Shown here one piece after another: positions 1-64,000 of a DNA stretch of 64,000 bases; the stretch's first letter is position 1; each line of letters opens with the position of its first letter. The stretch is from Roseicitreum antarcticum (lineage in GTDB: Bacteria; Pseudomonadota; Alphaproteobacteria; Rhodobacterales; Rhodobacteraceae). The position numbers and the translations under genes are program-made. Under the pieces are notes generated by a model. The model was given only the letters and a program-made list of their open reading frames with translations, was not told the origin of the DNA and searched no databases. The stretch lies in the NCBI RefSeq assembly GCF_014681765.1, contig NZ_CP061498.1:992001-1056000 (forward strand), given 5' to 3'.

Positions 1-2
1 TG

Positions 3-422
3 TGGGGAACGATTGATACCCCCGACAGTTCACACGGCATGGCGATCAACGCAGGAGACAGCCGGATCGGGGCAGAGGGTCTGTCCTGCCGCGCCTGCCA
101 CCAGACGTCAACCCGGCCAAACACCGTGCCGCACGCGCCGCCGCACACCGGGATGGACTGGCAACTTGCACCGGTCGAATTCCAGTGGACCCAGCGGACC
201 GGCGCAGATATCTGCGAGCAACTGCGCGACCCGGTCCGCAACGGTGGCCGCGACGCGGAAGGCCTGGTCGAGCATATCCTCCACGATGCCGAGTTGATCG
301 GTTTCATCACCTGGAGTTTTGATCCCGGTGCAGGCCGCGCACCTGCACCCGGAAGTTTACAGGCGCATCTGGAAGATATGGCGATCTGGACGGCCGCTGG
401 GATGCCCTGCCCAACAGAATGA
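3..422 (+). CDS. Isoquinoline 1-oxidoreductase-type c-type cytochrome subunit, C-terminal part (5' end outside window)
   Basis: The reading frame is open at the left edge, so only the last ~140 residues are present. A CRACH haem c motif lies near the visible start. It is followed by the family's usual C-terminal features: a HPH-like segment, WQLAP, an 'ICEQLRDPxRNG' segment and a Cys-Pro near the end. I recognise this arrangement from proteins annotated as isoquinoline 1-oxidoreductase subunit, periplasmic electron carriers for molybdenum hydroxylases; an upstream second haem motif would be outside the window. The xdhC gene 118 bp downstream, on the same strand, fits a molybdo-hydroxylase operon. 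The family name is from memory. Confidence 0.6.
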   Translation, partial: WGTIDTPDSSHGMAINAGDSRIGAEGLSCRACHQTSTRPNTVPHAPPHTGMDWQLAPVEFQWTQRTGADICEQLRDPVRNGGRDAEGLVEHILHDAELIGFITWSFDPGAGRAPAPGSLQAHLEDMAIWTAAGMPCPTE

Positions 423-540
423 CACGACAGGACACGGCAAAAATGACTCGTCGGAATGCCTTGGGGAAGACAATCGTGTCGCTGTGCGGCATATGTGCTT
501 GCCGCATCGCTCCCTACTGTCCCGCGACACCTGACTGCGT

Positions 541-1398
541 TTGAACCACCGAATGATCAGCCCGAAACAGAGTAATTTGCAGCGCGTGTCAGAGTCCCGA
601 ACCATTGAAGTCGGCGCTACGGCCGACGCGCAGCTGGTGCTTGAGGGCATTCGCACCCTCGGCGGCGTGATAGCGGTTTTATGTTCGACGGACGGCGGCT
701 TTTATCGCGCGCCCGGGGCCCTGATGGGTTTCTGTCAGGACGGCACCGTGATTGGAGATTTGTCATCAGGCTGCATCGAGGCGGACCTTGCATTGCATGC
801 TGCCAGTTGTTGGGCGACCGGTCGCCCGCTGACCTTGCGCTACGGAAAGGGATCGCCCTTTTTCGATATCGTTTTGCCATGCGGCGGCAGTATCGATGTC
901 CAGCTTTCGCCAATTCCTGATGCCAATCTCCTCGATCAGACTCTGACCGACATGGCGGCCCGCAAGTCCGCGGCGCTTTCGCTCCCGGGCTTGCCACACC
1001 TTGTCTTTCGACCGGACCCTCGTGTGATCGTGGTAGGCAGCACGCCCGAGGCCCTGCAGTTGCACCGCATCGCCTGTGCCGGTGGCTATGACGTGACGCT
1101 GGATGCCAACCCCGACCTGAGCCGGATTGACCAACGCACAGCGATCGTCCTCATGCACCACGACCACGATAAGGCCATCGCCCAACTGCGCGACGCGCTT
1201 TACACACCGGCATACTGGATCGGGGCCCTCGGCAGTCATTCGACGCAATCAAGGCGTCTGGCCGCATTGCGCGGGCTGGGCGTGAGCCGCGCTGAACTTG
1301 ACCGTGTCCGTGGACCGATCGGATTGATCGCCAGTGGCCGAGACCCCCGCACGCTTGCAGTGTCGGTTTTGGCAGACATCGTGCAGGCGGCCCGGTAG
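541..1398 (+). CDS. xdhC: XdhC family molybdenum-cofactor insertion/sulfuration protein
   Basis: 285 residues, a normal XdhC length. The N-terminal XdhC/CoxI domain has the signature GDLSSGCIEAD at about residues 75-85. The C-terminal Rossmann-like half ends with the typical GALGS...SRR...L and IGLIASGRDPRTLAVS segments. XdhC-type chaperones bind sulfurated Moco and load it into xanthine-dehydrogenase-like hydroxylases in the cytoplasm. The start is TTG at 541 with an ATG four codons in (553); neither has a strong ribosome site. It probably serves the hydroxylase whose cytochrome subunit lies just upstream. Confidence 0.85.
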   Translation: MNHRMISPKQSNLQRVSESRTIEVGATADAQLVLEGIRTLGGVIAVLCSTDGGFYRAPGALMGFCQDGTVIGDLSSGCIEADLALHAASCWATGRPLTLRYGKGSPFFDIVLPCGGSIDVQLSPIPDANLLDQTLTDMAARKSAALSLPGLPHLVFRPDPRVIVVGSTPEALQLHRIACAGGYDVTLDANPDLSRIDQRTAIVLMHHDHDKAIAQLRDALYTPAYWIGALGSHSTQSRRLAALRGLGVSRAELDRVRGPIGLIASGRDPRTLAVSVLADIVQAAR

Positions 1399-1445
1399 CA
1401 CTGATTGTCGCATCGTTCGGTGTTCGATCCCATGATGCGAGGGTG

Positions 1446-2009
1446 CTATCCTTCCGTTGGGATGGAGGGATGCAGGGATGGAACCACAATGCCAAGCGGC
1501 AAAGAAATCGAAGTCAATCGGCGTGCATTGCGTGGCACGCGCACGTCGAACGCAAGGACCAGATCCGCCCCCCCTGATGCACCAAATCAACCGCATCTTG
1601 TAACCCCACCAGTTGAACATCGACACTGATCTCCGGATGGCGCACCCAAAAACCAGCCAGCACATATGGCAAGATACCCCGCGACGCGCTTTCGATCACC
1701 GCCAGGGTCACCGTGCCACGTCGCAGCCCCCGCATATCGCCAATCTCCGCCACAGCGGGGTTCATTTCGCCCGAAGATTGCTTGATGTGACACTCCAGCA
1801 ACGCATCTGCGGAGGTCAGTCTCAGCCTTTGTTTTGTGCGATCAAACAAAGGCGTACCAAGGTCCTCTTCAAGCTGCTTGATCGATCAGGAAATCGAAGA
1901 TGGCGCAACATTCAGCGTCAGGGCGGTTTGACGGACAGACCCCAAACGCGCCACCAAATAGAAATGGCAGACACGCGACGAAACGAGGCCGAGGCGATGG
2001 AAATCCAAG
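1446..2009 (-). pseudogene. LysR-family regulator, degraded (nonsense codon, frameshift, truncated)
   Basis: The N-terminal winged-helix reads from a TTG near 2009 through residues ending APSSIS. It then meets an in-frame TGA where family members have Arg, so a CGA-to-TGA change is likely. The frame continues with SIKQLEEDLGTPLFDRT and the start of the effector domain. A second break near 1560 shifts the frame, and the remainder stops at 1446, far short of the usual ~300 residues. It lies just downstream of and co-directional with the GST operon, which it may once have regulated. What is left cannot be a functional regulator. Confidence 0.8.
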
Positions 2010-2016
2010 AGCGTTC

Positions 2017-2637
2017 CTAATGGTAGTCCGGAATGCCGGGCATCGTAATAAAACCAGGCAGCGTGCGGATCCGGCGCGCCCAAAGGCGCAATGCGGGAAA
2101 CGCGTCGTGATCAAGGTAGAAATCGCGACTAAGCGCGAAAGCTGGGAACAGCGCAAGATCCGCCAAACTTGGCGCATCGCCTGCGACGAAACTTTCGCCA
2201 TGCAAAGATTGTCGCGTCAAATGATCGTCCAGAACACGGAAGGCGACACGCACCTTCTTGCGCAATTCAGAGACATCTCCCGGCGCGCCCAAGAGTGCGA
2301 CCGCACGCGCTTCCACCGCAACCGCCAGATCGCCACACGCAAACCCCAGCCAATCCATCATCCGCGCCCGGGTTTCTGCATCCAGCGGAATGAACCGTTT
2401 TTGCGTATCATGCTCAGCAACATAAAGTAGAATGGCGGAAAGATTGCGCAAGACAAGATCGCCATCTTCCAAGATCGGCAACCGCCCCATCGGGTTGAGC
2501 TTCAAATAGGTTGGCGATTTTTCTTCTGCCCCGGGAAAAGCATCCACGTTAGTCAATTGCACCGTTTGTTCCGTGCAAGACGCAACCAGACGGACGCGGT
2601 AGCAATCTTCAAAAAGGTCATAATTATGCAAGATCAT
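2017..2637 (-). CDS. Glutathione S-transferase family protein
   Basis: 206 residues, the normal cytosolic GST length. The N-terminal thioredoxin-like domain starts MILHNYDLFEDCYRVRL and carries the cis-Pro/ILEDGD segment (GRLPILEDGDLVLRNLSAILLYV) that binds glutathione. An all-helical C-terminal domain follows, with SLADLALFPAF. It overlaps the upstream Rieske gene by 4 bp, so the two are translationally coupled. Substrate cannot be predicted; a role beside a Rieske protein suggests aromatic or xenobiotic metabolism, which is inference only. Confidence 0.85.
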   Translation of the reverse strand: MILHNYDLFEDCYRVRLVASCTEQTVQLTNVDAFPGAEEKSPTYLKLNPMGRLPILEDGDLVLRNLSAILLYVAEHDTQKRFIPLDAETRARMMDWLGFACGDLAVAVEARAVALLGAPGDVSELRKKVRVAFRVLDDHLTRQSLHGESFVAGDAPSLADLALFPAFALSRDFYLDHDAFPALRLWARRIRTLPGFITMPGIPDYH

Positions 2638-3302
2638 GCCGTGGCCTCAAGCTCTTCAATCCGTCGCCGCAGCCCCTCGCTCCAATCAAGGACAGCCATT
2701 CTCGTATCCTTGGTGGCGCTCTCGGGAACGGTGATGTGCAGAGCGCATTGCGCGTGCGAAATCGGCTGAATACCGATGGTCATCTTGGTGCCATCGCGTT
2801 CCAAAGACACAACATTCACAACACCACACTCCGTTCCGCCTTGCTGTCGCAGCTGGTCCAAAGCGGTCGCAACAGGGGCATCAATATACACGGATTTCAC
2901 CCCATCCATGACGGGCACATCCGGCGACGCACTCGCGTCTGAACCAAGCGGCAAATGCGCCCAAATCATCCCCCCAGCCTCTGCAACACCGTAACGGGCA
3001 ACACAGATGGATTTCGGAACTTCAAGCTCAGGATGGGCGGGAATATACTGGCAAATACCGGTCTCGTCATATTCCCAGCCGTGGTAGAGGCAGGTGATAT
3101 GATCGCCGCGCACAAAGCCAAAACTCATTTTCATACCGCGATGCGGGCAACGGTCCTCCCAGGCATGTGCAACGCCAGAAGTATCACGCCATACGACGAT
3201 CTCAGCGCCCGCGGCCACCACGCCAGCAGAGGTGCCAGCTTCGATCATCTTGGACAGGGCGATCGGGACCCATTGTGACGGCGCTTCCACGGTCTGCGTC
3301 AT
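2634..3302 (-). CDS. Rieske [2Fe-2S] domain protein
   Basis: Starts at ATG 3302, overlapping the stop of the gene upstream. The Rieske cluster ligands are clear: C-P-H-R-G (about residues 52-56) and C-L-Y-H-G-W (about 71-76), the pattern of Rieske oxygenase ferredoxins and N-terminal oxygenase domains. At ~222 residues it is longer than a plain ferredoxin but shorter than a ring-hydroxylating oxygenase alpha subunit. No clear mononuclear-iron catalytic domain is visible, though the C-terminal 100 residues look like a small helix-grip domain. Middle gene of a three-gene leftward operon. Confidence 0.8.
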   Translation of the reverse strand: MTQTVEAPSQWVPIALSKMIEAGTSAGVVAAGAEIVVWRDTSGVAHAWEDRCPHRGMKMSFGFVRGDHITCLYHGWEYDETGICQYIPAHPELEVPKSICVARYGVAEAGGMIWAHLPLGSDASASPDVPVMDGVKSVYIDAPVATALDQLRQQGGTECGVVNVVSLERDGTKMTIGIQPISHAQCALHITVPESATKDTRMAVLDWSEGLRRRIEELEATA

Positions 3303-3562
3303 AGCGACATGCCCTTTTCTTCCTGCGTATCGTCGCGCCAGACGTCCTGAACCACGCAATCCGTTGGCCCAAGGCTCAAGGCCATCTCAAAGGCATCCAC
3401 CAGATCGGGTTGCCCTGTCACCAACATCTGCGCGTGGGTGTCACTTTGATCCTGTGCCACAAGCCACAGCGACAAGCGCTGCGCGCGGTGTTGCGCGAAT
3501 TCAAGAAAGCTCGTCGCAGGCAGTGTGCCCCGAAATACAAATCTGACCTGTTCGATTTTCAT
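3299..3562 (-). CDS. Small acylphosphatase-like domain protein
   Basis: 87 residues. The sequence RFVFRGTLPATSFLEFAQHRAQRL...LVTGQPDLVDAFEMALSLGP...VQDV follows the acylphosphatase fold pattern, including the late 'L..GP' turn. The usual catalytic GxVQGVGFR and Asn are not conserved, so enzymatic activity is doubtful. First gene of the leftward acylphosphatase-like / Rieske / GST operon, overlapping the Rieske gene by 4 bp. The fold call is by pattern only. Confidence 0.55.
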   Translation of the reverse strand: MKIEQVRFVFRGTLPATSFLEFAQHRAQRLSLWLVAQDQSDTHAQMLVTGQPDLVDAFEMALSLGPTDCVVQDVWRDDTQEEKGMSL

Positions 3563-3697
3563 ACATGCACGCCGTACCTGGCAAGAATGCCCCGATCAAC
3601 AAGGGGCAACGACTGAACTTTTCATATCAAAATCAGTTAGAGATCTGAAATCTACAGCCGTCAAGTGTTGTTCTAAACGCAACAGAAAGGTGCAAAC

Positions 3698-4256
3698 TCA
3701 ACCCCTATCATATGCTCCGTCGGCCGTGACGCTGCCAAGCTCCTGATCAGGTGGGATCTGGCTGAGAAAATCTGGCAGCATCGGGCCGTCCCCAATACTG
3801 CTCCTCGTTACCTCGATCGCGCGGATATCCAGCGTTTCCTCATCGACCCCAATGTGGATCTTGCGCCACAAGCGGCGTTTTGAACCGCCATGCTTGCGGG
3901 CATGCCACTCGCCTTCGCCTTCAGCCTTAATGCCTGTGCTGTCTACAAGCAGATGAAGTGGTCCTGCTGATCCCTTGTAAGGTATGCCGACGGATAGCGT
4001 CTTCTGACGCCGACACAGGGTGCTGAAGTCCGGCACCTACCAGTCCGGCACCGACCAGTCCGGCCCAACCCGTTTCAGCAAGCTCTCCACGAACCCGGTC
4101 GTCTGCCGCAAGGGCAAGCCGAACAGAACTTTGAGGGTCAAACACGCTTGAATGGCTGCATCGCTGCAGATTTGCTGGCGCCCCCGGCGTCCAGAGGCCT
4201 CTGCTTCCCATGACATCTCTGGATCAAACCAGATCGAAACCGAACCGCGCGGCTTA
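3698..4256 (-). pseudogene. IS5-family transposase remnant
   Basis: The DDE transposase core is readable: LHLLVDSTGIK, RKHGGSKRRLWRKIHIGVDEETLDI, and TADGAYD before an abrupt stop at 3698, so the C-terminal third is missing. The N-terminal part reads in the same frame from about 4256 (WFDP, SDAAIQACLTLKVLFGLPLRQTTGFVESLL). Near 4036 a 15-bp segment encoding DWSVP is duplicated in frame, and the second copy has TAG in place of TCG. No terminal inverted repeats were identified. A dead insertion-sequence fragment. Confidence 0.8.
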
Positions 4257-4370
4257 AGTGAGAGGTTATAATCTGCCCGGTTCCGGGTCTTGTACGTCGT
4301 CGGTGTCCAACGGCTCGTCGCAACCCGCTACCAAGCCAGATTCACACACTGAACCCCCTCACGCTGTGAT

Positions 4371-4782
4371 TTGTGCAACAAAGCCAGCACGATGCAAAGC
4401 CATAGCAAGAACGACATTGCGAAGATCAACAAGCAAATTGGAGGCTTTCTGGACCGGATTGTCGAAGCCGCGAACCCCAGCGTAATCACCGCCTATGAAA
4501 CACGCATCGGCAAACTGGAGAGACAGAAGCTGCTTTTGTCCGAAAAACTTACAAAACAGGCGAAGCCTGCGCATACCTTCGAGGATTTGTTCGAACTCTC
4601 CATGGCACTCCTCGCAAACCCTTGGAAAGTATGGGATTCAGGGTCTCTCAGCCTCAAGAGAATGGTGCTCAGATTGGCATCTATCGAGCGCATTTCCTAC
4701 GCCAGAGATTCAGGACTTCGAACGCCAAAATTACCGTTACCATTCAAGGCTTTAGATGACTTTAAAGGCGAGAAAAAGGTAA
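4371..4782 (+). pseudogene. Serine site-specific recombinase, 3' fragment
   Basis: Reads KINKQIGGFLDRIVEAANPSVITAYETRIGKLERQKLLLSEKL followed by TFEDLFELSMALLANPWKVW...LRLASIERISYAR and a LPFK tail. This matches the C-terminal coiled-coil and tail of large serine recombinases of alphaproteobacterial mobile elements. The resolvase catalytic domain and zinc ribbon are absent. The frame runs on into the tRNA-Arg-derived att repeat and stops at 4868. It is probably the scar of an older element that used the same tRNA-Arg locus before the prophage arrived. Confidence 0.7.
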
Positions 4783-4828
4783 TGGTGCACCCAGCAGGAT
4801 TCGAACCTGCGACCTCTGCCTTCGGAGG
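4783..4828 (-). repeat. attL: 46-bp tRNA-Arg 3'-half repeat
   Basis: Identical over 46 bp to 46984-47029 and differing immediately outside on both sides. It comprises the encoded CCA, acceptor 3' strand, T arm, variable region and anticodon 3' stem of tRNA-Arg. This is the left crossover product of integrase-mediated insertion; strand is given relative to the tRNA. Confidence 0.93.
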
Positions 4829-5187
4829 TATCGTCCCGCCCGCCAACCTATTGATGTTTGGTCAATAGCGCCCTGTCTTAAAGGCCCGTGTTCACGGTCT
4901 GGACACAGAAAGCAGGTTCGCGCAGGTTCAACGGCACAAAAGGGAACTGCCTTGATGCGGTGCCCGGCATTAAAGACGTCATGGAATCCTTGACGCTTGA
5001 CGCGCGTCGAAACCTGCCCTTTAGGGAGGGGGCATCCAATCGCCATGTTCACGCTATACCGCCCGATTCGTTCAGGTTTCGCACCCACTCGGCAAGGTCG
5101 AGATTCACGGAAGCAGGGGCGAAGCGGGGGCCAACCCCACCAGCCTCCCCCTTAGCCAGTAGTATATGAGCCTCCGCCGCCGGGCGT
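4829..5187. other. Non-coding left end of the prophage
   Basis: 359 bp between attL and the last lysis gene. I see no convincing gene, RNA or strong terminator on either strand. A short stretch beginning at 4851 (TATTGATGTTTGGTCAATA) is an imperfect inverted repeat and could form part of an integrase arm-binding site, which is speculative. Confidence 0.5.
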
Positions 5188-5421
5188 TCACCGGCAAGCC
5201 CCGGTCATAGCGTCATCCGTATCAGCCACCCACGCGCTCCATGCGCCCGTAATCGGCTCAGCGCGCGGCATGTCCAGCCGTTGCGCGCCGTAGGTGATGC
5301 ACCCCGCGTCACCACCTCCCGTCGTTCCGGCGCAACCGCTCATCAGGACTGTCGCCGCTATCACGCCCGCGCTGCACAGACGCTTGCCCACGCTTGACCC
5401 GCTCGATTGTTTCCTTGTCAT
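5188..5421 (-). CDS. Outer-membrane lipoprotein spanin (Rz1-like)
   Basis: 77 residues with a basic N-terminus, a short hydrophobic stretch and the lipobox LMSGC, so the mature protein would begin at Cys ~30 as an outer-membrane lipoprotein. The remainder has the form C-I-T-Y-G-A-Q-R-L-D-M-P-R...W-S-A-W-V-A-D-T-D, which I recognise from small lysis lipoproteins of Rhodobacteraceae phages. Its start lies inside the neighbouring membrane-protein gene in another frame (113-bp overlap), the classic nested Rz/Rz1 arrangement. Spanin pairs fuse inner and outer membranes at the last step of lysis. Confidence 0.7.
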   Translation of the reverse strand: MTRKQSSGSSVGKRLCSAGVIAATVLMSGCAGTTGGGDAGCITYGAQRLDMPRAEPITGAWSAWVADTDDAMTGACR

Positions 5422-5563
5422 CTTTCGCCCTTTGCTCTGCTGCGCCCTCGCGCCGTGCCTGACGCCTTCCTAGCGCCGTGTTGATCCAGACACCCAAGAC
5501 CGCCAGCACAGCCGCCAGCACCCCGCCCAGCGGCCCCCATAGCATGTTGACAAGGTCACTCAT
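5309..5563 (-). CDS. Inner-membrane spanin (Rz-like)
   Basis: 84 residues: one N-terminal transmembrane helix (LGGVLAAVLAVLGVWINTAL) followed by a strongly charged, helix-prone tail (RRQARREGAAEQRAKDDKETIERVKR). This topology, its position directly after the holin gene (8-bp overlap), and the lipoprotein gene nested in its 3' half identify it as the i-spanin. There is no sequence motif specific to the family, so the call rests on topology and context. Confidence 0.65.
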   Translation of the reverse strand: MSDLVNMLWGPLGGVLAAVLAVLGVWINTALGRRQARREGAAEQRAKDDKETIERVKRGQASVQRGRDSGDSPDERLRRNDGRW

Positions 5564-5765
5564 CGCCGCCGCCTTGGTCGATCAGCCGCCCGACGATGCC
5601 AGACAGCAACAGAGCGCCAGTTGCCGCCTGCACCGCCCAATCCGGCACCGCCTTCAGCATGTCAGGCGGCAATGCCAGCCACGCGCCCTGTATAGCTGCC
5701 GCGATGGTCATGGCTTGCAGAGAATACCAGCGCCAAGCCCGCTTTGCATCTTTGACCAGTTTCAT
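5556..5765 (-). CDS. Holin-like small membrane protein
   Basis: 69 residues with two hydrophobic segments (about 16-33 and 45-60), a basic N-terminus and an acidic C-terminus (GGGDE). It sits between the endolysin and the spanin pair and overlaps both. Size, topology and place in the lysis cassette indicate a holin that times membrane permeabilisation and lets the endolysin reach the wall. Confidence 0.7.
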   Translation of the reverse strand: MKLVKDAKRAWRWYSLQAMTIAAAIQGAWLALPPDMLKAVPDWAVQAATGALLLSGIVGRLIDQGGGDE

Positions 5766-6393
5766 TCGCGACCTCCAAATAAGCGGCGATGAATGCCCAG
5801 AAACCCCCGGAAGGTGCGGCGGGCGCTGTCGGTTGCGCGCTCTGCATGTAGCCCAGCACCTGAGCTTGCGTCAGCCTGCGCAACACCGAGCGCATGTTGG
5901 GGCGATTGCTGGCCGTGACGCCAAACACCGGCACTGTGCCGCCGGGATAGACGCCTTCGCGGAACAGTCGCATTTCAGCTTCGCGCCGACCTTTGATTTC
6001 AGGCGGCTTAAGCCAGCCCATGAAGCCATTTGTCGCGGCGGCGCGATTTCCCGCGTTCAGGTGCTTGGTCAGCTTCGCGCGTCCAATACCCCCGGTGTTG
6101 AAGTCGAACGACACCAGCGCATCAAATTCGTGCTGCTTCAGCGGCACCTTCACCGCGTCGCTAACGCGCTTTTCAAACCGGGCCAGATCGCGCCGGAACA
6201 CGTCGAACGCCTGCATCAGCGCCGCGTCCATATCGACCGGGTTCCCGCGCGGCATTGCCGCAGGATCAGGCCCGCCCGCGCTTGCTGTGTGGCCGATGCC
6301 AAACGTCCAGACATTCACGCTGTCCAGATACGGCGCAGGCACAACGCCCTCATGCAGCGCCAGCGCGAAAATACCTCGCTCAGAAACCCTCAC
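5662..6393 (-). CDS. Phage endolysin, GH24 (T4-type) lysozyme
   Basis: The N-terminal lysozyme domain shows the GH24 catalytic triad in its correct spacing: Glu15, Asp24 and Thr30 (E-x8-D-x5-T in HEGVVPAPYLDSVNVWT). FDALVSFDFNTG, a family hallmark, follows at about residues 93-104. The product cuts the peptidoglycan glycan backbone. No signal-arrest-release segment is obvious at the N-terminus, so export should depend on the holin. The last ~35 residues overlap the holin gene in another frame and may be dispensable. Confidence 0.88.
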   Translation of the reverse strand: MRVSERGIFALALHEGVVPAPYLDSVNVWTFGIGHTASAGGPDPAAMPRGNPVDMDAALMQAFDVFRRDLARFEKRVSDAVKVPLKQHEFDALVSFDFNTGGIGRAKLTKHLNAGNRAAATNGFMGWLKPPEIKGRREAEMRLFREGVYPGGTVPVFGVTASNRPNMRSVLRRLTQAQVLGYMQSAQPTAPAAPSGGFWAFIAAYLEVANETGQRCKAGLALVFSASHDHRGSYTGRVAGIAA

Positions 6394-6671
6394 TGTCTCA
6401 CCCTCCCTGAATCCCGCAAATACCGCGCCAACTCGTCCACGTTTTGGTCAATCCTCCTCAGCGTTGCTGCCGTGCTGTCACGCGATGATTCCAGCGACGT
6501 GACACGATTGCCGACCTCGCCAAGAGACGACCACAGCGAGAAAAGACCGGCGGCGAATAGCGGCAACGCCAGCCCCAAGCCCCACTTTCCCGTTGAGATA
6601 ATCCGGTCCAGCCGCTTGCTTATTTCATGGACCTCATCGTATTGCCCGTTTGTCATTGATGCCTCGTTCAT
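6390..6671 (-). CDS. Phage membrane/coiled-coil protein of the lysis region
   Basis: 93 residues from ATG 6671. One central transmembrane segment (GLGLALPLFAAGLFSLW) is flanked by a helical N-terminus and a C-terminal coiled coil (SLGEVGNRVTSLE...LRRIDQNVDELARYL). It overlaps the endolysin start by 4 bp (ATGA coupling). It resembles the small haemolysin-XhlA-like or second-holin genes often found beside endolysins; exact role unknown. Confidence 0.6.
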   Translation of the reverse strand: MNEASMTNGQYDEVHEISKRLDRIISTGKWGLGLALPLFAAGLFSLWSSLGEVGNRVTSLESSRDSTAATLRRIDQNVDELARYLRDSGRVRQ

Positions 6672-6678
6672 TTCCGTC

Positions 6679-6981
6679 TCACGTTTCCGACGCCCCGCCA
6701 AGTGCGTCGTTTCGCTCCAGCACCTTGCGCGCCCTGTTGACCTCTGATGCCCACGCCTCGGCGCAATGGTCGTTCTGCCAGAAGAACAACGCGTTGATTG
6801 CCCGCCGACCGCGCGCCCAACCCGCGCTGTGCTGGCTCTCCACATACGCCCGGCTTGATGTTGTCTGGTGCATTGAGCCACGCAGCAGCAGCGCATTGAT
6901 CATCCGCGACAGGATCGAGGTGATGGCATAGGCCACCTCATAGGCAACATGGCCGACCTGCTGGATCACGCCCCGGCTCAC
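6679..6981 (-). CDS. Hypothetical phage protein
   Basis: 100 residues, no recognised domain. A moderately hydrophobic N-terminal helix (VAYEVAYAITSILSRMINALLL) is followed by a polar stretch with NDHCAEAW. Its ATG overlaps the stop of the gene upstream (ATGA), placing it in the late operon between fibre and lysis genes. Possibly a lysis accessory or tail-associated protein. Confidence 0.5.
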   Translation of the reverse strand: MSRGVIQQVGHVAYEVAYAITSILSRMINALLLRGSMHQTTSSRAYVESQHSAGWARGRRAINALFFWQNDHCAEAWASEVNRARKVLERNDALGGASET

Positions 6982-7400
6982 GCCTCTGGCTCCGCGACTG
7001 GCACCACCCCCAGCGTGGCCATGATCGACAGCGCCACATCAGGCGGCATCGCGACCAACGCGATTATCTGGGTGCCGTCCCATATCGGCAGCGGGTTAGC
7101 CTCGCCCTCGGCGTCCAACGGGCGCCAGAACACGGTCGCGGCCAACGCCCGAGCAGCGCCGGTCATGTTGATCACCTGGTCGCTGTCCCAGACGGGCCGG
7201 TCGCCGACCGGCGCTTGCGCGCGGGCCAGCCAGGCGTCCGACTTCGGCCCAGACGCGACAACACAATCCGCGCCCTCGGCATCAACATAGCCGGGCACGA
7301 ACGTGCCCAGCCCCCCGATGTCATCATCGAGATACGCAGCCAGCGCGCGGGCATCATCAACCTGATCGGCGCGGCAAAATACGGTCACACGGGTGCTCAC
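6978..7400 (-). CDS. Hypothetical protein, fibre-associated
   Basis: 140 residues from GTG 7400, which overlaps the stop codon of the fibre gene (GTGA). Contains ...IWDGTQIIALVAMPPDVALSIMATLGVVPV near the C-terminus; no catalytic motif. A small gene immediately after a tail-fibre gene is often a fibre chaperone or head/tail decoration protein, but nothing in the sequence proves this. Confidence 0.5.
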   Translation of the reverse strand: MSTRVTVFCRADQVDDARALAAYLDDDIGGLGTFVPGYVDAEGADCVVASGPKSDAWLARAQAPVGDRPVWDSDQVINMTGAARALAATVFWRPLDAEGEANPLPIWDGTQIIALVAMPPDVALSIMATLGVVPVAEPEA

Positions 7401-10014
7401 AGCGAAATTCCTCCCTTGCTGGCGAGATAGGTTTGCAGCAGCAGCCGCTGCGGTTCGGTGATGGCTGCGGGGATCAGCGCGCCGCCGTAGAAGCGCGTGG
7501 AACCGTAGCTGCCACCAGAGCGGAACAGGGTGTCGAACCCAGCGACGGCAAGAATGTCGCCGAGGACGGTCGGAGTACCGGCGTATTCTTGCCCGTTTCG
7601 CCAGGACTCGGCAGAGGCTGCGCCATTGATCCTGGCCACATCCACGCGCCTGGTGCCTTCCAACGCTTGCCACGCCGGATCGTTTGCAGGGTCAAAAACC
7701 ACGCTGTTTGCATTGCCGTCCATGCGCACGCCCGCGCCATGCGCGAGATTGTATGACGACAGGCCCCCGGCAGAACCGAAGCACATCGGCGCCGGAAACC
7801 CTGTTCCGCCGTTCACGATCGCAGCCAGCGTGAACGGTCCGTTGGGGGCAAACGGGGTGGCGAAAGACATCCAGTCGTCGATCCCATCCGGCTTCAGGTA
7901 GTAAACGGAACGCTGCCCCGCCTCACTGATGTCGAACTCGGACAAGGCGGCCTGGTAGACTGACCGCACGCCGCCTTGCTCGAATTGCAGCGCCTTGATC
8001 TTCACGCGGAAGTCGACCGTATCCCCGTTCTCGACCCGAATTGCGAGGTTCGCACGCACCTGGTTTGTGGCGGCGTTATCAAGAGTGCGGGAGATCGTGC
8101 GCAGCGTCTCTGTCGCAGGGGCAACCGGCTCACCAAATGTCGCCTCAGTCTCGGAGTTGGGGGCGGTCTCGCCGCGCACGTCGATGCGCACACCCGTCTG
8201 CGCGTTGCCAGGCGCTGCCCCTGAGACGCGCTGAACCAGATAGCTTCCGGTCCACGTCTGCCCCGACAACGCGGCCGAGCGGGTCAGATCCGGACTCACA
8301 ATGGAGAAGAAGGAAACCGCTGTGGCGGTCCCCACGACATCATATAGCACGAACGGCAGCCCGTCAGTGTCGATGCCCGAACCGGCCTTCGTACAGGTGA
8401 TGCCGTTTGCGACATTCGTTTCCGGCCATGCGACAGCCGAACCGACATCCGCGCTGCGTTTGGCGCGATTGCGGATGCCCGACGCCGGTGCCGCCCGTAT
8501 GTCTGCCGGGCGGCACTGGTGGCCTGTGTGGCCACGACGGCCCCGTTGCCATCGCGCAGCGCCGCCACCGCCTGCCCGGGCTGCGCCAGCAATGTGCCCG
8601 CCGTGTCGGTATAGGCCAGATCGAGGCGGGACAGATCCACGACCCCTGCACCCAGCGCCTGTGGTTGCCATGGGTTGATTTCGCTCAGCGGCCCTGCGCC
8701 ACAGGCCCGCGCAAAACGGATCAGACGATCGATCTCGTCCTCGGAAAACGCGCCCGCGCGGATCACCGCGCCAAGGATACGCCCGGTACCACCCGACACG
8801 GTTTCGACCGCGCCTGCGGGCGCGCCGTTCCATGTTGTCGGACCAAAGATGAAGTCGCCGCCCGCCGCGATCGACAGGTCTGAGACCATGCACCCGGCAT
8901 CACCCAGCACAAAAGCCTGCCCGTTCAAACCTCCGGCAAACACGGACGCAGTTCGCAGCATATCGCTGACGCCATCAAACCTGATGTAATCAACACTCGG
9001 CTGCCCTGACTGCGTCACGGCGAAGTTGTCGGCGGCGGTGATCTGCACATCAGTCGCCTCGACGCCGATTTCCAGCTGTGGGGCAGAAACATCGAGCGTG
9101 ATGTCAATCGCGCCCGAAGCCCACGACAGCGATATTTCGCCGCGTATGCTGGCGATTGCCGGGTTGCTGATCGTCCCAGCCGTGGACCGGCGCACATCAT
9201 CGGCCAATGTGTCGCTCAGCGTTGTTGACGAAATCCCGCCTGTGTTGTTGCCCCCCGCATCGTCACCGATCAGGTTGAAAAACACCGCGTTGATGTTGGT
9301 CTGGTCGCCCCCCACGCGCTGAAGCCATACGCTGTGAACCCAGTCCTGCGATGTCTCGACAGGTATCTGATCCACGCCGCTGGCAAAGCGGATGCGGGGC
9401 GATCCCGTTGGAATGCCGTTGATGCGGATGCGGACGCAGGGACGCCCGTTCTTTTCGGCGAGCGACAGGACCTCGACCGAGCCTGCGGGCATGTTGGTCA
9501 CGGACCAGTAGCTGGGCAGCGCGCCACCGGCCCCCACGACGCCCGCACTTGCCACGCCCTTCCCGCTATTGGGAAGGCGGTTACGAAGTCCCGATGTCGG
9601 GCGGCGCCCAAAGGCAGGCTGGGCTGCACCGGTCGCCTGTATCAGGTGGCGCGCGTTGAGGCTGTTGTCGCTGACCCTGCCGACGGGCCCACCGAAAGCA
9701 GCGGGCGTTTCACCTGCAACGTCGGCGCGGGCGAGGTCGGGCAGCATGGTCAGGCCAACTTGGCTTTCCGCGAAGAAAGTAGCGGCCACCCACGCTTCCG
9801 GATCATTGAGAAGGTTGGCCAGCGGCATCCAGGTAATGGCCAGATCACCATTGAGAATGGGCGTCAGCAGCTGCGCATTGAACACATCCCGCACATCTTC
9901 GAGATAGGCAAGGCTGGCGCTGGCATCCCAGAAACTGGCCAGGCTGACCAGCTTTGCCGCGATCTGGTCAGAGGAATTTTCCAGCCCGGTAAAGTCTGCC
10001 GTGATCTTCGTCAT
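7397..10014 (-). pseudogene. Tail fibre / spike-type structural protein, one frameshift
   Basis: Two long frames join into one protein of about 870 residues: 10014 to ~8500 and ~8500 to 7397. The break is near 8499, where a GG run read as GGG would keep the frame (QTYGRAPASGIRNRAKRSADVG). Both halves contain a beta-rich module with W-x-G-S/T-x-x-V-Q-R-V followed by A-P-Q-L-E / A-L-Q-F-E and S-V-Y/S-V-D-Y. This is the repeated carbohydrate-binding-like 'head spike fibre' domain, so it is probably a receptor-binding fibre. Starts with ATG overlapping the upstream stop. Confidence 0.75.
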
Positions 10015-10283
10015 AGTGCCACCTCATCATCCCATTTTGCGAATAGTCCACCTGACGCCCAGGTCTGGGGCATAGATCCGGCAGAACCGTCGGAAGCCTG
10101 GGCAACCGCCTCTGCCCAAGCTGGGCTTAGCGTGGGGATGCGATCATCCCATTGCAGCGCCGTGAACCACGATGACCCCGGGGCGACGGCACGCAGCACC
10201 GCCAGCAATCGCGCGGCGATGCCATTGCCTTGCCGCGCGATGGGGCTGGCGAGGCCCCGAAGGCCGGAAAGAATGTTACGCAT
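10011..10283 (-). CDS. Hypothetical small tail-region protein
   Basis: 90 residues from ATG 10283; ATGA overlap with the fibre gene. C-terminal segment SPAWAEAVAQASDGSAGSMPQTWASGGLFAKWDDEVAL has no known domain. It lies between the tail-tip and fibre genes, so a virion or assembly role is likely by position only. Confidence 0.5.
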   Translation of the reverse strand: MRNILSGLRGLASPIARQGNGIAARLLAVLRAVAPGSSWFTALQWDDRIPTLSPAWAEAVAQASDGSAGSMPQTWASGGLFAKWDDEVAL

Positions 10284-10569
10284 GGCCCACCTTGACGCGT
10301 TGCGCATTGACGTGCGGCTTGACCCAGACCCGGCGCGGCGCGGCCACCCCCAGACCCAGATCAGCCAGTGGTATCGCGCGCTCGCCCTGATCGGCGCGGT
10401 AAAGGTCAGCGCCCAATTCATCCGTCGGAGCCGTGCCATCTGCCGTGCATTTGACGAACGCGCTGTCGTAGGACAGGCCCTGCAATTGGAATGTGAGTGC
10501 CGTCACATCGGCATCAGTGATCTGGGTCCACTGCCCTGCGGGGCAGTGGATCGTGGTGTATCGCGGCAT
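10276..10569 (-). CDS. Hypothetical small tail-region protein
   Basis: 97 residues, starting MPRYTTIHCPAGQWTQITDADVTALTFQLQG. It has a compact all-beta look (alternating hydrophobics and VWVK near the end), similar to small virion decoration proteins. It overlaps the next gene by 8 bp. A purine-rich stretch precedes ATG 10569. Function unknown. Confidence 0.5.
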   Translation of the reverse strand: MPRYTTIHCPAGQWTQITDADVTALTFQLQGLSYDSAFVKCTADGTAPTDELGADLYRADQGERAIPLADLGLGVAAPRRVWVKPHVNAQRVKVGHA

Positions 10570-10589
10570 AAGCGCCTCCTGCGGGTTGA

Positions 10590-12665
10590 TTAGGGTGTGG
10601 TGATGGGCGCCGACGTCAGCCAAACACCATAGGCATCGGCGTTCTGGCAGCGGGCTCGAAACTGGTAGGTCGTTCCGCTGACCAGTGGGGACAGGCTGTC
10701 GGTCCTGTCGGCGGGGTATGGCCCCCCTTCCCCGCCCGAAAAGCTCGCGGGCAATGCTATTTCTCGCGCGGGCTGCCATGGCCCGTCTGCCTGCCTGAAC
10801 TCCCAATAAATCGCTTTGGCCAGCGGATTGACGATATAATCGAAAAACCCGTTTGATGTTTCCGGGGTGGTGCCGGAAATCGGCACGGGGAAGGCCAGAT
10901 TGATGATGCCGCCAGACAGCGTGGCGGTGAACGCTACGGTCGGGATAGCCGGGTCGGGCGGAGCCACATAGCGGACATATCGATCAGGCTCATCTGTTGC
11001 CGCATCCCAGGCAGACATGCGCCGAGGTCTCGCGCAGCGTCATGGGCAAAGCCAAAGCCACCCCGTCCCCCTGCCCCATCCACTCGGCAGGTGCGGTCTG
11101 GGTGACCCGGTATGTGCCATTGCGCGCATCACCTGCACGCGGCAAGGCCAGCGCGGCCACGGATCCTGCCACCGCAGGCAAAGCCGACGGCGGGAATGTC
11201 GCGGTGAACTCTCGCTGCAGCGCCAGACCACGCGCGGTGATCTGCTGGATACGCGCCGCCTGGCTGGCCGAGAACACGAGGTCGAGCGGCAAGGCGCGCA
11301 CATCATCCTCGGACCCATCCCAATTGTCCCGCACCGGCGCAGGCGTCAACTCGGACGATTCCCATTGCGCCAACGCATCAGGGAACACCGCCTTGACGGC
11401 GGCAGGGATGTCGCGGGTCGGCTGGGTCGCACGGAACTTGACCGGACCATCACGCAAATAGTCCGAGAGCGACAACACCGGCGCTGCATAGGCGCCGGGA
11501 GCATAGCCCAACCGTCCGCCCACGCGCATCAGCGCACCCGCCCCTGCATCGACAAGGGGCGTGATCTGGTTCACCAACTCACCCGTGCCAATGAACGTCA
11601 CGATACCGCCGACGCGGTACCGAGGTTCCGTGCCGCCCGCAGCCAGCGCCACATCTTGATCGGCGATGTCAGCAGCGTCAGTGAAATCCGAGACGCGCAG
11701 TTGCGCCAGAGGGTAGCGCGCTGTTTGAAGCGCAGGGCGTCCAACAAGCACAGCGCCTGATTGTCTGAAACCTCCCAGGTCGCCGGATCATCAGGATCCT
11801 GATTGTCGTCACGCGGATCCCACACGGGGTCCAATCAGCCTCGACCTCGATGGCGGGCGGGGCCGATGGCCAACGCTCCAGGCGACTGGCATCCGGGCCA
11901 GCGACGACCCGCACCCATAACACGCTGCGCCCTGTCCATTTGTCACTGGTCCAGAACTTTGCAGTATCCGCCCGGTCAGATCGCCCATTTCTGCAAGAAT
12001 ACGCGCAGGCGGATGGCCCTGATCACCACGGCCCAACCAGCAATTGAAATAGCCCGAAAACGGAGTGTTTACCGCTGCCGCGCCCGGACTGGTCAGCAAG
12101 GCCCGCCAGTTCAGGGTGACGCCACCTGCGGGCGCCGCGCTGGGGATCGTGACCCCGAATGTCGTGGCCGTGATCTGGCCGATCACGCCCTTGATCGTGC
12201 TATTCCACGCGGCACAGTCAGCGGCGACGGGAGCGCCCGGCAAGGAATGCGTCACAGTGGCGAACGTCGCGCCCTCCACAATCGTCACGGTGCCAGACCG
12301 CACCTGGCCGAAATCCAGCATGTTCCCCACCAACCCTACCGAGCGCGCGTCGATCAGCAAGCGCGCGTTCGTCCCCGCGCAAGGCCGCGAATTGAGCAGG
12401 ATGCATCCATAGAGAACGCTATCCTTGACGACCCATCCCGGTGCCCATGAGCCACGGATGCGCGCGCGTTTGCCATAGGCAAATCGGTAGGCGGCAGGCT
12501 GGTGGGGATCGACAGTTCACGCGACAGATCCGCACCCTGCGAGCGTCCACCCAGCGCCTGACTGGCCACCGACAGCAGCAGCGACCCGCCAATGTTGACG
12601 ATGGCGCCCGCCAATGCCTGGCTGAGACCAGCAGCCACCAGTTTGCCGATAATCATCTCAGGCAT
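10590..12665 (-). pseudogene. Tail tip protein (TipJ/host-specificity J-like), several frameshifts
   Basis: A protein of about 690 residues can be followed through at least five frame changes (near 12480, 11960, 11830, 11740 and 11000). It starts MPEMIIGKLVAAGLSQALAGAIVNIGGS, has a Gly/Ala hydrophobic N-terminus, a central region (GRLGYAPGAYAAPVLSLSDYLRDGPV) typical of J-like tail-tip proteins, and a C-terminal fibronectin-like end (GTTYQFRARCQNADAYGVW). At 11830 the frame is restored if CCCC is read as CCCCC. It sits between the NlpC/P60-like tail-assembly gene and the fibre, the expected place of the receptor-binding tail tip. Confidence 0.65.
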
Positions 12666-13059
12666 GTTGCACCGACCCAAAACAAAGAACGACACGATCG
12701 GTAGAGGCAAAGCCGCCATCTATCCGGCCCGCCCATTGCTCGTGCCCCAGCCCGATGCCCAGAACGAACCGATCGGGCAAGCGCAGGAGGCCGACTTCAC
12801 CCGCCGCGCCCACGCCCGCATGACAGCCCGCCTGCGCGGCCAGCCGGGTTGTCATGCGCCGCCAGCCGCCCCAAAGCCGCACCAGCGCCCATGCGCCCGC
12901 CTCCGTCGTGTACTGGCCGCGCAAGGGGGCCATCGGGTCGACCCCATGCAGCGCCTGGAACACATCGCTGGCGCTGGTGCAGCAATCGGAAGCGCCCCAG
13001 ACAAAAGGCCCGCGCATATGGGTCAGCACTGCATCCATGACCTGATCGTGCGTCACCAT
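12658..13059 (-). CDS. DUF6950-like phage tail assembly protein
   Basis: 133 residues. PFVWGASDCCTSASDVFQALHGVDPMAPLRGQY matches the DUF6950 pattern, which resembles the start of NlpC/P60 peptidases with the W-G-x-x-D-C motif. The second half lacks the H-V-G-I type motif of active peptidases. In phages of this type the gene follows a DUF2163-like gene and precedes the tail-tip protein, as here. It overlaps both neighbours. Confidence 0.65.
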   Translation of the reverse strand: MVTHDQVMDAVLTHMRGPFVWGASDCCTSASDVFQALHGVDPMAPLRGQYTTEAGAWALVRLWGGWRRMTTRLAAQAGCHAGVGAAGEVGLLRLPDRFVLGIGLGHEQWAGRIDGGFASTDRVVLCFGSVQHA

Positions 13060-13646
13060 TTCGGGATCCCCTCGGCGAGGTCCGCCCGCGCCTGTTTGAC
13101 CCAGCGACCCGCCGTATCCGCAGGGTCGGTGCGCAACTGGTCCTCATAGGTGTGATAGGCGGACCCGCGCGCGCGCTGCGACGGCCCGTAGGTCAGTTGC
13201 AGATCAATCAGACGCTCGACAATATCACCGGCCCATTGCTCGGTATCGCTGACAGCGCCCACCGAGCCGTAAAACACGCTGAACGGATCGCCGATCAGCA
13301 CCCGTCCTGCGCGCGCCGTAGTCACCCCGAACCATACCTGCACTTCGGCATTGCGGGCATCCTCGGCGTCGATCAGATATTGATCAATCAGGTCGGGGCT
13401 ACCGCCGATCTGCGCGCCACCTTCGGCCATGGTCAGACCCTGCGCCTCGGACGGCAGAGACAGCGCAGCATTCAGCGCATCATACCCCACGCCCATCCAC
13501 TCGTGCCCGCCCCAATTCAGGGTGCCGGTGCCAGAATGCACACGCACGGGATCATCGGGCCAGTCGACGAATACCAGCGTGATGGGATGGAAACCCCCGG
13601 CCGCAATTGCGGCAACCGTTGCCGGTGGATCGCGCGTCAGTGCCAT
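13053..13646 (-). CDS. Phage minor tail protein (DUF2163-like position)
   Basis: 197 residues. Contains GTGTLNWGGHEWMGVGYDALNAALSLPSEAQGL, then IDQYLIDAEDARNAEVQVWFG and a C-terminal YEDQLRTDPADTAGRWVKQ. This resembles the tail-assembly proteins between the tape-measure/minor tail genes and the NlpC/P60-like gene in Rhodobacteraceae phages. The overlap of 7 bp with the downstream gene supports co-expression. Confidence 0.6.
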   Translation of the reverse strand: MALTRDPPATVAAIAAGGFHPITLVFVDWPDDPVRVHSGTGTLNWGGHEWMGVGYDALNAALSLPSEAQGLTMAEGGAQIGGSPDLIDQYLIDAEDARNAEVQVWFGVTTARAGRVLIGDPFSVFYGSVGAVSDTEQWAGDIVERLIDLQLTYGPSQRARGSAYHTYEDQLRTDPADTAGRWVKQARADLAEGIPKW

Positions 13647-14390
13647 GGGTAGACCTCGACCGTGTCAGGATGGATTTCATCGGCCAGAACCTCGCGAAAC
13701 GACCAATCATAAAACCAGTTTTGCCCGGTCGGCTGGACGGCACGGGGCATTTCCAGCACCTCGAACACCGCCGATTCCTGATCGGTCACACTGATCACAC
13801 CCTTTGGCAGGGCAGAGTGCAGGCTGATCCGCGCGCCGTCCGCTTCGGCATAGACGGTGCGCACAGCGCGCGCGGTCGCTGACGCCAGATCGAGCGGGTA
13901 GATCGCACCACGTCATGTGCGCGACAGACCAGCGCCCTCGGCGTCAGACCCTCCAGCGCAATAGCCGGGAAACCACGATGGTCAGCAGGCACGCCGATCA
14001 ACATGGGGCCGACCACGAGGCCGCCCGCCACGGCAACGTTGTCGCGCCAGATGGCCGTCAGGTCGCCTGCGCGAAACCCGGATGGATGCGACACCAACCC
14101 CCCGGGCATTTTCGCCGCGACAGCATCGAGGTGCCAGTTCACCGCAGGGCTGGTCAGGCGCACCAGGTTGATACCCCCGTCCAGCAAGCGTTTCAGGCTC
14201 TCTGAATATCCCGCGCCATCGCGCGCACCGGACAGGGCAGAAATACTCACATGCGCCACACGCCGGGCAGGCCCCGCGCTCGACACAAACCGCTGCCCCG
14301 AGAAAGCCGAACGGCTGCGACGGACAGCGCCACCTCGGTCCATTCACTCGACACAGCAAACAACGGCGGGAACGGATAGATGACAGTCAT
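13637..14390 (-). pseudogene. Minor tail protein, two frameshifts
   Basis: Start MTVIYPFPPLFAV at 14390, then the frame moves near 14310 into FSGQRFVSSAGPARRVAHVSISALSG...NLVRLTSPAVNWHLD. It moves again near 13890 into ATARAVRTVYAEADGARISLHSALPKG, ending EIHPDTVEVYPWH at 13637. About 250 residues in total, a usual size for the gene that follows the tape measure. It overlaps both neighbours by a few bases. Confidence 0.6.
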
Positions 14391-16411
14391 CGGAAAGGCA
14401 CCTCGCGGTTGGCGCTGTAGGTGGCCGCGACCGAATCCCGGACGATGCCGGACCGGGCACGGGCGACGACCTGGCCGCTGGTCCGCTCGATCGCCGCTTG
14501 CAGTTGGCCGTTGTCATCAACGCGCACCACCACCTCGGCGGTCCCGCCGCGTGGCGCACCCCCGCCTGACAGCATTTTCGCGGTATCATTCGCCGAATAG
14601 ACCCGCGACGTCGCCGGGAGGTCGACCAGTTCGATCCCTTCCTCTCCCACCGCAGTCAAGCCACCGCGCCACGAGTTGGTACCGCGCGCATTGCCCGGCG
14701 CGAACAACTTGCCCACCACGAAAAACCCACCCCCCGATGACTGCTCCGCCACCTGCATCAGGCTCATCTTGAGCTGGGCTTGTGCGATCTGGGCCAGCAT
14801 CTGCGACAGCCCCGACCGCCAGTCCCCCTTGACGATCGAGCCAATCAGGCTGGCCGCCGCGTCCACGCCCTTCTCGAGGCTTGCGGCCACGCCATCGGCG
14901 GCATCCTTTACCTGCGCCAACCCTCCTGCCGCACCCCCGCCAGACTGCTCCATCTCGGCCAGCTGCGTATTGAGCTCATCGGCAGTCACCGCAGCGGCGC
15001 CCTGTGCCTGATCACCGCGCGCAACCGCATCGGTCAGAGCGGCCATTGCCTCGCGCGCCGGGGTGAAACCCTCTGCCACCATGCGCGCGGCACTGGCCCG
15101 CAATTCGTCCGCTCGGCTGGATGCAGCCGCAGCCGATTCCGTAAAGCCATCAAAGGTTTCCCATGCCCTTTCAGCAGCATCCCCGATGGATTTTGCAGTG
15201 TCTTCAAGGCCAAGACTTAACGCGTTCTGACCGAGGACTGTCAGCAGCCGTGCCCAGGCCGATGAAATATTCTGAACCATGGAATAAAACGTGGCCTGAA
15301 TATCCAGCCAAACCGCTTGGCACCCGGCACAATGGTTCCGGCGCTGGCGATGCCTGCCCAGACGCCCTTGGCCACGTCCCAAAGCAGCGAAAGCGCATTG
15401 CCAAAGCCCCCGCGCCCCGGATCAGATCGGCAAACCAGCTGATACGGCGAAACACCGCAAAGACCGAAAAGAAGTCGAAGATCTTGCGCCCAGATCCCCA
15501 ATGGCGCCCATGCCCTCGAATGCGCCTTCGGTAAGATCAACAATCCAGCTTATGAACCCACCGCCGACCGTCGCGACATCGCGCACTGCGCCGACCAAAG
15601 CGGCAAACCCCGCGCCCAGCCCGTCGACAATGCTACGCAGCAGGCCGCCCTGTCGAAGGCTGTCGGTCATGGTCTGGGCCAATTCACCAAGCGCAGGCAA
15701 CAGTGCAACGGCAAGCTGCTGGCCAAGCGCGCCCGATATCATCGAAAGCCGCCCGATCTGGTCATTTGCGGCCTCGATCGCGCTGGCATCAACGTCAGAA
15801 ACCGCCAGGCCATAATCCTCGATATCCGCAGCCGCAGCGCGAATACCGGCACCACCGGCAGTGATGAGGTTGACCATGCGCCGGTCTTCGATCCCCAGAT
15901 CGCGCAAAAGCGCGCTGGCCTGCCCCGCATCATAGCCCAGATCCGCCACCGCGTCCGAAATGGCCGCGACCCGGCCATCGACATCCATGTCGCGCAATTC
16001 CGCAGCATCGAGCCCCAGCCGCGCCAATGCCGATGTTGAGCCCTCGGTCGGCATGGCCAGCCGCGTGTTGAGGTTTTGCAGCTGGTCTGCCAACTGCGTG
16101 ACCTCGACCCCGGCTTCAGACGCGGCCAGCTTGACCGCCTCCCAGCCCGCCAGCGATCCATCGACGCGGCGCGATGCTTTTGCGGCCTCATCAATGGCGC
16201 TGGCCGCGCGCATCGCGGGGCCCACCACGGCATAAGCCGCTGCTCCGGCGGCGGCAAAGCCAACCGTGACCGGCGTGATCAACCGCCCGACCGAAGAGAA
16301 AGCCCCCGCAAATCCGGTACGCGCCCGGGTTGCCGCCCCTTTCACGCCCTGGTCAAAACTGGTCGTGTCCAGCCCCAGTTGCGCCCGCAAACGCCCCACA
16401 AATCCTGTCAT
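14387..16411 (-). pseudogene. Tail tape measure protein, several frameshifts
   Basis: About 675 residues once frames are joined. N-terminal MTGFVGRLRAQLGLDTTSFDQGVKGA is followed by an Ala-rich hydrophobic segment, long amphipathic helices (QLADQLQNLNTRLAM...; RDLGIEDRRMVNLI) and a C-terminal GIELVDLPATSRVYSANDTAKML...VARARSGIVRDS region. Frame breaks lie near 15480, 15420 and 15310. Helical length, hydrophobic patch and place after the tail chaperones mark it as the ruler that sets tail length. The ATG overlaps the upstream stop (ATGA). Confidence 0.75.
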
Positions 16412-16743
16412 TTTCGCCCCCAAACCCTTGCCCGATACTCTGCCATTGAAATTGCACCCAGCTTGTTGGCCATGCTGGACAGCGCCGCTGCCAGCGCCTG
16501 CGGCGGCAGTTGTTTGCGCGGGCCATCGGCTTGACTGACCTCATCCACCAGATCGCGCAGTTCGGTGGCCGAGGCGCGTGCACCGTTCCACGCAGCGAGC
16601 AGCGTGTCGGTGTAGGCGCGCCGACGCGCCAATCCAGCGCCCCGAAGCACCCGGAACACGCCCCGAATGGTATGCGACCAGAACGCGGCGGGATCACAAC
16701 CCGCCGCGCACCATTGAACGTGCAGCGCTTCGGCCCATTGCAT
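16408..16743 (-). CDS. Phage tail assembly chaperone-like protein
   Basis: 111 residues, mostly helical, starting MQWAEALHVQWCAAGCDPAAFW. In siphophages two small genes between tail tube and tape measure encode assembly chaperones, here this gene and the next one upstream. The ATG overlaps the upstream stop. Annotated by position and fold impression rather than by motif. Confidence 0.5.
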   Translation of the reverse strand: MQWAEALHVQWCAAGCDPAAFWSHTIRGVFRVLRGAGLARRRAYTDTLLAAWNGARASATELRDLVDEVSQADGPRKQLPPQALAAALSSMANKLGAISMAEYRARVWGRK

Positions 16744-17078
16744 CAGGGATTCGGGGGCGTCTGCTTTTCCGCCGCCTCGCCTTCCGGCGCAGGATCGGGG
16801 GCCGCGCGCTGCATGGCTTCGCGCGCAGCCTTGACCAAAGCCTCGCCATCAGTGCGCAGAAGGTCACCCACATGGCGCAGCGTCAGGTCGGGGCGTTTCT
16901 CACGGGCGCTGGCATAGACCATTGCCCGCACAGCCGAGACGGTGGGGCGCACGCTGGTCTCCATTCGGTGCAACTCGCGGGTCGCATCAAAGCCCCCAGC
17001 GGTCATCACCTCCTCGAAGTCGCAAACCGCGTTGATGTCAAAGCGCAGGTGCAGCGCGCTGCCATCCGAGAGGGTCAC
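16743..17078 (-). CDS. Gene-transfer-agent-type tail chaperone
   Basis: 111 residues from GTG 17078. LRFDINAVCDFEEVMTAGGFDATREL...SVRPTVSAVRAMVYASAREKRPDLTLRHVGDLL resembles the GTA/phage 'TAC' proteins that follow the major tail protein. An open frame continues upstream to about 17103. If the GGGGG run at 17099-17103 had one more G, an ATG at 17104 would start the gene naturally (GGPNRETVVV), a likely one-base error or mutation. Confidence 0.6.
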   Translation of the reverse strand: MTLSDGSALHLRFDINAVCDFEEVMTAGGFDATRELHRMETSVRPTVSAVRAMVYASAREKRPDLTLRHVGDLLRTDGEALVKAAREAMQRAAPDPAPEGEAAEKQTPPNP

Positions 17079-17106
17079 GACGACGGTTTCGCGGTTCGGG
17101 CCCCCA

Positions 17107-17561
17107 TTATTCTGCCACCGTCGACATGAGCCGCCAGGTCGCCCGCATGGCGACGTTGCCCTTGATCGGGCCGCGCGGCTTGTAGTCCTTCAGATAGGCA
17201 AGGAATGTCCTGGTCTTCTTGCCGGTCCCGGTGCCCACACAGATTTCCAGCAGGTGCAGCTCCTTGGCACCGGTACTGGCATCACGGGCGTTCAGGCTCT
17301 CAAGAGCGGTGTCCCATTCCGAGCCGACGTCGTACATCATATCGACCGAGAAATCGACAGCGGGCAAAAGGCCCGGCATGTTCTCTTCTGTCGCACCGGG
17401 CGACGATTGGTTTGTGATGTCCAGATCAGCGGGCATCTGATCGGGGAATTCGACATCCTGCAGGCCGGTGCCCGGGTCCATGTGGGGGTTTCGCCGCGAC
17501 CAACGCGGATCGTTGACCCGTGGGCCAGCAGTGGCGAAATCGAGAAAGCGGGGGCAGGCAT
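17107..17561 (-). pseudogene. Major tail (tail tube) protein, one frameshift
   Basis: N-terminal part MPAPAFSISPLLAHGSTIRVGRGETPTW reads from 17561. The frame changes near 17480 into TGLQDVEFPDQMPADLDITNQSS...MMYDVGSEWDTALESLNARDAS...RTFLAYLKDYKPRGPIKGNVAMRATWRL. If ACCCGGG is read as ACCCCGGG the protein (~150 residues) is continuous. The 'G-x-I-K-G...A.W' ending is typical of tail tube proteins of the lambda gpV/TP901 type. Followed by the chaperones and tape measure as expected. Confidence 0.7.
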
Positions 17562-17572
17562 GGGTAATCCTC

Positions 17573-18019
17573 CTATGGGATGGTGCGCGCGCGATGATCG
17601 GACGCGGCGAAAGTCAGGGTCAGGGTGCCGACGCGAGGCGAACCCGCGCCGGAAATATCAATAGCGGATGATCGCAATTCGAAATCGCGTCGGGCTGACT
17701 GCATGGCAGCTTCGATCGGGCCGATCAGCGCTTCGGCATCATCGTCGAGTGCATCTTCAAGAGCGGTGCCATCATCACCTGTGCGCTCGACACGCTTGAT
17801 GACCACCACTGCGGTCAGATCGAGGGCCGTGGTGTCTTGAGTGGCAGCGCTGCATTCCTCCGAAGGGGTCGCAACGCCGATCACCGGCAGGGCTTTGGGA
17901 TCAAGCGATTGCGCCCATGCGCTGATGACCGGCGCTGTGGCCAGCGGCCCGTAAAGTGACTTGATTCCATCAATGGCCGCGCGCAGATCTGCACGCAGAG
18001 CCTTGCGTTCGCCGCTCAT
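17573..18019 (-). CDS. Minor tail / tail completion protein
   Basis: 148 residues: SGERKALRADLRAAIDGIKSLYG ... LPVIGVATPSEEC ... LDLTAVVVIKR ... LEDALDDDAEALIGPI. This is the pattern of the tail terminator/completion proteins (gpU-like) that precede the tail tube gene. It overlaps the head-tail adaptor upstream by 4 bp. The family assignment is by context. Confidence 0.55.
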   Translation of the reverse strand: MSGERKALRADLRAAIDGIKSLYGPLATAPVISAWAQSLDPKALPVIGVATPSEECSAATQDTTALDLTAVVVIKRVERTGDDGTALEDALDDDAEALIGPIEAAMQSARRDFELRSSAIDISGAGSPRVGTLTLTFAASDHRARTIP

Positions 18020-18336
18020 GCCTCGACCTCATCCAGTTCACAGACAAGATGGGCATCGACGGCAGGTGATCCTTGGGGATGCGCGTTGAGGACCCGGTAC
18101 AAATGGCCCCCGAATGCCACACGATCCCCGCGGGCGATCTCGGGGACGAGGTCCTGGCGCACCCGCCACGTCGGACTGGTGAGCAGGGTCTCGACCCCGT
18201 CCGGGCCGATCGCCTGCACCGGGGTGCGACGCCCGATCGACTGGACGATCCGCGTCGCGCCCGCGCCGGGGGTGTAGCTGACGGCATCGCCGAACACATC
18301 CGCGACAAGCCCGGCCATGCCGTCAAACAAACCCAT
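18016..18336 (-). CDS. Head-tail joining protein
   Basis: 106 residues from ATG 18336. The visible features are VAFGGHLYRVLNAHPQGS and SIGRRTPVQAIGPDGVETLLTSPTWRVRQDLVPEIARGD, a beta-barrel-like pattern seen in head completion (gpFII-type) proteins. It lies between the capsid decoration gene and the tail completion gene and shares one base with the former. Confidence 0.6.
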   Translation of the reverse strand: MGLFDGMAGLVADVFGDAVSYTPGAGATRIVQSIGRRTPVQAIGPDGVETLLTSPTWRVRQDLVPEIARGDRVAFGGHLYRVLNAHPQGSPAVDAHLVCELDEVEA

Positions 18337-18668
18337 CAGCGTACCGTGCCGTCCAACAGCACGGTGCCGGTTGCGCTGGGGTTGACGGCGGCGGCGAGAG
18401 CCGCGCCGACAAGGGTGTTGCCCGAGCTGGTGGTGGTGAACACGAAGTTCGTGTTGTCCCAGTAGACGGCCGCGCCCACGGCCCACGCCTGCGCGCTGGT
18501 CTTGGCATGGGTGTAGACGCCGCGCCGCTGCACCTCAACCGGGGCACCGCTGGCCGCATCATGCACGGCAATGCCGAACACCTTGCCGACCAGCATGCCC
18601 TCCCCGGATGTGACATCGCGCGGTGCCGCAAGCGACACAACCTCGCCGATTTGCATAAAGTTCTTCAT
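18336..18668 (-). CDS. DUF2190 capsid decoration/head-associated protein
   Basis: 110 residues. Begins MKNFMQIGEVVSLAAPRDVTSGEGMLVGKVFGIAV and contains GAAVYWDNTNFVFTTTSSGNTLVGAAL, the hallmark of DUF2190 proteins. These lie directly after major capsid genes and probably form the capsid decoration trimer. Directly downstream of the capsid gene here. Confidence 0.8.
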   Translation of the reverse strand: MKNFMQIGEVVSLAAPRDVTSGEGMLVGKVFGIAVHDAASGAPVEVQRRGVYTHAKTSAQAWAVGAAVYWDNTNFVFTTTSSGNTLVGAALAAAVNPSATGTVLLDGTVR

Positions 18669-18765
18669 GGCTTTCCTCTGTATCTGCCCGTTCAGGGCGC
18701 TGAAATGACAAACGGGCAGCCCTTGGGCCGCCCGTCCTGGTGGTCATCGTGTCAGGCTGGTGGGG

Positions 18766-20929
18766 TTACCCGCCCGCGTTCTTGTAGCCGCCGCGATAGT
18801 CGGTCGCGCCGCTGGCGAAATCGAGTTCAACCGAATAGCCAAGGCCCTGCTGGCCGAAAGGTTCATCCATGCGCATGCGCGGGCCTTCCTCGCCCTGCAG
18901 GTAGCCATACATGAACACCGGCGCGCTGCCGGGATCAGCCAGCAGGTACCACCCGTTGCCGGTGATATAGGGCGAAGCGACGACCTGCAGCGCGCTGACA
19001 TAGGGGTTCACATTGTCAGCCTGCGCCGCCTGGATGGGGGCAACCAACTGTTGCGCTGCGAACAGCTGCTGCGGGCCCACCAGCAGGATCGAAGGTGTGA
19101 TCGCAAGGAACGGATCATCCTTGCCCACGCCCTTGCGCTGCATCATCGCCTCGAACCCCTTGGCAACCGCAGCCGGAGTGATCGCAGCTGCGCTCGCCGC
19201 CTTGGTCTTGTCGCTGGCATTGAACACCTGGCGCCCGGTTTCCCGCAGGGTCGGGCCATCGCTGCCCGCCCCGGCAAGAAGCATCGCATAGAACAGCTGA
19301 TCCTCGAACGCCGCCACGGCCCGACCACGCGTGGACAGCAAGCGGTCGATCGCGCCCAGATCATCGTTCACCATCATCTGGCGACTGATATGGAACTTGC
19401 GCCCATAGGCGGCCAACGCCACGATTTCCGACTTGTCACCGACCGTGCCGGACTTGATTTCACCACCTTCGCCGATGGGCATCAGGGTGGGCCAGTCACC
19501 AATCGCCGCAATCGGCGTGGGGCGGAAGTCGCTCATGTCGATGCGCTCGGCGATCGCGCGGTAGGTCGGCTGGGCAGATTGATAGGCTTGCGACAGCCGC
19601 TTGTTCAGCGCGTTTTCAAAGATCGCCGGGAAGTCGCTGACCGAGTGCGACCCGAACGCCATCTCAATGGCGCGCAGTTCACCGCGCCACGCTGCACACG
19701 CCCACGCTGGCCCGCCGACATTGCCGCCATTTCGGGCAGGCTCAGCGCCATGTAATCGCGGGCGGGGCCGTTCACCATGCGATCACGCGACAGGCGGGCG
19801 ACGATCGCGCCCTCGATGCCGGTGCGGCGGGTTTCGACCTCATCGCGCGTGATGCGGGCCGAGGGGCCATGGGGGTTGATGCGCACTTTCTTGTCCTTTC
19901 CGCCGCGTTCGGCATTGATTTGCGCCACGGTCAGACCGCGCGAGATATAGCTGCGGGCCGACGCCATCGGCAGGTTGTTGCGCTCGCAATAGGCCAGCAC
20001 CCCGACGGCCGCCGCACGGGCAACTGCGGGTTCATCCTCGACCTCATCATCTTCGACTTCGTCTTCCTCGGCGTCAGGCTCATCGATCTCCGCATCTGCC
20101 GTGGTGTCTGTGGTCGGGTCATCCTCCTGATCGACGGCTTCAGGATCATCCTCGACCATCAGGTCATCTCTTCCTCGGCCTCGATCTGATCCTCTTTGGT
20201 GCTGGCAGTGGTTTTGGCGGGCGCTTTGGGCGCGGTCTTTGCTGCAGTCTTTGCCATGGGTTTCCCTTTCGGCTTGGTGGTTGTGGTTGGGGGTGTGCCG
20301 GCCAACATGGCCAACACCTTCGCGCGCGGCGCAGCGCGGGGCCGCGCCCCGGCCACCGCCATCAGCCCTTGGGGGGCATGGTCGTAGATACCGTAATCGA
20401 ACGCCGCGAACGCGGTCGCCTCGATCTCATCATGTGCTGGTGGCAAAACCTGCTGCCAGCGCCTCGGCGCCATCGAGATACGTCTCGGCGCGCATGATTT
20501 CGCGCGCCTCTTCCACGGGAATGTCGGCGCGCGCGGCGTAGATCTTGGCGTAGGCATTGGACAGGGTGCGCAGGTTTGCCGCCGAGCGCAGGTGGTCCGC
20601 CTCGGTCCCGCGCCCCTCGACAAACCAGTTTGCCGGATCGTGGATCATCATGATCGAGCCGATCGGCATGGTGATCGTGTCGCCTGCCATCGCGATCAGG
20701 CTGGCAGCCGAGGCCGCGATCCCGTCAATGACGACATGTATCGCGTCCGGGTAGTCCTTGAGCGCGGTGTAGATCGCCTCCCATCGGTGGCGATGCCACC
20801 GCCCGAGTTGATGCGTATTGTCACCGGACCGGTAAACGTCTTGAGGTCCGCGCGCACCTGAGCTGGGGTAAAGTGCTCTTCATCCCAGAACGATTGCCCA
20901 ACCGAGCCGTAAAGCAGAAGTTCATTCAT
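18766..20929 (-). pseudogene. ClpP-like prohead protease / major capsid fusion protein, frameshifted
   Basis: One coding unit of ~720 codons. The N-terminal ClpP-type protease has GIAASAASLIAMAG (nucleophile Ser in A-S-A-A-S) and GSIMMIHDP (catalytic His). A Lys/Pro/Ala/Thr-rich and then Glu/Asp-rich linker (about 20310-20000) acts like a scaffold. The C-terminal capsid domain (AFGSHSVSDFPAIFENALNKRL...YRAIAERIDMSDFRPTPI) ends at 18766. Frame breaks near 20790, 20450, 20160 and 19690; the first is restored if GATGGGAG is read GATGGGGAG. Protease-capsid fusions of this order occur in Rhodobacteraceae phages. Start ATG 20929 overlaps the portal stop. Confidence 0.8.
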
Positions 20930-22395
20930 CCTTGATTTCCTTGTCTTTCAAGACCGGCGGGGCGGCCCCCGGCACACCGTTGCGCGCATCCGTGCGCAGG
21001 ATCAGGCTGTTCGCATCGCAAAAGCGGGCGTCCTCGATCAGCTCTTCGTTCAGACGCTCGACATCGACCCCGAAGCTGCGCACTGCTGCTGGCGCGACAT
21101 CAGACCGCCCTGCACTGCGGTTATGATCGCGTCGAATTCACGGGCCGGGTCCACGATCACCCTGCGCGGCGGCACCCAGTCCAGTTTGATCTCGGCCCAG
21201 ATGTCTAAGCCCAGACGCTCTTCATCGACCTCTTGCCATGCGTCCATGAACAGGCCAGCCAGCGGCGCCATCATTTGCGGGATCATCATCAGGTGCTGCC
21301 AGGTGCTGACGTTCTGATCCATCTTCAGCCGCCCCATCCGGGCCGACGAGAAGTTCACCTGCGCCATGTCGCCGGTCAGGTCCTCGTAGGTAATGCCCAG
21401 ACCGGCAGCCACAGACCGCAGGACCGACCGGGTGAATTCGTCATAAGCCTCAACCCCTGGGGCGCGGCAAAGCTGATCTGTTCACTGTCACCCAGGTCGT
21501 AGATCGCGCCCGGCATGATCGTGTCCGGTGTCTTTGCCTCTCCGCTGCCGCCTGTTCTGAATGCCGCGAAGCAGGCCGCGATCTTCTGGCGCAGTAACTG
21601 GGCATCCTCATGGTCCGCCAGATCCTGCAGCCGCAACATGACAGGCGCGAACCAACTGACCCCACGGCTCTGTCCCGGACGATCCAGCCGGTAGATGTGC
21701 AACATCTCCGCTGCGGGCACGCGCATCGACACGCCCGATGCCGGGTGCATCACGGAATCCGAGCCGGGATGCTGGGGGAATATCCAATAGGCCACGCGCT
21801 GGCCTTCAGCATCATATTCCACGCCCTGGCGGATTTCGCTGCCATCGGCAGTTGTGCCCCAGCGGGTGGCATCGAGATAGTCGGGTTCCAGCACCTCGAC
21901 CTGGAACGGCAGGCACCCCTCTACAAGGCTGTCTCGGTGCAAGCGCACGAGGCATTCGCCTGCGTCGACCACCGTGTTGATGACCAGCCGCTGCAGGCCG
22001 TAGAGGTTCAACTGTCCGCGCCTATCGATGGCCGTGGTGTCGAAATGGCGCTCGATCCACATCAACCCGCGCTTCTTGATACGCCCGGCGACAGTATCGT
22101 TGATCCGCTTGTCGACCAGAACCTTCGGGATGATGCCGTCCCCGGTGACGGCGCCCGCGATCACCGCTTGGGCACTGGTCGCAAACGGCGTGTTGCGCAC
22201 CATGTCGCGCGCAAAGAACGCCAACTTGGTGCGCGCGCCGCTGGAGGCATCGGCGTCACCCCGACTGGCGCGCAGCGACCCGGCGCGGTGCCCCAGCTTC
22301 ACAGCATCATATTGCGCGACCGCCAGGCGGGCACGGGCGCGCCTTGCCGCCCAGGACGGGGCGACAGTCGCGATGGCGCGTTCGATCGCGTTCAT
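20922..22395 (-). pseudogene. Phage portal protein (lambda gpB family), frameshifted
   Basis: The frame from ATG 22395 carries the lambda-type portal hallmarks: FARDMVRNTPFATSAQAVIAG, DAGECLVRL, EVLEPDYLD, HIYRLDRPGQSRGVSWFAPVM. It shifts near 21430 into MAAGLGITYEDLTGDMAQVNFSSARMG, and near 21085 into the C-terminus FGVDVERLNEELIEDARFCDANSL...KDKEIKDE. Total ~490 residues. The portal forms the dodecameric DNA channel at the capsid vertex and docks the terminase. Start overlaps the stop of the small gene upstream. Confidence 0.85.
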
Positions 22396-22593
22396 CGGTC
22401 AGCCTTTCTGATAGCTTGGGTAGCTGGGGCCAATGCCGGGGCGAGGCCAGGGCGCGTTCCATCATCGCCTTGATGCGCACCATTTCAATCGAGGCTGCGA
22501 AACTCGACACTCTCCCATTGATCTGCGCTTTGGTGATCCCTTAGCCAGCATGCCGCAGAGGTTCTGATATTGCTCGATTGTCCAAATGGGCAT
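22392..22593 (-). pseudogene. Small head-tail joining (gpW-position) protein, frame-disrupted
   Basis: Begins MPIWTIEQYQNLCGMLAKG at 22593, then moves frame into SFAASIEMVRIKAMMER and again so that it ends ...QAIRKADR with TGA overlapping the portal start. A 60-70 residue protein between terminase and portal is the position of lambda gpW. The total length is not a multiple of three, confirming a net frame change. Confidence 0.5.
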
Positions 22594-22597
22594 CAGG

Positions 22598-24622
22598 TCA
22601 AATCCAGTTCTTGCGCGTGGGGATCCACGGCATGGCAGGTTCAGGCTTCGCTGCCGGTGCGCCAGCGGGATCCGCGCGAGGTACCGTCGCGGTTGCCTGC
22701 GTCGACAGGGGAACGACCGGCACCGCAGCGTCGAAGAGATCGGGCTGCCCATCGCTGGGCACAATGCTGCGCTCAGCCTCAAGGACCCCCCATTGTTCAT
22801 CAGTCATCGAGGTCCATCCGCTTGCGCGCCAGCTCTGCGAGATCATCGTGTCCAGCGCCTCATTGCGACGCGTCGGCTCGACCAGTTCCCAGCGCGACAC
22901 CATCACGCCCGAACTGCCGCGCTTGAGCACACGCACCTCGGCGGTGATCTGGCGGAAATACTCATCCCCGATGCCGCGCGCGATCGACACGAAGCCACGC
23001 GCGGCGGGATCAACCTTTTCCAGCCACCCGTAGAAATCAGCCTTCATCTGACTGACATTGAGCAACCAGCGGCGGCGCTGGTTCCTGACCACCCGCCCGC
23101 TGACCTTCCGGTCGGTTTGCGGGCGGATGGTCGGGCCGTTGGCACTGCTCGACCCTTTCACCGTGATGACGCGCGCCCACGGATGGCGCTTCGCCCAGTC
23201 CAGAACCGCGTCGGTGTAGGCGCCCTCATCAATCGCCAGAATATCCAGCGTCAGGGGCTGGCCCAGCGTGGTGCGCCAGCTGGACTTGAGCAGCGCATCG
23301 AGGGCATGGCGGCCCTCTTCATCCCCGATGTGATAGGGAATAATGCGATGCTCGATCACCCACCGTCGATGCTGGCGCCCAAAAGCCGCGATCGTTACCT
23401 CGAGCCGATCCAGCTGGCAGTCGACACCAGCCGCCAAAATCACGCCACAGGCGGGCACGCGGCCCATCGGCAAGAACGTCCCGTCTTCGCAACTCTCCAC
23501 CCGGTCGCGCAGCTTCTCCCAATCGGGTCCCTTGGTGGCCTGTTCAAACGGCAGGCCCAGTACGTCGTTCCAGAAGGTCTGTTCGGTTTGCGATTCAGAC
23601 GCAATCTGCACGGCGGGCAGATCCTCGACCCCCGACGTTGTGTTGGTCAGACCAGTGGCCTGCGCGTATTCCACGGCGATAGATGCCCAGTCACGCTGGG
23701 GCACATAGGCGCGCCACAGATGGAAGCCCGGGTGGTCGCCCTGTGGATTATGGGCAACCCAACGCCCGGCAGACACCATGCGCGCCTTGTGCGAATGGTC
23801 GATCACCGACCCGCATTCATCACAGGTAAAGCCCGCAGCATGCAGCCGGTCCGGGTCAATGTTGCGGCGAAAGTTCTCCCACAGAAACGGTGCAAAGTGC
23901 CCGCAGAACGGACATGGCACATGATAGTGCCGCTGGTCCGAGCGTTTGAACGCCCGGGTGATGCGACAGGTCCCCGCCACCTGCGGCGTCGACATGCGCA
24001 CGATCTTCGCCTCATCAAACCCCGATGCCCGGCTGATCGCCATCTGTTCCGGATCGCCCTTGGGCGTCATCTCGAATTTTGCCACATCATCCATCAACAC
24101 CAGGCGGCGGGTGGTGCCCGCCAGATCATCCGGCGATCCGGCGCTGGTGACCTTCAGGGTGCCGTCGCGCCGCAAGGTTTCCTGATTGTGCAGCGTGTCC
24201 GTCTGTTCGCCCCGACCATCGCCGAACACGTCGCGCAGGGACGGCGCGGACCGGCGGAAAGGCATCCATTTCGTGCGCACCCACTCGGTCGCGGACGATG
24301 ATGTCGGATGCACGACCAGACTGTCGAGCGGACCGTATTCGTGCCACGCCGCCAGTGTCGGGATCAGAACCGATACCGTTTTGCCAAACTGCGCCGATCC
24401 GCGCAGCGTCACCTCGCGGCAGGGATGTTCAGGGTTCAGCACCTCGTGGATTTCCCGCAAGAACGGGAAGCGATTGATGTTGAACGGACCCGGAAAGGGG
24501 CTGCGCTCATCAAATACGATATTGTCCTGGCACCAGCGGGTGATGTCAGGCGGTGGCGGTGGCATCATGGCAGCGGCAAGACCCCGCAGCACACATGCCT
24601 CCGCCGATGACAGGAAACCCAT
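22598..24622 (-). CDS. Terminase large subunit (lambda gpA family)
   Basis: 674 uninterrupted residues. The ATPase has Walker A GSAQFGKT (75-82) and Walker B LVLMDD (174-179). Two zinc-knuckle pairs, CPFCG and CDECG, lie in the middle (about 238-275), as in gpA-type terminases. The nuclease region begins ILAAGVDCQLDRLEVTI. It powers DNA packaging through the portal and cuts concatemers. Intact, unlike most downstream head genes. It follows terS directly. Confidence 0.92.
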   Translation of the reverse strand: MGFLSSAEACVLRGLAAAMMPPPPPDITRWCQDNIVFDERSPFPGPFNINRFPFLREIHEVLNPEHPCREVTLRGSAQFGKTVSVLIPTLAAWHEYGPLDSLVVHPTSSSATEWVRTKWMPFRRSAPSLRDVFGDGRGEQTDTLHNQETLRRDGTLKVTSAGSPDDLAGTTRRLVLMDDVAKFEMTPKGDPEQMAISRASGFDEAKIVRMSTPQVAGTCRITRAFKRSDQRHYHVPCPFCGHFAPFLWENFRRNIDPDRLHAAGFTCDECGSVIDHSHKARMVSAGRWVAHNPQGDHPGFHLWRAYVPQRDWASIAVEYAQATGLTNTTSGVEDLPAVQIASESQTEQTFWNDVLGLPFEQATKGPDWEKLRDRVESCEDGTFLPMGRVPACGVILAAGVDCQLDRLEVTIAAFGRQHRRWVIEHRIIPYHIGDEEGRHALDALLKSSWRTTLGQPLTLDILAIDEGAYTDAVLDWAKRHPWARVITVKGSSSANGPTIRPQTDRKVSGRVVRNQRRRWLLNVSQMKADFYGWLEKVDPAARGFVSIARGIGDEYFRQITAEVRVLKRGSSGVMVSRWELVEPTRRNEALDTMISQSWRASGWTSMTDEQWGVLEAERSIVPSDGQPDLFDAAVPVVPLSTQATATVPRADPAGAPAAKPEPAMPWIPTRKNWI

Positions 24623-25234
24623 CTATGCGTCATCCTCCATTTCCGCAGCGCTCATGTCGACCGATGCCACCTGCTCTGTCAGGCGATCGGTGCGGATGAC
24701 ACGATGGGTGCGCCACAGATCCATCAGCAGCGCGCGAGCCTCGCGGTAATCGACGCCAAAGCGGTCAGCCACCGCCCGGGCACCATCGCGAAGCACGGTT
24801 TCGAACTGCGCAATCTCTTGCGCCAGTGCCTTGGCACTTTGGCGCTGCACTTCTTCAGCCAGGACCCAGCGCCCCTCATCACGCTGGTTGTCGCGCCGCT
24901 TGCGCCGCGCGTCTTCTTCGGCGTTCTGGATCCGGGCCAGTTCATAGCGGTCAGGGTCGGATGCAGCGAGCAGCGCATCTTTCTTCGGGGCGGGCGTCGG
25001 CGCGTCAGAACCCTGCGACCGGATCTGGCGCCTGGTCTGCGCGCCGTTGCCCATCAGCTGGCCGGGGTCCAGCGTCTTGCCAAGTGCTGTCGCGACTGCC
25101 GCAGCATCAAAGCGGCGGGATCGACCCTCGCCTTGATAGCACCCATCAAGTTTCCCCTCGCTCACCCACTGACTGACCCGGGCGCGCGACACGTCAAAGT
25201 GGTTGGCGATGTCGGATGCGGTTAAGTTGCCCAT
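24623..25234 (-). CDS. Terminase small subunit (Nu1-like)
   Basis: About 203 residues from ATG 25234 (an in-frame start exists 12 bp upstream). The N-terminal helix-turn-helix LTASDIANHFDVSRARVSQWVSEGKL, with GRSRRFDAAAVATALGKTLD, is the MerR-like winged helix of Nu1-type small terminases. A helical C-terminal region (AKALAQEIAQFETVLRDGARAVADRFG) should contact the large subunit. It recognises the packaging site; a cluster of GTTAA motifs overlaps its own start region. Confidence 0.8.
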   Translation of the reverse strand: MGNLTASDIANHFDVSRARVSQWVSEGKLDGCYQGEGRSRRFDAAAVATALGKTLDPGQLMGNGAQTRRQIRSQGSDAPTPAPKKDALLAASDPDRYELARIQNAEEDARRKRRDNQRDEGRWVLAEEVQRQSAKALAQEIAQFETVLRDGARAVADRFGVDYREARALLMDLWRTHRVIRTDRLTEQVASVDMSAAEMEDDA

Positions 25235-25365
25235 GGCCCTTTCCACTTAACAAGCGCGTGTTAAGGCTTTGCTGATTGTTAACCCCCGACAAACTACCGC
25301 GGTGCGAATTACCCGCGCTGGGAGGCGTCGGGAAGGACCCAAACGGGGGGCCCCGGGGGGCTAAC
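25217..25365. promoter_or_regulatory. Candidate packaging (cos/pac) region at terS
   Basis: The interval around the terS start holds an inverted repeat CTTAACA-N6-TGTTAAG (25246-25265), further GTTAA motifs at 25221 and 25279, and a GC block GGGGGG-CCCC-GGGGGG (25345-25360). In lambdoid phages the cos site lies directly upstream of the small terminase gene, with repeated binding sites for that protein. The assignment is inference from position and repeats. Confidence 0.4.
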
Positions 25366-26155
25366 GCGCTGTCCGGACTGCACGGGCGAAGGCCTTGCGC
25401 AGATTTCCTTCCAGCTTTTCCCGATATGCCTTGGCTACCGCTCCTTCAAAATCCAGACGCGGCTTGTAGACCGGCGCGCCATCATCAAAGAGGGCAACCA
25501 TGGACAGCCGTCCACCTGCAGTTCGCTTCCAGATACCCGGCGACAACTGCCCGGGCTTTGGTACAAAGTACGAGGCGCGCCCACGCTTGCGGCCCCGCGT
25601 CTTTGACGCCGCTGCGATCGAGGCAGCGCCACTACGCTGCGCACCAATCGAGGACACGACCTGATTGCGTTCCCCCGGCGACCAGTTGCCGTAGGAATTC
25701 AAGCGCGCATTTTGGGTCGGGATCACAGCCCGGATGATCGTGTCGCTGATGACCCGATCATCGATCAGCCGCTCCAACGCTGTCTGGGGCCGCGCGCCGC
25801 CCTTGTTCTGGACCTTCAGGTAATGCCGCCGCGCAACGCTGGGTCGCTCCTGCACCATTGCCACACGTTTCGATTTGGTGGCCCGCCAGACCTGGAAGGC
25901 ATTCAGCGTCCAGCGCGTGGGGCGATCAAACTCGACTTTCATCTTGTCCTGAACCGCCGCCAGCGCATCGTCTGCAGTCCAGTTCAGCGCCCACACCTCG
26001 ATCTGCGGCAATTGCCGGTCGACAAAGGCACCTGACCTGCGGATGAAATCTGTGGCATCAAGCCGCATCATCATCGACATGGGCACCCCACAACGCAAAA
26101 CGCCCGGCAGGGGGGTACCCTCCGGACGCAATTGTTCTGTTGGCACTTTGTCCAT
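25361..26155 (-). CDS. Phage protein of unknown function, between packaging and regulatory genes
   Basis: 264 residues (an alternative start is ATG 26080). Rich in basic residues, with SKTRGRKRGRASYFVPKPGQLSPGIWKR and a C-terminal helix AKAYREKLEGNLRKAFARAVRTAR, so nucleic-acid binding or virion entry is possible. No family recognised. Its stop lies next to the GC block that may be the cos site. Confidence 0.55.
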   Translation of the reverse strand: MDKVPTEQLRPEGTPLPGVLRCGVPMSMMMRLDATDFIRRSGAFVDRQLPQIEVWALNWTADDALAAVQDKMKVEFDRPTRWTLNAFQVWRATKSKRVAMVQERPSVARRHYLKVQNKGGARPQTALERLIDDRVISDTIIRAVIPTQNARLNSYGNWSPGERNQVVSSIGAQRSGAASIAAASKTRGRKRGRASYFVPKPGQLSPGIWKRTAGGRLSMVALFDDGAPVYKPRLDFEGAVAKAYREKLEGNLRKAFARAVRTAR

Positions 26156-26170
26156 ACAGTGAGATTTAAG

Positions 26171-26836
26171 TCAACATCTTTTTTGCCATGGCGCGCGCGG
26201 AGGCATGGCATCAGTGACCAACCAGCGGTCCAGACTTGCGCGCGCGAGCTGATCACGAACCGCCCGCAACGCCCGCCACCATGCGCTGTAGCGCGCCCGC
26301 GCCGCCTCGATCTGATGTGCCGTCGGCGTTATCAGCACGTCGCAGCACATCACATCGCGGGTCACCAACCCGCGCTTGCGGCTGTGTTCCTGCACGGTCC
26401 CGCAGACCCGCGTCGCCGCAAACACGCCGTGCTTGTGCTGCCGCCATTCGCGCGGCACCACGCGCGGGCGGGCGTCGCGCATCCAGTCGGGCACCGCGCG
26501 TGCCCGCGCCAGTTCGGCAATCGTCACCGCCATGCCGCGCCCGCCATGGATCACCGGCAGCCCGGCCACGATGGACGCCACGATGTCGGCATCGTCATGC
26601 GGCAGCGACCGGCCACCGCCGTCGATCGTGCAGCCAACCATCGCGCACTGCATCAGCAGGTACTCATTGCCGACCCCGACGCGCCCTGCCCCCGAGGTCG
26701 CCGCCATCTCATCAAACTCCAGCTGCGCAAACTCCACCGCGAACGCCCATTCCAGAAGCGCCACCACGCCCACCTCGACCTGCCCCGCCGGGCGCACCCG
26801 CGCCGCATCCTCAAACCGCATCGCGAACGCACCCAT
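26171..26836 (-). CDS. Hypothetical phage protein
   Basis: 221 residues. Notable are WMRDARPRVVPREWRQHKHGVFAATRVCGTVQ in the middle and a C-terminal amphipathic stretch (ARARYSAWWRALRAVRDQLARASLDRWLV). No recognised domain. The frame is continuous and shares one base with the gene upstream, so it is probably real. Confidence 0.5.
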   Translation of the reverse strand: MGAFAMRFEDAARVRPAGQVEVGVVALLEWAFAVEFAQLEFDEMAATSGAGRVGVGNEYLLMQCAMVGCTIDGGGRSLPHDDADIVASIVAGLPVIHGGRGMAVTIAELARARAVPDWMRDARPRVVPREWRQHKHGVFAATRVCGTVQEHSRKRGLVTRDVMCCDVLITPTAHQIEAARARYSAWWRALRAVRDQLARASLDRWLVTDAMPPRAPWQKRC

Positions 26837-27537
26837 TACGCGCCCGCCGCCTTGGGGCCGACAGACTTCTTGATTGTCTCGACGCGCTTGAGCAACACGC
26901 GGGCATGATCACCGAACTTGACGACGGCGTCAGCATGCTCACGCGCCTTTTCCGCGTGATCCAAAACCTTCTGCTCGTGGACCCTCACTGATGCCACGAG
27001 ATCACGGACCTGAGTTGCGACCTCATCCATCTCGGCGTTGCCGCCATCCGGGCCAAACATCTCCTCTCGGATCGAGGAGACCCATCCAAGCATGACGCCC
27101 TCACCAAGGATATCTGCAACGCTTTTGTCCGTGTCACCGCCTTTGTAGCGTTTAGCTTCATCATCGTAGCACACCTCCAGAATGCCGATGATTTCGCGCT
27201 TCTGTTTCGGCGTGGGCTGACGCGGTGCGATCTGGGCCACGTTGGTGCTCGCGGGGGCAGTGTCCATGTGCAATATCTCCTTTGATCGGCGCGCTTCGAC
27301 GCAATTTGGGCAGAGGTTTTTCTTGCGGATGGATTGCCAACCAGCGTTTTCGAGTTTGGTCGACACCTGGCTTAGTTTTGCGAGAGTCAGAACGCCACGC
27401 GTGCTGCACCTCCCGGTTTTGATGAATTTCGTTGACGGCCCGTGAGCTGCGCGGAACTCGTATGTTGTGCCGCAATCATCGCAGGTTGCTCGGGCCAGCT
27501 TCTCTCCCCTCGCACCCTTGATTGGCTCTACACTCAT
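26836..27537 (-). CDS. Zinc-ribbon phage protein of unknown function
   Basis: About 233 residues from ATG 27537, overlapping the stop of the upstream gene. An N-terminal zinc-ribbon-like region (CDDCGTTYEF ... CSTRG ... LCPNC) is followed by a helical C-terminus with TPKQKREIIGILEVCYDDEAKRYKGGDTDKSVADILG. The C-terminal motif recurs in small early proteins of alphaproteobacterial phages, in my recollection. Possibly a regulator of the leftward early operon. Confidence 0.55.
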   Translation of the reverse strand: MSVEPIKGARGEKLARATCDDCGTTYEFRAAHGPSTKFIKTGRCSTRGVLTLAKLSQVSTKLENAGWQSIRKKNLCPNCVEARRSKEILHMDTAPASTNVAQIAPRQPTPKQKREIIGILEVCYDDEAKRYKGGDTDKSVADILGEGVMLGWVSSIREEMFGPDGGNAEMDEVATQVRDLVASVRVHEQKVLDHAEKAREHADAVVKFGDHARVLLKRVETIKKSVGPKAAGA

Positions 27538-27797
27538 GCGTCCTCCCTCTCTGTTGAAAACATCTTGTCGTGGATCTTCTGGGCGCGGCGCAGAGCGGCT
27601 ACCTTCGGTTCGTATGTTGAGGCCCAATAGCGCGACTCCCCGGTCCGAGGGTGGGAGCGGGCGGCCAGCTTCTCGTAAAATTCGATGCGGCCGGGCAGAT
27701 CGGCTGCTGTGATGGTCTCACCCCAGATGCCGGTTATCATGGTGATCGTGCCATCGAAGTTGACCACGGCCCGGACGCTACGCAATTTGCTGCTCAT
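27534..27797 (-). CDS. Small hypothetical phage protein
   Basis: 87 residues: VRAVVNFDGTITMITGIWGETITAADLPGRIEFYEKLAARSHPRTGESRYWASTYEPKVAALRRAQ. No domain recognised. ATGA overlaps on both sides place it in a tight leftward operon with the zinc-ribbon gene. Confidence 0.55.
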   Translation of the reverse strand: MSSKLRSVRAVVNFDGTITMITGIWGETITAADLPGRIEFYEKLAARSHPRTGESRYWASTYEPKVAALRRAQKIHDKMFSTEREDA

Positions 27798-28279
27798 GCG
27801 TACATCTTCCTGCGGTCAGTTTTTTTTAGCTTCCCGGATGGTTCATATTCCTTGCCATTGTCATCAATGAGCGGCTCGTTCCAGTACAGCAGAACTGATA
27901 TCGCGTGCTTGCGAAGCCCCGGGAACTGGCCCAACCATCGCTTTGCCGTAGGTATCACTTCGTTTTCGAGCTTCGAGCGGTTGATGGCGTCGAGCTTGAA
28001 CCGATCACCGGTTTGGCTGCCGATAACTTTCTCGCCGGTCTTCTCGCGCTTCACTTCGCGCAATGCCTCGTAGACCTGCGCCGCAGTTGGATGCGCGGTG
28101 TGTTGGTCATTTTGATATGCTGGAATGTCTTGTCGATGGTTCCAGGCCGGATGTTTCGCGTGTGAACACCCGGCGATGGTTTCCATCTCGCGCGCCAGCG
28201 CTTCGGGATTTTCCTTCATCGACGCGATGGGTGAAAATGTGTCCAGCCATGCGAGGACTTGATCATTGGTCGTCTGCAT
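27794..28279 (-). CDS. Hypothetical phage protein
   Basis: 161 residues, hydrophilic, starting MQTTNDQVLAWLDTFSPIASMKENPEALAREME. It contains a TAAQVYEALREVKREKTGEKVIGSQTGDRFKLDAINRSKLENEVIPTAKRWL stretch of predicted helices. It overlaps the DUF1376 gene, so a replication-linked role is possible; nothing specific is recognised. Confidence 0.5.
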   Translation of the reverse strand: MQTTNDQVLAWLDTFSPIASMKENPEALAREMETIAGCSHAKHPAWNHRQDIPAYQNDQHTAHPTAAQVYEALREVKREKTGEKVIGSQTGDRFKLDAINRSKLENEVIPTAKRWLGQFPGLRKHAISVLLYWNEPLIDDNGKEYEPSGKLKKTDRRKMYA

Positions 28280-28933
28280 CTCGTTTCGCCTCCTTGCTTC
28301 TGAGGATTTCCTTGGCCCTCAACATTGCCTCTTGTTCCCGGCCTTGGGTTCTGGGTTTTCGTGGAAAATTTATGATCTCTTTTTCCCGCCCCCCTGGGGG
28401 GGCTAAGGGGGGTTCTTTTATACTTGGACTCTTGGTCTCTTGGGTAGGTTGTTCCCCGGAATGCCGCTGTAGTTTCCGTGGTTGCATCTTGATCGTTATT
28501 TTTCAGTGACTTATATGAGTTTATGTCAGAACTGTCTGCTCTTGCTGCGTTCCCTCAGGGAACGCAGCGCGTTCCCTGAGTTCTCCGATCCCCTTTTCCG
28601 GTCACTTTGGTCGCGCAAAAACTTCTCTGTTTTGGTCGCTTCTTTGGTCAGTCTGACGTTGGTCCAGTACCCGTTTTCGACATCGAAAAATGGCTCCAGC
28701 GCTGGCCGGATTCGCGCGCGCCACATCTTCTGTGAACACCGCGCCAAGCGTGCCAGCTTGCGGTCATCATCGGGCATGTTCAGTTCTTCGCGGGACCACA
28801 TCGCATAGAGGATCAGGTGATAGGCGCCGAACTCGTCGGCTGCCAAATCCATCGTATCCCGCACAAAAGCATCCACCCAGATCGGGCAGGCATACTTGGT
28901 CCGCGCCTTCTTGGGGTTGTAGTCTTGGCTCAA
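28263..28933 (-). pseudogene. DUF1376 (YdaU-like) replication-associated protein, frame-disrupted
   Basis: The N-terminal DUF1376 domain is clear: KYACPIWVDAFVRDTMDLAADEFGAYHLILYAMWSRE...PDDDRKLARLARCSQKMW. After SENSGNALRSLRE the frame shifts near 28555 into a Ser/Thr/Asn-rich linker and again near 28395 into EKEIINFPRKPRTQGREQEAMLRAKEILRSK, ending at 28263. DUF1376 proteins sit where phage replication initiators (lambda O/P equivalents) sit. Inverted copies of GCGTTCCCT cluster at the first break (28548-28578). Confidence 0.65.
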
Positions 28934-28957
28934 GATTTTCGCCTCCCGCCTTTGCCT

Positions 28958-29032
28958 TCAAGACGTGCAGGGGTGGGCGACCACATCCACCCGCGCGCCG
29001 CTGCCACGGGTCAGCTTCCGCCTGCGCGTCAT
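28958..29032 (-). CDS. Very short ORF (24 aa), doubtful
   Basis: MTRRRKLTRGSGARVDVVAHPCTS; its ATG overlaps the stop of the 51-residue ORF upstream (ATGA). Coupling is the only evidence, so it may be a leader-type peptide or nothing. Confidence 0.2.
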   Translation of the reverse strand: MTRRRKLTRGSGARVDVVAHPCTS

Positions 29033-29184
29033 GATTCCTTCGCGTCCTCCGTCATCGCCGCGATCAAGGCCTCTTGTCTTTCTTCATCGGAAACACGGCC
29101 TCGATTATGATGATGACGCCCCCATCTGGCGGTATGTCCGTGGAACTGGTGACCCATGTTGAACCTGCTGTCATCGACCTTCAT
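29029..29184 (-). CDS. Small ORF (51 aa), possibly the 3' part of a longer gene
   Basis: Reads MKVDDSRFNMGHQFHGHTARWGRHHHNRGRVSDEERQEALIAAMTEDAKES, His/Arg-rich with a helical end. The frame is open a further ~30 bp upstream (ERLIEARQDGIAAA), so it may be the continuation of the HTH gene upstream after a frame change rather than an independent gene. Confidence 0.35.
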   Translation of the reverse strand: MKVDDSRFNMGHQFHGHTARWGRHHHNRGRVSDEERQEALIAAMTEDAKES

Positions 29185-29873
29185 TGCGGCGGCGATGCCG
29201 TCCTGGCGTGCTTCAATGAGCCTTTCATGTTATCCTTTGTCGGCCGGATCTTGTTGGGTTCGAAGAAATGCCCTGTCAGCTGCCATTTCGCCTTCATGTG
29301 TGTGGTGGACATTGCGCAGCATCGCTTCCCGGTCAGCACTTGGGCTATTTCCCGGTATCTCTTGATATGCGGCTGGCACTTGCTCCAATGGTTGCCCGAA
29401 TGAAATTCGGGAACACCTGCTTTGGCGGCCATGGCAGGATGATGCGCATCGGGGGTAATTTCACTTCGACCGCTCCGAATAGCCAATTCAGACATCTTCT
29501 GGCCATGCGCGCTCCTCGATGAACTGTCGATCGGCATGGTGGGCTTCCACCCGCCATTGTGCTTGCCAGAGGGGCCACGCTCTCTTTTCGGCAGCCCCAT
29601 TCTGCGGACCGCGTTGCCGACCGTTTGCGAGTGGTCTGAACCGAAATATCGTGCAATTTCTGACAGGCTGACACCGGCCAGGTACATTTCCTTGGCCAAT
29701 GTCGGATCGACTATGGTTTTGCGAAGTGTGCTGCGCGGTGGCAGCCCCATGCGCTTGGCATGCCAGCTGCACGCTTGACGAGTAAAGCCGATTGTTTCGG
29801 CGATCTTCGCTGTAGGCACCTTGTGGTTGCACCATAGCTTGGCGAAGATTTCTTTGTTGAATTTTGCTGGCAT
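29181..29873 (-). CDS. GcrA-like double helix-turn-helix protein
   Basis: About 230 residues from ATG 29873. Two similar helix-turn-helix units are visible: KIAETIGFTRQACSWHAKRMGLPPR (about 23-47) and EIARYFGSDHSQTVGNAVRRMGLPKR (about 73-98). Each ends in the R-(M/L)-G-L-P-x-R turn of GcrA-type regulators. The C-terminal half is basic and may include a late frame change. Probably a transcriptional regulator of the leftward operon. Confidence 0.55.
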   Translation of the reverse strand: MPAKFNKEIFAKLWCNHKVPTAKIAETIGFTRQACSWHAKRMGLPPRSTLRKTIVDPTLAKEMYLAGVSLSEIARYFGSDHSQTVGNAVRRMGLPKRERGPSGKHNGGWKPTMPIDSSSRSAHGQKMSELAIRSGRSEITPDAHHPAMAAKAGVPEFHSGNHWSKCQPHIKRYREIAQVLTGKRCCAMSTTHMKAKWQLTGHFFEPNKIRPTKDNMKGSLKHARTASPPQ

Positions 29874-29927
29874 CACACACCCTCGAATTACCCCCGGTGC
29901 GAACCGGGGGCTTTGCAAAAAATCAGA

Positions 29928-30116
29928 TCACGCCGCCTGCTTGCCCGTGTCGGTCAATTCGACATGCGTCGAACCGCGCGCGTTCGGGCGGCCACTTGCT
30001 TTCACCAGGCCCATGGCCTTGAGCTTTGCCGCGGTAACGGCACTGATCAGTCCGGCGCCGTCTTTCAGGGATACGAGCGCGGCCTTCTGCTTCTCGGTGA
30101 GTGACAGGTCGTTCAT
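29928..30116 (-). CDS. Small winged-helix protein
   Basis: 62 residues from ATG 30116: LSLTEKQKAALVSLKDGAGLISAVTAAKLKAMGLVKASGRPNARGSTHVELTDTGKQAA. This has the layout of a MarR-like winged helix (recognition helix, wing, 'L-T-D-x-G' end). Small phage regulator by appearance. Confidence 0.55.
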   Translation of the reverse strand: MNDLSLTEKQKAALVSLKDGAGLISAVTAAKLKAMGLVKASGRPNARGSTHVELTDTGKQAA

Positions 30117-30183
30117 GGTCTCTTGGTTCACGTTGGCCTCCTTGGGGTTATTTGCGCGGAACACCCGCCGCGCCGGGATTGGT

Positions 30184-30879
30184 TCACTGCAACAAATCAG
30201 GCTGTCGCCAGTCGTGCCGGTCGAGCCAGCGAAAATCGGGGTGATTGGATTTGGTGTCGCGCGGGTCATCGCGATCCCACACGAACCACGCATTGCGCTG
30301 AGGTGGTGAGCCTTCGCCCGTAAAGTCCAGCTTCCAGCGCATCAGGTAGCAATAGCTGAACGGGTTGGCGTCAAGCAGCGCGCCAAGCCCATTCGCGCGG
30401 GCCGCTGGCCAATCCCATGACAACAGCAGGGCGCAGTACCGCCAATCATGCAAATTGAGCGTGTGGTGCAGCCAGCGGCCATGGCCATCGCGCGCATTGA
30501 TCAGGTTGTAAGGCGGGTTGGTGATGATCGCCCGGCCCCGGCTGCGATAGCAGGAGAAGTAATCAGCCGTCCAACTATCGGGACACCCCCGGTCGATCAG
30601 GTCGGATGCAGAGCATGGCAGGCCGAAGGCGCGTATCTCACGCACCATGGCCCCATCGCCGCAGGCTGGTTCCCAGACTGACCCCAGCGCGCGCAAGCGA
30701 TCGCCATCGGCATGCAGCAGGGAACGCACGGCTTCCGGCTGGCCGGTGGCGTAGAAGTCATGCTCGCGGCGCTGCTCCACCGGCCTCGAATGCTTTGGCA
30801 AGTCCAACGCAAGGCCGGGCCCTTTCAGGACCGGCTTTGCCTTGGTGGCGCGAAACAGGGATTTTGCGCTTTGCGTCAT
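30184..30879 (-). CDS. Phage DNA N6-adenine methyltransferase
   Basis: 231 residues. The SAM-binding motif is VWEPACGDGAM (69-78) and the catalytic motif is TNPPYN (120-125), i.e. an amino-methyltransferase of the DPPY class. An N-terminal EHDFYAT segment (39-45) is common in this phage group. It would methylate adenine in phage DNA, protecting it from host restriction. The target sequence cannot be predicted. A second, broken relative lies at 45.2 kb. Its start overlaps the upstream stop. Confidence 0.8.
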   Translation of the reverse strand: MTQSAKSLFRATKAKPVLKGPGLALDLPKHSRPVEQRREHDFYATGQPEAVRSLLHADGDRLRALGSVWEPACGDGAMVREIRAFGLPCSASDLIDRGCPDSWTADYFSCYRSRGRAIITNPPYNLINARDGHGRWLHHTLNLHDWRYCALLLSWDWPAARANGLGALLDANPFSYCYLMRWKLDFTGEGSPPQRNAWFVWDRDDPRDTKSNHPDFRWLDRHDWRQPDLLQ

Positions 30880-31094
30880 ACCGCGCCCTCCGCGACATCT
30901 AGCTGAGGGCCGATAAGTTCACCGTACTTGTGAACCGCCTGCCAGTGGCCTCGGCATTGAATGCCAAGGTCACCGAGCAGGTCCAGCGTGTGACATGGCC
31001 AGTCATCGGCAGAAATGTGGGCGCAGGACATCTGATACTCGACGCTTGCTCCGCGAAAGGGGCATGTCTGGCATTTATTCGCGGCTCTGATCAT
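30876..31094 (-). CDS. Small Cys-rich phage protein
   Basis: 72 residues from ATG 31094: MIRAANKCQTCPFRGASVEYQMSCAHISADDWPCHTLDLLGDLGIQCRGHW. Five Cys with His residues (C-x2-C-P-F-R, C-A-H, C-H-T, C-R-G-H) suggest a zinc or iron-sulfur site. ATGA overlaps on both sides tie it to the methyltransferase operon. Confidence 0.55.
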   Translation of the reverse strand: MIRAANKCQTCPFRGASVEYQMSCAHISADDWPCHTLDLLGDLGIQCRGHWQAVHKYGELIGPQLDVAEGAV

Positions 31095-31228
31095 GCCAAC
31101 ACCCCGGCCGGGATGCACAGCACCACCGCGAACAAGCGCAGATGCATTGCCATCAGCTCACACGCGATTGAGCTGTCTGTAATCACGACGCTGGCGCCGG
31201 ATGCAGAGGCTATCAAAAGGGCGATCAT
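31091..31228 (-). CDS. Micro-ORF (45 aa), hydrophobic
   Basis: MIALLIASASGASVVITDSS... with a second hydrophobic stretch HLRLFAVVLCIPAGVLA at the end, so a tiny membrane protein is possible. Both ends share ATGA overlaps with neighbours, the main argument that it is translated. Confidence 0.4.
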   Translation of the reverse strand: MIALLIASASGASVVITDSSIACELMAMHLRLFAVVLCIPAGVLA

Positions 31229-31344
31229 TCTACCCACCCCGCGCGCGTTTGGATTGCAATGACGCCGCCCCGGCGCAGGGAGGAGGAGGCACCGGGGCGA
31301 CTGGCCGCGCGGGAGGAGTGCGCGGTGTTAAGTGGGCGGATCAT
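31225..31344 (-). CDS. Micro-ORF (39 aa)
   Basis: MIRPLNTAHSSRAASRPGASSSLRRGGVIAIQTRAGWVE; Arg/Ser-rich and unlike any known family. Supported only by ATGA coupling at both ends within the leftward regulatory operon. Confidence 0.35.
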   Translation of the reverse strand: MIRPLNTAHSSRAASRPGASSSLRRGGVIAIQTRAGWVE

Positions 31345-31676
31345 GCCGCCACCGATTTCTTGAAGGCCGGTTTGCCGGGGATAAGCCCATCTCTGGCTAC
31401 GTCGACAACCCAGCCGCTTGGGCATGATGTGCCATACATCCACAGACGTGCTGCTTTTTCACTGACGCCGAAGTCTGCGCCCAGTTCCGTGCTGTTTTCC
31501 CAATTCTCACGACAGTAGGCCGCCCATTCTTCGGGGAACTCTCGGCGGGCGCGGTGCGGATCAAACAAGCGCCTGGAGAATTTTCCGGCGAGAAGGTCGG
31601 AAAAGCTACCGGACGACACGTCCAGAGGTTGCGTGCAATCTCTTAGGAACACGTTTTGCGAGGGAAGAAATGACAT
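31341..31676 (-). CDS. Phage regulatory-region protein with possible HTH
   Basis: 111 residues. EFPEEWAAYCRENWENSTELGADFGVSEKAARLWMYGTSCPSGWVVDVAR contains a plausible helix-turn-helix (TELGADFGVSEKAARLW) followed by a Trp-containing turn. Located directly downstream of the Cro-like gene in the same transcript, like a CII-type regulator; inference from place. Confidence 0.55.
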   Translation of the reverse strand: MSFLPSQNVFLRDCTQPLDVSSGSFSDLLAGKFSRRLFDPHRARREFPEEWAAYCRENWENSTELGADFGVSEKAARLWMYGTSCPSGWVVDVARDGLIPGKPAFKKSVAA

Positions 31677-31927
31677 TACGACACCCCAGTGTGCTGCTGC
31701 GTTTTTTGCTGCTCACAACGTGCAAGCAAGCTTTGCCGCAAGTCGAACAGATCCTGCGGGGTAACTTCAGTTCCAGCCCCGCGAGAGGCGGACATAATCT
31801 TCGCGTCGTATCGCGCGGGTATCGACCCTCGGTTGAACCAATTCCGCACAGTCGTCTCACCCTCGCCAATTGCTCGGGCGAGATTGGCTGCGGAGCCCCA
31901 GATGCTGATAAGCTTGTCTTTGTTCAT
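31676..31927 (-). CDS. Cro/YdaS-like phage regulator
   Basis: 83 residues from ATG 31927. NKDKLISIWGSAANLARAIGEGETTVRNWFNRGSIPARYDAKIM is a compact HTH of the Cro/YdaS type (bind and choose). It is divergent from the CI-like gene across 72 bp, the classical lysis/lysogeny layout, and heads the leftward early transcript. Its stop overlaps the next start (TAATG). Confidence 0.7.
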   Translation of the reverse strand: MNKDKLISIWGSAANLARAIGEGETTVRNWFNRGSIPARYDAKIMSASRGAGTEVTPQDLFDLRQSLLARCEQQKTQQHTGVS

Positions 31928-31999
31928 GCGACACAAATTGAATTGCGCCGAGCCGCTTGTCAACACCCTTTGTGTCATTTTGGGTGTTAGGAACTCACC
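31928..31999. promoter_or_regulatory. Divergent lysis/lysogeny operator-promoter
   Basis: 72 bp between cro-like and cI-like genes. A perfect inverted repeat AACACCC (31962-31968) / GGGTGTT (31982-31988) and a separate GACAC (31930-31934) / GTGTC (31972-31976) pair are candidate repressor sites. On the minus strand a consensus -35 TTGACA (31963-31958) overlaps the AACACCC arm and faces the cro-like gene. An AGGA ribosome site (31989) precedes the cI start. Confidence 0.6.
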
Positions 32000-32584
32000 A
32001 TGGACATGCACACGAGATTGAGAGAAGCGCGCGAACGCGCCGGATACGCCGATGCGGCCAGCGCGGCGCGCCGCTTTGGGTGGGGTGAAACCACATATCG
32101 TTCACATGAGAATGGTCAGCGTGGCTTCAAGCTGGATAAGGCCGTCCAATATGGAAGAGCCTTCCGCGTATCCCCCGAATGGCTACTTCTTGGAAAGGGA
32201 GACGACCTGAAGAAGCCCGTTTCGCTCGTGGGCTACGTCGGAGCTGGGGCAGAGGTCTTCGCGATAGATGATGGCGGCGCGCTTGACGAACTTGAGCCGC
32301 CTCCCGGGATCGGGCCGGACGCGGTTGCTGTTGGTGTCCGAGGAGATAGCATGTTCCCGCGCTACATGGATGGCGATATTCTTATCTATGACAGGCACAT
32401 CTTTATTGACCAGGCAGACGGCCAAGAGTGCGTTGTGGGCCTGATGGACGGCAGAAAATTCGTCAAGATCGTGCGAGCTGAACCTGATGGAACGGTAACA
32501 CTAGAAAGCTGGAATGCGCCTCCAATGAGGCGTATGGAGTTTGAGTTTCTCGCTCCAATTTTGTGGGTGAAGCGGAAGCCGTGA
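32000..32584 (+). CDS. CI-like prophage repressor (XRE HTH + S24 peptidase)
   Basis: 194 residues. The XRE-type helix-turn-helix covers about residues 5-60 (AASAARRFGWGETTYRSHENGQRGF). The C-terminal S24/LexA-like domain has the nucleophile Ser117 in VRGDSM and the general-base Lys in GRKFVKIV (about 156), so RecA-stimulated self-cleavage is plausible. Gly-Ala-Gly near residue 81 is a possible cleavage region. It maintains lysogeny by repressing the divergent cro-side promoter and probably the 33.2-kb promoter. Confidence 0.85.
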   Translation: MDMHTRLREARERAGYADAASAARRFGWGETTYRSHENGQRGFKLDKAVQYGRAFRVSPEWLLLGKGDDLKKPVSLVGYVGAGAEVFAIDDGGALDELEPPPGIGPDAVAVGVRGDSMFPRYMDGDILIYDRHIFIDQADGQECVVGLMDGRKFVKIVRAEPDGTVTLESWNAPPMRRMEFEFLAPILWVKRKP

Positions 32585-32595
32585 AGGGGAAGCCT

Positions 32596-33177
32596 ATGTT
32601 AAGACTGAATTTTGCAATGGCAGCGATGAGTTCACTCTTCCTTTCCTCCGCAAGTCATGCCGACGTTGCCGTGTGGAAAGAGAACGTCGGTGGATGGGAT
32701 ATCTTTGTCGACCGAACCGTGGACGATGCATGCTTCATGATAGGCCTATTCGAGAGTGGGACATTCATTCGGTTACAGGTTGAGATGGCCGCCCCAGGAA
32801 TCACATTCTATATTGGGAACGAGGAATGGCAGTCGATTGAACATGGAAAAGCCTACGATATGTCGGTCCAGTTTGGCTCACGGACGCCTTGGACCGGCGA
32901 GGCATACGGTTTTCTGTGGGATGGCCTGCCGTCAACGGGTATGTTTGTTTCCTTCGCCAATGGCCGCGCTGACCGCTTTTTGGAAGAATTCCGTCGAATG
33001 CCAGGGGTGCGGGTCCGCTACCAGGGATCGCAGATTGCCAGTATTTCGCTGAGGGGTTCCTTCCAAGCCGTTGGTGAGCTTTACGATTGCGTGGGTGAGA
33101 TGCTTTTGGCCCGTGAGAACGCAGCGACCGATCCATTCTCTGAGAGAACACCAATCAGTAACGATCCGTTCAGGTAA
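32596..33177 (+). CDS. Secreted protein encoded next to the repressor (possible lysogenic conversion gene)
   Basis: About 193 residues from ATG 32596, 11 bp after the cI stop. A signal peptide is clear (MLRLNFAMAAMSSLFLSSASHA, cleavage before DVAVW). The mature part has GGWDIFVDRTVDDACFMIGLFESGTFIRL and two Cys ~160 residues apart. The domain resembles small periplasmic proteins of Rhodobacteraceae whose function I do not know. Expressed with the repressor it would be made by the lysogen, the mark of a conversion or superinfection gene. Confidence 0.6.
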   Translation: MLRLNFAMAAMSSLFLSSASHADVAVWKENVGGWDIFVDRTVDDACFMIGLFESGTFIRLQVEMAAPGITFYIGNEEWQSIEHGKAYDMSVQFGSRTPWTGEAYGFLWDGLPSTGMFVSFANGRADRFLEEFRRMPGVRVRYQGSQIASISLRGSFQAVGELYDCVGEMLLARENAATDPFSERTPISNDPFR

Positions 33178-33234
33178 CTGATTGAGCGAATCACGGCGCG
33201 TAAACTTTTCTGAGATTGTGCGATACAAAAAGTG

Positions 33235-33266
33235 TTGACCTGTCTCGATGCGACACATAAAGTGTC
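33235..33266 (+). promoter_or_regulatory. Rightward early promoter with operator palindrome
   Basis: -35 TTGACC (33235-33240), 17-bp spacer, -10 TAAAGT (33258-33263). The perfect palindrome GACAC-ATAAA-GTGTC (33252-33266) covers the -10, and a degenerate GATAC/GTGTT copy overlaps the -35 (33222-33236). GACAC/GTGTC also occurs between cI and cro, so the repressor probably acts here. GGAGG at 33280 precedes the first early gene. Confidence 0.6.
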
Positions 33267-33289
33267 ACCATCATCCGATGGAGGCACAC

Positions 33290-33661
33290 ATGCGAGACCA
33301 CCCCCCGAAAGACATTCAATCACTCGGCCACACGGTTGGGCCTGACGGCGCTGGCTGGGCCATTGACCCTGACGGCTCTGCGGAGTTCGGCACACTGTCG
33401 CTGCGTGACAGCGCTGCGGACCACAGCGCCGTTGCCCGGCAGGCTGAGGATTTCAGTAATCCGTTCGCCGACACCGATCTGCGTCAGCAGGCTGAGCGCG
33501 AGGCAGAGGCAATTCAGCGCGCCATCGTCAGGCTGCGCTTCATCGCTCTGTTTTTGATTGCTGCCTTGGCGCTTTGGCTGGTTTTCCTGCCATGGAGCGC
33601 CGCAGCCCTCGGCCAGACGATCAGTAATTACCAGACACCGAACGCAGGGGTGCCTTGGTAA
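33290..33661 (+). CDS. First early gene: membrane-anchored phage protein
   Basis: 123 residues from ATG 33290, chosen for the GGAGG five bases upstream; an in-frame ATG further upstream lies in the operator. A polar N-terminal half (SLGHTVGPDGAGWAIDPDGSAEFGTLSLR) is followed by a helix and one transmembrane segment (FIALFLIAALALWLVFLPW). A membrane protein at the head of the early operon could be a superinfection-exclusion factor, which is speculative. Confidence 0.55.
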   Translation: MRDHPPKDIQSLGHTVGPDGAGWAIDPDGSAEFGTLSLRDSAADHSAVARQAEDFSNPFADTDLRQQAEREAEAIQRAIVRLRFIALFLIAALALWLVFLPWSAAALGQTISNYQTPNAGVPW

Positions 33662-33852
33662 TGAGCGCCCCAGCCCGCACCCCGCTTGATGCCGCATTGC
33701 GCGCGCTGAACGCTGCCGCATATCTCGCGGCGCATGAGGCGCGCATGGCAAAAGACCCCCGCGCCGATGATCTCAAGCGCATGTCGCTGCAAACCGACGA
33801 TCTGGTTGATGGTCGTTCCGTGATGCAGGCGCGCCAAAAGGAAAATTCTTGA
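33661..33852 (+). CDS. Small hypothetical early protein
   Basis: 63 residues, MSAPARTPLDAALRALNAAAYLAAHEARMAKDPRADDLKRMSL, helical. TAATG overlap with the gene before and TGATG overlap with the gene after show operon coupling. No family known. Confidence 0.5.
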   Translation: MSAPARTPLDAALRALNAAAYLAAHEARMAKDPRADDLKRMSLQTDDLVDGRSVMQARQKENS

Positions 33853-34599
33853 TGGATAACCCAGCCCTCACGGCAGGATCTGAGCCATGTTGTTCGTCGC
33901 GTCCCGAAAGATGTCCGCACATTGCTTTCCAAGTTTCACGGCACCCTGTTCCTCGGTGGTGGCTTTGTTCGCGCCGTGGTCGCGGGGGAACAGCCTTCCG
34001 ATGTTGATCTGTTCGGGCCGAGCAAGGAATTGCTGACCAAGATCGCTGAGGAGTTGCAGGCGTCACGCGGCGGCAAGCAGTTCTGCCGCCTTCATCACAC
34101 CAGGAACGCAATCACGGTTATATCCATAGGCCGTATCACGGTGCAGTTCATCACGCGCTGGGAGTTCGCAGATGCCAAAGCGCTGGTAAGCTCTTTTGAT
34201 TTCAGCGTTTGCCAAGCTGTCATTTTCCGTGACGGTGGCACCAAAAAATCGCCTTGGTCTTCGGTCACCGGTCCCCGCTTCTATATTGATCTTGCTGCGC
34301 GCCGGATCCACTACACCCACCCCGTCCGCGAAGAAGAGGCCGGGGGTAGCCTGATGCGCGCACTCAAGTATCAGCGGCGCGGATATGTCATGCAGATCGA
34401 GTCTTTGGCTGGCGTGGTGTCGCGGCTGGTCGCAAAGCTCGACCCCAGTAAAGTCGACACGAAGGATGAAGGCGCAGTGACGCGCATCATGCTTGGGCTG
34501 CTGCAAGAGGTTGATCCATCTATCGCCGTTGATGGGCTTGAGATTACTGATGATCATGAGACCCCAATTGAAGGGTTCTCTGAGGCGGATCAGTCGTGA
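33852..34599 (+). CDS. Nucleotidyltransferase-fold protein (frame change near its N-terminus)
   Basis: From about 33870 the frame reads DLSHVVRRVPKDVRTLLSKFHGTLFLGGGFVRAVVAGEQPSDVDLFGPSKELL. The G-G-G-F-V-R-A-x8-D-V-D motif is that of the poly(A)-polymerase-head/Pol-beta nucleotidyltransferase fold. The remainder (~170 residues) includes YIDLAARRIHYTHPVREEEAGGSLMRALKYQRRGY, also polyA-polymerase-like. The likely start ATG 33852 (MDNPALT) is one base out of frame; an internal start near 33922 gives 225 residues. Possibly RNA or nucleotide modification; substrate unknown. Confidence 0.6.
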
Positions 34600-34982
34600 T
34601 GCTGATGCGCCAGCCCACCACTGCCCGTGTCGCTTATGCGTGGCACCGCGACTATGTCGCCGGTCTCTGCCCCGAGCAGCATGACGGTGACCCTCAGTGC
34701 GGCTGGTACAAGGCGCGCCTGATCAGTGGCGGGCCATGGGTATCAGCGCGCGTCTGGCTTGAACGCGACATCGACTTTGAAACCGGCGAGTTGACCGGCC
34801 CAGAGCAGTATGTCTGCGAGGTCGATGGTCAGCGCCGCGATCCATACCGGATGTGGACGTATCTCAAGCCCATCACGAAGGCTGAATACGACAGTCTCAA
34901 CCATCGCATCAGTATGATCCCTGCGATGCGCGCCACCTTGGCGAAGGTCGATCTGACCAAAACCCCCATGCTGCCGGAGTAA
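34596..34982 (+). CDS. Hypothetical early protein
   Basis: 128 residues (GTG 34596 or ATG 34599), overlapping the nucleotidyltransferase stop. Contains DGDPQCGWYKARLISGGPWVSARVWLERDIDFETGELTGPEQYVCEVDG, a beta-rich segment seen in conserved phage early proteins of unknown role. Confidence 0.55.
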   Translation: MMLMRQPTTARVAYAWHRDYVAGLCPEQHDGDPQCGWYKARLISGGPWVSARVWLERDIDFETGELTGPEQYVCEVDGQRRDPYRMWTYLKPITKAEYDSLNHRISMIPAMRATLAKVDLTKTPMLPE

Positions 34983-34987
34983 GAGAA

Positions 34988-35440
34988 ATGATTACCAAGG
35001 AGACCGCAAAGAAGCTGGGCGATTGCTACACGAAGCTCGATGCCCTTGATCGGATCATTACCAATTTTCAAGACGATCTCATCGAGAACTTGCGTAACAT
35101 CGCGGAGTGCGAAGCTGCCAAGACGGACTGCTTGTCGACCATCGGTGAACTGGGTGGCGAGGTTCCTTCTGCTGAACGTAAGCGGCAACACTACGAAGCC
35201 GAACGCACAGCGCACCCGAAGGCCGCACAGCACCGCTGGGCGATCATCCACGACCCGACGCCCGGCGGACGCCAAAACGAAGACGGGTCTCGCAACTTTT
35301 CGTTGCGCTTCCCGGTCTTGTTGCTGACCGATTATGTCGACGATCCCGAAACTGTCGCGATCAGCGTGGCCAAAGCCCTGAATGAGGCGTTTGAGCGCGA
35401 AAAGGCTCTGCGGCCCAAAGTGGCTGAAAGCGCCGCCTAA
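34988..35440 (+). CDS. Hypothetical early protein
   Basis: 150 residues. N-terminal helical region (KKLGDCYTKLDALDRIITNFQDDLIENLRNIAE) followed by FSLRFPVLLLTDYVDDPETVAISVAKALNEAFE. No known domain. Precedes the coiled-coil/RecT pair, so it may belong to the recombination module. Confidence 0.5.
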   Translation: MITKETAKKLGDCYTKLDALDRIITNFQDDLIENLRNIAECEAAKTDCLSTIGELGGEVPSAERKRQHYEAERTAHPKAAQHRWAIIHDPTPGGRQNEDGSRNFSLRFPVLLLTDYVDDPETVAISVAKALNEAFEREKALRPKVAESAA

Positions 35441-35473
35441 CCTTCACCCTCAAAAACCCAAGGAGACCAACCA

Positions 35474-36334
35474 ATGAACGACCTTTCTGGATTGCCCGAC
35501 CGCCTTCACAATCAGCCGCCTGAGGCGATTGTCATGCCGACGCTGCCGGGCGAAGCCACCCTGGAGCAGGTGAAGCGCGCGAAAGAGGCGGCTGAGGCGG
35601 CGCGCACTAAGGCCGACGACAAGCAGGCAGCCTATGACGATATGGCCCATGCTGAACTGAATGCGCACGTCTCAGTGTTCTGCGATGCCGCTGGCAAATG
35701 GCTGGACATCAAGACGGTGCAGACCGTCGATCAGGCGGAACGGCTGACCGACTTCATCACCGGCGCCCGGGGGCTTTTCAAGCGCGTCGAGGACGCCCGG
35801 AAGGCAGCGAAGAAGCCTTGGGATGATCTGGGCGCGGAGGTGCAGGAAGCCTTTACCCCGCTGACTGCCAAGCTGGATAAGCTGGGCAAAACCATGAAGG
35901 CCATGCAGGGCGACTGGCTGCGCCGTGAGAGCGACCGGCTTGCCCGCGAGAAGGCCAAGGCCGAGGCCGAGGCACGCGCGGCGCGGGAAGAAGCCGAGCG
36001 CCTGGCCCGTGAGGCGGCGGAACGCAACGACATCGCCGGTCAGGTGGAAGCCGAGGCTGCGCTGAAACAGGCCAATAAGGCCGAGAAGGTTGCGGCCAAG
36101 CCGGTCAAGGCGCGCGCCGGGAGTGCCACGGGCGGCGGCCGGGCCATGGGTATGCGCAAGATCAAGGCCGCAAAGATCACCAACATCCGGGCCTGCTTTG
36201 CCTATTTTCAGGCTGACCCGGCAGTTTCAGAGTTGCTGACGCGCCTCGCCACGGCGGCGGTGCGGTCGGGCGAAATCACCCAAGATACCGCGGTCATTGC
36301 CGGTATCGACATCATTGAAACGGAAGGTGTGTAA
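35474..36334 (+). CDS. Coiled-coil protein of the recombination module
   Basis: 286 residues with AAGGAG upstream. A long Ala/Glu/Lys/Arg coiled coil (about residues 155-200) is flanked by an N-terminal helical domain and a C-terminal globular part (KITNIRACFAYFQADPAVSELLTRLATAAVRSG). Similar proteins precede recT in alphaproteobacterial phages. The stop overlaps the recT start. A structural or recombination-accessory role is likely. Confidence 0.6.
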   Translation: MNDLSGLPDRLHNQPPEAIVMPTLPGEATLEQVKRAKEAAEAARTKADDKQAAYDDMAHAELNAHVSVFCDAAGKWLDIKTVQTVDQAERLTDFITGARGLFKRVEDARKAAKKPWDDLGAEVQEAFTPLTAKLDKLGKTMKAMQGDWLRRESDRLAREKAKAEAEARAAREEAERLAREAAERNDIAGQVEAEAALKQANKAEKVAAKPVKARAGSATGGGRAMGMRKIKAAKITNIRACFAYFQADPAVSELLTRLATAAVRSGEITQDTAVIAGIDIIETEGV

Positions 36335-37557
36335 TGGCTGGTACGAGCATCAAGACCCTGCCAATCCGGCAGTTGCAAAATGTCGATCAGTTGCTGATCA
36401 ACGACAACGCCCGGCAACAACTGTCGATGGTTGCAGCGAAGCACCTGAACCCTGAGCGTATGATGCGCGTCGTCGCCAATGCGATCCGCACCACGCCGAA
36501 ACTGCGCCAGTGTGAGCCTTTGAGCTTTCTTGGCGCGCTGATGCAGTGTTCGTCGTTAGGTCTAGAGCCAAACACGATACTTGGCCACGCCTATCTTGTG
36601 CCCTTTGATAAGAACGTCAAAGGCCCGGATGGCCGCTGGCAAAAGATACCCCAAGTTCAGCTGATCGTTGGCTACAAGGGCCTGATCGATTTGGCACGGC
36701 GTTCCGGGCACATCACAAGCCTTTCGGCCAACATCCACTACTCCGACGACGAGCTGTGGGAGTATGAGGAGGGCACCGAGGCACGCCTTCGCCACCGGCC
36801 CGGTAACATGGAAGGCCAGAAGCTGCACGCCTATGCCATCGCCAAATTCAAGGATGGCGGCCACGCCTATGTGGTCTTGCCTTGGGCGCATGTGATGAAG
36901 ATCCGCGACGGCGCGCAGGGTTGGCAGAGTGCCGTGAAAATGGGCAAGACCGAAGACAGCCCGTGGGCAAAGCATGAAGACGAGATGGCGAAGAAAACCG
37001 CTATTCGCGCGCTGTCCAAGTATCTGCCGCTTTCGGTCGAGTTCATGGACGCCATGGCGGTTGATGAAGTCGGGGCCGATTATCGCGGCTTTGCCATGGA
37101 CCCAAGCGGCGGCGTTGCTCAAACCGATGGGGACTACATCGACGGCGAAGCCGAAGATGGCGACGCCGACCCGGAGACGGACCAGTCAAAACCCGATCAA
37201 GAAAAGGCGGGGCGTCAAGAGGCTGAAAAGCCGAAGGAAACTGCGAAGGCCGAGGCAAAACCCGCCGAACAGGCGAAGCCCGATCAAGAAAAGTCGCAGC
37301 CCTACGACACCCGGCCCTCGCGCACCAAGAAGCAGGAAGCATCCAGCGGCGATCAGTTGCCGCTGGATCAACCTTCGCCCCAAATGACCGCTGCCAATCG
37401 CATGGCCGATCAGATCATTGGTGAAATCAATGACGGGGTTCATCCCGATGAGGTCTACGACCTCTTCCGGGACCAGATCGCCAACCTTGAGGCAAACCCC
37501 GAAATGAGCCCAGTTCTTGAACGGATTAATGCCGCTTTCGACCAAGCTGGAAACTGA
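36334..37557 (+). CDS. recT: RecT single-strand annealing recombinase
   Basis: 407 residues. The RecT core is clear: NPERMMRVVANAIRTTPKLRQCEPLSFLGALMQCSSLGLEPNTILGHAYLVPF (about 39-91), QVQLIVGYKGLIDLARRSGHI, and ...KKTAIRALSKYLPLS (about 222-237). A long acidic/Lys-rich linker (about 270-350) precedes a small C-terminal segment. RecT anneals ssDNA during phage replication. No RecE/YqaJ exonuclease is visible beside it. Confidence 0.9.
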   Translation: MAGTSIKTLPIRQLQNVDQLLINDNARQQLSMVAAKHLNPERMMRVVANAIRTTPKLRQCEPLSFLGALMQCSSLGLEPNTILGHAYLVPFDKNVKGPDGRWQKIPQVQLIVGYKGLIDLARRSGHITSLSANIHYSDDELWEYEEGTEARLRHRPGNMEGQKLHAYAIAKFKDGGHAYVVLPWAHVMKIRDGAQGWQSAVKMGKTEDSPWAKHEDEMAKKTAIRALSKYLPLSVEFMDAMAVDEVGADYRGFAMDPSGGVAQTDGDYIDGEAEDGDADPETDQSKPDQEKAGRQEAEKPKETAKAEAKPAEQAKPDQEKSQPYDTRPSRTKKQEASSGDQLPLDQPSPQMTAANRMADQIIGEINDGVHPDEVYDLFRDQIANLEANPEMSPVLERINAAFDQAGN

Positions 37558-37582
37558 AAAACCACGACCAAAGGAGAACGAC

Positions 37583-37900
37583 GTGTCGGATGGAAACAGC
37601 CATTTTTTGATGGCGATAGGGCGGATTGATGGCGGGCTTGCCATCGAAACGGCGGATCAGGCGTTGAAAGACGTGATCGCCGCCGTCCAGCGGAGCGGCA
37701 AGAAAGGCAGTGTCACTGTCTCGCTTGATGTTTCGCCAAACGGTGAAATGGGCTTTGCGGCATCCGCAAAAGTCACTGCGAAGGCCCCGCAGTCAATTTC
37801 GGCCAGAGCTTCTTTTCATGGGCGGGACGGCGCGCTGACGCGCGAAGCCCCCAGCATGCAGCAGCTTGGCCTCATGGATAAGGAGAAAACCCGTGGCTGA
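37583..37900 (+). CDS. Small phage protein downstream of recT
   Basis: 105 residues from GTG 37583 with AAGGAG upstream, which decides the start. FLMAIGRIDGGLAIETADQALKDVIAAVQRSGKKGSVTVSLDVSPNGEMGFAASAKVTAKAP is beta-rich and common between recT and DUF2303 genes; function unknown. It overlaps the DUF2303 start by 8 bp. Confidence 0.6.
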   Translation: MSDGNSHFLMAIGRIDGGLAIETADQALKDVIAAVQRSGKKGSVTVSLDVSPNGEMGFAASAKVTAKAPQSISARASFHGRDGALTREAPSMQQLGLMDKEKTRG

Positions 37901-38706
37901 TAAGACAGAGTTTCAGGCAAAGATCGAGCACAACCTTGCGCTGGCCTCTATGGGCGGTGTCGGCTTCGACAGAAATGCTTATGGGCAGTATGCAGTTGTC
38001 CCGGATGGCCACCAACTTCAGTCTTTGGAGGTTTCAGGATCGCCCCAATAACATCAAAACCGATCATCGGTTTGTTTCGGCAAAGTCTTTTTCGTAATAC
38101 CTGACCGGTTCTTCACGGACTCATGCTGATCACAGCGTCATCAGACAAGGCGCAAATGTACGCTGTGATCGACTATCATGATGCAGATCCAGAGTGCGGG
38201 TTGTCCTGCCAAGCCATGGCGCGCACAAGGCCATTTATACCGCGCGCAAAACTGACAAGATCAAGGCGTGGCTGTCGATGTGCAACACACCGCTGGGTCA
38301 GATCGACTTTGGTCTGTTCCTGGAAGAACGCGCGGTTGACGTGATCCAGCCAATGGCGGCGGAAATCATGGAAATGGTGATGCAGTTCGAGGCCACCAAG
38401 AAGGTGGAATTTAAGAGCAGCACGCGCCTGGCCGACGGTTCCCGGCAGTTCAGCTACGTCGAGGATAACCAGACGCGCGGCGGGATCACACTGCCTGACA
38501 AGATCATCGTTCGCGCGCCGATCTATCAGGGTATGGAGCCCCAGGACATCAAGTTCCTGCTGCGCTACCGGATCAACGAAGGGTCTTTGAAGTTCACCAT
38601 CAAGATGCACGACGAGGAAGAAGTCTTGCGAGATGCCTTCGAGCGGTGCGTGGACGCCGTGCAGCACGACGTTAAGCCCACCCAAACCGTCTACTGGGTC
38701 GAGTAA
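37893..38706 (+). pseudogene. DUF2303 (YfdQ-like) protein, multiply disrupted
   Basis: Starts ADKTEFQAKIEHNLALASMGGVG and VVPDGHQLQSLE, the DUF2303 N-terminus, then breaks near 38030. A middle part can be followed in other frames (NNIKTDHRFVSAKSFS, a stop at 38094, then MLITASSDKAQMYAVIDYHDADPE). A further shift near 38205 gives HGAHKAIYTARKTDKIKAWL...FGLFLEERAVDVIQP to the end. Total ~271 codons, the family's usual length. DUF2303 genes accompany recT; role unknown. Confidence 0.65.
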
Positions 38707-38719
38707 CCGGAAAACCCTC

Positions 38720-38743
38720 GCGCGCCGGGTCATTCCGGCGCGC
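38720..38743. other. GC hairpin between early genes
   Basis: Perfect 9-bp inverted repeat GCGCGCCGG (38720-38728) / CCGGCGCGC (38735-38743) with a 6-base loop, in the 60-bp gap after DUF2303. There is no T run, so it is more likely an RNA-processing or attenuating hairpin than a simple terminator. Confidence 0.4.
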
Positions 38744-38766
38744 CTGAGCAGCAATAGGAGCAGCAT

Positions 38767-38946
38767 GTGGCCCATAACCTGACAGAGATTCACAGGATCG
38801 CGGCGATTGTCGCCAGCCAGAATGACCACCTGCTCCCAATTTTTGAGCGCATGGAGGAAATCATGGCTGAACATGAAGCGATCAAAAGCAAAGACGCGGT
38901 TCAGATCGCCAGAATGAAGCTGATGAAGCTCAAGGCGGCGGCATGA
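38767..38946 (+). CDS. Small hypothetical early protein
   Basis: 59 residues from GTG 38767 with AGGAG upstream: AHNLTEIHRIAAIVASQNDHLLPIFERMEEIMAEHEAIKSKDAVQIARMKLMKLKAAA. Entirely helical, with an ATGA overlap to the next gene. Confidence 0.5.
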   Translation: MAHNLTEIHRIAAIVASQNDHLLPIFERMEEIMAEHEAIKSKDAVQIARMKLMKLKAAA

Positions 38947-39260
38947 TCTACCGCAAGTATGAGTTCCCAATTGTCGATCAGACTGCAAAGGTCTGGTTTG
39001 TTGAAATCCCCGGGCGCCAGAAGACCGCCCTGCATGACGAGATGATCCCAAAATCCGTGAATGTCATGCTGGGGCTGGTCTCGCGCAAGCTCCCGACAGG
39101 TTTGATCGAAACGCACATCCAGCTGGCAGTACCGGAAAACATCGCTGACGCGGCCTATGCCGATCAGCCGCGCGGCCCTGTGGTCGATCCCCATGAAATC
39201 GAAAAAGCAAAGGAATATGGCAATGACATCCACCACCCAGGCTGTCGTAGACCTGCATGA
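38943..39260 (+). CDS. Hypothetical early protein
   Basis: 105 residues: YRKYEFPIVDQTAKVWFVEIPGRQKTALHDEMIPKSVNVMLGLVSRKLPTGLIETHIQLAVPEN. No known domain. Coupled to both neighbours by overlaps. Confidence 0.5.
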   Translation: MIYRKYEFPIVDQTAKVWFVEIPGRQKTALHDEMIPKSVNVMLGLVSRKLPTGLIETHIQLAVPENIADAAYADQPRGPVVDPHEIEKAKEYGNDIHHPGCRRPA

Positions 39261-39423
39261 AGCAGCAATGCGGGCGAAGTATCTCGCGGATGAGGCAGGC
39301 GACAGCCGCCTGTTTCACCTGCGCCAGATCAGCGCCTACACCGGGCGTCTGGTCGAGGGGGTGCCACCCAACCCGGCACCTGTGTTTCACAGTGTGCGGG
39401 CGATTCATGGGAGCCGGGCATGA
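39217..39423 (+). CDS. Small hypothetical early protein
   Basis: 68 residues from ATG 39217 (or 39223): TSTTQAVVDLHEAAMRAKYLADEAGDSRLFHLRQISAYTGRLVEGVPPNPAP. Helical; overlaps the preceding gene by 44 bp and the next by 4 bp. Confidence 0.45.
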   Translation: MAMTSTTQAVVDLHEAAMRAKYLADEAGDSRLFHLRQISAYTGRLVEGVPPNPAPVFHSVRAIHGSRA

Positions 39424-39674
39424 CCGAACAGCACACCCCAACCGAGGACCAGATCGCAACTGTGATCGAACGTACGGGCGGAGATCCTCGCAAGCTGGCG
39501 ATAGCCTATCTGCGCGCCCAGAAACGCGCGCGCGATCCCGAAGTGTATGCGGGCTTCATGGGCGACATCACCGATCTGTCGATTGCCACCTTGAAAGGCA
39601 GCGTGCCGGAGGCAATGCGCGCCGTCGAAAGGGCGGAGCGTCGCGTCAAGACGCAAAAGGAGGTTTCGGAGTGA
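39420..39674 (+). CDS. Small hypothetical early protein
   Basis: 84 residues, MTEQHTPTEDQIATVIERTGGDPRKLAIAYLRAQKRARDPEVYAGFMGDITDLSIATL. Helical, no family recognised. ATGA/GTGA overlaps on both sides. Confidence 0.5.
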   Translation: MTEQHTPTEDQIATVIERTGGDPRKLAIAYLRAQKRARDPEVYAGFMGDITDLSIATLKGSVPEAMRAVERAERRVKTQKEVSE

Positions 39675-39868
39675 TCGCCACCATCCCCGCCACCACATCA
39701 TACAGCAGCGCCGCAGCCCCACCCGCGCGCGTAACGCTGCCTAAGGCGCAATTCATCATCCCGCACGACGACCGCAGCGACACAGCGCCCCGTGGTGCGC
39801 CGATCCGAGCCAATCGCGGCTACCGCGAAGATCGGGTGATCGACTGGGCTTGGAGGTGCGCGCGATGA
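39671..39868 (+). CDS. Small hypothetical early protein
   Basis: 65 residues from GTG 39671 (GTGA overlap): IATIPATTSYSSAAAPPARVTLPKAQFIIPHDDRSDTAPRGAPIRANRGYREDRVIDWAWRC. Low complexity and Pro/Ala-rich at first; function unknown. Confidence 0.45.
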   Translation: MIATIPATTSYSSAAAPPARVTLPKAQFIIPHDDRSDTAPRGAPIRANRGYREDRVIDWAWRCAR

Positions 39869-40068
39869 CGCCTGACACGCTCACAGACGCTTTGGCCCGC
39901 GCTCAGGACACGATCACGGCGTTTGAGTCCGCATGTCGCAAAATCCTGCCGCTGATCGAAGCGGCAAGTCGAGAAGAAGTCACGGATGTCGCCGACTGGG
40001 ACGAGGCGGAGGACATGATCCGCGCGGCGATGGATCACAAAGGAGTAAATCATGAAGCTACTGCGTGA
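39865..40068 (+). CDS. Small hypothetical early protein
   Basis: 67 residues from ATG 39865 (ATGA overlap): TPDTLTDALARAQDTITAFESACRKILPLIEAASREEVTDVADWDEAEDMIRAAMDHKG. Helical and acidic. Overlaps the next gene by 17 bp. Confidence 0.5.
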   Translation: MTPDTLTDALARAQDTITAFESACRKILPLIEAASREEVTDVADWDEAEDMIRAAMDHKGVNHEATA

Positions 40069-40723
40069 AGCACACCTGAAAATAGAAACACCTGCTGCGA
40101 TGGCGCTGCGTCCCGTCGATCACCGGGGCTTCCCGGTGCCGTGGTTTGTCACGAAGAGGACCGAGGCTGGCCTTTGGGATTTAGTGAATATCGAACGCAG
40201 TCGGATGCTGGAAGCGATGCGCTTTGAAAAGTGCTGGGTAAGCGGCCAGAAGCTAGGGCGCTACAAGGCGTTTTGCATTGGTCCCATGTGCGCGATTAAC
40301 AGAACCGCCGGTGATCCACCGACGCGGAAAGACATAGCCCTGTGGTCAGTTCAGGTTTGCCCGTTCATGTCACGACCAAGGGCGCGGCGCGCGGCGCGCA
40401 ACGAGGATCAGCAGATCGAGGGTGCAGGCGTCGATGGTGTCGGCATCATGCGCAACCCCGGCGTGACTGGCGTCTGGGTCACAAGCAACTCCGAATATCA
40501 GCGGGGAAGGGGCTTTTACCTTGGCGATCCTATCGAGGTGACATGGTGGGCAGAAGGCCGCCCTGCCACCCGAGACGAGGTATTAGCTTCGGTCGATAGC
40601 GGCATCCATCACCTTGAAAAGTTGGCGCGCGATGAAGGCGAGTACGCAATGAAAGCGCTGGCCTTTTATCGGCGCCGCGCTGAATCGCTATGGCCCGCCC
40701 ACCCCCCGGAGCCACGCCAATGA
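40052..40723 (+). CDS. Conserved-looking phage protein of unknown function
   Basis: 223 residues. KLLREAHLKIETPAAMALRPVDHRGFPVPWFVTKR...RMLEAMRFEKCWVSGQKLGRYKAFCIGPMCAINRTAGDPPTRKDIALWSVQVCPF...GIMRNPGVTGVWVTSN. It has several Cys/His and many aromatic residues. I recall similar proteins in alphaproteobacterial phages, annotated only as hypothetical. The end overlaps the start of the duplicated TYYSERLN sequence. Confidence 0.6.
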   Translation: MKLLREAHLKIETPAAMALRPVDHRGFPVPWFVTKRTEAGLWDLVNIERSRMLEAMRFEKCWVSGQKLGRYKAFCIGPMCAINRTAGDPPTRKDIALWSVQVCPFMSRPRARRAARNEDQQIEGAGVDGVGIMRNPGVTGVWVTSNSEYQRGRGFYLGDPIEVTWWAEGRPATRDEVLASVDSGIHHLEKLARDEGEYAMKALAFYRRRAESLWPAHPPEPRQ

Positions 40724-40773
40724 CCTACTACAGCGAACGCCTCAACTCCACCAGCGGCTGGGTATCCCAACTG
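40700..40773 (+). repeat. Direct repeat copy 1 (~75 bp)
   Basis: Nearly identical to 41447-41521, including the CCCCGGAGCC end of the upstream gene and a perfect stretch of over 45 bp starting ACCTACTACAGCG. Copy 1 has ATGACC where copy 2 has ATAACC. Confidence 0.8.
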
Positions 40774-40824
40774 ACCTCCACACGGGCAGGCACAACCCCA
40801 CACACGGAGACAAAACAATGCTGA
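40720..40824 (+). CDS. Short ORF carrying the duplicated TYYSERLN segment (copy 1)
   Basis: 34 residues from ATG 40720 (ATGA overlap with the previous stop). The first 19 (TYYSERLNSTSGWVSQLT) are identical to the start of the 89-codon frame at 41468; the rest is unrelated and ends at 40824. It looks like the 5' end of a duplicated gene whose body is missing. Confidence 0.4.
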   Translation: MTYYSERLNSTSGWVSQLTSTRAGTTPHTETKQC

Positions 40825-40949
40825 CGAAAAACACCGAAATCTTGCGCGCCGAAGTTGAACGCCACCTTGCCGCCGATGCACTTGTCAAGGGCCGTTACTG
40901 GACAGCAGGCTCTGGCGCTGCGCATGACACGAAGGAGATAGGCGCATGA
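40818..40949 (+). CDS. Small hypothetical early protein
   Basis: 43 residues from ATG 40818: LTKNTEILRAEVERHLAADALVKGRYWTAGSGAAHDTKEIGA. The ATG overlaps the previous stop and the TGA overlaps the next ATG, so it is embedded in the coupled operon. Confidence 0.4.
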   Translation: MLTKNTEILRAEVERHLAADALVKGRYWTAGSGAAHDTKEIGA

Positions 40950-41257
40950 CAGAAGTCAAGATCATCTTCGCCTCAACCCGCGCCGCCGAAACCGCGCTGC
41001 GCGGTGCAGGGCTCAGTATCGGCAGCCGCCAAGGCAGGAGCCCGCGCGGCATACTGTTTGGTGACTACCTGATCGCCAAGTGGCGAAATCTGACAATGCA
41101 CGAACGCAACGCTCTGCATGGCGAGCTACTGATGCACTCGGACCTAGATCTGGTGAAAGCAAAAATCCGCGCGGATCGCGTGCCGCCCGATGCGCTGGCA
41201 TTCCTGCAGCTGGCGGCAGAGTCGGCTGAACGCCTGAAGGAGGGCGGGGATGAATGA
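40946..41257 (+). CDS. Hypothetical early protein
   Basis: 103 residues: TEVKIIFASTRAAETALRGAGLSIGSRQGRSPRGILFGDYLIAKWRNLTMHERNALHGELLMHSDLDLVKAKI. No known family. Overlaps both neighbours. Confidence 0.5.
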   Translation: MTEVKIIFASTRAAETALRGAGLSIGSRQGRSPRGILFGDYLIAKWRNLTMHERNALHGELLMHSDLDLVKAKIRADRVPPDALAFLQLAAESAERLKEGGDE

Positions 41258-41471
41258 TCCCGAGGCCGCCTATGGCGAGATCGCCGTGAAATGTGTCCTT
41301 TCCGATGGTCGATGGCGACACTTGCCATGGCCAGCATACGCGGCCACAGCGAAAATCATGGCACAGCGTGGCGACCTTGACGCCACCAACAGCGTCGGTC
41401 GGCGAGTGTATCGCCTGCCGCCAAAAACTCCCTCCGATCAAACCCCTCACCCCCCGGAGCCGCACCCATAA
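41250..41471 (+). CDS. Hypothetical early protein
   Basis: 73 residues: NDPEAAYGEIAVKCVLSDGRWRHLPWPAYAATAKIMAQRGDLDATNSVGRRVYRLPPKTPSD. Its 3' end (HPPEP) is part of the direct repeat shared with the 40052-40723 gene. Confidence 0.5.
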   Translation: MNDPEAAYGEIAVKCVLSDGRWRHLPWPAYAATAKIMAQRGDLDATNSVGRRVYRLPPKTPSDQTPHPPEPHP

Positions 41472-41521
41472 CCTACTACAGCGAACGCCTCAACTCCACC
41501 AGCGGCTGGGTATCCCAACTG
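41447..41521 (+). repeat. Direct repeat copy 2 (~75 bp)
   Basis: Second copy of the sequence at 40700-40773. The single G-to-A difference changes ATGA to ATAA: the upstream stop remains a stop (TGA to TAA) but the start codon of the duplicated gene is lost. Confidence 0.8.
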
Positions 41522-41737
41522 ACCCCGACCCGCACCGCTGACGGAGAGATCATCACCCTGCGCCGGGTCCAGGAAATCCCCGCCGACTGGTCGCACATGG
41601 GTGTCGGTGCAATGCGCGCGCGGATCGCGGAACAGGAAGCGCATGCAGCAAAGCTGGCCGATGAGGCGCGCTGCGAGGCCGATGGATTCATCACGGTGTA
41701 CCGGGTGCACGATGCCACTTTTACGGGGTTTAAATGA
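41468..41737 (+). pseudogene. TYYSERLN gene, copy 2: full-length frame with ATA in place of ATG
   Basis: 89 codons open from ATA 41468: TYYSERLNSTSGWVSQLTPTRTADGEIITLRRVQEIPADWSHMGVGAMRARIAEQEAHAAKLADEARCEADGFITVYRVHDATF. The whole frame is intact and ends in an ATGA overlap with the next gene. Only the start is non-canonical. It is either silent, read from an internal ATG (41596 or 41611), or initiated at ATA by coupling to the upstream stop. Family unknown. Confidence 0.5.
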
Positions 41738-41880
41738 TGGACAATGACATGATGCAGATCCCCGGCTGGGAGGCGCTGATCGACGCCACCGGCACGGACG
41801 ACTGCGCCACGGGCTGCGGCTGGTGGATAGTGCCCAGCGTCCTGGGTGGCGCGGCGATCTGGGCATGGGTGCTGACATGA
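41734..41880 (+). CDS. Small membrane protein
   Basis: 48 residues from ATG 41734: MMDNDMMQIPGWEALIDATGTDDCATGCGWWIVPSVLGGAAIWAWVLT. The C-terminal half is one transmembrane segment after a Cys-x3-Cys-x-W-W. ATGA overlaps at both ends. Confidence 0.45.
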   Translation: MMDNDMMQIPGWEALIDATGTDDCATGCGWWIVPSVLGGAAIWAWVLT

Positions 41881-43809
41881 TGGGCCCCATGATTATCGAC
41901 AGCTTCGCAGGCGGCGGCGGGGCATCCACCGGCATCGAGGCGGCGCTTGGCCGCAGCCCGGATGTGGCGATCAACCACAATGCGGCCGCACTGGCGCTGC
42001 ATGCGGCCAACAACCCCGAAACCTTGCATCTGGACAGCAACATCTGGGATGTAAAGCCGCTCGAAGTGACGGGCGGGCGGCACGTTGGCTTGCTCTGGGC
42101 ATCCCCCGATTGCAAGCACTTCTCGAAAGCCAAGGGCGGCGCCCCGCGCGATCGCAATATCCGCGACCTCGCATGGATCGTGGTTGACTGGGCTGAACAG
42201 GTCAAACCCGACGTAATCTGCATGGAGAACGTCGAGGAGTTCGTGACATGGGGTCCGGTCGACAATGACGGCCAGCCGATCAAGGAGCTCTCAGGCCAGA
42301 TTTTTGAATTGTGGATCAAGCGCCTCAAGGCCGCAGGCTACAAGGTCAAATGGTGTGAACTGCGGGCGTGCGATTATGGTGCGCCGACAATCCGCAGGCG
42401 CTGGTTTCTGGTGGCGCGACGCGACGGCAGGCCGATCCGCTGGCCGAAGCCGACGCACGGCGATCCCAAAAGCCCGGCTGTGAAGCGCGGCAAGCTGCTG
42501 CCCTGGCGCAGCGCAGCCGAGTGCATCGACTGGTCACTGCCGTGTCCCTCGATCTTCGACACAGCCCCCAGATCAAAGCGCTGCATGGTCTGCGCGCCGT
42601 GCGCCCACTGGCGAACAACACCATGGCCCGCATCGCGCGGGGCATGCGCGCTATGTGCTGGAGGCTGATCCCCTTCTTGGTCAACCTGACGCACGGCGCA
42701 CGGTGCGAACCCGCCGATGAGCCGATCCGCACCATCACCGGCGCGCACCGTGGCGAAAAGGCGGTGGTAGTGCCAGCATCGTGGGTTGCGGTGGCCGCGC
42801 AGCGCAAAGCCGGGCGCGCGGCGGCTATGAACCACTGGCCACAATGACGGCCAAGGCCGACGCATGCGTGTCGACAGCGTTTCTTGCAACGATGCGCAAC
42901 AGTCAGAAGCCATGGCAGGGCGCAGACGAACCGACGCACACTATCACGGCGGGCGGTGCAGGTCTGACGCTGATCGTGCCCAGCATCACCCGGTTCAATT
43001 CTGGCGCGACTGGTTCTGATATGGCCGACCCAGCGCCGACCGTCACCGCCAACAGTTGGATCAAGAAGCCGGGCGGGGCAGCGCCGCTTGGGTTGCTGGC
43101 CCCATATCTCGCCAGCATCGCTCACGGCGACAGTGGCGGCCGCCGCGAATACCCGATGGCCGATCCGCTGGGCACGGTGGTCGCCAGCAGCGTAAAGCAT
43201 GCACCCTTCGCCGCGTTTCTCGCCCAGCATCACGGCGGGCCCCGAATGGATGGCAACGCGGGCCACGATCCGCGCGACCCTATGTCGACCATCGCCGCCA
43301 GCGGCAGCCACCAGACGCCGGTCGCCGCATGGTTCGCCAAATACTACGGCACCGGCGACGGGGCGCGCACCGACGAGCCGATGCACACAGTCACGGTCAA
43401 GGACCGCATGGGCCACATGCAGGCCGATCTGGCACCGCCCCCCTTCGCGCCAGAACATGAAGCCAAGGCCCGCGCCGTTGCCGACTTCCTGCGCGCGCAC
43501 GATGCCTGGGCGGGCGGCGAGTTCGTGACGCTGGAAATCGGCGGGCAGACCTTTGTGGTGGTCGACATTGGCATGCGCATGCTGACCCCCCGCGAGTTGT
43601 TCAACGCGCAGGGGTTTCCGGCTGACTACGTCATCGAGGGCGTTTGGCAGGGCGTCGAGACCGATGATCCGACGTTCAAGCCTTTCGCCAAGGACGTGCA
43701 GGTCAGCTGCTGCGGCAACAGCGTCTGCCCGCCGCTGGCTGAGGCCATCGTGCGTGCCAACTGCGCCCATCTGGCAGCGAACATTGAACAGGAGGCCGCA
43801 CATGGCTGA
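41877..43809 (+). pseudogene. C5-cytosine DNA methyltransferase, two frameshifts
   Basis: About 644 codons. Motif I DSFAGGGGASTGIE, motif IV SPDC (catalytic Cys in WASPDCKHFSKAKGG), motif VI ENV (MENVEEF), motif VIII IRRRWF. After frame changes near 42565 and 42790 come motif IX (LTPRELFNAQGFPADYVI) and motif X (CCGNSVCPPLAEAIV). The first break is repaired by one extra C in the CCCCC run at 42566. Between motifs VIII and IX lie six short repeats of the form [D/E]-P-x3-T-[I/V]. It would modify phage DNA against restriction. Confidence 0.82.
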
Positions 43810-44497
43810 TAAGCCAATCATATTCAGCGGGCCAATGGTTCGGGCGTTGCTGGAAGGTCGCAAGACGCAGACGCGGCGGCTTTTGAGGCCGCAGCCATCG
43901 AAGCCTTGGGGTTCGGCGTTTCGGGACGGAAATCGCTGGTGGACCGGAGACAGTTTGACCGCAGAGGTCATTGAGGAATGGGCCCTGCGCTACGCCCCCG
44001 GCGACCGCCTCTATGTGCGTGAGGCGTTTCTGCGCGGCGCAGCTCATGAGGGTGGCGAGATGATGGAGGCTGAAAGCACATATTACCGTGCAGACGGTGA
44101 TCCATTTGATAGCTGGTATGACCCTAAAACGGATGCCTACAAGGATCGCCTGCCGTGGAAGCCCTCCATCCACATGCCCCGCTGGGCGTCCCGCCTGACG
44201 CTGATTGTCAACGATGTACAGGTGCAGCGGTTGCAGGATATCAGCGAGGTGGACGCATGGGCCGAAGGATGCAAGCGCGGTGAGCCTTGGGACAACAGAC
44301 AAGGCTACTTCCCCGCCGAAGAACCGGACCCAAGCGGGATCGGTCATGTTGGCTGGGATTTTGCGAAAGAATGGTTTGAGGACCTCTGGAACAGCCTGCA
44401 CGGCCCCGACGCATGGGATCAGAACCCTTGGGTGGTAGCTGTCAGCTTCACCGTTCACCGTTGCAATATCGACCAGATGGAGGCCGCACATGGCTGA
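43802..44497 (+). CDS. ASCH/PUA-like phage protein
   Basis: 231 residues: PIIFSGPMVRALLEGRKTQTRRLL at the N-terminus, then YAPGDRLYVREAF and MPRWASRLTLIVNDVQVQRLQDISEVDAWAEG, ending VVAVSFTVHRCNIDQMEAAHG. This is the conserved pattern of phage proteins with an ASCH-like (PUA superfamily) fold, presumed to bind RNA. It overlaps the methyltransferase stop by 8 bp. Confidence 0.7.
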   Translation: MADKPIIFSGPMVRALLEGRKTQTRRLLRPQPSKPWGSAFRDGNRWWTGDSLTAEVIEEWALRYAPGDRLYVREAFLRGAAHEGGEMMEAESTYYRADGDPFDSWYDPKTDAYKDRLPWKPSIHMPRWASRLTLIVNDVQVQRLQDISEVDAWAEGCKRGEPWDNRQGYFPAEEPDPSGIGHVGWDFAKEWFEDLWNSLHGPDAWDQNPWVVAVSFTVHRCNIDQMEAAHG

Positions 44498-44897
44498 TCG
44501 CGGCGACTACGAAGGGGACGAAGCGGGCCGCTGCGGCGGCTGCGGGTCTCGCAACATGGTGATGGCAAGCGGCGGAAAGCACGCGGGCTGCATGGACTGT
44601 GGGCGCATTCAAGAACCCGAAACACGCGACTGGCCTGAGGCCCGCATGTGCGATAACTGCGCTTTCCGCAAGGGATCACCAGAGCGTGCCGACCCCTTCC
44701 GCTGGGCTGAGGTGTCGGAGACCATCACATCCGGCCAGTATTTCCACTGTCACAAAGGACTGCCCGCAAAGCTGGACGCCGACAGCTTGTCGGTATCAAT
44801 CAGCCCGCCCGATCCGACGCAAGGCCGCGTCACCGTCTGCGCGGGGTGGCTGGCGGCGCGTATAGCTCACTGCAAGAAGATCAAGGCAGCGGAATGA
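44490..44897 (+). CDS. Cys-rich zinc-ribbon phage protein
   Basis: 135 residues. A four-Cys zinc ribbon (CGGC at 15-18, CMDC at 34-37) is followed by a second Cys/His cluster (CDNCAFRKGSPE at 54-65, HCH near 86, a single Cys near 117). Likely metal binding; role unknown. Overlaps both neighbours. Confidence 0.6.
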   Translation: MADRGDYEGDEAGRCGGCGSRNMVMASGGKHAGCMDCGRIQEPETRDWPEARMCDNCAFRKGSPERADPFRWAEVSETITSGQYFHCHKGLPAKLDADSLSVSISPPDPTQGRVTVCAGWLAARIAHCKKIKAAE

Positions 44898-45169
44898 CAG
44901 TCTATGTCGACGACATGCAAGCCCCGTTTGGCCGCATGAAAATGTGCCACATGATCGCGGACAGCACCGACGAGCTGCTGGCGATGGCTGATCGCATCGG
45001 TGTCGCCAGGCGGTGGATACAGCACGCCGGTACGACCCGGGAACACTTCGACATCGCAATGACCAAGCGGGCGCTGGCTGTGCGGCACGGTGCCGTAGAG
45101 GTCACGCGGTTGGAGTTGGGCCGGATCATTTTGGCGAGGCGCGCGAAGCCAGCAGAGGTGCAGCGATGA
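44894..45169 (+). CDS. DUF4031 family protein
   Basis: 91 residues from ATG 44894. MTVYVDDMQAPFGRMKMCHMIADSTDELLAMADRIGVARRWIQ...HFDIAMTKRALAVRHGAVEVT is the DUF4031 signature. These small proteins are common in phages and bacteria; function unknown. Coupled by ATGA overlaps to both neighbours. Confidence 0.8.
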   Translation: MTVYVDDMQAPFGRMKMCHMIADSTDELLAMADRIGVARRWIQHAGTTREHFDIAMTKRALAVRHGAVEVTRLELGRIILARRAKPAEVQR

Positions 45170-45781
45170 CCCAGAACCGCAGCAGCGCCGTAATGCAGCA
45201 GCGTAGTGAACCGCACAACAGTCTGGACGACTTCCCTACCCCACCGTGGGCCACGCGGGCGCTGTGTGAGCTTCTGATCGCCCAAGGCTACATACTGCGC
45301 ACATCCAAGGCTCGGGAACCTGCCGCCAACCGAGGCCATATGGTCCTGCCCTGACTGAATATTTTGGCGCGGTCGAGGCATCCGACATCCATGACTATGG
45401 CGCCGGATTCCCGCAATCCGACTACCTGTTCGGCCCGGATCAGGATCCGACCGACTGGACGATCACGAACCGCCCTTGCGGCTGGCCGAGCAGTTCATTT
45501 CCCGCGCCTTGCGCACCAGCACCAAGGGCGTCGCAGTGATAGTTCGCAGCGCGTTTCTGGAAGGCGTCGGGCGCAATGATCTGCTTTTCAGCGTCACACC
45601 GCCCACGGACATCCTGCAATTCACCGAGCGCGTGGTGATGCACAAAGGAAAGCTCAGCGCCAAGGGCAGCACCGCGACCTCATATTGCTGGTTGGTATGG
45701 CAAGGACCCATCGGCAACACCCGCTTTCACTGGATACCGCCCTGTCGCAAACGCCTTGAACGTTCGGAGGATTACCAATGA
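45166..45781 (+). pseudogene. Phage adenine DNA methyltransferase, frame-disrupted
   Basis: Begins MTQNRSSAVMQQRSEPHNSLDDFPTPPWATRALCELLIAQGY. Motif I region EPAANRGHM leads into YFGAVEASDIHDYGAGFPQSDYLFG in a second frame. DDWTIT-N-x-P then shifts again into RLAEQFISRALRTSTKGVAVIVRSAFLEGVGR. The catalytic NPPF would be restored by one extra C at 45468 (AACCG read AACCCG). It is the second adenine methyltransferase of this phage; without repair it is non-functional. Confidence 0.7.
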
Positions 45782-46059
45782 CCGCCCGCGCCCTGACCCC
45801 CGAACACGTCGCAGATCGCTGGGAATGCAGCGCTGAGACGGTGCGCAATATGTGCAGGCGGGGGGAGTTGCCACACTTTCGCGTCGGGCGCATGATACGG
45901 CTGCGGCCAGAGCATGTGGAGGCTTATGAATGCGCGACTACAGAATCGGACGTCTCAATGGGCGTTTCGTCGTCACATGGCACGAAGATGGCCAGCGGCG
46001 GCGCTTCCGTCTTAACGCCACAACAGCGCGCGAAGCTGAGGCCGAAGCCCGCCAGGTAA
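45778..46059 (+). CDS. Excisionase-type MerR/AlpA-like HTH protein
   Basis: 93 residues. LTPEHVADRWECSAETVRNMCRRGELPHFRVGRMIRLRPEHVEAYE is the typical 'helix-turn-helix 17' excisionase fold with an R-V-G-R wing. It lies directly before and overlaps the integrase by 130 bp in another frame, as xis genes do. It should direct the integrase toward excision. The portion after residue ~55 lies within the integrase overlap and may be non-essential. Confidence 0.75.
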   Translation: MTARALTPEHVADRWECSAETVRNMCRRGELPHFRVGRMIRLRPEHVEAYECATTESDVSMGVSSSHGTKMASGGASVLTPQQRAKLRPKPAR

Positions 46060-46928
46060 TCATAGAGGCCAGCGCCCCGGCGGGCGCAGCAACCGTTGCC
46101 GAGATTTGGGAATTGTACCGATCTGACCGCAAGGGCCGGGTCATTGCCGAATCGATGCGCCACACCGGAAAGGCGATATTGCCCGCATTCGGCCACTTCC
46201 TTCCGGATCAGATCACATCGCAGGATTGCCGCAACCAGATCGACGCATGGCGCGTGGACGGCAAGCATGACGGGACAATCTGGACGCGCATGAACCATCT
46301 GCGGATTGTGCTGAGCTGGGCGCAGAAAATGCGGGTCATCGAACGCGCGCCCTACATCGAGCGCCCGGAACAGCCCGCCCCGCGCGATCGATACCTTTCA
46401 CAGGCAGAAGCTGACCGCTTGATCGACGCCGAGGCCGGGCCGCACGTCAAGCTGGCAATCATCCTGATGCTGACCACCGCCGCGCGGGTAACTGCCGCGC
46501 TGGAATTAACGTGGGATCGGGTGGACTTCGAGCGCGGGCAAGTCAGACTGGCCACAGGCGAAGGACGCAAGAAAGGCCGGGCTACTGTGCCGATGAACAA
46601 CACCCTGCGCGCAGCACTTGAATCCGCGCGCATGGCCGCGCTGTCGGATCACGTAATCGAATGGGGAGGAAAGCCCGTCAAATCCATCAAGCGCGGCTTT
46701 GCCAGCGCCGTGAAGAATGCGAAGCTGTCGGATGTGTCTCCGCACGTGCTGCGCCACACCGCCGCCGTTAGAATGGCCGAGGCGGGCAGGCCCATGTCGG
46801 AGATTGCGCAGTACCTTGGCCACACCAACACGGCCACGACCGAGAAGACCTACGCCCGATATTCCCCAGAACACCTGCGCACCGCCGCCGATTCCTTGGA
46901 GTTCACGCGGCTCAAAATCGTGCGCTGA
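45930..46928 (+). CDS. int: Tyrosine-type site-specific integrase
   Basis: 332 residues. Catalytic-domain residues are all present: Arg186 (TTAARVTAALELTW), His272-x2-Arg275 (SPHVLRHTAAV), His298 (YLGHTN) and Tyr308 (KTYARYS). An N-terminal arm-binding region and a core-binding domain (about 52-145) precede it. It ends 55 bp before attR in the tRNA-Arg gene, the usual placement. It should recombine the 46-bp core shared by attL and attR. Confidence 0.92.
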   Translation: MRDYRIGRLNGRFVVTWHEDGQRRRFRLNATTAREAEAEARQVIIEASAPAGAATVAEIWELYRSDRKGRVIAESMRHTGKAILPAFGHFLPDQITSQDCRNQIDAWRVDGKHDGTIWTRMNHLRIVLSWAQKMRVIERAPYIERPEQPAPRDRYLSQAEADRLIDAEAGPHVKLAIILMLTTAARVTAALELTWDRVDFERGQVRLATGEGRKKGRATVPMNNTLRAALESARMAALSDHVIEWGGKPVKSIKRGFASAVKNAKLSDVSPHVLRHTAAVRMAEAGRPMSEIAQYLGHTNTATTEKTYARYSPEHLRTAADSLEFTRLKIVR

Positions 46929-46983
46929 GGTCCATTGAACCAAAGGGCAATGTACCAAATTGCGGCTAAGTCATTGATTTTAT

Positions 46984-47029
46984 TGGTGCACCCAGCAGGA
47001 TTCGAACCTGCGACCTCTGCCTTCGGAGG
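46984..47029 (-). repeat. attR: 46-bp tRNA-Arg 3'-half repeat
   Basis: Identical to 4783-4828. It forms the 3' half of the complete tRNA-Arg gene, so insertion replaced the tRNA 3' end with a phage-encoded identical copy and preserved the gene. Confidence 0.93.
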
Positions 47030-47060
47030 GCAGCGCTCTATCCAGCTGAGCTATGGGTGC
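46984..47060 (-). tRNA. tRNA-Arg (anticodon CCG)
   Basis: 77 nt. Acceptor GCACCCA (47060-47054) pairs with TGGGTGC, discriminator A and encoded CCA at 46984. The D arm is AGCTCAGCTGGATAGAGC, the anticodon stem CTGCC/GGCAG with loop CTCCGAA gives anticodon CCG, and the T arm contains GGTTCGAATCC. This is the integration target of the prophage. Confidence 0.95.
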
Positions 47061-47221
47061 CGCTGCGCGATGTATACGAACAGATGCGGGCGCTTGCAAT
47101 CGCGTATTGCCCAGTCATGGAAATTTCGTGGGTTGCACGGAAACGCTGATTAAGGGCCAGAGTTCAATGGCAAGGTGCCCTCTTGCTGCGCAGTTCACAA
47201 TACCCGCCGCCTGCCGGGTGG

Positions 47222-48424
47222 CTACTCGTCCACCCGGGTTGCGCTGAGATCGACATTCACCGTCACGTCAAACCCCACGGTTGTCTCATCTTGATAGCTT
47301 TCGCCCATGCCAAAGTTGCGCCGGTCCAGCGTGACCGTCCCGGTCATCTGCGCCGTATTCCCCGTCACCGTCAGGTTGAACGGGAGGGACACCGGCACAC
47401 TGGCCCCAGCAAGGCTGAGCGTTCCCTGCGCCAGATAGCCCTCACCGACGCCCTGCGGCACGATTTCGGCCTCGAATACGGCCGTCGGGTGATTTTCGAC
47501 GTCAAAAAAGTCCGGCCCCTTGGCCTGCGAGGTCACAGAGCCCAGCGTCAGCGTGTCCACCGCGATCGTTACCGTCACACTGCCATGGGCGCCGTCGCGG
47601 GCCACTTCATCGAAGGTGATCGCGGCGGTCCAGTCGTCGAACCTTCCCGTGACAGCACTGCCCAGCTGGCGCACGTCGAAGTTCAATGTCCCGTCGGTAA
47701 CCTCCCACCCGGTTTCGGGCGCTTGCAGGGCGGTGCGCGATGTTGCCTCGGGCGCTGGGATCAGCGTCAGCGCGGCCCCGGCACCTGCCAGGTAGATCAG
47801 CCCTGCGACGGCGACGGGGGCGAAACCATGCCGTTTTGGCGCGGGCACGTTCGATGTGTCGGCGGCGCCGGGCAACATGCGGCGCAAAACGCCGTCGCGG
47901 TCCACGACCTGATGCTTCACCGCGCCCGCAATGTGCAAGATCAGTGACACCGCCAGCACCTTGGTGAATAGCCAGTGCAACGCCGCCGCACCGGTTTCCA
48001 CCGCGGGGGTTTGTGGCACGAACGGCAGGGTCTGGCCAAAGGGCCACCAGATCGGCGCAAACCCGCTGGTGGCGGCGTGATGCACCCAGCCGGTCAGCGG
48101 TACCGCCACCAGCGAGACATAGAGCATCCAGTGCACCAGGTCGGCCAGGAATGTCTCCAGCCGCCGTTCGGGATGCATCGGCGCCGGTCGCGGCTGCGAC
48201 ACTGCCCAAAGGATGCGGGCCAGCGCGACAAAGAACAGCGTCACGCCCAGCGTCTTGTGCAACGAGAACAGCGTGGCCTTCGTCGCCAGTTGCTCTGATG
48301 TGTCATAACCCCAGTCATTCGCAATCAGCCCCAACGGGAAGGCTGTCAGGATCAGGGCAGCTGTCAGCCAATGCAGGGTTTTTGCGACCCCGCCATAGGT
48401 TTGCGCGGTGTTGGACAAAGGCAT
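47222..48424 (-). CDS. Cytochrome b561 - YceI fusion protein
   Basis: 400 residues from ATG 48424. The N-terminal half is a cytochrome b561-type domain: four transmembrane helices with haem-ligand candidates in KTLHWLTAALILT, LHKTLGVTLFFVALARILW, LVHWMLYVSLVAVPLTGWVHH and LHWLFTKVLAVSLILHIAGAVKHQ. The C-terminal ~180 residues are a periplasmic YceI lipocalin-like domain (LNFDVRQLGSAVTGRFDDWTAAI...). Likely couples quinol/haem b electron transfer with an isoprenoid- or quinone-binding pocket. It is followed upstream by a separate YceI gene, a common Roseobacter pairing. Confidence 0.85.
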   Translation of the reverse strand: MPLSNTAQTYGGVAKTLHWLTAALILTAFPLGLIANDWGYDTSEQLATKATLFSLHKTLGVTLFFVALARILWAVSQPRPAPMHPERRLETFLADLVHWMLYVSLVAVPLTGWVHHAATSGFAPIWWPFGQTLPFVPQTPAVETGAAALHWLFTKVLAVSLILHIAGAVKHQVVDRDGVLRRMLPGAADTSNVPAPKRHGFAPVAVAGLIYLAGAGAALTLIPAPEATSRTALQAPETGWEVTDGTLNFDVRQLGSAVTGRFDDWTAAITFDEVARDGAHGSVTVTIAVDTLTLGSVTSQAKGPDFFDVENHPTAVFEAEIVPQGVGEGYLAQGTLSLAGASVPVSLPFNLTVTGNTAQMTGTVTLDRRNFGMGESYQDETTVGFDVTVNVDLSATRVDE

Positions 48425-48688
48425 GACCGGTTTCCTTGGTGGATTGGACTGGGCACGGGTGCCGGGACGAGCGATTAAATTGAACGGGTAGATGCTGCGC
48501 CGTATACGACGCGGACGCCGCGAACGCACGATATGCCACCACAGACACCGCCCGATGCGTCGCGGGGGCCCGGGGGGGGCTCAGGGGAGAGCGGGCGCGC
48601 GCAAGTTCAACGCGCGCCGGCAGAGCACGGCCACCGCCGCGCCCTGCCTGCCCTACAGGCAAACGCGGCGCGGCGGGTCAGCGGGGTA

Positions 48689-49276
48689 TCATTCGGCTTT
48701 CATCGCCTCGACCGAGATCATGATCGATACTTCATCGCTGACGTAGGGCGCGAACATGCCCATGTCGTAATCACTGCGCAGGACAGTCGTGGTGGCGTCG
48801 AAGCCAGCCCAGGGCTTACCCTCAACCGGGTGAGCATCCATTACCGCGTTCAGGGTCGCGTCCAGGACGACCTCACGCGTGATGTCGTTCATGGTCAGGT
48901 CGCCGGTAATCAGCGCCGTCGACTCGCCGGTCACTTCGATGCCGGTAGAGGTGAAGGTGACCATGTCATCTTCCGACGCGCCAAAGAAATCATCGGTCAT
49001 GAAGTGGGTGAACCGCTCTTCCCAGCCGGTCAGCATGGAGCGGACGGGGAAAGAAACCGCAACAGTAGAATTCGCCGGGTCCTCTTGATCAAAAGCGATT
49101 TCGCCGTCGAAGCCAGAGAACATGCCATAGGTCGTGGACAGGCCGAAGTGGTCATAGCTGAACAGCACCTGGCTGTGGCTGGAATCCAGCACATAGGCCT
49201 CGGGTTCGGCTTGGGCGGCGGTGGCGCCGATAGCCAGGAACGGAATCAGCGCGGCGGTACGGATAAACGTATTCAT
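48689..49276 (-). CDS. YceI family periplasmic protein
   Basis: 195 residues from ATG 49276 with signal peptide MNTFIRTAALIPFLAIGATAAQA. The mature YceI domain starts YVLDSSHSQVLFSYDHFGLSTTYGMFSGFDG and ends SDEVSIMISVEAMK. YceI proteins bind polyprenoids or quinones in a beta-barrel. Co-directional with the b561-YceI fusion, 264 bp upstream of it; the gap is GC-rich with no gene. Confidence 0.9.
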   Translation of the reverse strand: MNTFIRTAALIPFLAIGATAAQAEPEAYVLDSSHSQVLFSYDHFGLSTTYGMFSGFDGEIAFDQEDPANSTVAVSFPVRSMLTGWEERFTHFMTDDFFGASEDDMVTFTSTGIEVTGESTALITGDLTMNDITREVVLDATLNAVMDAHPVEGKPWAGFDATTTVLRSDYDMGMFAPYVSDEVSIMISVEAMKAE

Positions 49277-49499
49277 TGGGATACTCCTAGTGGACTTGGT
49301 GTTTTTCATCCCGACCCGTATCGCAAAATGTGCCTACACGATCAATTCGCACATATTTTGTATGTCATGTTCGCCAGCGCACAGAAGCCGGTGCCGCATT
49401 TTCGGGCAAGCGCGGCTGCGATGCGGATCGCCTCATTGCAATCTACGGCGCATTTGCAATCGGCGCGTGCCTGTTCACCGCACCAGCCGCCTGCGCATC

Positions 49500-50294
49500 C
49501 TAGCCCTGCGCATCCTCACCCGACGCATCATCGAACGGATCGCCCGGATAGGCCACGCCAGTCAGGTAAAGGCCCTGCGGCGGACAGACCGGGCCGCAGG
49601 CGGCGCGGTCACGCGCGGCCAGCGCCTGACCGACATCAGCGGGTTGCCAGCCCCCCGACCCCACGCGCTCCAATGTGCCGACGATGCTGCGCACCTGATT
49701 GTGCAGAAACGACCGGGCGCACAGGAAGAAGCGGAACTCTGCCCCCTGCGGATAGGGATGCTCAGTGATCTCCAGCGCGTCCAGCGTCTTGAACGGCGAC
49801 GGCGCCTGACACTGGCTGGCGCGGAAGGTGGTGAAATCATGCCGTCCGATCAGATGCTTCGCACCTTCACGCATCGCAGTCAGGTCCAGCGCGTTGCGCA
49901 CATGCCAGGCGCGGCCCACATCATGGGTCAGCGGCGCGCGGCGTGCGATCAGGCGAAAGAGATACCGCCGCTCGGTCGCGGAAAACCGCGCGTGGAACCT
50001 GTCATCCACCCGCACACAGGCCACCACGGCGATGGGATGCGGGCGCAGGTGGTGGTTTACCGCCTCGGTCAGGCGAAACGGTGTCCAGTCGCGCACCATA
50101 TCGGCATGGGCCACCTGCCCCGTCGCATGCACGCCCGCATCCGTGCGCCCCGCCGCCGCGATCCCCGGCATCCCGGGGTCGAGGCGACGCAGCGCATCCT
50201 CAACCGTGGCCTGAACCGAAGCCTGGTCATTCTGGCGCTGCCAGCCGCTGAACGGTCCGCCGTCATAGTCGATTTTCAACGCGTATCTGGGCAT
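49500..50294 (-). CDS. truA: tRNA pseudouridine(38-40) synthase TruA
   Basis: 264 residues from ATG 50294. [18 protein letters not shown] at the N-terminus and the catalytic Asp52 in GRTDAGVHA; also [19 protein letters not shown] and [13 protein letters not shown] in the C-terminal half. It converts uridines 38-40 of the anticodon arm of many tRNAs to pseudouridine. Divergent from the MATE gene. Confidence 0.95.
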
Positions 50295-50513
50295 TGCGCG
50301 CCGATACAGCGGCGGCGCGGCTTTGGCAAGAATGCCGCGCGCGAAACGCGGTGCGCCCCGGCGCGTGTCCCGGTGCACACTCACCACCCCCTAACCGCCT
50401 GGGTCAGCCCTTCAGGCAGGGCCGACCACTCCCCCGGCAACGTTCTGCCGCAAGGGCATTTCACAGGTGAAACGGGCCTTGCCGCCCTGTGCAAGCGACG
50501 CTATGCCAAGACC

Positions 50514-51911
50514 ATGTCAGAGAAAGCCCTATATCGCCGTCAGGCAAAGCTGGTGCTTGTGCTGGGGCTGCCGCTGGTGGGCAGCCACCTCGCGCAGTTC
50601 AGCCTGAACATCACCGACACCATCATGCTGGGCTGGTACGGCGTCGATGAACTGGCCGCCGGGGTGCTGGGCGCAATGTTCTTCTTCACCCTGTTCATCT
50701 TCGGCGCAGGATTCGCCAATGCGGTGATGCCGATGGTCGCGACCGCGGCCGGGGCCGAGAATGATGCCGAAGTGCGGCGCGCCACCCGCATGGGCCTCTG
50801 GTTGTCGTGCGCTTTCGGGTTGGGTGTGCTGCCGCTGATGTGGTGGTCCGAGGCGCTGCTGCTTGGGCTCGGCCAGCCCGACCGCGTAGCCGAACTGACC
50901 CAGGATTACCTGCGCATCGCGGGGTTTGGCATGCTGCCTGCGCTGGTGGTCATGGTGCTCAAAAGCTACCTGGCCGCGCTGGAACGCACGCAGGTCGTGC
51001 TGTGGGTGACGGTCGCGGCAGTGCTGGTCAATATCGTCATCAACTGGATATTCATCTTCGGCAATCTGGGCGCACCTGAAATGGGCATCCGGGGGGCCGC
51101 GCTGGCCTCGGTGCTGGTGCAATTGTTCAGCGCCGCGCTGCTGATGGCCTATGCCGGCTGGTTGCCTGCGCTGCGTCGCTATGCCTTGTGGCAGCGCTTC
51201 TGGCGGCCCGACTGGCAGGCGATGGGGCAGGTCTACCGTCTGGGCTGGCCCATCGGGCTGGCGCTTCTGGCCGAAAGCGGGCTCTTTGCCGCGACCTCGG
51301 TAATGATGGGCTGGCTGGGCACCGAACAACTGGCCGCCCACGGCATCGCAATCGAGCTGACAGCGCTGTTCTTCATGATGCATCTGGGCCTGTCGAACGC
51401 CGCCACGATCATTGTCGGGCGCGCGCGCGGGCGGGCGGACTGGGCGGCGCTGCGCGCGGGCTCCAAGGTGTCGGTCGGCATCTCGCTTCTGGTCGCGCTG
51501 GCCACGATGACGCTGTATTTCACGCTGGCAGGCCCGATGGTGGGGCTGTTCCTTGCCCCTGATGAGCCGCAGCGCGACGCGATCATCGCGATCGGCGTCA
51601 CGCTGGTCTATATCGCGGCGGTGTTCCAACTGGCCGATGCAGCACAGGTCATGGCGATGGGCCTGCTGCGCGGCGTGCAAGACACGCGCTGGCCCATGGT
51701 CATTGCGGCGGTCAGCTACTGGCTGATCGGCATTCCGTGCAGCTACCTGTTCGGGGTGACGCTGAACCTTGGCGGGCCGGGCATCTGGCTGGGCCTTGTG
51801 GTCGGCCTGACTGTCGCGGCGGTGGCGCTGATGGTGCGCTTCTGGCGCGGCGTGGCCGGGCTGGGACAGCCCGGCGGCGCAGGTACCACCGCCAGCCGCA
51901 CGCAGGCATGA
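50514..51911 (+). CDS. MATE family multidrug/cation efflux protein
   Basis: 465 residues, 12 predicted transmembrane helices in two similar halves. Typical NorM-group features are LVLGLPLVGSHLAQFSLNITDTIMLG in helix 1, VNIVINWIFIFG in helix 5/6, and the second-half repeat WPIGLALLAESGLFAATSVMMGWLG. It exports cationic or organic compounds in exchange for Na+ or H+. ATG 50514 is used; the frame is open upstream only because it is antisense to truA. Overlaps crcB by 4 bp. Confidence 0.9.
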   Translation: MSEKALYRRQAKLVLVLGLPLVGSHLAQFSLNITDTIMLGWYGVDELAAGVLGAMFFFTLFIFGAGFANAVMPMVATAAGAENDAEVRRATRMGLWLSCAFGLGVLPLMWWSEALLLGLGQPDRVAELTQDYLRIAGFGMLPALVVMVLKSYLAALERTQVVLWVTVAAVLVNIVINWIFIFGNLGAPEMGIRGAALASVLVQLFSAALLMAYAGWLPALRRYALWQRFWRPDWQAMGQVYRLGWPIGLALLAESGLFAATSVMMGWLGTEQLAAHGIAIELTALFFMMHLGLSNAATIIVGRARGRADWAALRAGSKVSVGISLLVALATMTLYFTLAGPMVGLFLAPDEPQRDAIIAIGVTLVYIAAVFQLADAAQVMAMGLLRGVQDTRWPMVIAAVSYWLIGIPCSYLFGVTLNLGGPGIWLGLVVGLTVAAVALMVRFWRGVAGLGQPGGAGTTASRTQA

Positions 51912-52414
51912 CCCCCGCCATGACCGCCGCGGCCCTGGCACCGCTGCTGACGACCATCGCGCTGGTTGCCCTTGGCGGCGCGCTGGGGGCTGTCGCGCGC
52001 GTCCGGCTGACGGCGTGTGTTGGCAACTGGGTCGCACAGCGGCGCGGCGCGGCGAATGTCGCGCAGGCGACAATGTCGCGCGGTACGCCACTGCCCATCG
52101 GGACCATCATCGTCAACCTGTCGGGCGCACTGGCCATCGGGCTGGTGGCGGGCAGCGGTGCTTTGGGTGCCGGATCTTTCACCGGAGACGCCTTGGCCAG
52201 CGCTGGCTGGGCGCTGGGTGTCACGGGCTTTCTTGGCAGCTTCACCACCGTCTCTTCACTGGCGCTGCAAACGCTGGAACTGGCGGATACCGGCCACACC
52301 GGACGCGCCGCGTTCAACCTGTGCGTAACCCTTGTCGCAGGGATCGCCGCTGTCACGCTGGGCTATGCGGCAGGCACCCAATTGTGGGGGCCACAGCTCT
52401 GGGGCGCAGCATGA
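51908..52414 (+). CDS. crcB: Fluoride channel FluC/CrcB subunit 1
   Basis: 168 residues, four transmembrane segments. Signature elements: ALGGALGAVARVRLT, IIVNLSGALAIGLV (Asn of the N-x-[ST]-G motif), and GFLGSFTTVSSLALQT (Phe-box). FluC dimers form an antiparallel fluoride-selective channel. Coupled to the MATE gene (ATGA) and followed by a second FluC gene, suggesting a heterodimer. Confidence 0.9.
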   Translation: MTPAMTAAALAPLLTTIALVALGGALGAVARVRLTACVGNWVAQRRGAANVAQATMSRGTPLPIGTIIVNLSGALAIGLVAGSGALGAGSFTGDALASAGWALGVTGFLGSFTTVSSLALQTLELADTGHTGRAAFNLCVTLVAGIAAVTLGYAAGTQLWGPQLWGAA

Positions 52415-52468
52415 GGGTCAGCATAGCATCCCGCCGCCGCGCCGGACAAAGCAACCCGGTAGCGCGCA

Positions 52469-52915
52469 TTGATACCCGAGGTGACGCTGAACAAAGTGAC
52501 CGCCATGCGGCCTGACCCCGCGCTGCGCAGCCCGCGCGCCACCCTGGCGCTGGCGATATGCGGCGCGCTTGGCGCGGTGGCGCGGCTGGCGGTGTCGTTT
52601 TGGTTGGCCGATTCCACCGCGAGTGTCGGTGCCTTTCCCGTCGCAACGCTGGTGGTCAACACGCTTGGTGCCTTCGGGATCGGCGCCATCGCCAGCCTCA
52701 GCGCTCCGGGCGGTCGCTGGCCGTTGGGCCCTGTGGCACGACAGGCGCTGATGGCCGGTGTCTTCGGCGGTTTCACGACATTTTCGATCTTCAGCCTCGA
52801 GGCGCTGATGCTTGCCCAAAGCGGCCATAACGGAACGGCGGCAGCCTATGTTCTGATCTCGGTCGCACTCTGGCTCGCGGCCGCCCGCCTGGGCCTGCGC
52901 TGCGGCGCAAGCTGA
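52469..52915 (+). CDS. crcB: Fluoride channel FluC/CrcB subunit 2
   Basis: 148 residues from ATG 52469; ATG 52505 (MRPDP) is a better start by comparison with family length. Contains ICGALGAVARLAVSF, LVVNTLGAFGIGAI and GVFGGFTTFSIFSLEAL. A separate FluC paralogue 55 bp after the first, on the same strand. Adjacent unequal FluC genes usually encode the two halves of one heterodimeric channel. Confidence 0.88.
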   Translation: MIPEVTLNKVTAMRPDPALRSPRATLALAICGALGAVARLAVSFWLADSTASVGAFPVATLVVNTLGAFGIGAIASLSAPGGRWPLGPVARQALMAGVFGGFTTFSIFSLEALMLAQSGHNGTAAAYVLISVALWLAAARLGLRCGAS

Positions 52916-53221
52916 GCGGTGTCAGATCCGCCCGCGCCACCTTGCCCTCGTTTTCAAGGAATGCCCCGCCAAGTGCAGGACAATCGCGGGGCGGCATGAT
53001 CGGGAAAATGGTGGGTGATAATGGATTTGAACCGCTGACATCTTCGATGTGAAGAAACCGCGCGAAAGCCAACCCATTGAAATCTGACCCAACGCACTGT
53101 TTTTATTAGGCTGATGTTCTTGGTTTGGTCACGGCTTTGCGGTTCGGCGCGGTTCAACGAACCGAAGCACACTTCGTATGATGGCCTGTCTCGCTATATC
53201 GCGCGCCCAGATGTTTGCGGA
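52916..53221. other. Intergenic junction between core chromosome and island
   Basis: 306 bp with no convincing gene. It contains the tRNA-Val 3'-end remnant (53009-53051). The base composition becomes less GC-rich to the right of it. Confidence 0.5.
53009..53051 (-). repeat. tRNA-Val(CAC)-like 3'-end remnant, probable old att site
   Basis: The minus strand reads CACATCGAAGATGTC, then GGTTCAAATCC, then TATCACCCACCA. This is the anticodon loop 3' part, variable loop, T arm, acceptor 3' strand and CCA of a tRNA-Val. The 5' half is absent. Truncated tRNA 3' ends are left at the distal att site of elements integrated in tRNA genes. The matching full tRNA is outside the window. Confidence 0.7.
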
Positions 53222-53720
53222 TCACGAACGGTCCATCACAGGGGCAAAATCGAGGAACGCCTTGAGCGTGACGGAAATATTCTTGCGTGACGGATACACG
53301 ATGCTGATCGGCAGGCTGCAACGGGTAGATTGCGTCAGGATCGGCACCAGTGCGCCTGACGCCAGCTCATCGCGGATCAGAAACTCGGGCAGGTAGGCGA
53401 TGCCATGACCCGCCAGCGCGGCGGCACGAATGATCTCGCCATTGTTTGCCCCGAAGCGCGGATTGACCTTCTGCCACAGCGTCTCATTGCCGTTTTGCAG
53501 CGGCCATGTCGCCGTGGCACCCATATTTGAATAGTGCAGCGCCCGGTGATCTGCCAGGTCTGACGGGTGCAGCGGAGTACCATGCAGCTTCAGATAGGCA
53601 GGCGACGCGACGATCTGGCAATCTACGCTGTGGATACGGCGCGCGATCATGCTTGTATCATCCAGCTCCCCTATCCGGATCACCGCATCAAATCCTTCGG
53701 CGATCAGATCGCTCCGGCGA

Positions 53721-55053
53721 GGGAGTGTCATGAACTCTGTGTATCTGGCCCGGTCCATGCGGGTTTCAGATACAGTCACGCGTTGAAGCGTTCGTCGAAC
53801 ATGATAGCGAATTGGTTTCGGGCCGCAAACCATTCCCGGACATTCCGCCCACCTTTCTCGAAATTGCGGATCGCCAGATAGATCAGCTTGGTCGCAGCCT
53901 CCTCGGTCGGGAACGAACCACGGGTCTTGATCGATTTGCGGATCACACGGTTCAGGCTTTCGATGGCGTTCGTGGTGTAGATGATCTTGCGGATCGCCGG
54001 ATCGAAGGCAAAGAACGGGATCACCTCCTGCCATGCCCGCCGCCATGCCGGAGCGATGGAGGCGTATTTCTCGGCCCATTTTTCCTCGAAAGCATCCAGT
54101 TCGGCGGCAGCCTGATCGGCGGTTGGAGCGCCGTAAATCAGGCGCAGATCGGCGGCGACTGCCTTGCGATCCTTCCAGGCGCAGAAATTCAGGGAATGGC
54201 GCACCAGATGAACGATGCACGTCTGGACTGTGGCATCGGGAAAGGCGGCGGTGATCGCTTCCGGGAAGCCTTTGAGGCCATCCACGACGGCAATCAGGAT
54301 ATCCTGGACACCCCGGTTCTTGAGTTCGTTCATCACCGACAGCCAGAATTTGGCCCCTTCGTTCTCGGCAATCCACAGGCCCAGAACCTCGCGAACACCG
54401 TCCCGTGAGACGCCCAGGGCAACATACACGGCCTTGTTCTTCACCATGCGGCTATCAGCATCGCGGATCTTCACCCGGAGCGCGTCGAAAATGACGATGG
54501 GATACATTCGGTCCAGCGCCCGGGACTGCCATTCCCGGACCTCGTCCAGCACGGCGTCGGTGACGCGGCTGATCAGGTCAGGCGAGACCTGAAGGCCATA
54601 GACGTCCTCGAGATGGGCGCGGATATCACGCACCGTCAGACCGGCGGCGTAGAGCCCGATGATCTTGTCGTCCATCCCATCGATCCGGGTCTGGCCCTTC
54701 TTCACCAGTTCAGGCTCGAAGCTGCCGTCCCGGTCACGCGGCACGGCAATCGGCAGTTCGCCGTCTTGGCCTTTTAGTCTCTTGGCGGATGAGCCGTTGC
54801 GGCGGTTAACCTGATCGGGCGGCGCCTCCTTGCCGTCCTCATAGCCCAGGTGCGCGGTCAGTTCGGCGCCCAGCATCCGCTCCATCAGCTTGATCTTCAG
54901 CTCTTTCATCAAGCCGTTATTGCCAAGCAAATCTTCAGGCCGCTCGCAGCCCTTCAGAAGTTCGTCCAGCAGTTCCTTGGAAATCGTCATCGTCCTTGCT
55001 CCTCTCAGGAAGCATGGACCAGATCCCAGTTACACAGAAGATCGGACACTCTC
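53721..55053 (-). mobile_element. IS256-family insertion sequence, complete (1333 bp)
   Basis: Flanked by 8-bp direct target repeats TCCGGCGA at 53713-53720 and 55054-55061. Imperfect terminal inverted repeats: left end begins GGGAGTGTC, right end (reversed) GAGAGTGTC, both ending CTGTGTA within 23 bp. It contains a single intact transposase gene. Family, terminal repeat and target length agree with IS256. Confidence 0.9.
53776..54990 (-). CDS. IS256-family transposase (Mutator-like)
   Basis: 404 residues, uninterrupted. Typical features: NRRNGSSAKRLKGQDGELPIAVPRDRDGSFEPELVKK, the first catalytic Asp region YPIVIFDALRVKIRD, a second in ILIAVVDGLKGFPEAI, the CIVHLVRHSLNF motif, and TTNAIESLNRVIRKSIKTRG near the catalytic Glu. 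It moves the surrounding element by a copy-paste route. Confidence 0.95.
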   Translation of the reverse strand: MTISKELLDELLKGCERPEDLLGNNGLMKELKIKLMERMLGAELTAHLGYEDGKEAPPDQVNRRNGSSAKRLKGQDGELPIAVPRDRDGSFEPELVKKGQTRIDGMDDKIIGLYAAGLTVRDIRAHLEDVYGLQVSPDLISRVTDAVLDEVREWQSRALDRMYPIVIFDALRVKIRDADSRMVKNKAVYVALGVSRDGVREVLGLWIAENEGAKFWLSVMNELKNRGVQDILIAVVDGLKGFPEAITAAFPDATVQTCIVHLVRHSLNFCAWKDRKAVAADLRLIYGAPTADQAAAELDAFEEKWAEKYASIAPAWRRAWQEVIPFFAFDPAIRKIIYTTNAIESLNRVIRKSIKTRGSFPTEEAATKLIYLAIRNFEKGGRNVREWFAARNQFAIMFDERFNA

Positions 55054-55616
55054 TCCGGCGATCGTCAAATACGCATTCAAGCTGAATTTCGGGGTAGATT
55101 TCCATGAACTTCAGGATATGCGGCTGCAAGGCATGCAGAGAATATGACATCGGCATGCCGATCCTGAGACGTCCAGTGATGGTGCCGCTTTCGGTTTTGG
55201 CATAGTCATTCGCTTCGTCCAGAAGATCGAGGATGCGCCGGACCTTGGTGTAGTACTCGCCACCCAGCGCGGTCGCCTTCACCGACCGCGTCGACCGGGT
55301 CAGCAGCCTGGCCCCAAGGATGTCTTCCAAGTCACTAATATGCTTGGAACACATGCTTTTCGAGATGCCAAGCCGCCGCGCCGCCGCCGAAAAGCTGCCT
55401 TCTTCAACGACCAGAGCATATGCCCGCAAGGTATTCGTTTCCATCGTCCACCGCGTCCTTATGTCGTGTGCCTGTCATCTGGGCCAGAACGGCGATTTGT
55501 TCAATCGCATCGAACAAAGAATTCGAATATTCGCGGATTATCTATTTGGGCGCCGCGCATACCTCCTGTTCATCAGAAGCACAAACGCTTCGGAAGATAT
55601 GAAAAGGACCACGACC

Positions 55617-56126
55617 ATGAAAAAACTTGTCATCATCGCAGCCGCCCTGATCTCGGCCGGTGCAGCCACCGCCCAGTCCGTTTCGCCGGGCCACGAACAA
55701 TTCGCCGCCGGGCTGAATCTGGATGCCACGCAGTACACAATGCCGGAGCTGATCAACATCGAGCAGGCGCGGCAGGACAACAACCGTCAGACCGAACGCT
55801 TCTACCTGGAAGGCACCAACCGCCAATCCCGTGGGGGTGTCGGCGAAGTGTCGCCCGGCAAGGCGCAGTTTGCAGCGCCGCTTGGCGTCAATGCCGCCGA
55901 CTACACCATGAACGAACTGATCGCGCTGAGCGTTGCGCAGCGCGAGGATGACGCGCAGACCGAAGCATTCATCCGGTCCAAGCAAAACCGTCAGTCCTAT
56001 GGCAATGTCAGCGAAGTTTCGCGCGGCAAGGCGCAGTTTGCAAACGGGCTTGGCGTGAATGCAGCGGACTACTCGCTGAACGAACTGGTCGCATTGTCGG
56101 TCAAACGCCACAGCGACGATAACTGA
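55617..56126 (+). CDS. Secreted protein of three tandem ~51-residue repeats
   Basis: 169 residues from ATG 55617 with AAGGACC upstream. Signal peptide MKKLVIIAAALISAGAATA. The mature part is three repeats built as [S/R]-P/R-G-x-x-Q-F-A-x-x-L-x-[L/V]-(D/N)-A-x-x-Y-[TS]-[ML]-x-E-L-[IV] and a Q-T-E/N-R-Q-S linker, spaced ~51 residues. Proteins with this unit are scattered in Rhodobacteraceae; function unknown. It is divergent from the IS-split LysR gene, its likely regulator, and is followed by a strong terminator. Confidence 0.75.
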   Translation: MKKLVIIAAALISAGAATAQSVSPGHEQFAAGLNLDATQYTMPELINIEQARQDNNRQTERFYLEGTNRQSRGGVGEVSPGKAQFAAPLGVNAADYTMNELIALSVAQREDDAQTEAFIRSKQNRQSYGNVSEVSRGKAQFANGLGVNAADYSLNELVALSVKRHSDDN

Positions 56127-56159
56127 TCCGCGCGAAAACGCGGCCGGAACGGCTGAAGA

Positions 56160-56193
56160 GGGGGTGACGCAAGTTTGCGCCGCCCCCTTTTTT
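56160..56193 (+). terminator. Rho-independent terminator
   Basis: Stem GGGGG-TG-ACGCAA ... TGCG-CCG-CCCCC (56160-56187) followed by six T (56188-56193), 33 bp after the stop of the repeat protein. Confidence 0.85.
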
Positions 56194-56406
56194 CGCGCCG
56201 CAGATCAGCCGCGCGACATACTCTGACTCGGGCAAGTGTGACTTCGTAGCTGACGGCAGTACTGCATTGGACGGACGCTCCGCGCGACCACCTTTCCAGC
56301 CACAGCAACCGCTAAGGCACTCGACAGCTAAACATGATGGGCGGATTCCAGACATTCGCGGCTGCGCAGCACGAATTATGAGAGATCGTTAAAGCGGACT
56401 TTCGCT

Positions 56407-58320
56407 TCAGAACACATCGGCAGTTAAGCTATCCATGGCACACCATGGGATTCGATCGGGGAAAATGAGCGAAGCGCAGATCGCTATCGAGCGGATCATA
56501 GTTTGGGGAGGCTGACTAGCAGCATAGACAGCCGGCGAGATATAGTTTCTTATAAAACTGTCATAATCAGAGGCGGTAAAGACATCATGCCCAATCTGAA
56601 AATTAAGGTTGCCACCGTTGGTAATAACTTCGTCCGAAAAGTTTGCGTAGCTGTCAGGAATGTAGGTTGTACAGTGCGTTCCATCAACTTCGGAAAAGTC
56701 ATAGCGGACTACGTCCAATTGATCGAAATTCCAGTAGTGGGCAAAAAGACAGAACAATAGTTCACTAGGTCGGGCGCTAAAACGGAGAAAATCTACTTCT
56801 TTTTCTAGTGAGCGGTATTTCATAAATTCGTAAGTGTCTTCAAGGGCAAGACTAGTTCTAGCTATACGCCCTCCATGGGCAAAGTAATCATGGTAAAGCG
56901 ATCCAATGAACCGCTCGCCCCACTCAGTTAAGCCGTGGCGTTTCGTAAGGCTTGAAATGATAATTATATATGCCGCTTGCTCCTCTGAAACCAAACTTAT
57001 TGAACCGCTGTAATCGCGTTCCAATGCACCTAGTATCGCTTCACAGACCTTTGAACGTCGAGCGGTTTCGACGGCGTTGCCGCTGGAAAGGTCAAGGTAG
57101 AACAAGGACCAAGCAGCAACCTTGGTTAACCTGATCGGCAAAGAGAAGAACTCACTGTGCCCACCCCCGCCTCGGACAAGAAAATAGTCTTCTTTTAAGC
57201 CTTCATGAATGCTCGAGGTTGCAAACTCTAGGCTTCCTTCCAGTTGCCTCAGGATGAACGCGACCACTTCATTTGCGACATTTGGGTCAGAAATTTTTTG
57301 CGCGACGAACAGGAAAACTGCAGTTACCTGCGTGGTTGCAAAACCGTCGTCCGCAAGGGAACAACGTGCTGTGAAACTGTCAAGTAAGCCGATAAGAAAG
57401 TTGGCCTGCTTGGTCGGTTCAGCTAACTCAAACAAGCCCTTTTCTAAGCAATTCTGTAGCTCGCGAAGTTCCACCTCTGTTTTAGAATCCAGATAGCATT
57501 TCCACAACTCTTCGGACAAAGCCAAAGGCAACGTTGAGCTGTCTGAGTCTTCAAATATTGGAATTGGTATGAACGATTCAGATGAACCGACACCGGCCGT
57601 ATTATTCAAGCAAAACTGAGGAGAACCTGAGATGTTAAATGACCAAAAATTGGGGGATTGATCGTCCCTCTCAAGATCAATTGCTTTAGATATGTCATCA
57701 AGTGACAGGTGGGACTTATTGACCTGACAGTCGGTTTCGCCCTTCAAACATTTCAGTAGTGATAGGGTCCCGTAGCCACCTTGAACGGGGGCGTCAGGTG
57801 GTGCCTCATGTGCATATTGATCGGTTGCGCTCATCGCTAGTATGGACACCCCAAACGAATTTGCGGGCCCCAAACTATTTGGTTTGATTAGACTTTGAAC
57901 ATCATGCGCGACACCTGCAGCATGACACGCATCAATAATAATATTTGTATGGCGGGGCTTCGCGTTGCCAATAATCTGAAACAACTCGGTCAAAGATAGA
58001 CCTGAATATGCAGCTCTATATAACTCAATATCTCTACAACACAGGTAGTAAACCGAATCTATGATTACCCCATGTCCTGCAAAATAGATTGATAACGTGT
58101 CTATATCCGGATCGTAGGATAGTTGCGCCAGAGCACGCGTAAACTCGGCCTTCGACGGGTTGATCAATCGAACGGATTCAACGGCATCATATTGACCCAT
58201 TGTGCAATCAGTTAAAGCTTCAAAAACTGAAGATGCGTCGACCTTGGTCCCAGGAAGTGGTCCTAAATGAGGGTCTGAGCATTCCGGTACGCCCACGCAC
58301 AAACACAACCTTTTTCTCAA
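56407..58320 (-). CDS. Caspase-like (peptidase C14) protein
   Basis: 637 residues. The N-terminal caspase domain carries the catalytic dyad His83 in YFAGHG and Cys132 in IIIDACHAAG, with the family's initial beta strand (RLCLCVGVPECSDPHLGPLPGTKVDASSVFEAL). The ~380-residue C-terminal part is helical, has no recognised domain and could sense or bind a partner. Bacterial caspases act in abortive-infection systems, and this gene overlaps the upstream 205-residue gene by 4 bp. Its DNA is AT-richer than the core genome, which indicates transfer. Confidence 0.85.
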   Translation of the reverse strand: MRKRLCLCVGVPECSDPHLGPLPGTKVDASSVFEALTDCTMGQYDAVESVRLINPSKAEFTRALAQLSYDPDIDTLSIYFAGHGVIIDSVYYLCCRDIELYRAAYSGLSLTELFQIIGNAKPRHTNIIIDACHAAGVAHDVQSLIKPNSLGPANSFGVSILAMSATDQYAHEAPPDAPVQGGYGTLSLLKCLKGETDCQVNKSHLSLDDISKAIDLERDDQSPNFWSFNISGSPQFCLNNTAGVGSSESFIPIPIFEDSDSSTLPLALSEELWKCYLDSKTEVELRELQNCLEKGLFELAEPTKQANFLIGLLDSFTARCSLADDGFATTQVTAVFLFVAQKISDPNVANEVVAFILRQLEGSLEFATSSIHEGLKEDYFLVRGGGGHSEFFSLPIRLTKVAAWSLFYLDLSSGNAVETARRSKVCEAILGALERDYSGSISLVSEEQAAYIIIISSLTKRHGLTEWGERFIGSLYHDYFAHGGRIARTSLALEDTYEFMKYRSLEKEVDFLRFSARPSELLFCLFAHYWNFDQLDVVRYDFSEVDGTHCTTYIPDSYANFSDEVITNGGNLNFQIGHDVFTASDYDSFIRNYISPAVYAASQPPQTMIRSIAICASLIFPDRIPWCAMDSLTADVF

Positions 58321-58934
58321 TTTGGTCGCCTCTCAAAACGATTTACTCTGGCTGTCTCGTTCTCTTCGGCTTCTAGCTTTTTGCGCGCCTTCAATTCATC
58401 AATGCGCCGTTCAAACTCAGGCCCTGCCGCTTCAAGTTCTGCAGCTAGTTTGGGACCTTGAGAGGGATGCACCAGCATCGTCGGTAGCAGAAGTTCGCCA
58501 TCGTCTCCTAGTGACGGGTGTATCATTTCGAGCATTTCAGCAAAGGCTTCGGGGAAAGGCCGACCTCCTGCGTTTACTACATTGCCTGAATGCGCGGTTG
58601 ACCTGTTCAATGTGGAGATCATTGAATCCATGAATGACGCGTGCATTTGCTCTGAGACCGTCATTGCAGCCCAAAAAGTCACTGTGGGATCACCCCTAAC
58701 CACGTCTTTTAAGTGTAGTTCAGTTATGCTGCTGTGATGTGTCATTTCCGTACTGGTATCGCCAAATTCATTGGCGGGGCTCTCCCATTTTCTACCATGC
58801 TGAAAGCGCAAGACATTACGTGAATCCAAGAGTTTATTTCGCATTTGCGCTGACCGATCCCCAACGTCTTTAGTAAATCCAATCATATAGGCTTCACTTA
58901 GCTTTTTCTGCAGGAACGGGGTCTTAATGTTCAT
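58317..58934 (-). CDS. Unknown partner gene of the caspase
   Basis: 205 residues. Helical throughout: EAYMIGFTKDVGDRSAQMRNKLLDSRNVLRF near the start, FWAAMTVSEQMHASFMDSMISTLNR in the centre, and a charged C-terminal coil ERRIDELKARKKLEAEENETARVNRFERR. No known family. The ATGA overlap with the caspase gene suggests the two proteins work together. It may be a sensor, substrate or inhibitor. Confidence 0.6.
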   Translation of the reverse strand: MNIKTPFLQKKLSEAYMIGFTKDVGDRSAQMRNKLLDSRNVLRFQHGRKWESPANEFGDTSTEMTHHSSITELHLKDVVRGDPTVTFWAAMTVSEQMHASFMDSMISTLNRSTAHSGNVVNAGGRPFPEAFAEMLEMIHPSLGDDGELLLPTMLVHPSQGPKLAAELEAAGPEFERRIDELKARKKLEAEENETARVNRFERRPN

Positions 58935-59098
58935 TCTAAAATTCCAATGTGAGAGCTTGGAGGTTCAACCAATAGTTTTCCTCGGATCCAACTTGTACGC
59001 CAGTACGCATTTGGTATCGATGCATGGGTCACCAAGGTCAGGTTTGAGCATGTTGAAATTCAGCGTATTTCTTGATGACAAACGTTTGCTTTTGGCAG

Positions 59099-59476
59099 TC
59101 AACTGCAGATGGCAATTACTACTCCTAAAACTCCCAAGCACAACGACATAAGTGCAAGCCATGCCGGTACATGAACCGCTGGGTCATGGGTCCCGAGAAG
59201 CCAACAAACCTTGCCGAACCATCCAGTTTTCTGGACTGTAAATTCGAGGTCGGCACCCTTGTCTGCCCCGAGGGTTTCTCTGATGTCGTACGGCATGAAG
59301 ATGGCGGTGTCATCATCATGGCCAAGAACAAGGACTTTTACGGATTTGTCATTCTCGGAGTTCCTCAGCTGCGCGATGCCATAACGCGGGATACCAGCTC
59401 GGTACTTTCTATTTAGGCGAACCAACAGACGTCCAGTATCGTTGGGTGGGAGTGCTTTAACAGGCAGTTTTGTCAT
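59099..59476 (-). CDS. Small membrane protein with beta-barrel-like N-terminus
   Basis: 125 residues from ATG 59476. N-terminal ~80 residues (LLVRLNRKYRAGIPRYGIAQLRNS...VLVLGHDDDTAIFMPYDIRETLGADKGADLEFTVQKTGWF) look like a small swapped-hairpin or double-psi barrel. The C-terminus is one transmembrane helix (WLALMSLCLGVLGVVIAI). In a caspase cluster it could be a membrane effector, which is inference. Separated from its neighbours by 146-164 bp gaps, so it may have its own promoter. Confidence 0.6.
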   Translation of the reverse strand: MTKLPVKALPPNDTGRLLVRLNRKYRAGIPRYGIAQLRNSENDKSVKVLVLGHDDDTAIFMPYDIRETLGADKGADLEFTVQKTGWFGKVCWLLGTHDPAVHVPAWLALMSLCLGVLGVVIAICS

Positions 59477-59622
59477 TATCTGAACTCCAATATACAGTCT
59501 CTGCCGAATAGCATGTAACGTCCGCTTCGGGGAAGCTGCATTGCAGCGTCGTTGATGCGTACGGACGGCCGCTCTGGGCCGAGGCATCCAACTACACATC
59601 ATTTTCGGATGACCTAGCCCCA

Positions 59623-60492
59623 TCATTCCTCATAAGAAGAGATGTGCCTCTCTTGCTCAAGAAGGGGGCCAGCACCTCGGATATGCGGGTTCCTCCAACT
59701 GATGCCACCGGCCCGGTTGCGCATGAAATGGCCCTGTACCCAGTGAGCTCTGCGTTTGGAGATGGCTTCTTTGTTCGCCTTGCTCTCGCTGCTAGTTGCT
59801 TCAAGCTGACGCTTGCCTAGCTCACCCAGTTTGACTTTGATTATGGATTTATTGGGCAGTGTCCGCCCAGATTTCTGAGCTCTTCGTCTTTCGGCTCGGG
59901 GGTAGCTAGACACTTCCTCTCTTTCGAGCATGGCCTTGTGTTCGAACAAAATCGACATGCCAACCGCTATTGCCAAGAAGTCAAAACAAAGAGATTTTTC
60001 CTGCTTGACGGCGGCATCTTCGGTGACACCATCTCCGATGGCCTGAGACAAATCGAACGTCGGTGAATGCAAAATATCTACCGATGCGCCTTGCGATTTG
60101 AAGATCAGTAGGTTCGGGAATAAGCCACGCTTGTTCGCAAGATATATCTGGGTATAGAGCGTATCGTCATCCTGGGTGATCAGCGCTGCAGGCCATTCAC
60201 CATCCTTTGGTTCTGGGATTGTCAGCAACATTGCCGGGAACGGCAAGCGAATGTTACTGAACATGCTATCTAATCCGTCCCTTTGCATTTGAGCAGAGAG
60301 CTTGCGCAGCATCATCTCCGCGCGCTCATCAATCTGATATACCTGCGCAACATCGAAAATCTCACGTTGTCTCTGCCCGTGAAAATCAAGAGACTTAGTA
60401 AGATCTAGGGGCAGTGAAGCTCGATCAACACCCTTCAAATAGAGCAAAATGTCTGGGTATCGCTTATAGAAATCGAGCAGGTTGGCGAGCAT
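59623..60492 (-). CDS. Unknown protein with C-terminal HxxxGH / WRxPHxRG motif
   Basis: 289 residues. Mixed alpha/beta N-terminus; LPFPAMLLTIPEP and YLANKRGLFPNLLIF strands; a helical segment CFDFLAIAVGMSILFEH; a basic region; and the end RRAHWVQGHFMRNRAGGISWRNPHIRGAG. The terminal 'H-W-V-x-G-H...W-R-x-P-H-x-R-G' pattern recurs in diverse phage and plasmid proteins, including, as I recall, the C-terminal end of AcrVA2-like proteins. Function unknown. First gene of the leftward caspase-associated cluster. Confidence 0.6.
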   Translation of the reverse strand: MLANLLDFYKRYPDILLYLKGVDRASLPLDLTKSLDFHGQRQREIFDVAQVYQIDERAEMMLRKLSAQMQRDGLDSMFSNIRLPFPAMLLTIPEPKDGEWPAALITQDDDTLYTQIYLANKRGLFPNLLIFKSQGASVDILHSPTFDLSQAIGDGVTEDAAVKQEKSLCFDFLAIAVGMSILFEHKAMLEREEVSSYPRAERRRAQKSGRTLPNKSIIKVKLGELGKRQLEATSSESKANKEAISKRRAHWVQGHFMRNRAGGISWRNPHIRGAGPLLEQERHISSYEE

Positions 60493-60742
60493 TGATCGTC
60501 CCTCAGAATTTCAATCTAGCAATACTATGCCTCGAATGTTCACACCATCAAGTGCCTTCGGAAAACGTGCCGGTCACGCTGACGCTCGGGGCCAAAAGTT
60601 TGCTTTGATCCAGTCTTTAGCAGTGGCAGCCTTACTCTCGTGGCAATTCTCCAAGGTCCAACTACTTCGCCAGCGGCGGATGACCGCTAAGCGGGCTGCG
60701 ACTGCAGCATCAAGACGATGGGTTAGATGTCGGCTTAGGGCC

Positions 60743-62392
60743 GAGGCTGTGTGGAAACTCTCGCGCCCAGAGCAGTTTGCGATGTGATGGGTTTGCAGCA
60801 GGCATTTTGGCTTGCTTGGGTTCATGCAACCCGCCGGTGGCGCGGATATCGCGCCAATGAGGGCAGTTTGACCGGTTTTGGGGAGTGATTTCCCCTCTTT
60901 CAGGCGGGCATCGCCGCCATGAGCCCCTTGATCCCGACCAATGCGACCATGCGCTTGATGTTGTAGGCCAGCACGTTCAGCGCCATCTCGGTGCGCACGT
61001 TTTTCAGACGGCGCATCAGGAAATGGGTGGTGCCCATCCAGGCCTTGATCGTCCCGAAAGGATGCTCGACCGTGCTGCGGCGCAGGGTCATCGGATCATC
61101 GGCGCTGCGCAGACGGTCGCGCATCTCGTCCACCAGATGCTCGTATTCCCAGCGGGTGACCCGGCGCTCCGTGCCCGTGGTGCAGCGTGATTTCACGGGG
61201 CAGTTCTGGCATTCGTTGGTCCAGTATCGTCGGACCTGAAGCCCGTCTTCATCGCGGGTGTAGCGGTAGGTCAGCTCATCGCCTGTCGGGCAAACTAGAC
61301 GTCGCGGTCGGCGTCATATTTGAAGTCAGCCTTCACATACATGCCCTTCTTGCGATTGCCCGAGGTCTCCGGACGCGGCATGGTCACCGTAATGCCCGCC
61401 TTGTCGCAGGCGGCAATCTCGACACCGCTGTAATAGCCCTTGTCGGCCAGGGCATGCAGCGTGTCGCGCCCAAGCGTATCCTTGGCCGCCATCGCCATCG
61501 GGCTGAGCTGGTCACGGTCGAACCCTTGTTGGTGACTTCATGGGTGACGATGATGTGGGTTTCAGTGTCCACTGCGCATTGCGCATTATAGCCCACCAGC
61601 CCGCTGTTACGCGCGCTGGTGGCCATCGCTCGGGCATCGGGATCAGTCAGGGAAATCTGGCCGTCCGGCGCATCGGCCAGGGCCTTGTCCATGGCATTCA
61701 GTTTCTCGATTTCCTGCTTGAGCCGCCGTATCGATGCGCCAGATGCGTGACCTTCTCCGCCCGCACCTCGCCTTTCTCTGCCGGTCTATGCGCACCATCT
61801 CGGTGATATAGCGCTCGACATCGGCCTCCAGATGCGCGAGACGGCTGGCGATCTTGCCCTTGGTGAAGTTCTTGTCGCGGTTGTTGACAGCCTTGAACTT
61901 GCTTCCATCGATCACCACGCATTCGCCCTTCAGCGTGCCGATCCGGCGGCACAGCTCGACGAATTGCGCGCAGGTCTTGCGGATAGCAGCACCGTTATCG
62001 CGTCGGAAATCCGCAATCGTCTTGTGATCCGGCACCAATCGCCCGAGCAGCCACATCACCTCGACATTGCGCCCGGCCTCACGCTCCAACCTGCGGCTGG
62101 ACGGGATCCGGTTGAGGTAGCCATAGATGAACAGCTTCAGAAGAATGGCCGGATGGTATCCCGGTCGCCCTGTCCGCGCATGCGCCGCGCGCACAAAGCC
62201 AAGGCCCGCCAGATTAAGCTGTTCAACAAACAGATCCACCACCCGGACCAGATGATCGTCGTCAATCCAGTCCTCAAGTCGATCCGGAAACAGCGTCACC
62301 TGATCGCGATCAACACCTTCAATGAAACCCGACATAAATGCACTCCCGTATCGTAGGAAGCATACCATATCTGGGGGTTTTCACACAGCCTC
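60743..62392 (-). mobile_element. IS1182-family insertion sequence (1650 bp), transposase broken
   Basis: Terminal inverted repeats GAGGCTGTGTG(G/A)AAAC at 60743 and, reversed, at 62392. The four bases GGCC flank both ends (60739-60742, 62393-62396), consistent with a 4-bp target duplication. The internal transposase is frameshifted. It is inserted between the caspase-associated cluster and the BLUF gene; I see no gene that it interrupts. Confidence 0.85.
60900..62335 (-). pseudogene. IS1182-family transposase, frameshifted
   Basis: Start MSGFIEGVDRDQVTLFPDRLEDWIDDDHLVRVVDLFVEQL, then the conserved GRPGYHPAILLKLFIYGYLNRIPSSRRLEREAGRNVEVMWLLGRLVPDHKTIADFRRDN and CVVIDGSKFKAVNNRDKNFT. Frame changes near 61760, 61520 and 61300 separate this from SARNSGLVGYNAQCAVDTETHIIVTHEVTN, TLHALADKGYYSGVEIAACDKAGI and the C-terminal EHPFGTIKAWMGTTHFLMRRLKNV. 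The protein would be ~475 residues. Confidence 0.88.
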
Positions 62393-62573
62393 GGCCGTGC
62401 TTGACCTGACACGCGCCCCAGATCTCTTCGGTGTTGCGCTGCATCCAAGGTCATCGAAGGGCCAAGGTGGTGTTGTGTTGCGTCGCCACCGATTTCCGCT
62501 AAGCTGAGCCGATCCGGCGACGGTTCCCTCGCGGTCCAGTCAGTGCCAGAAACCTATGGCGCCATAAGGAGCG

Positions 62574-62996
62574 ATGAAAATCACCGATCTGTCCCAACTC
62601 ATCTATGCGTCACAGCCCTTTGGGTATGACGCAACACTGCTAAGCGGCATTTTGACCGATGCGCGGCGGTGCAACCTGCGCGATGACATTACCGGCGCGC
62701 TTGTATGCCGACAGGACATATATCTCCAGTTGCTCGAAGGCCCTTCCGAGCAGATAACCGCTGCCTACACACGTATTTGTCGCGATGACCGCCATGTAGG
62801 GATCAACAGACTCGTCAGCAGACAGGTCACGGACCGCATGTTCGGGAGTTGGGCAATGCTGCACGATCCGGCAAAGTCGCTGATATGGACAATGAAGCAG
62901 ATTGAAGAGGGCATTCTTGATCGAATCTCTCCAGTCGAGATAATTGATATGTTCGAGAGTGTTTCCAGAAATGCGGGACCAGAACACGCCACCTGA
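62574..62996 (+). CDS. BLUF-domain blue-light photoreceptor
   Basis: 140 residues, a short BLUF protein. The flavin site has the conserved Tyr in LSQLIYASQ, Asn in RCNLRDDITGALV, and the Gln in YLQLLEG; RICRDDRHVGINRLV follows. Light changes the Tyr-Gln-flavin hydrogen bonds and alters a partner. There is no output domain, so it should act through a separate protein such as a regulator or cyclase. Preceded by GGAG at 62568. Confidence 0.88.
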   Translation: MKITDLSQLIYASQPFGYDATLLSGILTDARRCNLRDDITGALVCRQDIYLQLLEGPSEQITAAYTRICRDDRHVGINRLVSRQVTDRMFGSWAMLHDPAKSLIWTMKQIEEGILDRISPVEIIDMFESVSRNAGPEHAT

Positions 62997-63103
62997 CTGG
63001 TCTCGGGATCGATGGCACCTTCGGTCCGCTCTACCGATTCTTACCCTTATAAAACGCTGTGCGATGCATGAATGATCGGTGTCGAGAAGCGGCATCCTCG
63101 GTC

Positions 63104-63316
63104 TCAACCTTCCCCACACCCCGCATCCACCGCCGCAATCAGCGCCCTCCCCGTCACGACCGACATCGGCCCACCATCAGCCGCCAGCGCCGCCGCATGG
63201 GCGGTGCGCTGCACCTCGGTGCCGCTGCATATCGGGCGCGCGTCAACGCCCCCGCCTGCCCCGCGCCAGCAGCCACTGACGGTCATCATCAGGATCACCG
63301 CTGCCAATATCCGCAT
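63104..63316 (-). CDS. Phage lysis lipoprotein (o-spanin-like), second prophage
   Basis: 70 residues from ATG 63316. Signal MRILAAVILMMTVSGC with lipobox VSGC, then CSGTEVQRTAHAAALAADGGPMSVVTGRALIAAVDAGCGEG, a form I recognise from Rhodobacteraceae phage lysis genes. Its first 74 bases lie within the next upstream gene in another frame, as in nested Rz/Rz1 pairs. Confidence 0.6.
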   Translation of the reverse strand: MRILAAVILMMTVSGCWRGAGGGVDARPICSGTEVQRTAHAAALAADGGPMSVVTGRALIAAVDAGCGEG

Positions 63317-63506
63317 TGTCCATCCTCCGGCGTGTGGCCGCGCCATCGCGCAGCCGTTGCAGTTCCACCGCCTCCTTCAGGCGGCGTCTGGTTTTTCGAT
63401 GGCGGTGGCGCAGGTAGAGCGTGACGGCCACCAGGATGGCCAGCGCGCCGGTGACCGCGCGCCCCAGCGCGCTGCGCGCCAGCCAGCTGGCAGCGAGGCC
63501 CAGCAT
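63243..63506 (-). CDS. Phage inner-membrane lysis protein (i-spanin-like), second prophage
   Basis: 87 residues from ATG 63506: one transmembrane segment (LGRAVTGALAILVAVTLYL) followed by basic, coiled-coil-like residues (RHRHRKTRRRLKEAVELQRLRDGAATRRR). Overlaps the muramidase-associated gene by ATGA and contains the lipoprotein start. The topology matches an i-spanin. Confidence 0.6.
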   Translation of the reverse strand: MLGLAASWLARSALGRAVTGALAILVAVTLYLRHRHRKTRRRLKEAVELQRLRDGAATRRRMDNADIGSGDPDDDRQWLLARGRRGR

Positions 63507-64000
63507 CAGCGCGCCACGTTGCTGCCGGTGCGGGCATCTGCCACCCGTGCCGACTTGATCTGATCGAGGTGCCGCCACAGCAGCAGCCCGGCCGCCGCGA
63601 CCAGCAGCACCGGCCAGTAGGCCAGCGCCAGCGATTGCGCGCGGTCCAACAGCCCTGCACCCTGGTCGAACAGCGCCACCGCGTCTTCGGTGCGCTCGAT
63701 GACCACGCCCAGCCCCCCGCCGACAATGCCGGTCGCGGTCAGCGCCTGCCCCCGGTCTGCCTCGCGGATGGTGCGACTGCCCCGGTCGCGCAGATCCTGC
63801 GCATCGACCGCGCGCGCGGGACGCGGCGGGGCATCATCCAGCCCCGCCCAGGTCTGCGCCCCAACCACGCCATCAACATCGAGGTCGAGATCCGCTTGCA
63901 GCGCCAGCACGGCGGCGCGCGTGCGATCGCCATACACCCCGTCCGTTGGTCTGCCCCCAACGAGTGGTCCAGTTTGAATGTTAGTGCATGGTTGGCCTTT
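63506..64000 (-). CDS. Endolysin C-terminal part: peptidoglycan-binding domain + membrane segment (5' end outside window)
   Basis: The frame is open to the right edge. TDGVYGDRTRAAVLALQADLDLDVDGVVGAQTWAGLDD is a PG_binding_1 domain. It is followed by a linker (DRGSRTIREADRGQALTATGIVGGGLGVVIERTEDAV) and a transmembrane helix (SLALAYWPVLLVAAAGLLLWRHLDQIKS). Muramidases with this tail ('holin-associated' type) are common in alphaproteobacterial prophages. The catalytic domain should lie beyond 64000. Confidence 0.7.
   Translation of the reverse strand, partial: KGQPCTNIQTGPLVGGRPTDGVYGDRTRAAVLALQADLDLDVDGVVGAQTWAGLDDAPPRPARAVDAQDLRDRGSRTIREADRGQALTATGIVGGGLGVVIERTEDAVALFDQGAGLLDRAQSLALAYWPVLLVAAAGLLLWRHLDQIKSARVADARTGSNVAR

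What the first reader, a model, noticed from the sequence alone, without database searches (positions are those of the whole stretch)
32596..33177. Secreted protein co-expressed with the repressor: lysogenic conversion candidate
A signal-peptide protein begins 11 bp after cI and before the early promoter, so a lysogen should produce it. Its domain resembles host periplasmic proteins and it has no obvious phage role.
Basis: inference. Interest (0 to 1): 0.55.

Follow-up and report, generated by a model that had tools for sequence, protein, structure and literature searches.

The report
Prophage-carried periplasmic protein beside repressor
A dormant virus in a bacterial chromosome carries, directly behind its repressor gene, a gene for a secreted protein that looks borrowed from bacterial chromosomes, in a spot where related viruses carry other membrane proteins, so it probably changes or guards the envelope of the infected cell.

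Summary
A 193-aa ORF (32596-33177 +) starts 11 bp after a LexA/CI-type repressor gene (32000-32584), with a Shine-Dalgarno-like AAGGGG touching the repressor stop. It ends before an early promoter-like site (33235-33263) set in twin operators, inside a tRNA-Arg prophage (4783-47029).

Its relatives are Paracoccaceae chromosomal genes; none lay beside genes of this prophage in the loci compared. It matches no Pfam, PHROG, NCBIfam or PADLOC family. Its model (pLDDT 83.5) has the fold of the periplasmic protein IalB (VIA-align Z 12.5), with two invariant cysteines.

The slot is that of lambda rexAB. Of 9 distinct phages with a close repressor, 3 carry a gene there: this one, a small membrane protein in Ruegeria phage 45A6, and a Rex-like-sized pair. 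In a second repressor clade 2 of 5 do. All five occupied slots encode at least one predicted membrane or exported protein.

Best reading: a captured host envelope protein, co-expressed with the repressor in the lysogen, most likely acting in superinfection exclusion or envelope change. Co-expression is strongly implied by anatomy; the effect is inferred. Split portal, protease and methylase genes suggest the prophage may be decaying.

The parts
4783..47029 (.). Prophage, between exact 46-bp copies (4783-4828, 46984-47029) of the 3' part of a tRNA-Arg(ccg) gene
   Evidence: integrase at 45930-46928
31676..31927 (-). Cro/YdaS-like regulator, divergent from cI (start ATG chosen by me; the listed ORF begins at 32011)
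   Evidence: conserved in all 8 distinct relatives of the first repressor clade
32000..32584 (+). cI-type repressor with S24 domain
32596..33177 (+). Cargo gene: 193-aa probably secreted IalB-fold protein, cysteines 46 and 165
32596..32661 (+). Probable signal peptide, residues 1-22
   Evidence: sequence and alignment A4; low pLDDT in residues 1-21; fails the crude hydropathy rule
33219..33235 (+). Operator-like repeat 1
33235..33263 (+). Early promoter-like site TTGACC-17-TAAAGT
33249..33265 (+). Operator-like repeat 2
33290..33661 (+). First early-operon gene (start ATG with GGAGG chosen by me; the listed ORF begins at 33248, inside repeat 2)

Best explanation
The gene is an accessory (moron) gene in the 'rex slot' of a temperate Paracoccaceae phage. 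An ancestor took a chromosomal gene for a secreted IalB-fold protein and placed it between the repressor gene and the operator-guarded early promoter. In the lysogen it is transcribed from the repressor's promoter and translated from a ribosome-binding site abutting the repressor stop codon, while the repressor keeps the next promoter shut. The product is exported, loses about 22 residues, forms one C46-C165 disulfide and works in the periplasm or at the envelope. Most likely it serves the prophage by hindering entry of other phages (superinfection exclusion) or by otherwise altering the envelope. Shown: gene order, spacing, operator-like repeats, homology, absence from relatives, model fold. 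Inferred: co-transcription, export, disulfide, effect.
For: 11-bp gap with SD-like AAGGGG and no intervening promoter- or terminator-like site. Twin operator-like repeats follow the gene; paired sites with the same 30-bp spacing are found in 45A6, L075 and L077 (25 bp in L074), and in L074, L075 and L077 they start 19-23 bp after cI with no gene between. Other slot genes: 67-aa membrane protein in Ruegeria phage 45A6; a 303-aa plus four-helix membrane protein pair in L069, absent from colinear relative L076; N-terminally anchored and lipoprotein-like genes in L086 and L089 of a second clade, none in L091-L093. Chromosomal relatives in 47 of 295 same-family genomes, own included; the cargo groups with Paracoccaceae chromosomal proteins at 100/98 support. 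IalB fold Z 12.5. Precedents read as passages: the region after the lambdoid repressor is a common accessory-gene site, with rexAB and bstA (PMC7067206); a RexAB-type defence pair lies downstream of a CI-like repressor in a P. putida prophage (PMC12894663).
Against: No expression data or phenotype. Signal peptide weak by hydropathy. No characterised relative; the IalB fold does not give a function. The slot is empty in 6 of 9 and 3 of 5 relatives, so nothing requires it. Portal, ClpP-like protease and methylase genes are split between frames, so the prophage may be decaying. Family members also occur away from repressors, in chromosomes and in one phage contig.
Confidence: 0.55

Rival explanations
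1. Envelope or fitness conversion without phage exclusion: the protein repeats or supplements whatever the chromosomal family does in the periplasm, helping the lysogen rather than blocking phages.
For: All close relatives found are chromosomal genes; the cargo keeps the family's conserved residues, so the ancestral activity may be kept; the host has no second copy.
Against: Neighbours in the slot of related phages are unrelated membrane or exported proteins, which fits a shared phage-directed role better than one particular host function; known slot genes rexAB and RexABpp are defence genes.
Confidence: 0.3
2. Passenger: a captured gene in a decaying prophage, expressed or not, with no present function.
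For: Split portal, protease and methylase genes, while three other portal genes in this genome span the model in one frame; only one copy of this cargo is known.
Against: The ORF is intact and keeps all invariant residues at about 35-45% identity to relatives; cI, operators and ribosome-binding site are intact.
Confidence: 0.17
3. Lytic-cycle function: the gene belongs to the early or late lytic programme (for example an envelope step in infection) and its place beside cI is incidental.
For: Another phage contig (MT836812, L006) carries a family member beside a tape-measure-like gene, away from any repressor that I recognised (the tape-measure reading is mine from sequence). An IalB-annotated protein occurs in Sphingobium phage Lacusarx.
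Against: No + strand promoter-like site was found between 31600 and the gene, and the early promoter-like site is downstream of it.
Confidence: 0.08

Closest known systems
rexA-rexB of phage lambda and RexABpp of Pseudomonas putida prophage P1 (PMC12894663, passages)
   Same: Position: downstream of the CI-type repressor, expected to be expressed in the lysogen; accessory
   Different: Two genes, a DNA-binding protein and a four-helix membrane protein; the cargo is one probably secreted protein with no membrane helices. Only L069/L078 has a pair of that size and order
bstA and other genes after cI in Salmonella prophages (PMC7067206, passages)
   Same: Accessory gene after cI, transcribed from the cI promoter in the lysogen
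   Different: No sequence relation was looked for; the cargo is predicted to be exported (BstA as a non-exported defence protein is recalled)
IalB family, PF06776 (PDB 3dtd)
   Same: Same predicted fold over 131 residues, Z 12.5; secreted; alphaproteobacterial
   Different: The Pfam IalB model does not match the sequence; profile comparison only suggestive; two other genes of this host do match PF06776
MotY N-terminal domain (PDB 2zf8; 8z5n)
   Same: Similar fold, Z 8.6 and 10.0; periplasmic
   Different: MotY is a flagellar ring protein with a further domain (recalled); no sequence link found
Envelope superinfection-exclusion proteins: P22 SieA, Cor, T4 Imm and Sp (PMC11436027, passages)
   Same: Phage proteins acting at the envelope against later phages, as proposed here
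   Different: No sequence relation found here; the mechanism for this cargo is by analogy only

Membership tests
IalB family (PF06776) | Sequence match to the Pfam IalB model | tested here: not met
   hmmscan listing up to E 5 shows no IalB line for the cargo; 13 family members scanned to E 1, none IalB
IalB family (PF06776) | IalB fold | tested here: met
   VIA-align Z 12.5, rmsd 3.0, 131 residues to 3dtd; next unrelated rows Z 5.4 and less
IalB family (PF06776) | Profile-profile relation | tested here: inconclusive
   hhalign probability 13.6-59.5% against IalB alignments (the 59.5% run held some misread rows), 0.1-0.4% against reversed copies; alignment A4 gave 3.7%
Accessory (moron / lysogenic-conversion) gene | Present in one phage and absent at the same place in relatives | tested here: met
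   3 of 9 phages of the clade have a gene in the slot, each a different one
Accessory (moron / lysogenic-conversion) gene | Own promoter and terminator (classical moron) | tested here: not met
   No promoter-like site on the + strand before the gene; no terminator-like site after it and before the early promoter; co-transcription with cI is the alternative
Accessory (moron / lysogenic-conversion) gene | Expressed in the lysogen and alters the host | not testable with these tools
   Needs RNA and phenotype data
Superinfection-exclusion protein | Located at the envelope | tested here: inconclusive
   Signal peptide by homology, weak by hydropathy; periplasmic fold match
Superinfection-exclusion protein | Reduces infection by other phages | not testable with these tools
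   Needs plating assays
Known anti-phage system (PADLOC) | Match to a model of a described system | tested here: not met
   No PADLOC match for the cargo at E <= 5
RexAB | Two-gene pair with a four-helix membrane partner | tested here: not met
   Single cargo gene without membrane helices by hydropathy; the next gene lies beyond the early promoter-like site

The most novel reading that the evidence does not exclude
The gap between cI and the operator-guarded early promoter in this group of alphaproteobacterial phages is a swap-in cassette site for envelope-directed defence proteins. This cargo founds a new type: a periplasmic IalB-fold exclusion protein taken from bacterial chromosomes, whose unnamed chromosomal family may itself have an anti-phage or phage-entry role.
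Probability: 0.25. Interest if true: 0.68.

Novelty: new member of a known kind. Interest (0 to 1): 0.42.

Why it matters
Genes co-expressed with a prophage repressor are among the best candidates for what a lysogen gains. This case names a slot that can be read off any phage of the group, shows it filled by different membrane or exported proteins, and offers an unnamed Paracoccaceae protein family a testable role. IalB-fold proteins have unclear biochemical functions (my recollection); a prophage-borne one with a selectable phage phenotype would be a handle on them.

Tried and rejected
Known-family membership: Pfam, PHROGs, PADLOC and NCBIfam gave nothing significant for the cargo; PDB sequence search gave none. 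A weak Pfam glycosyltransferase line (E 0.11) was dismissed as chance.

Terminator at the inverted repeat 33152-33184: rejected. It has no T-run, and folding gave z -1.35 with 15 of 200 shuffles as good.

Foldseek's top PDB rows (TEAD domains, TM-scores 0.22-0.26) were rejected as chance in favour of the VIA-align rows.

RexA relationship of the 303-aa slot gene in L069/L078: not shown. There was only a weak PHROG of unknown function and no Rex or PADLOC line. No relative was found beyond the same contig, and the single-sequence model had pLDDT 35, useless. 'Rex-like' here means size, order and four predicted membrane helices only.

Slot survey limits: of the 80 viral loci I read the downstream region of 23, plus L152; 57 were not read. 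L080-L085, L087, L088 and L090 were read but left out of the 9 + 5 count, because their operators were not defined and L090 ends at cI. L082 and L084 have a 101-aa two-helix ORF about 100 bp on; the others nothing clear. One search read L152 in a wrong frame; this was redone from L197, which proved identical to L077. The background rate of membrane-like proteins by the same crude rule is 12 of 54 annotated proteins of phage 45A6, so 5 of 5 is suggestive, not proof. The cargo itself fails that rule; its export is by homology.

GC comparison: cargo 52.7% against 62% for the prophage, not pursued. The figure printed there for the early gene used a start one base off and is not used.

Literature: the listings showed no paper on an IalB-like phage protein in this slot; this is a statement about those searches only.

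Full report
What is there. The window lies in a 4.25-Mb genome; named chromosomal relatives of the cargo are Paracoccaceae/Rhodobacteraceae, and I take the host to be of that family. A prophage runs from 4783 to 47029 between two exact 46-bp copies of the 3' part of a tRNA-Arg gene, with an integrase beside the tRNA. Structural and replication genes are on the - strand; the RecT/methylase/integrase arm is on the + strand. A Cro/YdaS-like gene (-) and a cI gene (+) diverge at about 31930-32000.

The gene. cI ends at 32584; AAGGGG follows the stop codon and ATG comes at 32596. The 193-aa product has a probable signal peptide, two cysteines (46 and 165, invariant in both alignments) and conserved tryptophans. 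The mature part is acidic, with a C-terminal tail holding two DPF motifs, a feature shared by many relatives. After the gene come two operator-like sites 30 bp apart that enclose a TTGACC-17-TAAAGT promoter-like site. The operator pattern occurs at just these two places in the window, on either strand. That these are repressor-binding sites is inferred from their placement and conservation.

The same control region elsewhere. In Ruegeria phage 45A6 (cI 62% identical) and in viral contigs L075 and L077 the paired sites have the same 30-bp spacing, and 25 bp in L074. In L074, L075 and L077 they begin 19-23 bp after cI with no gene between. In 45A6 a gene for a 67-aa hydrophobic protein overlaps the cI stop, and the sites follow it. 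In L069 (identical to L078) about 1.5 kb encoding a 303-aa protein and a four-helix membrane protein sits after cI; its relative L076 is colinear at 82% up to 27 bp past cI and then lacks it. Counting identical or near-identical records once, 3 of 9 phages of this repressor clade (window, 45A6, L069) have such a gene; L071, L073, L074, L075, L076 and L077 do not. L071 has an 80-aa ORF 54 bp on, not exported by hydropathy, and L073 and L076 have only ORFs that I do not take for exported slot genes. In a second clade (cI 38-42% identical to the window's), L086 has a 165-aa protein with an N-terminal membrane segment and L089 a 164-aa lipoprotein-like protein. Both start on the cI stop and are followed by a different pair of operator-like repeats. 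L091, L092 and L093 have none; L091, the one printed, has its repeats soon after cI. So 5 of 14 slots are occupied, each with at least one predicted membrane or exported product. The background by the same crude rule is 12 of 54 in phage 45A6, and the window's cargo passes only by homology.

Origin. 47 of 295 same-family genomes, the window's own included, encode a relative at E <= 0.001, the best 45% identical. In the 30 homologue loci compared (20, 10; at least four pairs overlap), no gene of this prophage other than the cargo was matched. Neighbours in the loci read are chromosomal genes such as a LolD-like ABC ATPase, betaine-type ABC transporters or kinase-FHA-phosphatase clusters (these names are mine from sequence). 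In a Methylobacterium plasmid the domain is joined to a serine protease. The cargo groups with Paracoccaceae chromosomal proteins at 100/98 support in a 28-row tree. The host genome has no second copy. One phage contig (MT836812) has a distant relative next to a tape-measure-like gene.

Fold. With 11 sequences the model reaches mean pLDDT 83.5 and pTM 0.75. VIA-align gives IalB of Bartonella henselae, Z 12.5 over 131 residues at 3.0 A. Two flagellar-ring entries follow (8z5n Z 10.0, MotY 2zf8 Z 8.6), then unrelated rows at Z 5.4 and less. In the viral library the best match is an IalB-annotated protein of Sphingobium phage Lacusarx (E 1.3e-5). Plain Foldseek against PDB had no match at E <= 0.001. 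Pfam IalB does not match by sequence, although two other genes of this host do. Profile comparison is suggestive only: 38-59% for the main IalB alignments, 13.6% for a small subgroup, 3.7% when the narrower alignment A4 is used, against 0.1-0.4% for reversed copies. So the protein has the IalB fold but is not filed as an IalB family member.

Mechanism. In the lysogen the repressor should bind the operator-like sites around the early promoter and in the cro-cI gap, and is itself transcribed. With 11 bp between, and no terminator-like or promoter-like site there, the cargo should share that transcript. That makes it lysogen-expressed, as for rexAB and bstA (PMC7067206, passages) and the P. putida RexAB-type pair (PMC12894663, passages). 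Most likely effect: an envelope change that hinders other phages. This step is inference from position, export and the company in the slot.

Against this. No expression or phenotype is known, and the signal peptide is weak by hydropathy. The prophage may be broken: portal, ClpP-like protease and methylase, and probably the tape measure, are each split between frames. Three other portal genes of the same genome span the model in one frame, which argues against genome-wide sequencing error. A broken prophage can still express cI and cargo, but could also be on its way out.

Verdict. The locus type is known; this cargo type in that locus was not seen in the papers searched (listings).

Noticed in passing
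window 20430-20929, 21050-22395, 41823-43809, 14387-16423: ClpP-like protease, portal, C5 methylase and probably tape-measure genes are each split between two frames; three other portal genes of this genome span the model in one frame, so local decay looks likelier than poor sequence.
   Followed up: partly
L069 10298-11738 (identical in L078): A 303-aa protein plus a four-helix membrane protein inserted just after cI, the size and order of RexA-RexB but with no recognisable relative.
   Followed up: partly
L086 6612-7109 and L089 6612-7106: Two phages with about 80% identical cI regions carry unrelated genes, an N-terminally anchored protein and a lipoprotein-like protein, starting on the same cI stop codon.
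   Followed up: partly
L005 4890-6071 (Methylobacterium plasmid pNMS14P1): The cargo's domain is joined to a serine protease next to a gene annotated SrfB.
   Followed up: no
L006 2132-2617 (phage contig MT836812): A distant family member lies beside a tape-measure-like gene in an unannotated human-faecal phage contig.
   Followed up: partly
BFVD matches of model m39aac45615a8: Uncharacterised proteins of several unrelated phages (for example Serratia phage MTx at E 5e-4, Vibrio phages nt-1 and VH7D at E 3e-3) resemble the cargo's fold, beside an annotated IalB protein.
   Followed up: no
window 33922-34599: Early-operon protein matching a PHROG annotated as nucleotidyltransferase (E 4e-8).
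   Followed up: no
G000, contigs C1 and C4: The host genome carries several other lambda-type portal genes, so it is probably a polylysogen.
   Followed up: no
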